Assembly (NCBI GenBank): GCA_003131685.1
Contig: PKWB01000195.1
Span: 1-34,626, forward strand
Origin: Candidatus Dormiibacterota bacterium
GTDB lineage: Bacteria > Chloroflexota > Dormibacteria > Aeolococcales > Aeolococcaceae
Length of the DNA stretch: 34,626 bases
Direction of reading: 5' to 3'
Position numbers and translations under genes: made by a program. Positions 1-34,626 of the stretch are shown one piece after another. How positions within the stretch are numbered: the first letter of the stretch is position 1; the number at the start of each line of letters is the position of its first letter. The notes under the pieces are model-generated. The model worked only from the letters and a program-made list of their open reading frames with translations, searched no databases and was not told where the DNA came from.

Positions 1-337
1 TTACTGAAAGGTCCAGGCTAGGAGGGCTTTCTGCAGAGTGCTCCTGCCTCCACACGGATCCGTTCCAGACCCAGGTATCGGCAAGTGCCCCCTCATCGCT
101 CAGTCCGCCGAACATGACAACCTGCCGCGTTTCGGGGTCGTAGCCGACCGCCGCATCGAACCGCGACGCCGGAGTTCCTGGCGGGCCTGCGGTTGCCGGG
201 AACGTGGCCGACGCAGGGCCCGCCGGGAGGGCAAGGCCGCCGACAACGGCGCCCAAAGCGATCGCGGCGCCGAGAGCGGCGTGCGACATCACCCTGGCCG
301 GCGCTCGCGCGACGCGACTCCGTAGCGCAGCTGCCAT
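1..337 (-). CDS. Kelch/galactose-oxidase-like secreted protein, N-terminal part, runs off the window edge
   Basis: My own reading of the minus strand from CAT at 335-337: MAAALRSRVARAPARVMSHAALGAAIALGAVVGGLALPAGPASA...FDAAVGYDPETRQVVMFGGLSDEGALADTWVWNGSVWRQ. Signal peptide plus kelch-like MFGG...DTWVWNG motif; no stop before position 1. Confidence 0.6.
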   Translation of the reverse strand, partial: MAAALRSRVARAPARVMSHAALGAAIALGAVVGGLALPAGPASATFPATAGPPGTPASRFDAAVGYDPETRQVVMFGGLSDEGALADTWVWNGSVWRQEHSAESPPSLDLSV

Positions 338-438
338 CCTCGCAGCCTAAGCCCCGACCCCGAGCGGGACGTGAAGGTTGCGAGCTTGTTACCCGGTCCG
401 CAAGTTGGAGTGGATGGGCGCTCCGCCGGCGAACCCAG

Positions 439-906
439 TTATGCGGGTGGCGAGTATGCCATCGCGTCGATCGCGATCCCAGTCCTTGCATCCACCGCAA
501 CGACGACAAACGCTTGGGGACTGGACACGACGCCAAGAAATCCCTGGCCTACGGTGCGCTCGTTCGACGTGACATCGACGACCCAACAGAGACAACTCTG
601 TCCGCTTTTGGCATTGGAATACCGCGCAAGAACCGCGTCGTCAGCGTAAGCGGCGTCAACGTCGGCCCTGGCGCTGCTGACCGCTCGAGCGCGGGTGACA
701 TGCACGCCGGACAGCTCCGCCTGACCGGGCGGCGCGAGTGCAAGGCCGGCCGCGGTCAGCTCGCTGGTCGAAAGCGTTGACAGAAGGCCGCCAGATGCGG
801 CTCGGCCGATGATCAGACCGACGACCAATACCGCAATCACGAGAGGGATGGTCGCGGCGACGAGGCGCCCGACGAGGGGTCTCGGGTGTGAGACGGACAT
901 CGTCAT
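439..906 (-). CDS. Hypothetical single-TM protein
   Basis: ORF with N-terminal hydrophobic segment (LVAATIPLVIAVLVVGLIIG); start chosen at the internal Met. Confidence 0.5.
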   Translation of the reverse strand: MTMSVSHPRPLVGRLVAATIPLVIAVLVVGLIIGRAASGGLLSTLSTSELTAAGLALAPPGQAELSGVHVTRARAVSSARADVDAAYADDAVLARYSNAKSGQSCLCWVVDVTSNERTVGQGFLGVVSSPQAFVVVAVDARTGIAIDAMAYSPPA

Positions 907-995
907 CACTATAGAGGCGTTGAAGCCGCCTTTTGTCGACGGCATCTCGCCGATCAGCTGAGCATCGGCACGCGCCTAGGGAGCGCTTCCGAGAT

Positions 996-1598
996 ATGCG
1001 GGGCATCATATCCGGCATGGAAGTGGAACCGCCGAGCCGGTCCAGGGCAATCCTTCTCCTGGCGGCCGTCGTCGTCGGCGTGGTCGGGGTGTCGGGGCTC
1101 GCCACCGGAGGGATCAGCCGGCTGATATCACCGACACCCACCACCACGCCGTTTGTCGAGGAACTACCGTCGCTTGTGCCCGCGGCATGTTCGCTCGCTG
1201 AATTCGAGCTCTCAGGCGCCTTCAACGACTGTGCGAAGGTCACTCGGGATGGATCGATTCCCTGTCAAACGTCGTCTCATCTGCTCGACGGCCTGATCCT
1301 TTTGACCGGACGGCATAACTCGTTCTTGCTCTACATCGAAGTCCAGGGCTCCTATGACGGGCCGGGTACCTATGAGTTGTCACCCTGGGTTCATGGCCTC
1401 GGTGTGAATGACGTGCCCAAGGCAGCCATCCGCGAGTACACCACCGGCGCCTTTTGGCAATCCGTCGCGGGCGTTCTCGGCGTGACGAGCGCCGATGGTC
1501 AATCGGGCTTCATCGACGCTGAGTTGACCTACATCGGCGGCGCCGGCCCCACTCCGCCTCGCACCCAACTCCACATACTCGGCGATTGGAAGTGCTGA
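996..1598 (+). CDS. Hypothetical membrane-anchored/secreted protein
   Basis: ORF with N-terminal TM (AILLLAAVVVGVVGVSGLATGG) and Cys-containing ectodomain. Confidence 0.55.
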   Translation: MRGIISGMEVEPPSRSRAILLLAAVVVGVVGVSGLATGGISRLISPTPTTTPFVEELPSLVPAACSLAEFELSGAFNDCAKVTRDGSIPCQTSSHLLDGLILLTGRHNSFLLYIEVQGSYDGPGTYELSPWVHGLGVNDVPKAAIREYTTGAFWQSVAGVLGVTSADGQSGFIDAELTYIGGAGPTPPRTQLHILGDWKC

Positions 1599-1601
1599 CA
1601 G

Positions 1602-2513
1602 TCACCGACACGCCGTAGGAAACGGAATGTTCGCGGTCGTCGTGTGACGCGGCGTCACCGTCACCTTGACATAGGGACCGATGTTGTAGCTCGCCGGGTC
1701 CAGCGCCATGATCACGAAATTCCCGGGCGGCAGTGTCAATCTGAACTGCCAACCGGCAGTGAGCGTCTGCGTTTCATACACCGGCGCGTTCAGACCGTAC
1801 GAGCTGCCAGCGAAGACGTCGATGGTTCCAGCGAGGAAACGGAGCGAACCCGGAGGCGTGGATGCGTTCGGTGAGCACAACTGTTGGATCCCGCCCGCTA
1901 CCGTCCCGGCGTCCGACTGTGGTGGCGGCAGGTTGCGCGGGTCGAACCCGAGCGCGCGAGTCAGGTCGGCCCATAGCTGTGGCGAGCGGGCTGCCCACTG
2001 GACAGGTTTCCCCGGCACCTGGACCACTTCACAGCCTTCCGCTTCGATTTTCGCGCTCAACGGCGATGATCCAAGGAATGTGAACGTCAGGAAATAGTAG
2101 GTTCCGAAGTCCGCCGGGCATCGCTCATCAAGCGGATAGCGCGGAAGGCTCTCGACGTCGGCCGCCAGTGCCCGAACGATTGTCGCGCTGTGAATCGTCC
2201 GGTCGAGGGGCGGGAGTGCGAGCGTTCCTGGAAAGCGGACGATACGAACACGTGCTTGCGTCGCTGCGTTGGAGGTCGCCGGTGACTGTGATGCATGGTG
2301 GAACGCCAGCACGACGCCCGCAGTCAACGCGCTCGCAGCGACAAGCGCGGCTGCGCCCAGGACGACGCCCAAGCGCTTCGTCCTCCGGTGTGCGAATGCG
2401 AAACTCACGGCGTCGGATTCGAGGTTGCGAGGCGCGGGCTGTCCGCGCCGTCGGGTGAGGTAGGCCCGCGTGAGGTTGGCGAGTTCTTCGTCGGTGACAT
2501 GAGGGTCAGGCAT
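1602..2513 (-). CDS. Membrane protein coupled to ECF sigma factor (putative anti-sigma/sensor)
   Basis: N-terminal cytoplasmic region, one TM (LGVVLGAAALVAASALTAGVVLAF), extracytoplasmic domain; start overlaps the sigma gene stop by 8 nt. Confidence 0.7.
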   Translation of the reverse strand: MPDPHVTDEELANLTRAYLTRRRGQPAPRNLESDAVSFAFAHRRTKRLGVVLGAAALVAASALTAGVVLAFHHASQSPATSNAATQARVRIVRFPGTLALPPLDRTIHSATIVRALAADVESLPRYPLDERCPADFGTYYFLTFTFLGSSPLSAKIEAEGCEVVQVPGKPVQWAARSPQLWADLTRALGFDPRNLPPPQSDAGTVAGGIQQLCSPNASTPPGSLRFLAGTIDVFAGSSYGLNAPVYETQTLTAGWQFRLTLPPGNFVIMALDPASYNIGPYVKVTVTPRHTTTANIPFPTACR

Positions 2514-3033
2514 CCGGCAGCTCCTTTCTCAGTTTCGCCACGGCTCTCCCCAGATGACTCCGCGCCGTGCCCGGCCGGCAACCGAGGATGGCCGCACACT
2601 CAACCACCGTATATCCGTCGTGAAGGTGCAGCGCGACCATCGCTCGTTGCGGTGGCGAGAGCGTGTTGTAGGCGCGGTGGAGGTCCATCAGGCGCGCGTC
2701 GAGGTATGACGGCTGCACCGAGATCTCCGTTCCCCGCGAGCTGTGCAACGCTCGTCGGGTCAGCAATCGGCGTCGCCGCACGCACTCCCGCACGCAGACC
2801 CGCGTGAGCCAGGCCGGCTGGTTCTCGTAGGTCAGGAGGGACGACCACCGTCGCCATGCGATCAGGAGCGTTTCCTGCACGGCTTCCTCTGCCTCGCCCG
2901 AGTCGTCGACGATCGCCAGCGCGAGTCGAAAGAGGCGATTGACTTCGGGAGCTATCGCCTCCTGAAACCTTGCCTGGCGTTGGTACTCCTCGGAGTTGGC
3001 CGGCGTCGTCATAGCGTCGATCCCGGATCCCAT
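2506..3033 (-). CDS. ECF-type RNA polymerase sigma factor
   Basis: sigma2 (LFRLALAIVDDSGEAEEAVQETLLIAWRRW) and sigma4 (LSPPQRAMVALHLHDGYTVVECAAILGCRPGTARSHLGRA) motifs. Confidence 0.9.
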   Translation of the reverse strand: MGSGIDAMTTPANSEEYQRQARFQEAIAPEVNRLFRLALAIVDDSGEAEEAVQETLLIAWRRWSSLLTYENQPAWLTRVCVRECVRRRRLLTRRALHSSRGTEISVQPSYLDARLMDLHRAYNTLSPPQRAMVALHLHDGYTVVECAAILGCRPGTARSHLGRAVAKLRKELPDA

Positions 3034-3208
3034 ACCCTAAGAAGGGTAGAATCCCCGGCTTTTCTTACATGACGTCGTCCCAGCTGCTGGCGAGGGCCCG
3101 GTTGAGTGTCGTCACCTCGCGACCGGGGTGCCCGGCTTCTTGAGGACGTACGCGCCTGGCGTACGATTGGCAGGAGTGCCCGGCGGATAAGCCCGTCGGT
3201 GTATCAGG

Positions 3209-4312
3209 ATGGACGTGAAGATCGCATGGCTCCTTCCGACGTTGGCGCTGCTGACGGCGTGCACCGGTACGAGCAACAGCACGCCTACGCCGGCCGCCAT
3301 TCGCTCGCAAGAGCCACGTGTGTATCAACCTCTCGCAATTACCAGCGACCTCGCCCCACCGCCACTCGATGGGACGCCACTGGTGTACTTCCCACCTCTC
3401 GCGGAGGTCGTCCTCTTTGGTGGCATGGACGAGAACGGCCATACCTTTGGCGATACGTGGGCGTTCGACCAGCACGGGTGGAGGGAACTGCACCCGGCCA
3501 CGTCCCCACCCGCCAGGGCGTACTTCGCGATGGCCTATGACCCTGCACTTCGCGAGATCGTTCTCTATGGCGGTTGCACCTTCTGCGGAGCGCCCGGGTA
3601 CCACCTTCTTCAGGACACGTGGGCGTTCGACGGCACGACATGGCGCCAGTTGACCTCGCTCCATCTCCCAACCTACGAGCCGAGCCCGCTCCTCAGCTGG
3701 GACACCGCGACAGGGGCCCTGGACCTCCTCGCACCGCCTCCCGGCTACGGGCCCAATCCTCCGAACGGTGATTTCGATGCGAACGGAGGCGCACTGGGAC
3801 GGTGGTCGTGGCGGACGGCGGGATGGACGTGGGACGGCTCACCGTCAGGACCACCGCTCTTTATTCAGGGTGACGTTTCCTTCGTTCCTGAACCCGGATC
3901 ATCGAGGATGCTGTACTACTCCTACCAGCCGTACTCGGGGAGTTGCCCACCGATGGCAGCGGGATTCATTTGCGGCTCCGACCCCACCGGGTTGCTGTAC
4001 TCGCAGACCTGGACGTGGGATGGCCGCGCGTTCGCGAGAGCGACACCAACGGCCGCACCCGGTTTGGCAGCAGTCGTCTCCGATCCGCGCGTCGGCGCGG
4101 TGGTCGCGGTCGCCAGGTCACGCGTGTGGACCTGGAGCGGCACGACGTGGCAGGTGATCGCCTCCAACGTGCCGCCCACTGCGATCGGTGCCGCCGAATA
4201 CGATCCGGCCCTCGGCGACGTGGTTGTTCTCGGCGGCACCACGAGCGCGAACCCACGGTCTGTGACCTGGGTCTGGGACGGCAGCACATGGATGACCGCG
4301 GCCGCGAACTGA
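3209..4312 (+). CDS. Kelch-like beta-propeller lipoprotein
   Basis: Lipobox-like LLTAC; repeated VVLFGG...DTWAFD / WTWDG motifs. Confidence 0.75.
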   Translation: MDVKIAWLLPTLALLTACTGTSNSTPTPAAIRSQEPRVYQPLAITSDLAPPPLDGTPLVYFPPLAEVVLFGGMDENGHTFGDTWAFDQHGWRELHPATSPPARAYFAMAYDPALREIVLYGGCTFCGAPGYHLLQDTWAFDGTTWRQLTSLHLPTYEPSPLLSWDTATGALDLLAPPPGYGPNPPNGDFDANGGALGRWSWRTAGWTWDGSPSGPPLFIQGDVSFVPEPGSSRMLYYSYQPYSGSCPPMAAGFICGSDPTGLLYSQTWTWDGRAFARATPTAAPGLAAVVSDPRVGAVVAVARSRVWTWSGTTWQVIASNVPPTAIGAAEYDPALGDVVVLGGTTSANPRSVTWVWDGSTWMTAAAN

Positions 4313-4417
4313 TAGACCGTACGCGTCGGAAATCTCGCATCCGAGCCCCGATCTCCTAGCGGGACCCGGCGCCAACAATCTCCCGGAGCCCACTTGTAAA
4401 CCGATTGGCTTCTGCCG

Positions 4418-4933
4418 GTGTTTAACGTACTGGTGGATGTGACTGGCACGTCGAGGGCACCCATCGATACGGAGATGGAGGATCTCGTCCGCGGTGAGTC
4501 GCGGCGACTGTACTCGATCGCCTTCTCCATCCTGCAAGACGCGAGCGAAGCGGAGGACGCGGTGCAAGAGACCCTGATCAGCGCGTGGCGCAGATGGCCC
4601 TGGGCCGACGCCACGCGCCCGACGCCGAGTTGGCTCACGCGCGTCTGCGTCAACCAATGCCTCAATCGCCGCCGAACGAGGCTGCGCCAGATGCGCCTGG
4701 CGGAAACCGCAGCGAGTCGCGAGCCGTGGCAGGACGTGCGTCCAGCAACAGACCTCGACCTCGCTCGCGCCTACGCGCAGCTGAGCAAGCAACAGCGCGC
4801 GGCCGTTGCACTCCACTACTTCTACGGATACACGCTCGACGAGTGCGCCGAGCTGCTCGGCAATCGTCCGGGGACCGTGCGCAGTCACATTGCCCGGGCT
4901 CTGGTGACGCTTCGCCGGGCGGTGTCGGCATGA
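4418..4933 (+). CDS. ECF-type RNA polymerase sigma factor
   Basis: RRLYSIAFSILQDASEAEDAVQETLISAWRRWPW and LSKQQRAAVALHYFYGYTLDECAELLGNRPGTVRSHIARAL. Confidence 0.9.
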   Translation: MFNVLVDVTGTSRAPIDTEMEDLVRGESRRLYSIAFSILQDASEAEDAVQETLISAWRRWPWADATRPTPSWLTRVCVNQCLNRRRTRLRQMRLAETAASREPWQDVRPATDLDLARAYAQLSKQQRAAVALHYFYGYTLDECAELLGNRPGTVRSHIARALVTLRRAVSA

Positions 4934-6273
4934 TCGACTCGGACAACGAGCTCATCGAATCGCTTCGCGAGCTGGTGACCCACCAATCCGTCCCGCCGCA
5001 GGGATGGGAAGACGACCTGATCCGCAGGATCACCGAGACTTCGGTCAGCTCGTCGATTCCACTGGCGAGGGCGAGGCGCGGTCGGCCGACTCAGCAGCGT
5101 TGGCGTCCGCTGTTGGCGGAAATCGGAGCCGCACTGGCTATCGCTGCCGTCGTCGTGCTGAGCATTCAAGCGATCTTCCACCCAGGGCTCAGATCCCCCC
5201 TCAACGGACCAGTCGCCCTGACGTCGCCGGCCACGTCGCCCACCACGAGTGCAGCGAGCCCCTCGCCCACAGCGGTCGGTTTGAGCGGTTTCCAACCGGA
5301 AGCCCTGACGGCGGTCAGTGAAAGCACGTTCTGGGTGCTCGGCACCAACGGTTGCGCTGCCTCGGGCTGCGTTTCCGAGGTTATTCACACCGTCAACGGA
5401 GGGAAGTCCTTCCACCGGATTCCGGCTCCGCCCACCGATTTTCTCGCAGGGAACGTGTCGACTCCTGGCCCACCGTTGGTGAGTGACATCCGCTTCGCTG
5501 ACCTCTCCAACGGCTGGGTGTTCGGCAACACGCTGTGGGCGACCCATACGGGCGGCGCCGCGTGGCATCAGATCACCTTCGGCGGCAGCCTCCTCGGTGT
5601 CGACCAACTTGAGCCGGGAGCGAATGGGTACGTGTACGGAGTCTTCGAGATCTGCACGAATCCAACCACGGCCTCGGGCTGCGTCCATCGCCTTATGCGA
5701 TCGCGAGCCACCAGTGATACATGGACGGTGATCACGCCCCCCGGTAATCCCGTCGGGTGGCCGATGATTGGTGTCCACGGCGACACGATATGGGCGATGT
5801 ACTTCATGCGCAGCACCGGGCTCGAGATGATCTCTCACGACGATGGGGCGTTCTGGGTTCGCGGCGCCTCAGCGTGCGAGCCCGATCTTCCAGGCAGCCT
5901 GGATCCGGTCACCACCACCGTCATATGGGCCTTCTGCGCCACCGGAAACGCCGGCGGCCCGATGGTGTCGAGCAACGGTGGGTTGTCCTGGGCATCAGGC
6001 GGGGGGATCGGAGGCTTGTTCAGCAACGGCGGCACGGTAGCGGCGCTGTCGACGCAACACGCCTTTGTCGCAGATCCTGGGTCGGGGCTCTCGGTGACCG
6101 ACAACGGTGGACGGACTTATCAAGCGATCGCGGAGTTGAACGGCGCGACGTGGGTCGGCTTCACCGACTTCGAGGTCGGCTATGTGATCACCCAAAACCA
6201 GACCACCCAAGCCACAGGGCTCTGGCGCACCGCTGACGCCGGTGCCCGCTGGTCGCCGGTTTCATTCGGCTAG
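4930..6273 (+). CDS. Putative anti-sigma factor fused to extracytoplasmic Ycf48/BNR-like beta-propeller
   Basis: ATGA overlap with sigma gene; ~70 aa cytoplasmic N-terminus, TM (IGAALAIAAVVVLSIQAIF), then repeats such as DLSNGWVFGNTLWATHTGGAAW and SNGGLSW. Confidence 0.8.
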   Translation: MIDSDNELIESLRELVTHQSVPPQGWEDDLIRRITETSVSSSIPLARARRGRPTQQRWRPLLAEIGAALAIAAVVVLSIQAIFHPGLRSPLNGPVALTSPATSPTTSAASPSPTAVGLSGFQPEALTAVSESTFWVLGTNGCAASGCVSEVIHTVNGGKSFHRIPAPPTDFLAGNVSTPGPPLVSDIRFADLSNGWVFGNTLWATHTGGAAWHQITFGGSLLGVDQLEPGANGYVYGVFEICTNPTTASGCVHRLMRSRATSDTWTVITPPGNPVGWPMIGVHGDTIWAMYFMRSTGLEMISHDDGAFWVRGASACEPDLPGSLDPVTTTVIWAFCATGNAGGPMVSSNGGLSWASGGGIGGLFSNGGTVAALSTQHAFVADPGSGLSVTDNGGRTYQAIAELNGATWVGFTDFEVGYVITQNQTTQATGLWRTADAGARWSPVSFG

Positions 6274-6334
6274 CACACGAGCTGCGACACCCGCCATGGA
6301 GCGATCGCCGTGAAGCTGAGGAAGGAGCTTGACG

Positions 6335-7744
6335 ATGCCTGATCGAGGACGCCGGATAAGAGGGATCTCGCGAGTCATGGGTCTAGGTGCGGTGGTGCTG
6401 ACGTGCGTTCTCACAGCCGTCGTGGTCCTCGCCTTTCACGATGGCGCGCGCCTCGTTTCGGTCACTGGGATCAATCAGGCGGATGTGCATATCACTCGCT
6501 CTCCAGGGCTCTTGGTGTTGCCCGCACTCGACCGCACCATGACCGACCCGGCACTCGCCGCGCGCCTTGCAACCGACATCCGCAGCCTGCCGGTCGCTCC
6601 GAGCGTGTGCGCCGGGGGAGTGGATTACGGCACGACCTACTCACTTACGTTCGCATCGCCGGGGACTCCAAGCTGGACCGCGGTGATCCAGGTGTCCGGA
6701 TGCGATGAGGTGAACATCAGCAATGGTCCGGTGCGCCAAGTTCGATCTCCCGCACTCTGGTCCGATCTCGCCCAAGCATTGGATCTCACCTCGGATGAGC
6801 TCAGGCCGCTCCCTTGCGGGGACCCAGGGCTGACCAAGACCAGCCTGTGTTATCCCGAGAGTGTCCAATCGCCCGCTACGGTACCGTGGGCGCCTCTACC
6901 GCTCCAAGCGTACCTGCCAACCCCCCTCCCGAACCCATCCGCGACCCCGGCTCCTCGATGCAACTTGAACGACTTCAAGGCGCAGCCCATCGCCACGGGA
7001 GGCGCCACCGGGAATGAGGCGGTGGTCTTCGCCTTCACCAATCGCACATCACATGCGTGCCTCACGGGAGGCTATCCCCGAGTGGTGCTCAGTCAACCCG
7101 GAGAGCGCACGCTCGCGGCGACCCCGGGCGGCTTTTGGGATGAACGCAGCCCCGCGGCGGACCTCGATCCTGGTGCAACTGCTCACTTTTACGTCGGCTT
7201 CAGCGATGCATGCGACACGGGTCCACCGCCGCCGATGTATGAGCGCCTAGCAGTGACGCTGCCGGGCGGTGGCTCATTCACCACGGTATTGACTGGAGCA
7301 AAGCCTCCCAACAGTCAGATCCCCTTGGGCGTCGCCGCGCAATGCGGCGTCACGGTGACGGAACTGGCAGGCACGATCGCTCAGCCGGTGTACCCTCGCG
7401 ACCCCCTGCTCCAACTCACCGCAACCATCAGCGCGCCCAACTCAGTGATGTCGGGCTCGCTATTCACATACGTCATCACGCTTTCTAACGCCACGGCGGA
7501 GCCGATCTCACTGGATCCATGTCGCGGTTACTACCAAGAGGTGGACTCGGCGAAGAGCCAATCCTTTTCGTATGAACTGAGCTGTGGCGCCGCTCATCCA
7601 ATTCCCGCCCAAGGCAGCGAGCGTTTCGCCATAGAGATGACCGCAGCGGGTCTCACGGCAGGCGTCCACACCCTCAGCTGGCACCTCGACACCGGTGGGA
7701 CACCAGGCCCAGAGGTGTCGGCGACCTTCAGCGTGGTGTCATGA
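6335..7744 (+). CDS. Secreted/membrane protein with DUF4232-like domain, paralogous to 1602-2513 product
   Basis: Shares SPGLLVLPALDRTM...RSPALWSDLAQALDL with FPGTLALPPLDRTI...RSPQLWADLTRALGF; C-terminal CNLNDFKAQPIATGGATGNEAVVFAFTNRTSHACLTGGYPRVVL resembles DUF4232. Confidence 0.7.
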   Translation: MPDRGRRIRGISRVMGLGAVVLTCVLTAVVVLAFHDGARLVSVTGINQADVHITRSPGLLVLPALDRTMTDPALAARLATDIRSLPVAPSVCAGGVDYGTTYSLTFASPGTPSWTAVIQVSGCDEVNISNGPVRQVRSPALWSDLAQALDLTSDELRPLPCGDPGLTKTSLCYPESVQSPATVPWAPLPLQAYLPTPLPNPSATPAPRCNLNDFKAQPIATGGATGNEAVVFAFTNRTSHACLTGGYPRVVLSQPGERTLAATPGGFWDERSPAADLDPGATAHFYVGFSDACDTGPPPPMYERLAVTLPGGGSFTTVLTGAKPPNSQIPLGVAAQCGVTVTELAGTIAQPVYPRDPLLQLTATISAPNSVMSGSLFTYVITLSNATAEPISLDPCRGYYQEVDSAKSQSFSYELSCGAAHPIPAQGSERFAIEMTAAGLTAGVHTLSWHLDTGGTPGPEVSATFSVVS

Positions 7745-8418
7745 GCCAGGCATATCGAAACACATCCCAGGTGACATCTCGAGCGGTCTCCACACTCAGA
7801 GCGCGCCTTGACGATTCCTACGGTGGCGTGCTCTTGGGGGCAACCACCCTTACTGCCGCGGCGGTGATGTTCGTTGCCGTCTTCACGCCATTCGTCACCG
7901 AAGGCTGCATCAACTGCCCGTCGGACTACACGTTTCCGGCACGAACTGTGTTTCAGGGGCTCGACGGCTGGAGCATTCTGTTCGTTGTGGCCGCTCTGCT
8001 GCTCTTCAGCGCTGCCCACCTCAGAAACCGACGTCAGCGGGGCATTGCAATCGCGTGCGTGGTTTTCGCGGTCTTTGCAATCGCACTTTGCATCTTCGAG
8101 AGAGTCGACGCAGCGAGTCGCGTCATTGCTCTTGGCGGAGGGAGTCCGCCGGTTGAACTCGGTCACCCGGGCGTACATCTCGAAGGGTTTCTTCCTCCCG
8201 TTCACACCGACTTCGGTTTTTATTTGCTACTGGTGTCGTCGATTGTTGCTTTGGGTGCTGCAATCGCCGTACTCGTAACGACTCGGAGCAACCGGACACC
8301 CGATCGGACCGCGCTCGAGCCAGCCATGAAGCAGTCGGGGATCCACGTACCGCCTCCATCCGTCGCGTGCACAGCTTCGAACTCGCCGTTTCACCGACGT
8401 ACCCGGAGTTCCGTGTGA
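7741..8418 (+). CDS. Multi-pass membrane protein
   Basis: ATGA overlap with previous ORF; about four hydrophobic segments. Confidence 0.6.
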   Translation: MSQAYRNTSQVTSRAVSTLRARLDDSYGGVLLGATTLTAAAVMFVAVFTPFVTEGCINCPSDYTFPARTVFQGLDGWSILFVVAALLLFSAAHLRNRRQRGIAIACVVFAVFAIALCIFERVDAASRVIALGGGSPPVELGHPGVHLEGFLPPVHTDFGFYLLLVSSIVALGAAIAVLVTTRSNRTPDRTALEPAMKQSGIHVPPPSVACTASNSPFHRRTRSSV

Positions 8419-9680
8419 TGAAGGGACCCATCTGCTCCCTCGGCCTGGTCTTGGTAGTCCTCGCGGCAGCTGGGTGCGGCCCTCGGCTCCCCGGCTCGTT
8501 GAAACCACGAGACACCGCTACCGCGGCAGTCACACCTCCCAGTTGCCCGCAAACCGTCTACGGTAAGCCCTGCTTTACCCCGGGCCCGAGCCCCACTCCG
8601 AGCAGCGTCCCGATCATCGGTGTGACAGAGGTTGCCTTCAGCGATTCCATGCACGGGTGGGCCGTCGGTTCGTCGTGTGTCGACAGCACCCAGATCTGCA
8701 CCCTGCTTGCCGATGAGACCTCGAATGCAGGCGCGAGCTGGAGCCGACCGATCTCGCTCGGGCAATTCCCCGAGGAAACGTCGGCAGGGGTCTGGTCCCC
8801 GACGACCCTGAGCATCAGGTTCCTGGGTGCAAACCTGTGGGTCAGCGGCCCAGGTATCTACGAGAGCCATGACCGTGGGGCGACATGGAAGCGCGTGTTC
8901 AGCTCGCCCGTTCTCGCGCTGGAGCCCGCTGAACGTACCGCATGGGCAATCGCGGATTGCACAACCGCTGATCCGTCGACCTCCTGCTTCCTCCTGACGT
9001 CGCCGATCGGCTCGGACGTCTGGAGTCGCGCCGCAGTGCAGCCGCCCATCGGCGCTGCTCTGTACGCTGGTTCAGGGTGGGCGTCGATGCTCATGGAGCG
9101 TGCGCCGCATGGGGTTGCGTTTGTCGCCAGCGAAAGCCCGCAGCCGGGAAGCCAGGATTGGCTGGCAATCACCCGAAACGATGGTGGCACCTGGCACAAA
9201 ACCCAGCTGCCGTGCACGTTCGGCGTCGCCGGTCTGCGCAGTCCCGACGGCACGACCGTCTGGCTGTTATGCGGGGGTGGCGGGAGCGCGGGGAGTGGAC
9301 CCAAAGCTATCTACGTGTCGTTTGACGGAGGCACGACCTGGAAGGAGCGCGCCAACAATCTGTCCAACCCGCCCGTGGGAAGCATTTCAGCGGCCGGCTA
9401 TGCCAGCAGCCTCGCGGTGACCGGTAACGGGATCGCGCTCGTTGGCTCATTGAGAGCGGGAATCATTCGAAGCGTCGACGGCGGCCGCCTCTGGCGCGAC
9501 GCAGGGTCAAACGCGACGTGTCTTCTTGACGGCAATGGCGTTACTGAGCTCTGGCTCCTCGCCACGGGCGTGGGCTGGGCACTTGAAGAAAACGACGACG
9601 GGGGATCCCAATGCCCAATCCTCATCCGCACAACCAACGCAGGACTCACATGGAACTCGGAACGCGCTCCACTCAGCTGA
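8418..9680 (+). CDS. Ycf48/BNR-like beta-propeller lipoprotein
   Basis: Lipobox VLAAAGC; repeated DGG.TW motifs (HDRGATW, NDGGTW, FDGGTTW, VDGGRLW). Confidence 0.8.
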   Translation: MKGPICSLGLVLVVLAAAGCGPRLPGSLKPRDTATAAVTPPSCPQTVYGKPCFTPGPSPTPSSVPIIGVTEVAFSDSMHGWAVGSSCVDSTQICTLLADETSNAGASWSRPISLGQFPEETSAGVWSPTTLSIRFLGANLWVSGPGIYESHDRGATWKRVFSSPVLALEPAERTAWAIADCTTADPSTSCFLLTSPIGSDVWSRAAVQPPIGAALYAGSGWASMLMERAPHGVAFVASESPQPGSQDWLAITRNDGGTWHKTQLPCTFGVAGLRSPDGTTVWLLCGGGGSAGSGPKAIYVSFDGGTTWKERANNLSNPPVGSISAAGYASSLAVTGNGIALVGSLRAGIIRSVDGGRLWRDAGSNATCLLDGNGVTELWLLATGVGWALEENDDGGSQCPILIRTTNAGLTWNSERAPLS

Positions 9681-9717
9681 ACGACCGTCGTCGACGTGAG
9701 CTGAGCCGGAGTTGTCC

Positions 9718-10962
9718 ATGACCAATCGCGTGACGTTCGGGATGGCCGCAATCCTCGCGGCCGCCGGTCTCTCCGCGTGCGCAGCCACGAGTGCGCATCC
9801 GACCCCGAGATCAACCACCTCGCCGTCGCCAACGCATGCTCCTGCGAGCAACCCTACGCCCGCCCCCGATCCTCCGCCGCCCGGTCCCGATGTGTCCGCC
9901 GCCCAGTTCGTGGACAGCGCACACGGTTGGGCGCTCGTGGCCTCGCCCGCCCTCGCGGGTTGCTGCAGCCCGCCTATGCCACAGCGGCTCGAATGGACAG
10001 CCGATGCTGGCACGACGTGGACCGACATCACACCGCCGTCGGCTCGCGGCGCCAGCTTGATCGGCGTCGACTTTCGCACCGAAGCTGACGGCTGGGCTGT
10101 GATCGCACGTGAACCCAACCTGCCGCCTTTGATCAGCCACACTGTGGACGCAGGGCGTGTGTGGAAGACCCAGCGCTTTCCATCGGGTCAAGCCGTGTAC
10201 GGGAACTACAGCAGCGCTGCCATAGCATTCAGCGACGCATCTCACGGTTGGGTTGTTGTCGATGAGGGGTCGAACTCGAACAGCTTCTACGGGATCGGCT
10301 ACCGCACGGTGGACGGTGGCCGTAGCTGGACGGCACTGTCCGTCCCTGCCAGGGGCGCCGTCTACTTCACGACCGCGACGACCGGGTGGATTTTCGGGAG
10401 CTGGGCACCTGGGGGTGGTTTCTACGTCACACACGACGGCGGCACCTCGTGGGCGGCGTCGTCGGTGCGTCCGCCGAGTGCCTATGCAGCGGATGTGGTG
10501 AGCTACGGGCCTCCCGGCCCGGACCTCCTGATGGCGGGGGCGCCGGTTGTTGAGGCCGCATTCAGCGATCCCACCAGCGGGACGGTCGTCGCGGTTGGCT
10601 TCTACGTCTCACACGACTTTGGCAAGTCCTGGTCCTTGTCTGGTGTGTACAAGGTGCCGTCGCCAAATGGGAATGCGTTCTCCTCAGCCATCCTCAGCGA
10701 CGCGGCCTGGTACCTATCGCCTCCGGAATGGCCGCACACCACGCTGGTCACCACTGCCGACAGCGGAGCCATGTGGACCACACGCACCTCCCCGGCGCCC
10801 CAAGGAGCATCGGGGGCCGGCCTCACGTTTGGCGACGTCCATCACGGCTGGGCGCTCGTCAACTTCTCGGGGTGTCTGAAGTACAAGTCTGACTGCTTCT
10901 CGGCCACGCGCCTTTATGGGACACAGGATGGTGCCGTCAGCTGGCGAGCGCTCAATCCATGA
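9718..10962 (+). CDS. Ycf48/BNR-like beta-propeller lipoprotein
   Basis: Lipobox GLSAC; repeats WTADAGTTW, VDGGRSW, HDGGTSW, ADSGAMW. Confidence 0.8.
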   Translation: MTNRVTFGMAAILAAAGLSACAATSAHPTPRSTTSPSPTHAPASNPTPAPDPPPPGPDVSAAQFVDSAHGWALVASPALAGCCSPPMPQRLEWTADAGTTWTDITPPSARGASLIGVDFRTEADGWAVIAREPNLPPLISHTVDAGRVWKTQRFPSGQAVYGNYSSAAIAFSDASHGWVVVDEGSNSNSFYGIGYRTVDGGRSWTALSVPARGAVYFTTATTGWIFGSWAPGGGFYVTHDGGTSWAASSVRPPSAYAADVVSYGPPGPDLLMAGAPVVEAAFSDPTSGTVVAVGFYVSHDFGKSWSLSGVYKVPSPNGNAFSSAILSDAAWYLSPPEWPHTTLVTTADSGAMWTTRTSPAPQGASGAGLTFGDVHHGWALVNFSGCLKYKSDCFSATRLYGTQDGAVSWRALNP

Positions 10963-11080
10963 AACGTCTGTCGCAGTTGAACTCTCAAATCAAATTCAAC
11001 GGCGTATCGGAAGGTCGGGTTGGAACGTTTTATGGGTGCCGACTGCGCGCCCTCTGCGTCAGCCGAGCGGGAGGTTGTTC

Positions 11081-12307
11081 ATGGCCCGTAGCGTGAGATT
11101 CGGTATGGTCGCGGCACTTTCTGGCGTGTTCCTCGCGGGCTGCGCCTCCGGGAGCACGCTGCCGTCAGCGTCATCGAGGCTTTCCCCCAGCGCAGCAACA
11201 GAATCGACTCCCTCGTTGGCAGAGACAACGCCGACGCCGCCGTCAACATCAGGTGGTCCGTTCATCGTTGATCTCACTTGGGTCAGCGATCAAACTGGCT
11301 GGGCGTTGAGCGCGGTCGAGTGTGCGTCGGGCCTCTGCCCCGAACTGGCAAGCACGATCGATGGCGGAAAGACCTGGCGTCGATTGCCGAGTCCACCGGC
11401 GTTCATCCAGAGCGGCACTGTTGACTGCAGCACAGCAGCGTGCATCCCCCATGTCCGTTTTGCCAGCACGATGTTCGGCTACCTCTACGGACCCGCGCTC
11501 CTCGTGACCAGCGATGGCGGGCAGACTTGGCGGCCGGAAAAAAGCCTCCCGGTCGAAGCCCTCGAGCCGACAGAGGGCCACGTCTACCGGATCGTGTACG
11601 ACCACGGCGGGTGTCCTGGACCGTGCAACCGGACCGTGGAGGTCGCCCCGGCGGGTTCGGCGACCTGGCGGACCGTGCTGACCATCCCATTCATGGATGT
11701 GGCATCGCGTCAGGACTCAGCCCAACTGGTTACGCAGGGCAGTCAGGATGTCTACATCGCGATCTACGGCGATCCCGCCGCGGGGGGTGGGGCGCAGCAA
11801 GCGGTCCTGTTCCGCTCCCTCGACGCGGGTCGCACCTGGCGCCGGCTGGGTGATCCATGCGGAGGCAGCGGGACCGCCGTCAACGACGCCGCCAGCCTCG
11901 CGGCCTCCGCAGGCGGATTTGCCGTTGTGTTGTGCGTGCCCCGGGGCGGCAACTCCGGTCTGTTCGTTGTAACCACTGGCAACAGCGGCGCGACCTGGGG
12001 TCCGCCCCACCCTGCTCCGGGTTCCTTCTTACAGCTCATCGCCGCAGCCAGCCCGACACATTTGGCGCTCGCAACCGCCCCGATGAACGGCAACGGTCCC
12101 GTCACCTACACGCTGTACGTATCTGCGGATGGCGGAGCGCATTGGTCTTTGGCGGTCAGCGACCCGGAATACCTCGACGCAGCAGCCCCCGGGAGCGCGT
12201 TTCTTGGCTTCGAGGATTCCGTGGTCGGCCGCTGGGTGGGCTTCGAGCGCGCGATTTGGACCACGGAGGATGGCGGCGCGACCTGGACTCGGCGGCCGTT
12301 TCTCTAG
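11081..12307 (+). CDS. Ycf48/BNR-like beta-propeller lipoprotein
   Basis: MARSVRFGMVAALSGVFLAGC lipobox; IDGGKTW, SDGGQTW, LDAGRTW, ADGGAHW, EDGGATW repeats. Confidence 0.8.
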   Translation: MARSVRFGMVAALSGVFLAGCASGSTLPSASSRLSPSAATESTPSLAETTPTPPSTSGGPFIVDLTWVSDQTGWALSAVECASGLCPELASTIDGGKTWRRLPSPPAFIQSGTVDCSTAACIPHVRFASTMFGYLYGPALLVTSDGGQTWRPEKSLPVEALEPTEGHVYRIVYDHGGCPGPCNRTVEVAPAGSATWRTVLTIPFMDVASRQDSAQLVTQGSQDVYIAIYGDPAAGGGAQQAVLFRSLDAGRTWRRLGDPCGGSGTAVNDAASLAASAGGFAVVLCVPRGGNSGLFVVTTGNSGATWGPPHPAPGSFLQLIAAASPTHLALATAPMNGNGPVTYTLYVSADGGAHWSLAVSDPEYLDAAAPGSAFLGFEDSVVGRWVGFERAIWTTEDGGATWTRRPFL

Positions 12308-12364
12308 CTCTGGACGCGTGGTCAATCGGGATCCGCGCAGTCGCGTGAACCTTTCGGACCATCT

Positions 12365-12949
12365 GTGGGTAGTACCTGCGTGACCGATGCGGAAGCCGTG
12401 GCGGCACTCGCTCGAGGCGAGATCGAGAAGCTCGATGTCTTGGTCGCTCGCCACAACGATCGCGCCCAGCGCCTCGCCTACGGCGTGCTCCGGGACCCAT
12501 CGCGCACCCACGATGTGGTGGCCGATGCCTTCCTCGCGATCGTGGCTTCGGCACATCGGTTCGACCCGAATCGTCCGTTCGCTCGGTGGTTCAACCGGAT
12601 CGTCATCAATCTGGCCATTAGGGAAGTCCAACGAGGCGTTCGCCATCGTCGCATCGCGGCGTTGTGGCGCCGCCCCACAGAAGACAACGACCCTTCACAG
12701 GTTGCTGAAGCTGGCGAGCTCCGCGAGGCGATCGCACGCGCATTCGCGCAACTCGACCCCCGTGACCGCGCCGTGGTCACGATGCGCCTGGTGCTCGGAA
12801 TGAGCGAGCAGGAGACCGCCGCGGCTCTGGACTGTCCTGTTGGAACCGTGAAGTCGCGGTTGGCACGAGCTCGGCACCAACTCAATCGCCACCTCCGCGG
12901 TCTCGGCATCGCGGGCGCCTCCGCAGCCCCTCTGGGAGACAGTCCATGA
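12365..12949 (+). CDS. ECF-type RNA polymerase sigma factor
   Basis: RAQRLAYGVLRDPSRTHDVVADAFLAIV and LDPRDRAVVTMRLVLGMSEQETAAALDCPVGTVKSRLARARHQL. Confidence 0.9.
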   Translation: MGSTCVTDAEAVAALARGEIEKLDVLVARHNDRAQRLAYGVLRDPSRTHDVVADAFLAIVASAHRFDPNRPFARWFNRIVINLAIREVQRGVRHRRIAALWRRPTEDNDPSQVAEAGELREAIARAFAQLDPRDRAVVTMRLVLGMSEQETAAALDCPVGTVKSRLARARHQLNRHLRGLGIAGASAAPLGDSP

Positions 12950-14415
12950 CAGACAACTCGTTCGACGTGCAGCTGGCCGACGCCCTGACCATGCCCGACA
13001 TTGAGGTCATGGCGACCGCAGATCTCCTCTCCCTGGTTCATGTGCGGCGACATCAGTTCGACCCCGGTAAGACAGCGTTTGCCGTGTCGCATGCGACCGC
13101 GCGTCAGGACCCCGCCCTCCGCGAGAGCGCCGGTGAATCGGCGGCACCCCCAGCGGCGCACGACACGAGGCGGCAGGCCGCACCAGGTCGAGGGGAACGC
13201 GGACGTCTCCTGCCCAGCGTCGGCGTGGGCATCGCCGTGGGAGTGCTCGTCGCTGCCGTCGTGGGTGGCTCGATGTTGGTGTTCCGCCACAGTGGTCCTC
13301 CCACCGCAGTGCCAAGCGACGCGGCACACCACGCTGCGCCGTCTCCCGTGCCAAGTCCCTCAGGACCGACTGTGACACCCAAGGTGGTCTATACGTTGCC
13401 GGCGGGTGAGAATCAGCCCTTCTATTTCGGGGCAGATCCAAAACGCCGGGGAGTTTGGTTCGTCACGGGCACCGACGCGGTCACATCGATCGTGTTCGTC
13501 AGCGTCAACCCAAGCCAGGATCACGTCTTCTCTGTCCATGCCTACTATCCACTCGGCGCCGCGGGCGGCATCGCGGTGGCGAGCGACGGAACCGTCTGGG
13601 CCGGGGTGAACATGGTGCTGATTCACCTCAATCCCACCACTGGCGCCGTGACCAGGTATCGGGTGCCAACGCCTAGCGACAGCGCCGCCGCAGAGGCGTA
13701 TAACCCGCCATTCGTCAAGGGAACGCATTACATCAGTGCGGTCGCCGTCACGGGCAGCAACACCGTCGCGCTGGCGATTGCCGACTCCGATCAAGTGGTG
13801 GTGTTCCACAGCGGGCGGTTCGCCGATTGGTCCCTGCCCACGAACACCGTGCCTGAGGATGTGGCCTATCTGGGTGATGGAACGCTTGGGGTAGCACTCG
13901 GCGATTTCAACACCCACTACCGCGACAGGGTGGTGACCTTCACGCCCGGCGGCGCGCGCAGCGAGAGTCAATTGATCGATGTCTGGAACTTGGTGAGCAC
14001 GGGCACGCACTTCGTGACGGTGGCCAACCGGATGCTCGTCTTCAATGCTCACGCGCAACTGACAGCGACGGTGGCGTTCGTCCCGGCGGTCAAACCCAAC
14101 CTGATCAACAACAGCGGACTCGGAATCCTCCCCGACGGAGACCTCATCGTGGGGAGTGGGAACGGGCTCCTCCGCGCGAGCCTGTCCAACGGGACGACGG
14201 TCAACTTGCTGTTTCCTCTCGTCTCCTGTCCGGACCGATCTTCCATATCCATCCCCGTCCTTCCGTCTGGGACTCCGACTCTTACCCCATTTCCCGCGGG
14301 ATCCCGGTGCGCGCAGGCACCGCAATTGGTGGCTTCTGATGGAGCCGGCGACGTGTGGCTCTTCCTGGGCGACCAGACAGAGATCGATGTCGTGGAGGGC
14401 GTCGAGTCGAGGTAG
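12946..14415 (+). CDS. Putative anti-sigma factor with extracytoplasmic beta-propeller-like domain
   Basis: ATGA overlap with sigma gene; cytoplasmic ~85 aa, TM (VGVGIAVGVLVAAVVGGSMLVF), then repeat-rich ectodomain. Confidence 0.75.
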   Translation: MTDNSFDVQLADALTMPDIEVMATADLLSLVHVRRHQFDPGKTAFAVSHATARQDPALRESAGESAAPPAAHDTRRQAAPGRGERGRLLPSVGVGIAVGVLVAAVVGGSMLVFRHSGPPTAVPSDAAHHAAPSPVPSPSGPTVTPKVVYTLPAGENQPFYFGADPKRRGVWFVTGTDAVTSIVFVSVNPSQDHVFSVHAYYPLGAAGGIAVASDGTVWAGVNMVLIHLNPTTGAVTRYRVPTPSDSAAAEAYNPPFVKGTHYISAVAVTGSNTVALAIADSDQVVVFHSGRFADWSLPTNTVPEDVAYLGDGTLGVALGDFNTHYRDRVVTFTPGGARSESQLIDVWNLVSTGTHFVTVANRMLVFNAHAQLTATVAFVPAVKPNLINNSGLGILPDGDLIVGSGNGLLRASLSNGTTVNLLFPLVSCPDRSSISIPVLPSGTPTLTPFPAGSRCAQAPQLVASDGAGDVWLFLGDQTEIDVVEGVESR

Positions 14416-14550
14416 ATAGGATCGAGGTCGGTCGCGGGGCCGGTTGGCATCGCGAGCGTTCGGACCGAGCCGGGCCCACCAGCTGTCATCGCCACGCGTA
14501 CTTGCTTTGGCAAACTGGCGCAGGCGCCACTGCGGCGTCCGGCGACGAGC

Positions 14551-14603
14551 CGGAGCCGATGGGGAGATTCGAACTCCCGACCAACCGCTTACAAGGCGGT
14601 TGC
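14551..14603. repeat. att direct repeat (distal copy; partial tRNA-Thr 3' portion)
   Basis: cggagccgatggggagattcgaactcccgaccaaccgcttacaaggcggttgc, identical to 31683-31735; the tRNA 5' half is missing here. Confidence 0.95.
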
Positions 14604-14667
14604 GCCGTACTGAGCCCTGCCAGCGGGCCCAATCTGAATACGGATACAGCAACCGCCCCGCCAATAG

Positions 14668-15192
14668 CTATGTAGCAGTGCGGCCGCTTCGCGGGGTGCG
14701 AGAGCGCTGGGAGACGATGCGGGCGCGGCCCTGGCCGGGATTCTTCGGCAGGTAGCCTCGGTCTGCAGCAGCTTCAATCCAGCGTCCCACGGTGCTCGCC
14801 GGCGCGTCTTTGGGGGGGTTCTTATCGCGCTTGCGCGCGAGCTCGAGCCAGAGTTCCGCCACTGCGCCCCGTGGTCGGCTCGGGTGCGCCCGCGCGCCAC
14901 GGTTGTACGCAGCGGCCACCCGCTTGAGGAGCGCATCGCTGAGCCTAGAACTTCGCTCCACCGGGAGCTGCACCCCCGGCACCGCCGTGACGGCGCGGCG
15001 GAGCAGAGTAGCCAGGCTGAGCGTCTTGAGCAGGCCGCTGTCGATCGCGACAGTTCTGCTGCGCACCACCAGGGTGTGACACCGCCCTTTGGCTGTGACG
15101 GTGGCTTCGATGCTGAGTCCGCCGGCACGCTCCCCCTCGATACGGATGTCGCCGTCGTCGGTCGGCTCGACGATCATCATCCAACCCTGCAT
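14668..15192 (-). CDS. Putative phage/ICE-type DNA-binding protein
   Basis: C-terminal HTH-like VAELWLELARKRDKNPPKDAPASTVGRWIEAAADRGYLPKN, seen in actinobacterial phage/plasmid small proteins (recognition only). Confidence 0.6.
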   Translation of the reverse strand: MQGWMMIVEPTDDGDIRIEGERAGGLSIEATVTAKGRCHTLVVRSRTVAIDSGLLKTLSLATLLRRAVTAVPGVQLPVERSSRLSDALLKRVAAAYNRGARAHPSRPRGAVAELWLELARKRDKNPPKDAPASTVGRWIEAAADRGYLPKNPGQGRARIVSQRSRTPRSGRTAT

Positions 15193-15228
15193 CGGACTCT
15201 CCCTTAGTTACTCAACTTTCTGGATCAA

Positions 15229-15246
15229 CCAACCCGGGTAGGTTGG
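15229..15246. promoter_or_regulatory. Inverted repeat CCAACC-cgggta-GGTTGG in divergent intergenic region
   Basis: Perfect 6-bp arms between the divergent 14668-15192(-) and 15276-15539(+) genes. Confidence 0.5.
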
Positions 15247-15260
15247 CGCGGATATGTCGC

Positions 15261-15289
15261 TGTATCGTACGTCTTATGACCGCGATACA
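15261..15289. promoter_or_regulatory. Inverted repeat TGTATCG-N15-CGATACA overlapping the XRE start codon
   Basis: Perfect 7-bp arms around ATG at 15276. Confidence 0.5.
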
Positions 15290-15539
15290 ACCACTACCCG
15301 CCCATGGCGGGGTGCTCCTCGACCCCAATCGATTTCGCCGTGAGCTAGCCATCCGCGGGATTACCGCTGGCACGGTTGCTGAGAGCGCGGGTCTCATGCC
15401 CAATACCGTCTCGAGAATCCTCACCGGACAGCCGATCAGTGTCACCACGCTGCGTCGCATCGCGAAGGCATTGCACGAGACACCGGTACTGCCAGGCATG
15501 GACGAACTGGTGCTCGGTGGTGCGCCCATCGCGAGCTAG
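15276..15539 (+). CDS. XRE-family HTH transcriptional regulator
   Basis: FRRELAIRGITAGTVAESAGLMPNTVSRILTGQPISVTTLRRIAKAL is a classical HTH_3 pattern. Confidence 0.9.
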   Translation: MTAIQPLPAHGGVLLDPNRFRRELAIRGITAGTVAESAGLMPNTVSRILTGQPISVTTLRRIAKALHETPVLPGMDELVLGGAPIAS

Positions 15540-15567
15540 CGGGTGCCCCCCGCTTTGGCTTCCTGCC

Positions 15568-15604
15568 GGTTGGCGGGGGAGCCGGAGCTCCCGCCGCGCC
15601 AACC
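15568..15604. promoter_or_regulatory. Stem-loop GGTTGGCG...CGCCAACC between the XRE and SSB-like genes
   Basis: ggttggcgggggagccggagctcccgccgcgccaacc; arms contain the same GGTTGG core as the operator at 15229. Confidence 0.5.
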
Positions 15605-15641
15605 AATAACCAGCAACGGTAATCCTAAAGGAAATCCAAGC

Positions 15642-16175
15642 ATGGCACCTAAGTTCCCCAAAGAGGGACGTCAAGCCGACCTCCAAGAGTTCACCTCGTA
15701 CCTCGTCAGCATCCAGTCGTTCGCGATCCAGCCCGAGAGCAAGTTCGGCACCTCGTTGAAGGTCGTGTACGAGATCGTCGATGATCCCGAGGCGACGGTC
15801 TGGGACTTTGTCAATTACCTGGACATCGAGGGCAATGCCAAGCTGGGCAAGAGTCCGGCCGGCGGTGTGAGCAGGTTTCGCGCCTTCTGTAACGCGGTCG
15901 GCGGCCGCTCCGAAGCTACGAAGGTCGCCTACTTCGACGACGAGACCATGGAGATCGTCTGGGCCGAAGGTGGCGAGTTAGTACTCGAGCCGGGACTGAC
16001 CCTGCGCATTCTCGGGGAGTTTCGGGAGCGGAGCGACGGCGAGGGAGCCGTGTTTCGCGTAACGAAGTACCGGCCGGCGGCCGAGCCCGAGAAGCCTCGA
16101 CGCGCAAATCCTCCGACGCCTGTCGCGTCAGAGCCGGAAAGCAACAACGTCGACCCCGACGACGTTCCTTTCTAG
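15642..16175 (+). CDS. SSB-like protein of the element
   Basis: RBS aaagga; 177 aa, OB-like length, acidic C-terminal tip NVDPDDVPF like the SSB DDIPF tail; followed by primase. Confidence 0.65.
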   Translation: MAPKFPKEGRQADLQEFTSYLVSIQSFAIQPESKFGTSLKVVYEIVDDPEATVWDFVNYLDIEGNAKLGKSPAGGVSRFRAFCNAVGGRSEATKVAYFDDETMEIVWAEGGELVLEPGLTLRILGEFRERSDGEGAVFRVTKYRPAAEPEKPRRANPPTPVASEPESNNVDPDDVPF

Positions 16176-16185
16176 CAAGAAATCA

Positions 16186-16226
16186 AGCGGAGGCACCCAG
16201 CCTGATGCGTTTCGGGTGCCTCCGCT
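16186..16226 (+). terminator. Strong stem-loop, likely terminator
   Basis: AGCGGAGGCACCC-15 nt-GGGTGCCTCCGCT, perfect 13-bp stem just after the SSB-like stop; weak U-tract. Confidence 0.65.
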
Positions 16227-16271
16227 CTGGAGCTAAATCCCAATGTTGACTCTCGCCTTTCTGCCGCTTCG

Positions 16272-18287
16272 ATGAGTGTCTCGGTTGCGGCTGCGTTGGC
16301 TCTGGCCGGTGATGGGTACAGCATCTTCCCACTTGTCCCCGGGGGAAAGCTACCGGCGAACAATGACGGGTTTCTCTCGGCTACACAGGACGAGGAGCGG
16401 ATACGCCAGTGGTGGCGGCGTCGTCCGCTCCCCAATGTCGGTGTGAGCACTGGCGTCGGCGGCCTGGTGGTGCTCGACGTTGATCACAAGGACGGGCGTG
16501 ACGGCCCGGCAAGCCTGAGACACCTGGAGGAGCGCTTTGGGGTGTTGCCGCTCACGCGGATCGTCCGCACCCCTAGCGGTGGCGAGCACATGTACTTCCT
16601 TGGCGGTGACGGCATCCGATGCAGCAGCGACACGCTGGCCGTCGGCATCGACATCCGAGGTGTCGGCGGCTATGTGGTCGGTCCCGGCAGCTCCATCGGA
16701 GACAGGGTGTACGAGCTGGAGGGATCGCCCCAGGAAGCGATGCTGCCTGACACGTGGCGAGACGCCTTGCTGCTCGCATCGCGCAACCGCGACGCCGTTC
16801 CCGACCCCGGTGAGCGCATCCCCAAGGAACAGCGCAACGACAAGTTGTTCCACGTCTATGCCCGATCTCTCAACGATCTGAGTCTCACTGAAGAGGAAAT
16901 TCGCGACTGTCTGCGGATCATCGAGCACGCCCGCTGTGAGCCCGATCCGAGCGAGACAGAAGCGGATCGCGAGAAAGAGATCGCCAAGATCGCGCGCAGT
17001 GCCGCCAGTCGGGAAGGCAGGGGGATCGTCATCCACGGCGAGGGAGATACCGCGCATATCGCTCTTATCGCGCAGCCCCCAACAGTGTGGCCAGAGATGG
17101 GCGAGCAGGCGTATCACGGGCTCGCCGGCGACGTGGTGCGCGCCATCTCGCCGCAATCAGAGGCGGATCCGGTGGCGATTCTCGTCCACCTCCTGGTGGG
17201 GTTCGGCAACCTTATCGGCCGTAACGCGCACTTCGTGGTCGAGTCCGACTGGCACTACACCAACCTCTTCACGGTGGCCGTCGGCGAGACCGCCAAAGGA
17301 CGGAAGGGGACCAGTTGGGGGCGCGTGCGTCGGCTGCTTGAGGCGGTGGACCCGCAGTGGACAGCGGACCGCGTCATGGGGGGACTCTCAAGCGGCGAAG
17401 GTCTGATTAAGGCCGTGTGCGACGACCTCGAGAAGCACAGCGCCAAAGGCGAGTCCGCAGTCGTTCCTGGCGTCAAGGATAAGCGGTTGACCGTGTATGA
17501 GGCCGAGTTCTCGTCCGTGCTCAAGCAATGCGCCCGGGAGCAGAACATTCTGTCGGCGGTCATCCGTCAGGCCTGGGACACCGGGCACCTGCACAACATG
17601 ACCATCGACGGGCGCAAGGCGACGGACGCACACGTTTCGATCATCGGGCACGTCACCAAGGCTGAGCTCCTGCGTCAGATCACCGAGACGGATGCAGCAT
17701 CGGGGTTCGGCAACCGGATCCTCTGGTACTGCGTCCGGCGCTCGCAGATGCTGCCACGTGGGGGCGCCGGCTCGGACGTATCCCAATGGGTGCAGCCGTT
17801 GCGGGCAGTCGTCGCGAACGCACGCGGCGCCGGACAGGTCGGCATGACCGAGGCGGCGTGGGAACGATGGGACTCTGTATATACGGAGCTCAGCACATCG
17901 CCACCAGGCCTGCTCGGCTCGATGATCGGCCGCGCCGAGTCACAAACCCGGCGGCTCGCGATGCTCTATGCGCTACTCGACAATGCCAAGCTCGTCGATG
18001 TCGTCCACCTGGACGCAGCGCTGGCCGTCTGGGACTACTGCGCCGACTCGGCTCGCTACATCTTCGGAAAGCGGCTTGGCGATCCCACCGCCGACAGTAT
18101 TCTGGACGCACTCCAGCGCAGCTCGCAAGGACTCACCCGCGAGCAGATCCGTAGCGATGTGCTCGGACGTCACAAATCGTCCGCAGAAGTCGATCGCGCG
18201 CTCGACGTCCTGCTCACCCAACGACTCGCGAGTGGCGAGACGGTGGCGACCGGCGGACGACCGGCGGAAGTGTGGAAAGCGACGTGA
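16272..18287 (+). CDS. Bifunctional primase/polymerase (Prim-Pol) with DUF3987 helicase-like domain
   Basis: VVLDVDHKDG and RTPSGGEHMYF Prim-Pol motifs; VAVGETAKGRKGTSW Walker-A-like DUF3987 motif. Confidence 0.9.
   Translation: MSVSVAAALALAGDGYSIFPLVPGGKLPANNDGFLSATQDEERIRQWWRRRPLPNVGVSTGVGGLVVLDVDHKDGRDGPASLRHLEERFGVLPLTRIVRTPSGGEHMYFLGGDGIRCSSDTLAVGIDIRGVGGYVVGPGSSIGDRVYELEGSPQEAMLPDTWRDALLLASRNRDAVPDPGERIPKEQRNDKLFHVYARSLNDLSLTEEEIRDCLRIIEHARCEPDPSETEADREKEIAKIARSAASREGRGIVIHGEGDTAHIALIAQPPTVWPEMGEQAYHGLAGDVVRAISPQSEADPVAILVHLLVGFGNLIGRNAHFVVESDWHYTNLFTVAVGETAKGRKGTSWGRVRRLLEAVDPQWTADRVMGGLSSGEGLIKAVCDDLEKHSAKGESAVVPGVKDKRLTVYEAEFSSVLKQCAREQNILSAVIRQAWDTGHLHNMTIDGRKATDAHVSIIGHVTKAELLRQITETDAASGFGNRILWYCVRRSQMLPRGGAGSDVSQWVQPLRAVVANARGAGQVGMTEAAWERWDSVYTELSTSPPGLLGSMIGRAESQTRRLAMLYALLDNAKLVDVVHLDAALAVWDYCADSARYIFGKRLGDPTADSILDALQRSSQGLTREQIRSDVLGRHKSSAEVDRALDVLLTQRLASGETVATGGRPAEVWKAT
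17049..17074. repeat. Copy of the origin-like repeat pair inside the primase gene
   Basis: accgcgcatatcgctcttatcgcgca, 25/26 identical to 18515-18540. Confidence 0.7.
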
Positions 18288-18697
18288 GCGACCACGCCGA
18301 CTCTGGTAGAGAGCGCGCGAAAAGAGCGGAATGCGCGGTAAGTGCCGCCTCTGATCTCGAAGAGGGGCAACGCGGATGCGCGAAAAGTGCGCGCCCCCTG
18401 CGCGATATCTACAAGAATGTCGATACGAACCTACACGACGCTGTAGATACCGCGCACCGGACGGCACTTATCGCGCACCCCGTTGCGGACGAAATCGATC
18501 TCAAAACAGGACTTACCGCGCATAACGCTCTTATCGCGCACGTCATAGGCACGTTCCCAGGGTCACGGGTGACGCGCCGGCGCACGCCGGAAGGGTTCAA
18601 GCACTTCTGGGACGAGCTCACCAGCCGTTCCGACGCTCACCGGCGAGGCGAGACGATTGGAGCCGCACGGCTCGAGCAACTGCAGCGCCGGCGATGA
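18284..18697 (+). CDS. Hypothetical protein hosting an origin-like repeat array
   Basis: GTGA overlap with primase stop and ATGA overlap with next gene; no recognised domain. Confidence 0.55.
   Translation: MSDHADSGRERAKRAECAVSAASDLEEGQRGCAKSARPLRDIYKNVDTNLHDAVDTAHRTALIAHPVADEIDLKTGLTAHNALIAHVIGTFPGSRVTRRRTPEGFKHFWDELTSRSDAHRRGETIGAARLEQLQRRR
18315..18539. repeat. Eight 14-bp sites in mirror-symmetric arrangement (putative replication origin)
   Basis: Sites at 18315, 18333, 18378, 18400 (one orientation) and 18442, 18463, 18508, 18526 (opposite). Paired start+end sums are 36854, 36854, 36854 and 36855. Confidence 0.8.
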
Positions 18698-19722
18698 CTC
18701 AGCTGCCGAGCCCGTTACTCGTTCCCGATCGGATCACGACGCTGGTGGGGCCACCTGACAATGAAATGGCTGCGCTGGTCGCTGCTCTTGCCGTGAGCTA
18801 TAAGACCGGAAGCCCACTTGTTCCCGGCTTTGTGCCGGAGGGACCGAGCGAGGTCCGCGTCTACGCATACCGGTTCACCTGGATTGATTGGAAGTGCTTG
18901 GCGGCCGACATTTGTCGTGTCGCTGGAATTGCACCTCCGGCGCTTTACCTTCGTTGCCCGGGTGACCCGCTCGTGACCCAGCTGGCTGCGCCGCGCGACC
19001 CCGACGCCTCCGTGTACTGGCACCCGTTGGTCAGCAAGGATGTCGATGCTGAGTTCGCTGCGGCGGAAGCCGCGGGTCACGAGCTTCCGCCGGTACTGAC
19101 GATCGTCTTTGACCCGGTCGGGGCAGCCGGTCTTGCAGACGGAGCGCTGCAGCAGCTCTACAGCAGCCTCGCCGGACAGACGGCGTTGATGGCCGGCCTG
19201 GAAGCTGACGAACCATGGATCGAGGACTTCGGGCCGGTCATCAGGCTGCCCAGCCTTCACGATTCAGTGCAGTGGAGGGATGTCCTTGCGCGCATCACCG
19301 GTGGCGACTCTGATGAGGCCCCACCACCAGCGGTGCCGTTACTTCGTCGACGCTCCCGACGTCCGGACCGTTCACCGGTCGATCCCGCAGTGCCGCAAGC
19401 CTTGGAGGAGGTCCGGGCGTTCTTCGTCGTCGAGGGGATCGACGCTCTCTCCGCGTTTCTCCGTGACGTCACTCCGACGAATCGCAACTCCTCCGGGATC
19501 GGGCGAGAGCGCGCGGTATCTCGGGCGGGCGGCTATGGAAAGCCGCGGTATGGCTCGAACGCGATGCGTCTCAACCGGGCACTGGCGCCGCGACGCTGTA
19601 CGGATACGGTGCCGTGTTTGACCAATGGCGCGAGGTTGATTCGAGGCTGGAGGGCCACTATCTCGAGCGAATTGCTCGCGGCGCCTTCAGCAAGGCCATC
19701 GCCGAGGCCGGGTCGCGGATGA
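18694..19722 (+). CDS. RepA/RecA-like AAA ATPase with degenerate Walker A
   Basis: ITTLVGPPDNEMAALVAALAVSYKTGSPLVPGF matches the layout of phage RepA-like ATPases but lacks GK[ST]. The 3' end may be incorrect (overlaps the next frame). Confidence 0.6.
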   Translation: MTQLPSPLLVPDRITTLVGPPDNEMAALVAALAVSYKTGSPLVPGFVPEGPSEVRVYAYRFTWIDWKCLAADICRVAGIAPPALYLRCPGDPLVTQLAAPRDPDASVYWHPLVSKDVDAEFAAAEAAGHELPPVLTIVFDPVGAAGLADGALQQLYSSLAGQTALMAGLEADEPWIEDFGPVIRLPSLHDSVQWRDVLARITGGDSDEAPPPAVPLLRRRSRRPDRSPVDPAVPQALEEVRAFFVVEGIDALSAFLRDVTPTNRNSSGIGRERAVSRAGGYGKPRYGSNAMRLNRALAPRRCTDTVPCLTNGARLIRGWRATISSELLAAPSARPSPRPGRG

Positions 19723-20057
19723 AGGTCATCTATCGCCATGGCCGAGATCCCCAGCTTGGCTTCCGTTCGCTCGGGCCACTCACCGTGCTGCAGGAGGACC
19801 ACCGCGGTGTCTATTACGAAGCCCCGCTCGCAGACGATGCCGACGTCCGGTCATTGGTGCCCGGGTTGCGGGCGGGCATCTACGGATCGTCGTTCGCCTT
19901 CCAGGTGCTCGATGAGCACCTGGTCAAGAGCCCCGGCAGCAGCGAGCACAACCCAGCCGGCTTGCCTGAGCTGACGATCCTCGATGTCCGCATCTCGGAA
20001 CTCGGGCCCACCTACCGTCCGGCCTATCCGCAAACCAGCGCGGGAATCCGCGACTGA
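19614..20057 (+). CDS. HK97-family prohead protease
   Basis: LYGYGAVFDQWREVDSRLEGHYLERIARGAFSKAI...ITILDVRISELGPTYRPAYPQTSAGIR-type layout. The open frame extends upstream to 19467 without ATG/GTG/TTG before 19614. Confidence 0.8.
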   Translation: MFDQWREVDSRLEGHYLERIARGAFSKAIAEAGSRMKVIYRHGRDPQLGFRSLGPLTVLQEDHRGVYYEAPLADDADVRSLVPGLRAGIYGSSFAFQVLDEHLVKSPGSSEHNPAGLPELTILDVRISELGPTYRPAYPQTSAGIRD

Positions 20058-20086
20058 CCATCACCAAATACAAAAAGGAGCACACC

Positions 20087-20317
20087 ATGGCAAATGACGC
20101 CGACCCGGTTTATGTGGCCATCACGTCGGGCGTCCAAATCATCAGAGCCAGCGGCCAGCAGATCCGGTTCGAGAAGGACAGGACCTTTCTCCGCGGGTCG
20201 CATCCTCTTCGTCTGCAGTGTCCGATCTACTTCGCTCCGTGCGGTGACTTTCTCGAATCGCCGCCGACGCCCAAGCCACGGCGCGGCATGGCGAGGATGC
20301 GAGCACCGAAGCAATGA
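20087..20317 (+). CDS. Small hypothetical phage-like protein
   Basis: Strong RBS aaaaaggag; 76 aa. Confidence 0.65.
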   Translation: MANDADPVYVAITSGVQIIRASGQQIRFEKDRTFLRGSHPLRLQCPIYFAPCGDFLESPPTPKPRRGMARMRAPKQ

Positions 20318-20664
20318 CGCCCAAGACCGCGCCCATTCGCTTTGTGACCCCATTCCACCCGCGCGTAGCTCAGGACGGACCACGCGAGGTCTTTGTCAGC
20401 CACTCCGAGGAACCGCTCCGCTGTCACAACAACTGTGGCGTGCAGCACTACCGAGTCGATCGGGACGTACCGAACCAACCGAGTGAGTCGGAATCGCGCC
20501 TGGTCGACGACTTCGACGCTGCGTACGCCCTCGCGATTGCGTGGCTGCCACAGGCGACCGAATTCTTTGGCCGGCGTGTAGGCGATGACGATTACGAGAA
20601 CCCCGAGGCGTGGCGATTCACCAGCAAGCACGAGGCCGTGTTCTGGCTGCTCGAGATGCCATGA
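20314..20664 (+). CDS. Hypothetical protein
   Basis: ATGA-coupled to neighbours on both sides. Confidence 0.6.
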   Translation: MTPKTAPIRFVTPFHPRVAQDGPREVFVSHSEEPLRCHNNCGVQHYRVDRDVPNQPSESESRLVDDFDAAYALAIAWLPQATEFFGRRVGDDDYENPEAWRFTSKHEAVFWLLEMP

Positions 20665-21026
20665 CGGTTCGATCCTGCGCGACCTGCATGCGGATCATCC
20701 CCGCAACGCAGACCCGCTGCGATGTTCACGAGGCTGCGTACAACGCCGAGCGCCAAGCCCAGCGCCAGCAGTACCGCGATCCGCGCTGGCTAGCCCTGCG
20801 AGCTCAGAAGGTCGCAGCTGAGAAGGGACACTGCCAGGACTGTGACCATCACCCTTCCAAGGAGGTCCATCACCGCTTCGCGGTCAAAGACGGTAACCCG
20901 CTTATCTGCCCGCTCGAGGATCTGCTGCTCTTGTGCCGCCCTTGTCATCTTCGGCGAGAACGCGGTCATGTCGAACGCTCTTTGCCAGGGCTGCTTCACA
21001 AGGCGCAACGTGGCGACGGACGGTAG
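20661..21026 (+). CDS. HNH endonuclease
   Basis: CATCMRIIPATQTRC...YRDPRWLALRAQKVAAEKGHCQDCDHHPSKEVHHRFAVKDGNPLICPLEDLLLLCRPCHLRRE. Confidence 0.9.
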   Translation: MTVRSCATCMRIIPATQTRCDVHEAAYNAERQAQRQQYRDPRWLALRAQKVAAEKGHCQDCDHHPSKEVHHRFAVKDGNPLICPLEDLLLLCRPCHLRRERGHVERSLPGLLHKAQRGDGR

Positions 21027-21035
21027 TAGGTCAGT

Positions 21036-21422
21036 TTGATTGACCCGTTCGATCCTCCGACTTCGCCGGGTCGCCATGAGCAGGTCCAGGTTCGGGTCAA
21101 TGCCTCTGCCGACCGGGCAGTCGCGCCTCTAGTCGAGGCCTTGGCCCAGTTCGACTCTCTGATCTCAGTGGAAAGCTGCCAAGGGGGTGAGCCGGACGCC
21201 CCAGATGCCTACGTGACGTTCAGGGTTGGGGAGACGTGGCGTGACTTGGGATGCTTCCTGGCGTGGCTGTCGTCTGCTCTCAACGACCAGCCGTACCGCT
21301 ATCGGCTGAGTCTCGTCTGGAACAACGGGGCATTCACCCCATGGGCGCAGATCCACGTTCCTCCCGCGTCCGTTACTCCGCTCGCGGCAGCGATCCGAAG
21401 TGTTGCGAGTCGGGCTAGCTAG
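21036..21422 (+). CDS. Hypothetical phage-type protein
   Basis: TTG-start ORF; ADRAVAPLVEALAQFDSLISVESCQGG resembles a common phage accessory family. Confidence 0.55.
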   Translation: MIDPFDPPTSPGRHEQVQVRVNASADRAVAPLVEALAQFDSLISVESCQGGEPDAPDAYVTFRVGETWRDLGCFLAWLSSALNDQPYRYRLSLVWNNGAFTPWAQIHVPPASVTPLAAAIRSVASRAS

Positions 21423-21660
21423 CCTTGAACTTATTGCGACAATCCGAACAGAGCATCACGCACTCGTCAGCGGTGCCGGAGTCGGTCCCGGGTACCCCGG
21501 TTGCCTTGTTTACGAAGTAATACAGATCCTGGCTGTATTTGTGCGGACAACGGCCTCCGGGATGAGGCGGCCTTTCGTAGTCGAGGTGTTCATCAATGCA
21601 CTCACACTGTCCGCTAGCGCGTGCGAAAACATCCTTCTTGACTTGGAGTGGATAGGCCAC
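21415..21660 (-). CDS. Small Cys/His-rich HNH-like zinc protein
   Basis: MAYPLQVKKDVFARASGQCECIDEHLDYERPPHPGGRCPHKYS...CVMLCSDCRNKFKAS. Confidence 0.6.
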   Translation of the reverse strand: MAYPLQVKKDVFARASGQCECIDEHLDYERPPHPGGRCPHKYSQDLYYFVNKATGVPGTDSGTADECVMLCSDCRNKFKAS

Positions 21661-22070
21661 CGATGTCCCTCCTGAATGGTCGTCTGTGGGTACTCTACGC
21701 CCAGCAACGCGACGATTCCTCGATCTGCCAGACGTGGTTCGCGCTTATGTTTTCGGTTGGTCGAGCGACCAATACCGGGGGGGTGGGTTGCGATCCTGGC
21801 GACGCCATCCCGCGCTGGGTGCGTCCGGTTATCCGCGAGAGAAACCGAATTGAGAAACCCGAGTGCGCGAGGAAAACGCCAGTCACGAACAGAGCCGTCA
21901 GCACGGTCAGGGAACCGCACCCGCTCTGGCGTGTTCGCGGCGAACGGTCTTTAGTCCTTGCACTCTCATGACCTTGTGCTCTGACAGGTTGTTGGTGCAT
22001 AAGGAGCACACTGGTTCAACTTGGGATAGGGGCCAGGTACGCAGGTTCCCGCAAAAAGGGGAACGGCAGC

Positions 22071-23600
22071 GTGAAGCGCGTCATCACGGGAACGGTCGCC
22101 CTTGCCGTGGCTTTTGCTAGTTTGGCGTTCACTGCGTCGCCCACCCCTGAAGGCAAGTTGACGTTTGCCAGTACGTCGCCACCGACCGTCAGTTTGAACC
22201 CAGCGGTCGGTCCGCCGAGTTCGAAGGTGGCTGTGAGTGGGCGCCACTTCGGCGCTTACGAGGCGGTCGACGTGTACTTCGACACGACAGACGAGAAGCT
22301 GGCCACCGCGAATGGGACGGGGAGCTTCACAACGACGATTCACATTCCCGCATCCGCGACGCCGGGGACGCATTGGTTCACCGCGATTGGTCGACACTCG
22401 GGACTCGCTGCGCAAACCGTGTTCACGGTGCAGACAAACTGGGCGCAATATCGTGATGACCCGGCTCACACCGGGTTCAACGGGTTCGAGAATGTGCTGG
22501 GGCCGAGCAACGTCTCGGGACTGACTCTCGCTTGGACCGCGACCACCGGCGGTGCCATCACTTCCTCGCCGGCGGTTGTCAACGGGGTCGCCTACGTCGG
22601 CTCCAACGATGGCAAGCTCTACGCGTTCCCAACCTCGTGCAATGGCACGTGCTCGCCACTATGGACCGGGATTACCGGCGGATCGATCGGCCGCTCCTCG
22701 CCAGCGGTGGCGAACGGAGTGGTCTACATCGGCTCTGAGGACGGCAAGCTCTATGCCTTCTCCACTGCCTGCAGAGGCACCTGCCCGCCGCTTTGGACGG
22801 GCAGCATCGGAACGTCCACCGACTCCTCGCCGACGGTGGCTAACGGGGTTGTATACATTGGCTCGACCACCAAGCTGTACGCCTTCCCCGCTTCCTGCAG
22901 TGGCACCTGCTCGCCGCTATGGACGGGTGTAACAGGAGGCTACACCTGGGACCCGACCGTCGCGAACAAGCTCGTCTACGTCGGCCTCGACTACTTCGCC
23001 GCCACGTGCAAGGGCTCGTGCGCGCCGCTGGGGCACGGGAACCAGGGAACCAATTGGACCACGTCGCCAGCGGCGGCCAATGGCTTGGTCTATTACGGCT
23101 TCGATAGCGGCAACAACGGTGTGGCCGTCAAAGCTTTCCCCAAGACGTGCAGCGGTGCCTGCGCCCCTGTGTGGGTCAACTGGATCGGTGTCGAATCATA
23201 TGTCCAGGGGGCGCCAGCGGTGGCCAACGGGGTCGTGTACTTCGGCTCCACTGACGGCACTCTTTACGTCCTTTCCGCTTCCTTGGTGGAGTTGTGGGAG
23301 GGGTACACCGCCGGCTCGATCTATTCCTCCCCGGCGGTGGCTAACGGGGTGGTCTACGTCGGCTCCGATGACGACAACGTGTACGCCTTCCCCGCCTCCT
23401 GCAGCACTCCATGCTCACCGCTGTGGACCGGGCTGACCGGCGGCCCAGTCGATTCGTCGCCCGCGGTGGCTAACGGTGTCGTCTACGTCGGCTCGGGCGA
23501 CGGCAAGCTCTACGCCTACAGTCTCGGCATGGTCGCGGGGCCGGCGCGTCCGTTCCCATACGGCCTCCATCCGAACTACTCGCTGAAGGTCAGCGCGTAG
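22071..23600 (+). CDS. Secreted PQQ-repeat-like beta-propeller with N-terminal Ig/IPT-like domain
   Basis: Signal peptide; about eight repeats of SSPAVANGVVYVGSxDGKLYAFPxSCxGTCSPLWTG. Confidence 0.85.
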   Translation: MKRVITGTVALAVAFASLAFTASPTPEGKLTFASTSPPTVSLNPAVGPPSSKVAVSGRHFGAYEAVDVYFDTTDEKLATANGTGSFTTTIHIPASATPGTHWFTAIGRHSGLAAQTVFTVQTNWAQYRDDPAHTGFNGFENVLGPSNVSGLTLAWTATTGGAITSSPAVVNGVAYVGSNDGKLYAFPTSCNGTCSPLWTGITGGSIGRSSPAVANGVVYIGSEDGKLYAFSTACRGTCPPLWTGSIGTSTDSSPTVANGVVYIGSTTKLYAFPASCSGTCSPLWTGVTGGYTWDPTVANKLVYVGLDYFAATCKGSCAPLGHGNQGTNWTTSPAAANGLVYYGFDSGNNGVAVKAFPKTCSGACAPVWVNWIGVESYVQGAPAVANGVVYFGSTDGTLYVLSASLVELWEGYTAGSIYSSPAVANGVVYVGSDDDNVYAFPASCSTPCSPLWTGLTGGPVDSSPAVANGVVYVGSGDGKLYAYSLGMVAGPARPFPYGLHPNYSLKVSA

Positions 23601-23661
23601 GTCACACAGCGTCGGGACGTCGCCATAAGCACACACGCGAACTGCGACGGATGCTGCGGCG

Positions 23662-24015
23662 ATGCCACACACCGCCCCGACGTCTGCTGCCGTCTACGCT
23701 CGTATCTCCCACGACCCCTCAGGCGAGCCGTTAGGTGTGCAACGCCAGGAAGCCGATTGCCTTGAGGAGGCGAAGCGGCGCGGTTGGAGCGTTGCTCAGG
23801 TATATGACGAGGACAATCTCAGCGCGTTCAACACCAAGACGCCGAGCCCCGAGTACCAGCGACGTGTGAGCGACATTGAACTCGGTCGGCGCGATGGAGT
23901 GATGATCTGGCGACTGGACGGGCTGCATCGCCAGCCGCGCGAGCTCGAGGAGTTCATCGTCCTTTGCGACAGCGACGACGGCAGGAGAGTGCAACGCGAG
24001 GTCGGGACCGGTTAG
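23662..24015 (+). pseudogene. Truncated serine recombinase (N-terminal resolvase domain only)
   Basis: AAVYARISHDPSGEPLGVQRQEADCLEEAKRRGW...MIWRLDGLHRQPRELEEFI then stop after ~117 aa; no recombinase or zinc-ribbon domain downstream. Confidence 0.75.
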
Positions 24016-24141
24016 ACCCGTCTCTTTAGATGTACGCGTTTGTGAACTAGTACACTCGGAACAGATCGCATGGACCTAGTCCTCGAGCTTTCGAGGGCGC
24101 TCCTCACCCGGACGCGGTCGCTGAGATTGGGAGACTATGGC

Positions 24142-25254
24142 GTGCGTCGAAACCTCAGGCGCACAGCGCTGGCCGGAGCCGTTGCGGCTGCCTTCGTCGC
24201 GCTGACCCCAGGTGGCGCTGGGCAAGCTGCGTCACTTCACTGGAGCTTGGTGAACTCGCCCAAGGCCAGCAGTGGGGACAACCAACTGAACAGTGTGAGT
24301 TGCGTCGGTCTCAGCTTCTGCATGGCTGTCGGCTCTAACTACGGCACGGCCGAGCAGGCCCTCATCGAGAAGTGGGACGGGAGCAGCTGGAGCGTGGTCA
24401 GCTCGCCGAACAACAGCAGCGTGCAACTCGAAGGCGTGAGCTGCGCGAGCACGAGTTCCTGCATGGCTGTCGGCTATTACTACGCCACGGCCGACCAGGC
24501 CCTCATCGAAGAGTGGAACGGGACCAGCTGGAGCGTAGTCAGCTCGCCCAACCCCGTCGGCGGCAACTACCTGACCGGCGTGAGCTGCGTCAGCGGCAGC
24601 TTCTGCGTAGCTGTCGGCTTCTACGCCAACTCCGAACTAACTCTCATCGAAGAGTGGAACGGGACCACCTGGAGATTAGTGAATTCGCCTAACCAAAGCG
24701 GTAGCGTGTTCGACTTCCTCGAAGCAGTGAGCTGCACTAGCGCCAGTTTCTGCATGGCGGTCGGCGACTACTCCAACGGTTCAGATACGAACGGACAAGC
24801 CCTCATTGAGAAGTGGAACGGCCTTACGTGGCTGCTGAGTCCACCCAACATCAGCAGCACTCATTCCAACTACCTCGGTGGCGTGAGTTGCGTCAGCAAG
24901 AGTTTCTGCCTCGCCACCGGCTACTTCTTCAACATCAATCAGCCTCTCACCGAGAAGTGGAATGGGAGCGGTTGGCGCACGTTGAGTTCGCCCTTCAGCC
25001 AGTTCACCGGGGTGAGCTGCGTCAGCAGCAGCTTCTGCATGGCCGTCGGCTCTACCTACGCCACGAATTTCCAGACTCGCATCGAGAAGTGGAATGGGAG
25101 CAGCTGGAGCATCGTGAGCTCGCCCAACACTAGCGCCACTCAGGACAACCAGCTCAACGGCGTCTGGTGTGCGAGCACGAGCTTTTGTATTGCCGCCGGC
25201 AGCTACTTCAACGGTGCGAATAACCAGACGCTCATCGAGAAGTGGGCCGCCTAG
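24142..25254 (+). CDS. Secreted seven-repeat protein, probable beta-propeller
   Basis: Seven repeats of GVSCxSxSFCMAVGxY...ALIEKWNGSSWSVVSSPN after a signal peptide. Confidence 0.8.
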   Translation: MRRNLRRTALAGAVAAAFVALTPGGAGQAASLHWSLVNSPKASSGDNQLNSVSCVGLSFCMAVGSNYGTAEQALIEKWDGSSWSVVSSPNNSSVQLEGVSCASTSSCMAVGYYYATADQALIEEWNGTSWSVVSSPNPVGGNYLTGVSCVSGSFCVAVGFYANSELTLIEEWNGTTWRLVNSPNQSGSVFDFLEAVSCTSASFCMAVGDYSNGSDTNGQALIEKWNGLTWLLSPPNISSTHSNYLGGVSCVSKSFCLATGYFFNINQPLTEKWNGSGWRTLSSPFSQFTGVSCVSSSFCMAVGSTYATNFQTRIEKWNGSSWSIVSSPNTSATQDNQLNGVWCASTSFCIAAGSYFNGANNQTLIEKWAA

Positions 25255-25628
25255 CCCCGCAGAGCCGTCAGCCCGCCGGATCGAGCACCCTACCCCCGGG
25301 GTTGGGGGACGTGTTCGAGGCGGCACTCGCGCGACGCTCGGCGTTGCGTCCGTCAGGCTGACCGCCACGCATCCTCACAGTGACCGCCGACGAGCGGCTT
25401 CCTCCCGCTCTTGCCTGGCCTAGGCGTCGGCCTCGATGGCGGCAGCGATGGCAGCGGAGCAACTCGCGAGACTGCGGCCGCGGTTTACCGGCACGGCCAC
25501 GACGCTAAAGGGATCTTTCTCGAGGGCGCCGGATGGTGCCCCTTGATAAAGGCCATGGCCGCCGCGCAATATGCACCAATGCCGTCGCACGCTTCACGTG
25601 CGGCGCGCCCCATCAGGGAGGGACCCGA

Positions 25629-26249
25629 ATGCGTCGATTGCCCATCATCGCCGCCGGCGTTGCCACCGTCGCGCTGGCAGGCACCGTCATCGCTGTCCAC
25701 GCCGGAAGCCCGCAGCCCGAAGGAGTCTTCGACGGCCTGAGCACTGCTACCAACAACGTCGCCGCGTGCAGTGCGATCATGGGTGGCGGCGGATTGTGCA
25801 ACCTCTCCGTTCACGGTACCTACATCACCATGGGTGGGCAGGGGGCGCAGGCCAACGCCGCGCTGCTCGGCACCGGCAAGTACACCGGCGCGTTGACGGT
25901 CAACTGGGCCACTTATGGTTCCAACAACGGCGAGAACTGCGCTCAGGTCAGTGGCACCATGACCTTCACATCGGGGTCGAGCGTTCTCAAGACCAAGCTG
26001 ATGACAGGGACAAGTCCTGGGTCCCTCATCTGCGAGGTGCCGGAGTCCTATAACGGCTTCAATCGCATGGGCGACTACTACGATCAGGTCGTCAGCGGGA
26101 CCGGCAAGTTCAAGAACATCGTTCCGTCATCCTCAACGGTTGAGTTCATTGTCTTCTCGTACGCAACGTTGAACGGTTCTCAGACGGCGACCGGTGTGTA
26201 TCTCGACCAGGGCAACTTCGGCGCCGGCACCCAGCTGGTCGTTGGCTGA
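25629..26249 (+). CDS. Secreted hypothetical protein (paralog of 27110-27693)
   Basis: MRRLPIIAAGVATVALAGTVIAVHAG signal; GGGGLCNLSVHGTY...YTGALTVNWA...NNGENCAQVSGTMTF. Confidence 0.7.
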   Translation: MRRLPIIAAGVATVALAGTVIAVHAGSPQPEGVFDGLSTATNNVAACSAIMGGGGLCNLSVHGTYITMGGQGAQANAALLGTGKYTGALTVNWATYGSNNGENCAQVSGTMTFTSGSSVLKTKLMTGTSPGSLICEVPESYNGFNRMGDYYDQVVSGTGKFKNIVPSSSTVEFIVFSYATLNGSQTATGVYLDQGNFGAGTQLVVG

Positions 26250-26436
26250 GGCCGGTGGGAAGGGGGTCGGGCGAGGACCCTGTCCACGCGAGGGAGATGT
26301 ATGGCCGCTCGCCAGGGGAAGTGACTCTAGGCTCGCCCGGCCCTTACGCCCAGCATAGGCCGGTCGCAGTCGGTCAATCGACGGTCCCCTCGCGGACAGA
26401 CCGGGCTGTCCGCGTCCTGCGACTATTGCGCGCGCA

Positions 26437-26616
26437 ATGCTCGTCTGTGGGAACTGCGCGAGTGACCGCGTCATCCCGCTGACCTTTCCATCGGTGCTCA
26501 TCGAGCAACTCTTCCTGGAGGCACCCGACCGTCCCGTCGCCAAGTGTGTGGATTGCGGCTATCGGCTGACAGCGTCCGAGGTCGCCGCGCAAGAGGACGA
26601 CTTCGCGCCGGACTGA
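26437..26616 (+). CDS. Small zinc-ribbon protein
   Basis: My reading (below ORF-track cutoff): MLVCGNCASDRVIPLTFPSVLIEQLFLEAPDRPVAKCVDCGYRLTASEVAAQEDDFAPD; two CxxC knuckles. Confidence 0.55.
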   Translation: MLVCGNCASDRVIPLTFPSVLIEQLFLEAPDRPVAKCVDCGYRLTASEVAAQEDDFAPD

Positions 26617-26678
26617 CGCTATTTCGGCTGGCGGACCGACCCCACCCCAGGTGCTCGATACGTGGGGGCATGGGGACG

Positions 26679-26855
26679 ATGCCGGCGTTCTACTCGCGTG
26701 TCTATTCGCTGCGCTACGGTGACGATGCCATCGAGGTCTATCACGACCGGAGCGAGTGCCAGCGCGGGCAGAAGATCCTCGAAGACCACAACGAGGTGCT
26801 CGGCACAGGCGGGCGGCGACTCTGTTTGGAGTGCTGCAAGTACAGGTCGGTTTAG
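26679..26855 (+). CDS. Small Cys-containing protein
   Basis: MPAFYSRVYSLRYGDDAIEVYHDRSECQRGQKILEDHNEVLGTGGRRLCLECCKYRSV; resembles short phage zinc proteins. Confidence 0.5.
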   Translation: MPAFYSRVYSLRYGDDAIEVYHDRSECQRGQKILEDHNEVLGTGGRRLCLECCKYRSV

Positions 26856-26895
26856 TAGGCTCACCGCCGCACCGCAACTCATTCCCTTCCTGAAG

Positions 26896-26924
26896 GAGGC
26901 CCCTGGCATCGCGCCGGGGGCCTC
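26896..26924 (+). terminator. Stem-loop, likely terminator
   Basis: GAGGCCCC-tggcatcgcgccg-GGGGCCTC downstream of the small ORFs. Confidence 0.55.
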
Positions 26925-27109
26925 TGTCCCCTTCGGCGGATAGAACGATTCGAGGCGGCGTTGGTTACTGACCTCACCACTCATATTCCAGGGTGGGAGC
27001 ACGTCGACCACGCCGTCATCGATGGTCGCGGCGTCCTGAGCCACGGCCATCAGGGGCACGGCTGTGGGACAGCAGCGCACGACTGGAGCTGCTGTCCCCG
27101 TTGGCGTAC

Positions 27110-27693
27110 TTAGGACAGGGCTGGCCCCTGTCCTACATAGTCGATCCGACCTGTGCTCGACGGCACCGAGGTGCCGTCCCAGTTGATGAAGCTACCCGCT
27201 GGATTCTTGACGAGGTTTTTGAAATAGCCTGTTACGCTCGTGACCTGCAGCATCAGGTGGATGTCGCGCCACCCGACGAAGGCCGGAACGGGCGGCGTCT
27301 CGCACGCAAAGCTGAAGCTGCCGGGGCCGCTGGACGCCAGTTGAGTCACCAGTGTGCCACTCTTGCCGGTGCGCTTGAATGTGATGGTCCCGCTGACCGG
27401 GGCGCAGTTTTCATTGTTGTAATTGGGGTTGACCGCTGCCAGCGCCCAGTTGATCGTCTCAGTGCCGGTGTACGTGCCGTCAACCAGGATTTTGTTGTCG
27501 TCGTAGTACGTCCCATGAACCTTGTAGACGCAGGAGCCTCCACCTCCACCCGGCACGGTGTTGCAGACGCTCGCATTGGTAGAGTCGACATCCCTCCCAG
27601 CTGCTGTCCCAGTAAAGCCTGGCCCAGCCATCGCTGTCACGCCGGTCAGAAGGAAGATGGCACCCACCGCGGCGATAGTGATGAGACGACGCA
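27110..27693 (-). CDS. Secreted hypothetical protein (paralog of 25629-26249)
   Basis: MRRLITIAAVGAIFLLTGVTAMAG signal; GGGGGSCVYKVHGTY...YTGTETINWA...NNENCAPVSGTITF. Confidence 0.75.
27111..27135. terminator. Perfect 10-bp hairpin overlapping the stop codon of 27110-27693
   Basis: TAGGACAGGG-ctggc-CCCTGTCCTA. Confidence 0.5.
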
Positions 27694-27805
27694 TTAAAGG
27701 CCCCCCTGATATGGTGCGTCGCCTGACAGTTGGCAACGCCAGAACCGCATCTTGCGCGTCGGTCTCGAGGTAAATCAACCGAACGCCCCGAGGACGGCAA
27801 AGATG

Positions 27806-28075
27806 CTACTCAAACGACTCGCCCAGGTTCTCTCTCAGCTCCGCAAGGGCGTCCTCGGCGGCGTCGTTGATGCTCCCGGCCGTCCGTGCCCGCTCGAGGA
27901 CGCCCGCGAATTCCTCGCCGGTGAGCCCCACATAGGCAGTGAGCGCAAGCGTCACCGCGTAGAGCGCTCGCGAATACTTGGGATTGAGAAGCGCGTCCTG
28001 CTGCTCGGCGAGTAATCCGTCACGGGTGGCCTGACGCTCCTCAAGCCGCTTGCGAATGTCGATAACCCTATCCAT
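27806..28075 (-). CDS. Small hypothetical protein coupled to the recombinase gene
   Basis: MDRVIDIRKRLEERQATRDGLLAEQQDALLNPKYSRALYAVTLALTAYVGL...; start overlaps the recombinase 3' end by 8 nt. Confidence 0.55.
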   Translation of the reverse strand: MDRVIDIRKRLEERQATRDGLLAEQQDALLNPKYSRALYAVTLALTAYVGLTGEEFAGVLERARTAGSINDAAEDALAELRENLGESFE

Positions 28076-29119
28076 CGACGCGCGCCCCGACGTCACGCAG
28101 GTAGTCACCGAGACGGCGATACGCCTCCCGCTTGCGGCGGTCGGTGATCTCCGTGTAGGTCGTCATGGTCGACAGCGTCGCGTGGCCGAGCACCTCCTGG
28201 ACGAGGCGCACATCGCCATCGGTGGCCTCGAGCAGCGTGGTCGCGGCGGTGTGCCTGAGCACGTGGGGGCTGTGCAAGGCGCTGAGCAGCCGGAAGGCCT
28301 CCGGATCGCCGCTCAGCCGCTCCCGTAGCGCCGTGAAGGCTCGCCTGGCGCCGTCAGTGCTGAGGCGGTTGCCGGGTCGCGCCTTGCCGCGGTACATGTC
28401 CTTGCGGGCGACGCTGATGAACAGCGCCGGCGAGGGATCTGGACCGCGTGCCTGCAGGTAGTCCTGCACCGCTGCCAGCGCTCCGACGGTGCAGTAGACG
28501 CTCCGGTACTTGCCACCCTTGCCGAGCACGCGGAACTGGCTGAGCCGGAAGTCGGCGCGGTCGAGCGAGCACGCCTCAGCGATCCGGCAACCGGTGCTCA
28601 GCAGGAAGGCGATCAGGGCGCGATCACGAAGGTCGCGGAGGTTGCCGGTGGGCAGCACCGCGAGGAGCTTGGGCACGTCCTCGGTCTGCACCGGATGGAC
28701 GTCGGTCATCACGAAGCGCGGGATGGTGATCATCCGGCTGAGATCCTTGTCGGTCCAGCCCTCGTCGCAGCTGAAGCGCAGGAACGAGCGCAGGGCGACC
28801 AGGGCGCGGGCCCGGGTCCGCGGATGGGGGAGCACATCGGCGAGCTCCACCTGGTAGTGGCGGAGGACTGTCCTATCGAGTCCCTCGAGGATGTCCGGGC
28901 TCCGTATGTCGACCTGTGTCGACAGGAACGCCGCGAACTTCGCAAGGTCCTGGCGGTAGGTGCGAACCGTGGTCTGCGGCCGGTTGCGTACGACCGTCAG
29001 CCATTCGAGATATTCCTCGACCTGACGTGGGAGGGGATCACGTGGGCCCGGAATGAGATCGGCCCAGGGGGGTTGATGGGGGTGTGATGACCCCATCACG
29101 TCGCGTATCTTTGCCATGT
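28068..29119 (-). CDS. Tyrosine recombinase (XerC/D-like), second copy
   Basis: FLLSTGCRIAEACSLDRADF...HSPHVLRHTAATTLLEATDGDVRLVQEVLGHATLSTMTTYTEI. Confidence 0.9.
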
Positions 29120-29196
29120 CGCTCCTGGTGAATGCAGGGGTGGCCACGGGGCCGGCTGTTCAAGCAGCGCGGCCCTACTTCGTGGAGATTACATCT

Positions 29197-30420
29197 TCAG
29201 TTTCGCGGCGTCGTGTCGGTCACCGAGTTCTCTGGTTCGACGACAAACGGGAAGAACGCAAGCAGTCGCTCTCGATTAGGGAGATAGCGGCCTTGATCGT
29301 CGCGGAGAAGCAACCCCTTGCGCGTGAGAGTTTCGAGGTCACGATTGAGCGTCTTGGGGGAAACCCCGGCATAGATCGCGGCCAGCGAAGGATTGAGGAG
29401 CGGAATCTCGGAAGCGTGCGCAGCTGGCCCAAGGTGACGCATTACCTCTTGCTGGCGATGCCCTTTGGGCGTGCGATCGCTAGCCATTACCTCGCGGACA
29501 TAGCTTTGCCATGCGAGCTCCCATTGCTGAAGCCGAATCATCTCGATTTGTGTCTTCAGGCCGTCTACAAATCCCTCCGCCGCATAGAGCAGGAACCCGG
29601 TTAGTCCGTCGCCCGCGCGTCGCGCCTTGTCCAGCCACAGGTAATAGTTCATGCGGGTCAGGTTGTAGTGGTTAGAGAGAAGCTGCGCCGAAGGCGAGGG
29701 AACCCCAGCATTCAGAAGAATTTGGAATTCGATCAGTCGCGCGGTGCGCCCGTTGCCATCACCGAATGGGTGTATCCAGACCAGGTATAGGTGAGCGATC
29801 ACCGCTTTCAGAAACCCAAGGGTCACCGAATCCAGAGCAGGGTTCGCGAGATCCGGACCCTCGAGCCAGCCGCACAGCCGGTCGAGAAGGTACTCGCAGG
29901 TATCGGGTGGCGGAGCTTTGTACGGTCCGACACCCCGCGAATCGTGTCGGATTTGTCCAGGAACCACATCTTCATCCGCTAGCTCAAGACCAGCGAGAAC
30001 GGCTCCGTTGAACGCGCAGACGCGACCGAGGGATAGTGCCTGAGGTTCATGTCGCCGGCAGGCGTCAAGGATCCCGTTCAAGGCCCCGAGGACGTTGGCG
30101 ATCTCCTTAGCCAAGTACTCCTGCGACGGAGGTAGGTCAAGCTTCCCGTCCAACTGCTGGCGCGCCTGCGCCTCAGTGAGGGTGTTTCCCTCAATGGCCG
30201 TAGTGGCGAGGGCACCCTTCGCTAGGAAGACCTTGTGCATTTCCTCCGCATATGAGGGTATGAGGGGAACCGCTGAGATTTGGTCGATCAACGCTCCGAT
30301 TTCACCGAGCTTCATCCAAAGGCTGTAGGGGGCCCTTGAAAGATCCGGTGGTCGGAACGAAAGCCAGGGATAGTCCGCCATGGGGTCGAAGGTCGCCGAC
30401 ATGTCCACGCTCATGTCCAT
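29197..30420 (-). CDS. Fic family protein with C-terminal winged-helix-like region
   Basis: Fic motif HPFGDGNGRTARL; N-terminal TTAIEGN matches the (S/T)xxxE(G/N) inhibitory motif; C-terminal AAIYAGVSPKTLNRDLETLTRKGLLLRDDQGRYLP is wHTH-like. Confidence 0.92.
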   Translation of the reverse strand: MDMSVDMSATFDPMADYPWLSFRPPDLSRAPYSLWMKLGEIGALIDQISAVPLIPSYAEEMHKVFLAKGALATTAIEGNTLTEAQARQQLDGKLDLPPSQEYLAKEIANVLGALNGILDACRRHEPQALSLGRVCAFNGAVLAGLELADEDVVPGQIRHDSRGVGPYKAPPPDTCEYLLDRLCGWLEGPDLANPALDSVTLGFLKAVIAHLYLVWIHPFGDGNGRTARLIEFQILLNAGVPSPSAQLLSNHYNLTRMNYYLWLDKARRAGDGLTGFLLYAAEGFVDGLKTQIEMIRLQQWELAWQSYVREVMASDRTPKGHRQQEVMRHLGPAAHASEIPLLNPSLAAIYAGVSPKTLNRDLETLTRKGLLLRDDQGRYLPNRERLLAFFPFVVEPENSVTDTTPRN

Positions 30421-30491
30421 GATTATGTCCTATTTGAACTGAGTTCCGCAGGATGGTCGCCGTGTCCACTCCCATGTCCACTCCCATGTCC
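30401..30491. repeat. Six ATGTCC/GTGTCC hexamers in two 12-bp-period triplets
   Basis: Hexamers at 30401, 30413, 30425 and 30462 (GTGTCC), 30474, 30486. Confidence 0.8.
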
Positions 30492-30577
30492 GCCCTTTTT
30501 CAGAGGTGACCGGCAGTCTTTTGCGGACCATGCCGCCACGGTATAACCGGCTTCACGGAGAGCGACAAGGGGGAGCC

Positions 30578-31534
30578 TCATTCGGCCAGCAGCGACCGCA
30601 TCAGGGCGTCGTAGGCGGTGTCCATGGTCACGTGCGCGTAGACCTGGTTGATCATGGTCAGCGACTCGTGGCCGACGATCCGGGACAGCAGGATCGGGTT
30701 CAGACCGCCCTCGAGCTGCCAGGTGATGAAGCTGTGTCGGAACAGGTGCGGATAGACCCGTTTGGTGATGCCGGCGTCGAGCGCCAGGAGCCGGATCATC
30801 TGCTGGATCCCCGATTGGGTGAGCGCCGCATAGTCGCCCGTCCGGGCGCTGCGCTTGCTGGCGAGGAAGAGCCGAGTGCTCGGCGATTCCCGCCGGGTGT
30901 GCTGCGCGAAGCGCTTCAACCGCTGGGCGAGAACAGGTGCGATGGGCACCTTCCGGTCCCGGCTGCCCTTCCCCTGCACCCGGAGGAAATGCCGTCGACC
31001 CTCGGTGAGGACGTCATCGCTACTCAGCTTCAGCAACTCGCCGAGACGGATCCCTGAGTCGGCGAGCGTCCGGACGACTAGCTTGTCCCGTTCCAGCGCC
31101 GCGGCGTTCTCCATCGCCTCGATCTCTTTGCGGCTGAGCACGTCGAGGATGCGCCGCTCGAGCTTCGGGCGCTGAGCCTTGGCCCCAATCGTCTCGCCTG
31201 AGTCCTTCGCCCAGGCGAGGTACGTGTTGATCGCCCTGACGTAGCTGTGGACCGTCGCCTTCGCCAGAGGACGGCCAGAGCGGGAGCCGGTGCCGTCGAG
31301 CAGCCCCTCGGTGAGCTCCTTCATGTGCCGGTCAGTCAACTGCGCCGGCTCGGCGACTCCGGCCCTCGTGCAGTAGGGCAGGAGCACACCTTCGAGGGCG
31401 TCGCGGTAGATGAGGCCAGTCTTCCGAGAGCGCGTCTCGCCCGTTTTCGTCGGCGCCTGCAGGAACTCCTCGATGAGCCGCTGCAGCGTCGTTCCCGCGT
31501 CCGGTTTCGGAGCTACCAAGGCCAGCTTTGGCAC
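30578..31534 (-). CDS. Site-specific tyrosine integrase of the element
   Basis: LADSGIRLGELLKLSSDDV...YPHLFRHSFITWQLEGGLNPILLSRIVGHESLTMINQVYAHV; adjacent to tRNA-Thr. Confidence 0.93.
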   Translation of the reverse strand: MPKLALVAPKPDAGTTLQRLIEEFLQAPTKTGETRSRKTGLIYRDALEGVLLPYCTRAGVAEPAQLTDRHMKELTEGLLDGTGSRSGRPLAKATVHSYVRAINTYLAWAKDSGETIGAKAQRPKLERRILDVLSRKEIEAMENAAALERDKLVVRTLADSGIRLGELLKLSSDDVLTEGRRHFLRVQGKGSRDRKVPIAPVLAQRLKRFAQHTRRESPSTRLFLASKRSARTGDYAALTQSGIQQMIRLLALDAGITKRVYPHLFRHSFITWQLEGGLNPILLSRIVGHESLTMINQVYAHVTMDTAYDALMRSLLAE

Positions 31535-31682
31535 TGCCTGATCCTCAGCGACTCAGCGGGTTTGTGGCTAACCCTCTCTACTGATGGTGCCGCCTGTTGC
31601 AGAGAATACACCATTGCGAGGCGGTTGGGATGGTATGGGGACGCGAGGAAACGCTATATGGGAATTGGGATACTGGGAGCAT

Positions 31683-31735
31683 CGGAGCCGATGGGGAGAT
31701 TCGAACTCCCGACCAACCGCTTACAAGGCGGTTGC
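31683..31735. repeat. att direct repeat (tRNA-proximal copy)
   Basis: Identical to 14551-14603. Confidence 0.95.
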
Positions 31736-31757
31736 TCTACCCCTGAGCTACATCGGC
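31686..31757 (-). tRNA. tRNA-Thr (anticodon TGT)
   Basis: GCCGATG TA GCTC AGGGGTA GAGC A ACCGC CTTGTAA GCGGT TGGTC GGGAG TTCGAAT CTCCC CATCGGC T: full cloverleaf. Confidence 0.95.
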
Positions 31758-31836
31758 TGGGCTCCCGGATTCTCCCATGGGGACTCCTCAACGTTGCCCT
31801 AATCGGGGCCGCTGCGGTAATCTCGACCTTGGTCCA

Positions 31837-32553
31837 ATGGGAAAGACCACCACCCTCACCGCGCCGGCAGGCAACCACCTGTTGGAGGCGCTACCGGACG
31901 AGGAGCGCGACGCGCTCATCCAGCATCTTCGACCTGCGCACCTGAGCGTCAAGACCGTCATCTTCGATCCTGGACAGCCCATCTCGTACATCCATTTCCC
32001 GGTCGACGGGGTGATCTCGTTGGTCACGCCGCTCGCCGACGGGAACATCGTCGAGGTGGCGACGATCGGCAACGAGGGGATCGTCGGGGTGCCGCTCGTC
32101 CCCGGAGGATCGCTCGCCGTCCGCGCGATCTCACAGGTCGCGGGAAGGACGCTGCGCATCGAGGCGGGCGAGTTCGCCAGGGGGCTCGAACGGCTGCCCG
32201 CGTTCCGCGACCTGGTGCAGAAGTACGTGCAGGCGCTCTTCGGGCAGATCTCGCAGGCGGCCGCGTGCAACCGCCTGCACTCCAACGAGGAGCGGCTCAG
32301 CCGGTGGCTGCTCATGAGCCACGATCGCGTCGGCACCGACACCTTCGCGATCACGCACGAGTTCCTCGGCCAGATGCTCGGATCGCGCCGCGCGACGGTC
32401 ACCCTCTCGGCCGGGCTCCTGCAGTCCGCGGGGCTGATCCGATACCACCGGGGCCGGGTCACCATCGTGGATCGGGAGGGCCTCGAGTCGGTCTCGTGCG
32501 AGTGCTACGGGATCATCAAGGCGGCGCTCGACCGGGTGGTCGCCGAGGACTGA
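31837..32553 (+). CDS. Crp/Fnr-family transcriptional regulator
   Basis: cNMP-binding-like N-terminus and ITHEFLGQMLGSRRATVTLSAGLLQSAGLIRYHRGRVTIVDREGLE HTH. Confidence 0.88.
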   Translation: MGKTTTLTAPAGNHLLEALPDEERDALIQHLRPAHLSVKTVIFDPGQPISYIHFPVDGVISLVTPLADGNIVEVATIGNEGIVGVPLVPGGSLAVRAISQVAGRTLRIEAGEFARGLERLPAFRDLVQKYVQALFGQISQAAACNRLHSNEERLSRWLLMSHDRVGTDTFAITHEFLGQMLGSRRATVTLSAGLLQSAGLIRYHRGRVTIVDREGLESVSCECYGIIKAALDRVVAED

Positions 32554-32557
32554 GCCC

Positions 32558-33982
32558 TCAGGGCACCAGGTCCTCGCGCAGCTCGCCGGCGGTGGCGCGC
32601 CCGCCATCGAACAACCGGGCCACCGCCTGCTGCACCCCGACCGACATCGACGGGTAGGCGTGCACCGCCTGGGCCAGCCGCCCGCTGAACGCGTGCACCT
32701 GCATCCCGACCACGAACTCGTGGATCAACTCACCGGCACCCGGTCCCGCGATGTGGGCGCCGAGGATGGTTCCGCCGCCCGCATGACCGAGCATGGGCCT
32801 GCCACCGGTGACGACCTTGATCAGGCCCCTGGTGCGGCGCGCGATCACGGCGCGGTCGACGGCTGTGAACGGGAGCGTGACCGCGCGCACGCTGTCGCCG
32901 TGCGCTCGCCGCGCCTCGGGTTCGGTGAGCCCGACATGGGCGATCTCGGGGTCGGTGAAGATCACCCACGGGATCACCCGATATGACGCCGCCTGCTGAC
33001 GCTCGAAAGCATTGTTGGCGGCAAGCCGCCCCTGGTACGCGGCGACGTGGGTGAAGGGCAGCGTCCCGGTGACGTCGCCGGCCGCGAAGATGCCGTGCAC
33101 CGATGTGCGCAGATGCGCATCCACCACGATGCCGCGCTCCCCCGCGCGCACACCGATGGTTTCGAGTCCGAGGCCCTCAGTATTCGCCCTGCGGCCGGTG
33201 GCAACGAGGATCTGATCGCCGGCGAGCAGGCGCTCGCCCGCGCCGTCGCGAACCGTCAGCTCGACGCCACGTTCCGCGCGTGCGAAGCGCACCGGCTGCA
33301 CGCCAAGATGAAAGCGAAGGCCCTCCGACCCGAGAATGTCGCGCATGACGGTCGCAATCTCCGGGTCCTCACGTGGAAGGAACGCCGCCTCGACGCCGAT
33401 GACATCCACGTCAGTCCCCAACCGGGCGAACGCCTGCGCGAGCTCGAGTCCAACCGCACCGGCACCGAGGACGAGCAGACGGCGCGGCTGCTCGTGCAGC
33501 TCGAAGATGGTTTCGTTGGTGAGGTACGGCACCGTGTCCATGCCGTCGATCGCGGGGATCGCCGGCCTGCTTCCCGTGCACACCACCAGGTGTTCCGCGC
33601 TGAAACGATCGTCGTCGACGGCGAGCGTATGTGCATCAACCAGCGCGGCGCGCCCACGTCGCACGACAACGCCTGCGGCCTCGAGATGCGACTCGTCCTC
33701 GTGCCGCGCAATGTCGCTGATGACGCCGTGGACGTGGTCCATGACCGCGGCGAAATCGACCCCCACGTCACCGACGTGGATCCCGAAGCGCTCGGCGTTC
33801 GCCGCGGTGTGCCGCACCGATGCCGCTTCGATGAGCGCCTTCGACGGCACGCAGTCCCACAGGTTGGCCGCGCCGCCGATGACGTCCTTCTCCACCAGCA
33901 CCACCTCGGCTCCGAGGCGGGCGGCGGTCGACGCCGCCGCAGTCCCGGCCGGGCCGCCTCCGATGACGACGAGACGCACCAC
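32558..33982 (-). CDS. FAD-dependent pyridine nucleotide-disulfide-reductase-family protein, LpdA-like (NAD(P)H quinone dehydrogenase type)
   Basis: VVIGGGPAGTAAASTAARLGAEVVLVEKDVIGGAANLWDCVPSKALI; GAGAVGLELAQAFARLG; VDAHLRTSVHGIFAAGDVTG. Confidence 0.88.
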   Translation of the reverse strand: MVRLVVIGGGPAGTAAASTAARLGAEVVLVEKDVIGGAANLWDCVPSKALIEAASVRHTAANAERFGIHVGDVGVDFAAVMDHVHGVISDIARHEDESHLEAAGVVVRRGRAALVDAHTLAVDDDRFSAEHLVVCTGSRPAIPAIDGMDTVPYLTNETIFELHEQPRRLLVLGAGAVGLELAQAFARLGTDVDVIGVEAAFLPREDPEIATVMRDILGSEGLRFHLGVQPVRFARAERGVELTVRDGAGERLLAGDQILVATGRRANTEGLGLETIGVRAGERGIVVDAHLRTSVHGIFAAGDVTGTLPFTHVAAYQGRLAANNAFERQQAASYRVIPWVIFTDPEIAHVGLTEPEARRAHGDSVRAVTLPFTAVDRAVIARRTRGLIKVVTGGRPMLGHAGGGTILGAHIAGPGAGELIHEFVVGMQVHAFSGRLAQAVHAYPSMSVGVQQAVARLFDGGRATAGELREDLVP

Positions 33983-33993
33983 TGTGTTGTACC

Positions 33994-34596
33994 TCAGTCC
34001 TGCGACTCGGCGCTCCCCATGGCGGCTTGATACTTCCTCATGCGCTCATCGAGGTGCGAGGCGAAGACGGCCAGTTGCTGCTGGCGGTCTTCCACGCGCC
34101 GCCGGAGGGACTCGAGGATGGGCAGCCCTTCTGCCAGGATGGCCTGCCGGCGGGCAGGCGGCGGACCCGACCGGTACTCCGCCTTCAGCTCTTCGAGATG
34201 GTCCCACGCCGCGAGCGTTTCACCGATCTCGTCGAGGTCGAGGCCGAGCAGGGTCTGGAGCTCCCGGATCTGTTGGAGGCGGTCGAGCTCGTCGGCGCCG
34301 TAGCGGCGCTGTGCCGTGCTCGACTGCCTCGACGGCCGGACCAGGCCGAGCTGCTCGTAGTAGCGGAGCGTCCGGGTTGTCGTGCCGAGGAGCTCGGCTG
34401 CCTCCCCGATCGAGATGAGCGGGCTCGGCAGGTCCTCGACGCCACCGGAGGCCGGGGCCGGCTGGGCCGTCCTGGGGGCGGCCGGCGCCGCCTCAGCAGT
34501 CCCGGGACTTGGGGAGGCCGCTTCGGCGGTCCCGCGAGCGACAGGAGTCGCCTCGGCGCCAGCCACGTCGGCCGCCTCGGCCGTCTTGGGGCTCAC
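33994..34596 (-). CDS. MerR-family transcriptional regulator with Ala/Pro-rich N-terminal extension
   Basis: LISIGEAAELLGTTTRTLRYYEQLGLVRPSRQSSTAQRRYGADELDRLQQIRELQTLLGLDLDEIGETL; GTG start proposed. Confidence 0.85.
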   Translation of the reverse strand: MSPKTAEAADVAGAEATPVARGTAEAASPSPGTAEAAPAAPRTAQPAPASGGVEDLPSPLISIGEAAELLGTTTRTLRYYEQLGLVRPSRQSSTAQRRYGADELDRLQQIRELQTLLGLDLDEIGETLAAWDHLEELKAEYRSGPPPARRQAILAEGLPILESLRRRVEDRQQQLAVFASHLDERMRKYQAAMGSAESQD

Positions 34597-34626
34597 CGTC
34601 GGGACCCGATCGTCACGGGGGACCCG

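Follow-up and report, generated by a model that had tools for sequence, protein, structure and literature searches.

A mirrored array of 9-bp iterons behind a Prim-Pol/DUF3987 helicase gene is very probably the replication origin of a mobile element, and one helicase residue predicts an origin base among relatives

In a draft genome of Candidatus Dormiibacterota, eight short sites, four in each orientation, are arranged around a common centre, which raises the question of whether they form the replication origin of a mobile element and, if so, which protein recognises them. The window, by which we mean the whole stretch of DNA analysed here (34,626 nucleotides), is part of a 3.8-Mb draft genome and contains an integrated mobile element of 17.1 kb. 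The element is bounded by two identical 53-bp attachment repeats (no strand assigned), the left one with tRNA-Thr sequence (14551–14603) and the right one in the intact tRNA-Thr gene (31683–31735). Near its right end it encodes a tyrosine integrase (28068–29147, minus strand), which was identified by family search; an integrase combined with direct repeats at a tRNA fits an integrative element or a prophage-derived island. Phage-like genes among those scanned in the element, which do not include every ORF, are limited to a head maturation protease and an HNH nuclease. The protease gene (Peptidase_S78, 19614–20057) lies near the nuclease gene and is the sole phage structural trace among them; the element could be a satellite or a prophage in decay. 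No FtsK/SpoIIIE-type Tra protein, as expected of an actinobacterial ICE (AICE), was seen among the scanned genes. The region 22071–25254 of the element encodes two internally repetitive secreted proteins (22071–23600 and 24070–25254) that are possibly cargo. Secreted repeat-bearing proteins, several with 'DGGxxW'-type repeats, are found in the host flank at 3209–12307.

When re-examining the window, we found all eight sites of the preliminary description at the coordinates and in the orientations reported there. These had been described as 14-bp sites; the positions stand, whereas the unit size does not, as the comparison with relatives revealed a true repeat unit of 9 bp, GCGCGATAA, and each 14-bp site comprises this unit plus part of the next. 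The left half of the array (18315–18413, plus strand) consists of five such iterons: GCGCGAAAA at 18315, the degenerate GAGCGGAAT at 18324, GCGCGGTAA at 18333, GCGCGAAAA at 18378 and GCGCGATAT at 18400. The right half (18442–18539) is its mirror image, with five units read on the minus strand: GCGCGGTAT (18447–18455), GCGCGATAA (18468–18476), GCGCGGTAA (18513–18521), the degenerate GAGCGTTAT (18522–18530) and GCGCGATAA (18531–18539). With the degenerate middle units, the outer arms become triplets in which two full units surround a degenerate one (18315, 18324 and 18333; mirrored at 18513–18539). A repeat search of the window recovered the arms 18315–18343 and 18511–18539 (29 nt) with 90% complementarity. 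The centre of symmetry (18414–18441, no strand) is 28 bp long with 50% A+T, in an element of 64% G+C, and we infer that it is a candidate opening site. Its A+T richness is only moderate, which counts against the reading as an origin.

The symmetry of the array was compared to two sets of 1000 codon-preserving shuffles. We observed 63 inverted 12-mer pairs in the array region, compared to a mean of 6–7 and a maximum of 26–32 in the shuffles, and 34 pairs on one common mirror centre, compared to a maximum of 17–18. Nowhere else in the window are 34 pairs per mirror centre attained. It had been proposed that equally symmetric codon-preserving shuffles would refute the array; in both null models, inverted-repeat content and common mirror centre were equalled in 0 of 1000.

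The array starts 28 bp past the stop of the helicase gene (18287) and, as previously noted, lies wholly inside a coding frame (18272–18697, plus strand). This small ORF is probably a real gene: over 41 residues, its C-terminal part shares 39% identity with a homologous ORF that occupies the corresponding place in L026, the closest relative. A small gene 5' of the primase-helicase gene (15543–16175, plus strand) is likewise found upstream of the primase-helicase in L026. The array-bearing stretch is a non-conserved insert of the ORF and has no counterpart in the L026 protein. In L026, the final codons of the preceding gene contain a mirrored array with different letters (CGTAAC three times, followed by GTTACG three times). 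The array thus stays close to the junction of the genes as the frames around it change. The preliminary description would have been refuted by relatives that conserve the peptide and not the sites or their spacing; L026 presents the reverse, a lack of peptide conservation together with a mirrored array that occupies the same place with a different sequence. Iterons inside a coding region are also known from lambda ori, which lies in the O gene.

Copies of the unit occur beyond the range reported earlier. A secondary half-array of three units, GCGCGATAA GAGCGATAT GCGCGGTAT, is present at 17047–17073 (minus strand) in the linker between Prim-Pol and helicase, inside the helicase gene; it has one orientation only and is identical to 18514–18540 at 26 of 27 positions. 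Furthermore, a single strong site lies close to the left end of the element (14817–14830, minus strand). Since the linker half-array shows that the sites are found elsewhere too, an additional regulatory role is possible.

The gene that ends just ahead of the array (16272–18287, plus strand) encodes the proposed initiator, with a Prim-Pol domain (residues 8–152), a DUF3987 helicase whose predicted fold is MCM-like, and a C-terminal winged helix (approximately residues 605–671; AlphaFold model, mean pLDDT 91). Pfam detected only Prim-Pol and DUF3987 in this protein, and neither DUF927 nor D5/Primase_Cterm, the families of SaPI Rep, was among its Pfam matches. As a sequence search for solved structures returned none relevant to the helicase, folds were compared instead. 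The best 50 Foldseek matches of the predicted model were all MCM helicases, with E-values down to 3.5e-9, a TM-score of about 0.5 by query length and a sequence identity of only 10–15%. The predicted helicase with its winged helix thus finds its best structural matches in MCM replicative helicases, and an AAA+ MCM core followed by a winged helix is present, on a predicted model only. In one relative there is, in addition, a Pfam match to MCM_lid. MCM is loaded in the form of head-to-head double hexamers; to our knowledge, its origin is not selected by its own winged helix. The product of the gene at 18694 had been called RepA-like and suggested as a second candidate binder, for which the family search gave no support.

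If the array is an origin, comparable arrays should accompany related helicases. Relatives were gathered with an alignment of seven helicase halves, which yielded 80 genomic loci spread over many phyla and a further 41 on viral contigs. A search for the exact site sequence of the window gave almost no matches in these relatives because the letters differ among them, and we thus compared position and layout. In 119 relatives, the density of inverted repeats was measured against dinucleotide shuffles over a 5-kb stretch. Dense inverted repeats were confined to roughly −100 to +200 bp of the helicase stop, where the mean excess in three 100-bp bins was 6.6, 13.9 and 9.3 pairs per counting window; elsewhere it was mostly 0–1. 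The best counting window lay at −200 to +300 of the helicase stop in 88 of the 119 loci, a range that holds 11.5% of windows by expectation. For loci gathered later and held out (3-kb stretch), this was the case in 45 of 73, and in 33 of 39 of those with strong repeats. Short repeats directly 3' of the helicase gene are thus present in the window, and their position is repeated in the relatives. A small second rise of inverted repeats near −1.4 kb in the 119 relatives is close to the place of the linker sites in the window, and two loci (L125 and L211) have site pairs near −1.25 and −1.3 kb with an orientation and distance like those of 17047–17073. In one locus (L123), the unit forms another complete mirrored array (>>><<<), approximately 3.8 kb upstream of the helicase stop.

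Where the units are readable, they have the form RCGNNNNAA(R) and are 9-bp-phased and mirrored (e.g. GCGAAATAAG, GCGCGGAAAG, ACGACCGAAA and GCGCAATAAG). The script that set the register favours CG...AA, so these letters of the consensus are to some extent imposed; base 1 was kept free in the later test. Gaps between units of the same orientation measured 9 bp 130 times and 18 bp 39 times (169 together). Exactly one switch of orientation was observed in 39 of the 51 arrays with at least five units, compared to 8.4 expected at random. The mirrored layout, which had been considered unusual, is indeed so for plasmid iterons, whereas among the larger arrays of this helicase family it is the rule. 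An automatic rule found a readable array in only 79 of 190 non-redundant relatives.

To which protein do these letters respond? When comparing 499 protein columns to the bases of the unit, we find that residue 634, in the winged helix, is the best predictor of base 1 (z 20.4, the next column 7.6). For base 5, residue 628 ranks first, and for base 4, residues 637, 630 and 627 are within the top five. At residue 634, His accompanies GCG (base 1 G) and Asn accompanies ACG (base 1 A). The discovery set contains 39 H/G and 10 N/A loci without exception among His and Asn; locus L042 was left out of this count as mis-registered. In the later test, which covered 190 non-redundant loci and set the register blind to the protein, we counted 48 H/G, 24 N/A and one H/A. 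The exception is L042, for which the script probably picked a wrong register, and it was left uncorrected in the counts. Outside the discovery set, all 22 loci agree (10 H/G and 12 N/A; Fisher p 1.5e-6), where the Asn of one of the 12 (L204) was assigned by eye after a misaligned gap. Loci known before the survey also fit, namely L027, L029 and L032 (Asn, ACGACC) and L028 (His, GCGCAA), as does Bradyrhizobium sp. BTAi1, with RDVLGKH in the winged helix and GCGACAAAAG...CTTTGGTCGC repeats after the helicase. On the best tree, which was built from the helicase body with the winged helix excluded, 17 changes were counted in both traits. Of the independent pairs, 17 lie on this tree, but well-supported branches carry only five, with a mean agreement of 4.7 of 5 (sign test p 0.06). 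Iteron sites overlap winged-helix codons in only 1 of 438.

Contacts of Asn with adenine and of His with guanine agree with common protein-DNA contacts, and in the window the proposed specificity residues are 628 and His634. Recognition of the iterons by the winged helix of the helicase itself is strongly supported by this covariation and by nothing biochemical. Accordingly worded, the earlier proposal that an element-encoded initiator binds the array remains the best-supported reading, with the product of 16272–18287 as the putative binder on the strength of winged-helix/iteron covariation across phyla. The rules for residue 628 and for bases 4–5 appear statistically weaker, and we claim no full code. 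Judged from sequence comparison alone, the helicase gene is followed in many bacterial phyla by the same arrangement with changed letters, with one residue predicting a letter of the probable origin. We consider it likely that these loci form a cross-phylum class of mobile replicons in which the MCM-like DUF3987 helicase is its own origin-recognition protein, His or Asn at residue 634 sets G or A at base 1, and neighbouring residues influence the next bases.

The draft genome of the window has a second DUF3987 helicase (L031, contig C151), with Asn at the recognition residue. Its 3' region, which is cut by the contig end, contains ACGCGGAAACGATCTAAA on the reverse strand, which fits this Asn, and 15-nt repeats are present in the linker ahead of its helicase domain. 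No obvious mirrored array was seen at the 3' end of distant, low-identity DUF3987 proteins of lytic phages and plasmids, such as those of Thermobifida phage P318, Streptomyces phages Ibantik and Ponzi, and Nonomuraea. Among DUF3631-type helicases (RepAM family), two loci have mirrored TGTAACGC-type arrays (GCGTAAC/GTTACGC type) at the 3' end (L026:3363-3434 and L319:4036-4187), which result in odd peptide ends such as VTSVTNVT...VTEVTDVT. Three other loci of this family are without a clear mirrored array and one (L323) has a single inverted repeat; mirrored arrays in this family are a lead only. Operons of Prim-Pol with AAA_25 (RepA-like) have mirrored arrays of unrelated letters just past the helicase gene (L033:4982-5140 and L035:4633-4808), in two cases only and from related genomes.

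Satellite primase-helicases that bind their own iterons are known, as in the alpha protein and ori-crr of phage P4. The C-terminal domain of SaPI Rep recognises iterons directly downstream of its own gene, with apparent binding as two hexamers, and similar behaviour is described for Cch2 of SCCmec (PMC7581432). The element studied here shares with SaPI Rep and SCCmec Cch/Cch2 an element-encoded, here putatively self-loading helicase and short iterons 3' of its gene. In contrast to the DUF927 or D5-type proteins of SaPI and Cch, the helicase here is DUF3987 and fused to Prim-Pol, the iterons are RCGNNNNAA at 9 bp and mirrored, and the family extends over many phyla with a readable amino-acid/base code. 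Similarly, ORF904 of pRN1 combines Prim-Pol, helicase and C-terminal winged helix, with an origin just 3' of the gene that is poorly conserved in sequence and conserved in its dyad form (PMC4234260). The position of the proposed origin 3' of such a gene is thus shared with pRN1, whereas the pRN1 helicase belongs to SF3 and its origin is described as one stem-loop without 9-bp iterons. In the passages found of two further papers, DUF3987 was predicted to be a PrimPol-associated helicase of mobile genetic elements, origin recognition was suggested for the C-terminal winged helices found in related primase families (PMC5862659), and PICMI satellites were defined partly by a DUF3987 primase (PMC10803314); these passages name no origin or iterons for DUF3987.

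Based on the MCM-like fold and the precedents of SaPI Rep/Cch2 and pRN1, we read the array as an origin that loads two face-to-face hexamers. We hold with good confidence that it is the replication origin of the 17.1-kb element and is bound by the element's own Prim-Pol/DUF3987 protein as two opposed hexamers; in short, the eight mirrored sites are very probably where replication of the element starts, recognised by the tail of its primase-helicase. In the mechanism that we propose, the element would excise, and the protein would then bind the 9-bp iterons by its C-terminal winged helix, with His634 reading the G that opens GCG. By their mirrored arrangement, the two halves would set two MCM-like hexamers face to face, these would melt the centre of the array and start bidirectional replication, and the fused Prim-Pol would make the primers. 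Physical binding, hexamer loading, melting and replication are inferences, as no replication or binding experiment was performed.

Mirrored sites are often bound by regulators, and the array might be an operator through which the helicase or another regulator controls downstream genes or its own operon, without any start of replication. The sites inside the gene at 17047–17073 and the one at 14817 would suit such a role. However, the array lies 3' of the initiator gene and away from the operon start in most relatives, its putative binder is a helicase with MCM-like fold, and its layout is that of the known SaPI and pRN1 origins, so we regard an operator as improbable. Slightly less credit is due to the idea that the inverted repeats act as RNA or as a cruciform, either a terminator or a stem-loop origin as described for pRN1 (PMC4234260), with protein recognition being secondary. 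Three loci (L060, L134 and L067) have a long inverted repeat, a potential hairpin, near the helicase stop with few direct repeats and are thereby nearer to the pRN1 stem-loop. The array of the window also has dyad symmetry, but this is composed of iterons (the strand was not folded). Against this idea, the repeats of most readable loci are units phased at 9 bp that run in both orientations and keep their letters, and single letters follow single amino acids, a link for which a pure hairpin has no need. That the array lies wholly inside an open frame might suggest a mere by-product of a repetitive peptide encoded by 18272–18697. We give this hardly any weight, as codon-preserving shuffles never reproduced the array, its halves encode different peptides (ERAKRAE and TALIAH), and in L026 this stretch of peptide is absent and the array sits in another gene.

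Reading the array as an origin, we found no description of this origin class in the searched literature, although most subscription papers were outside the search. Systems of this type are known, and what appears to be new is the helicase family, the mirrored iterons of 9 bp, how widely they occur and the code that can be read from them. DUF3987 still carries the name of a domain of unknown function, and the role that we offer for it is that of an MCM-like, self-loading initiator helicase. With a one-residue code on mirrored 9-bp iterons, origins could be located and initiators matched to their origins from sequence alone, and many mobile elements in uncultured phyla would thus gain a located origin. 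The code itself would be a case of protein-DNA recognition that arose in parallel on many occasions and is open to testing by single-residue swaps. Lastly, these elements may offer a simple system for the head-to-head loading of an MCM-like ring at an origin without separate loaders.
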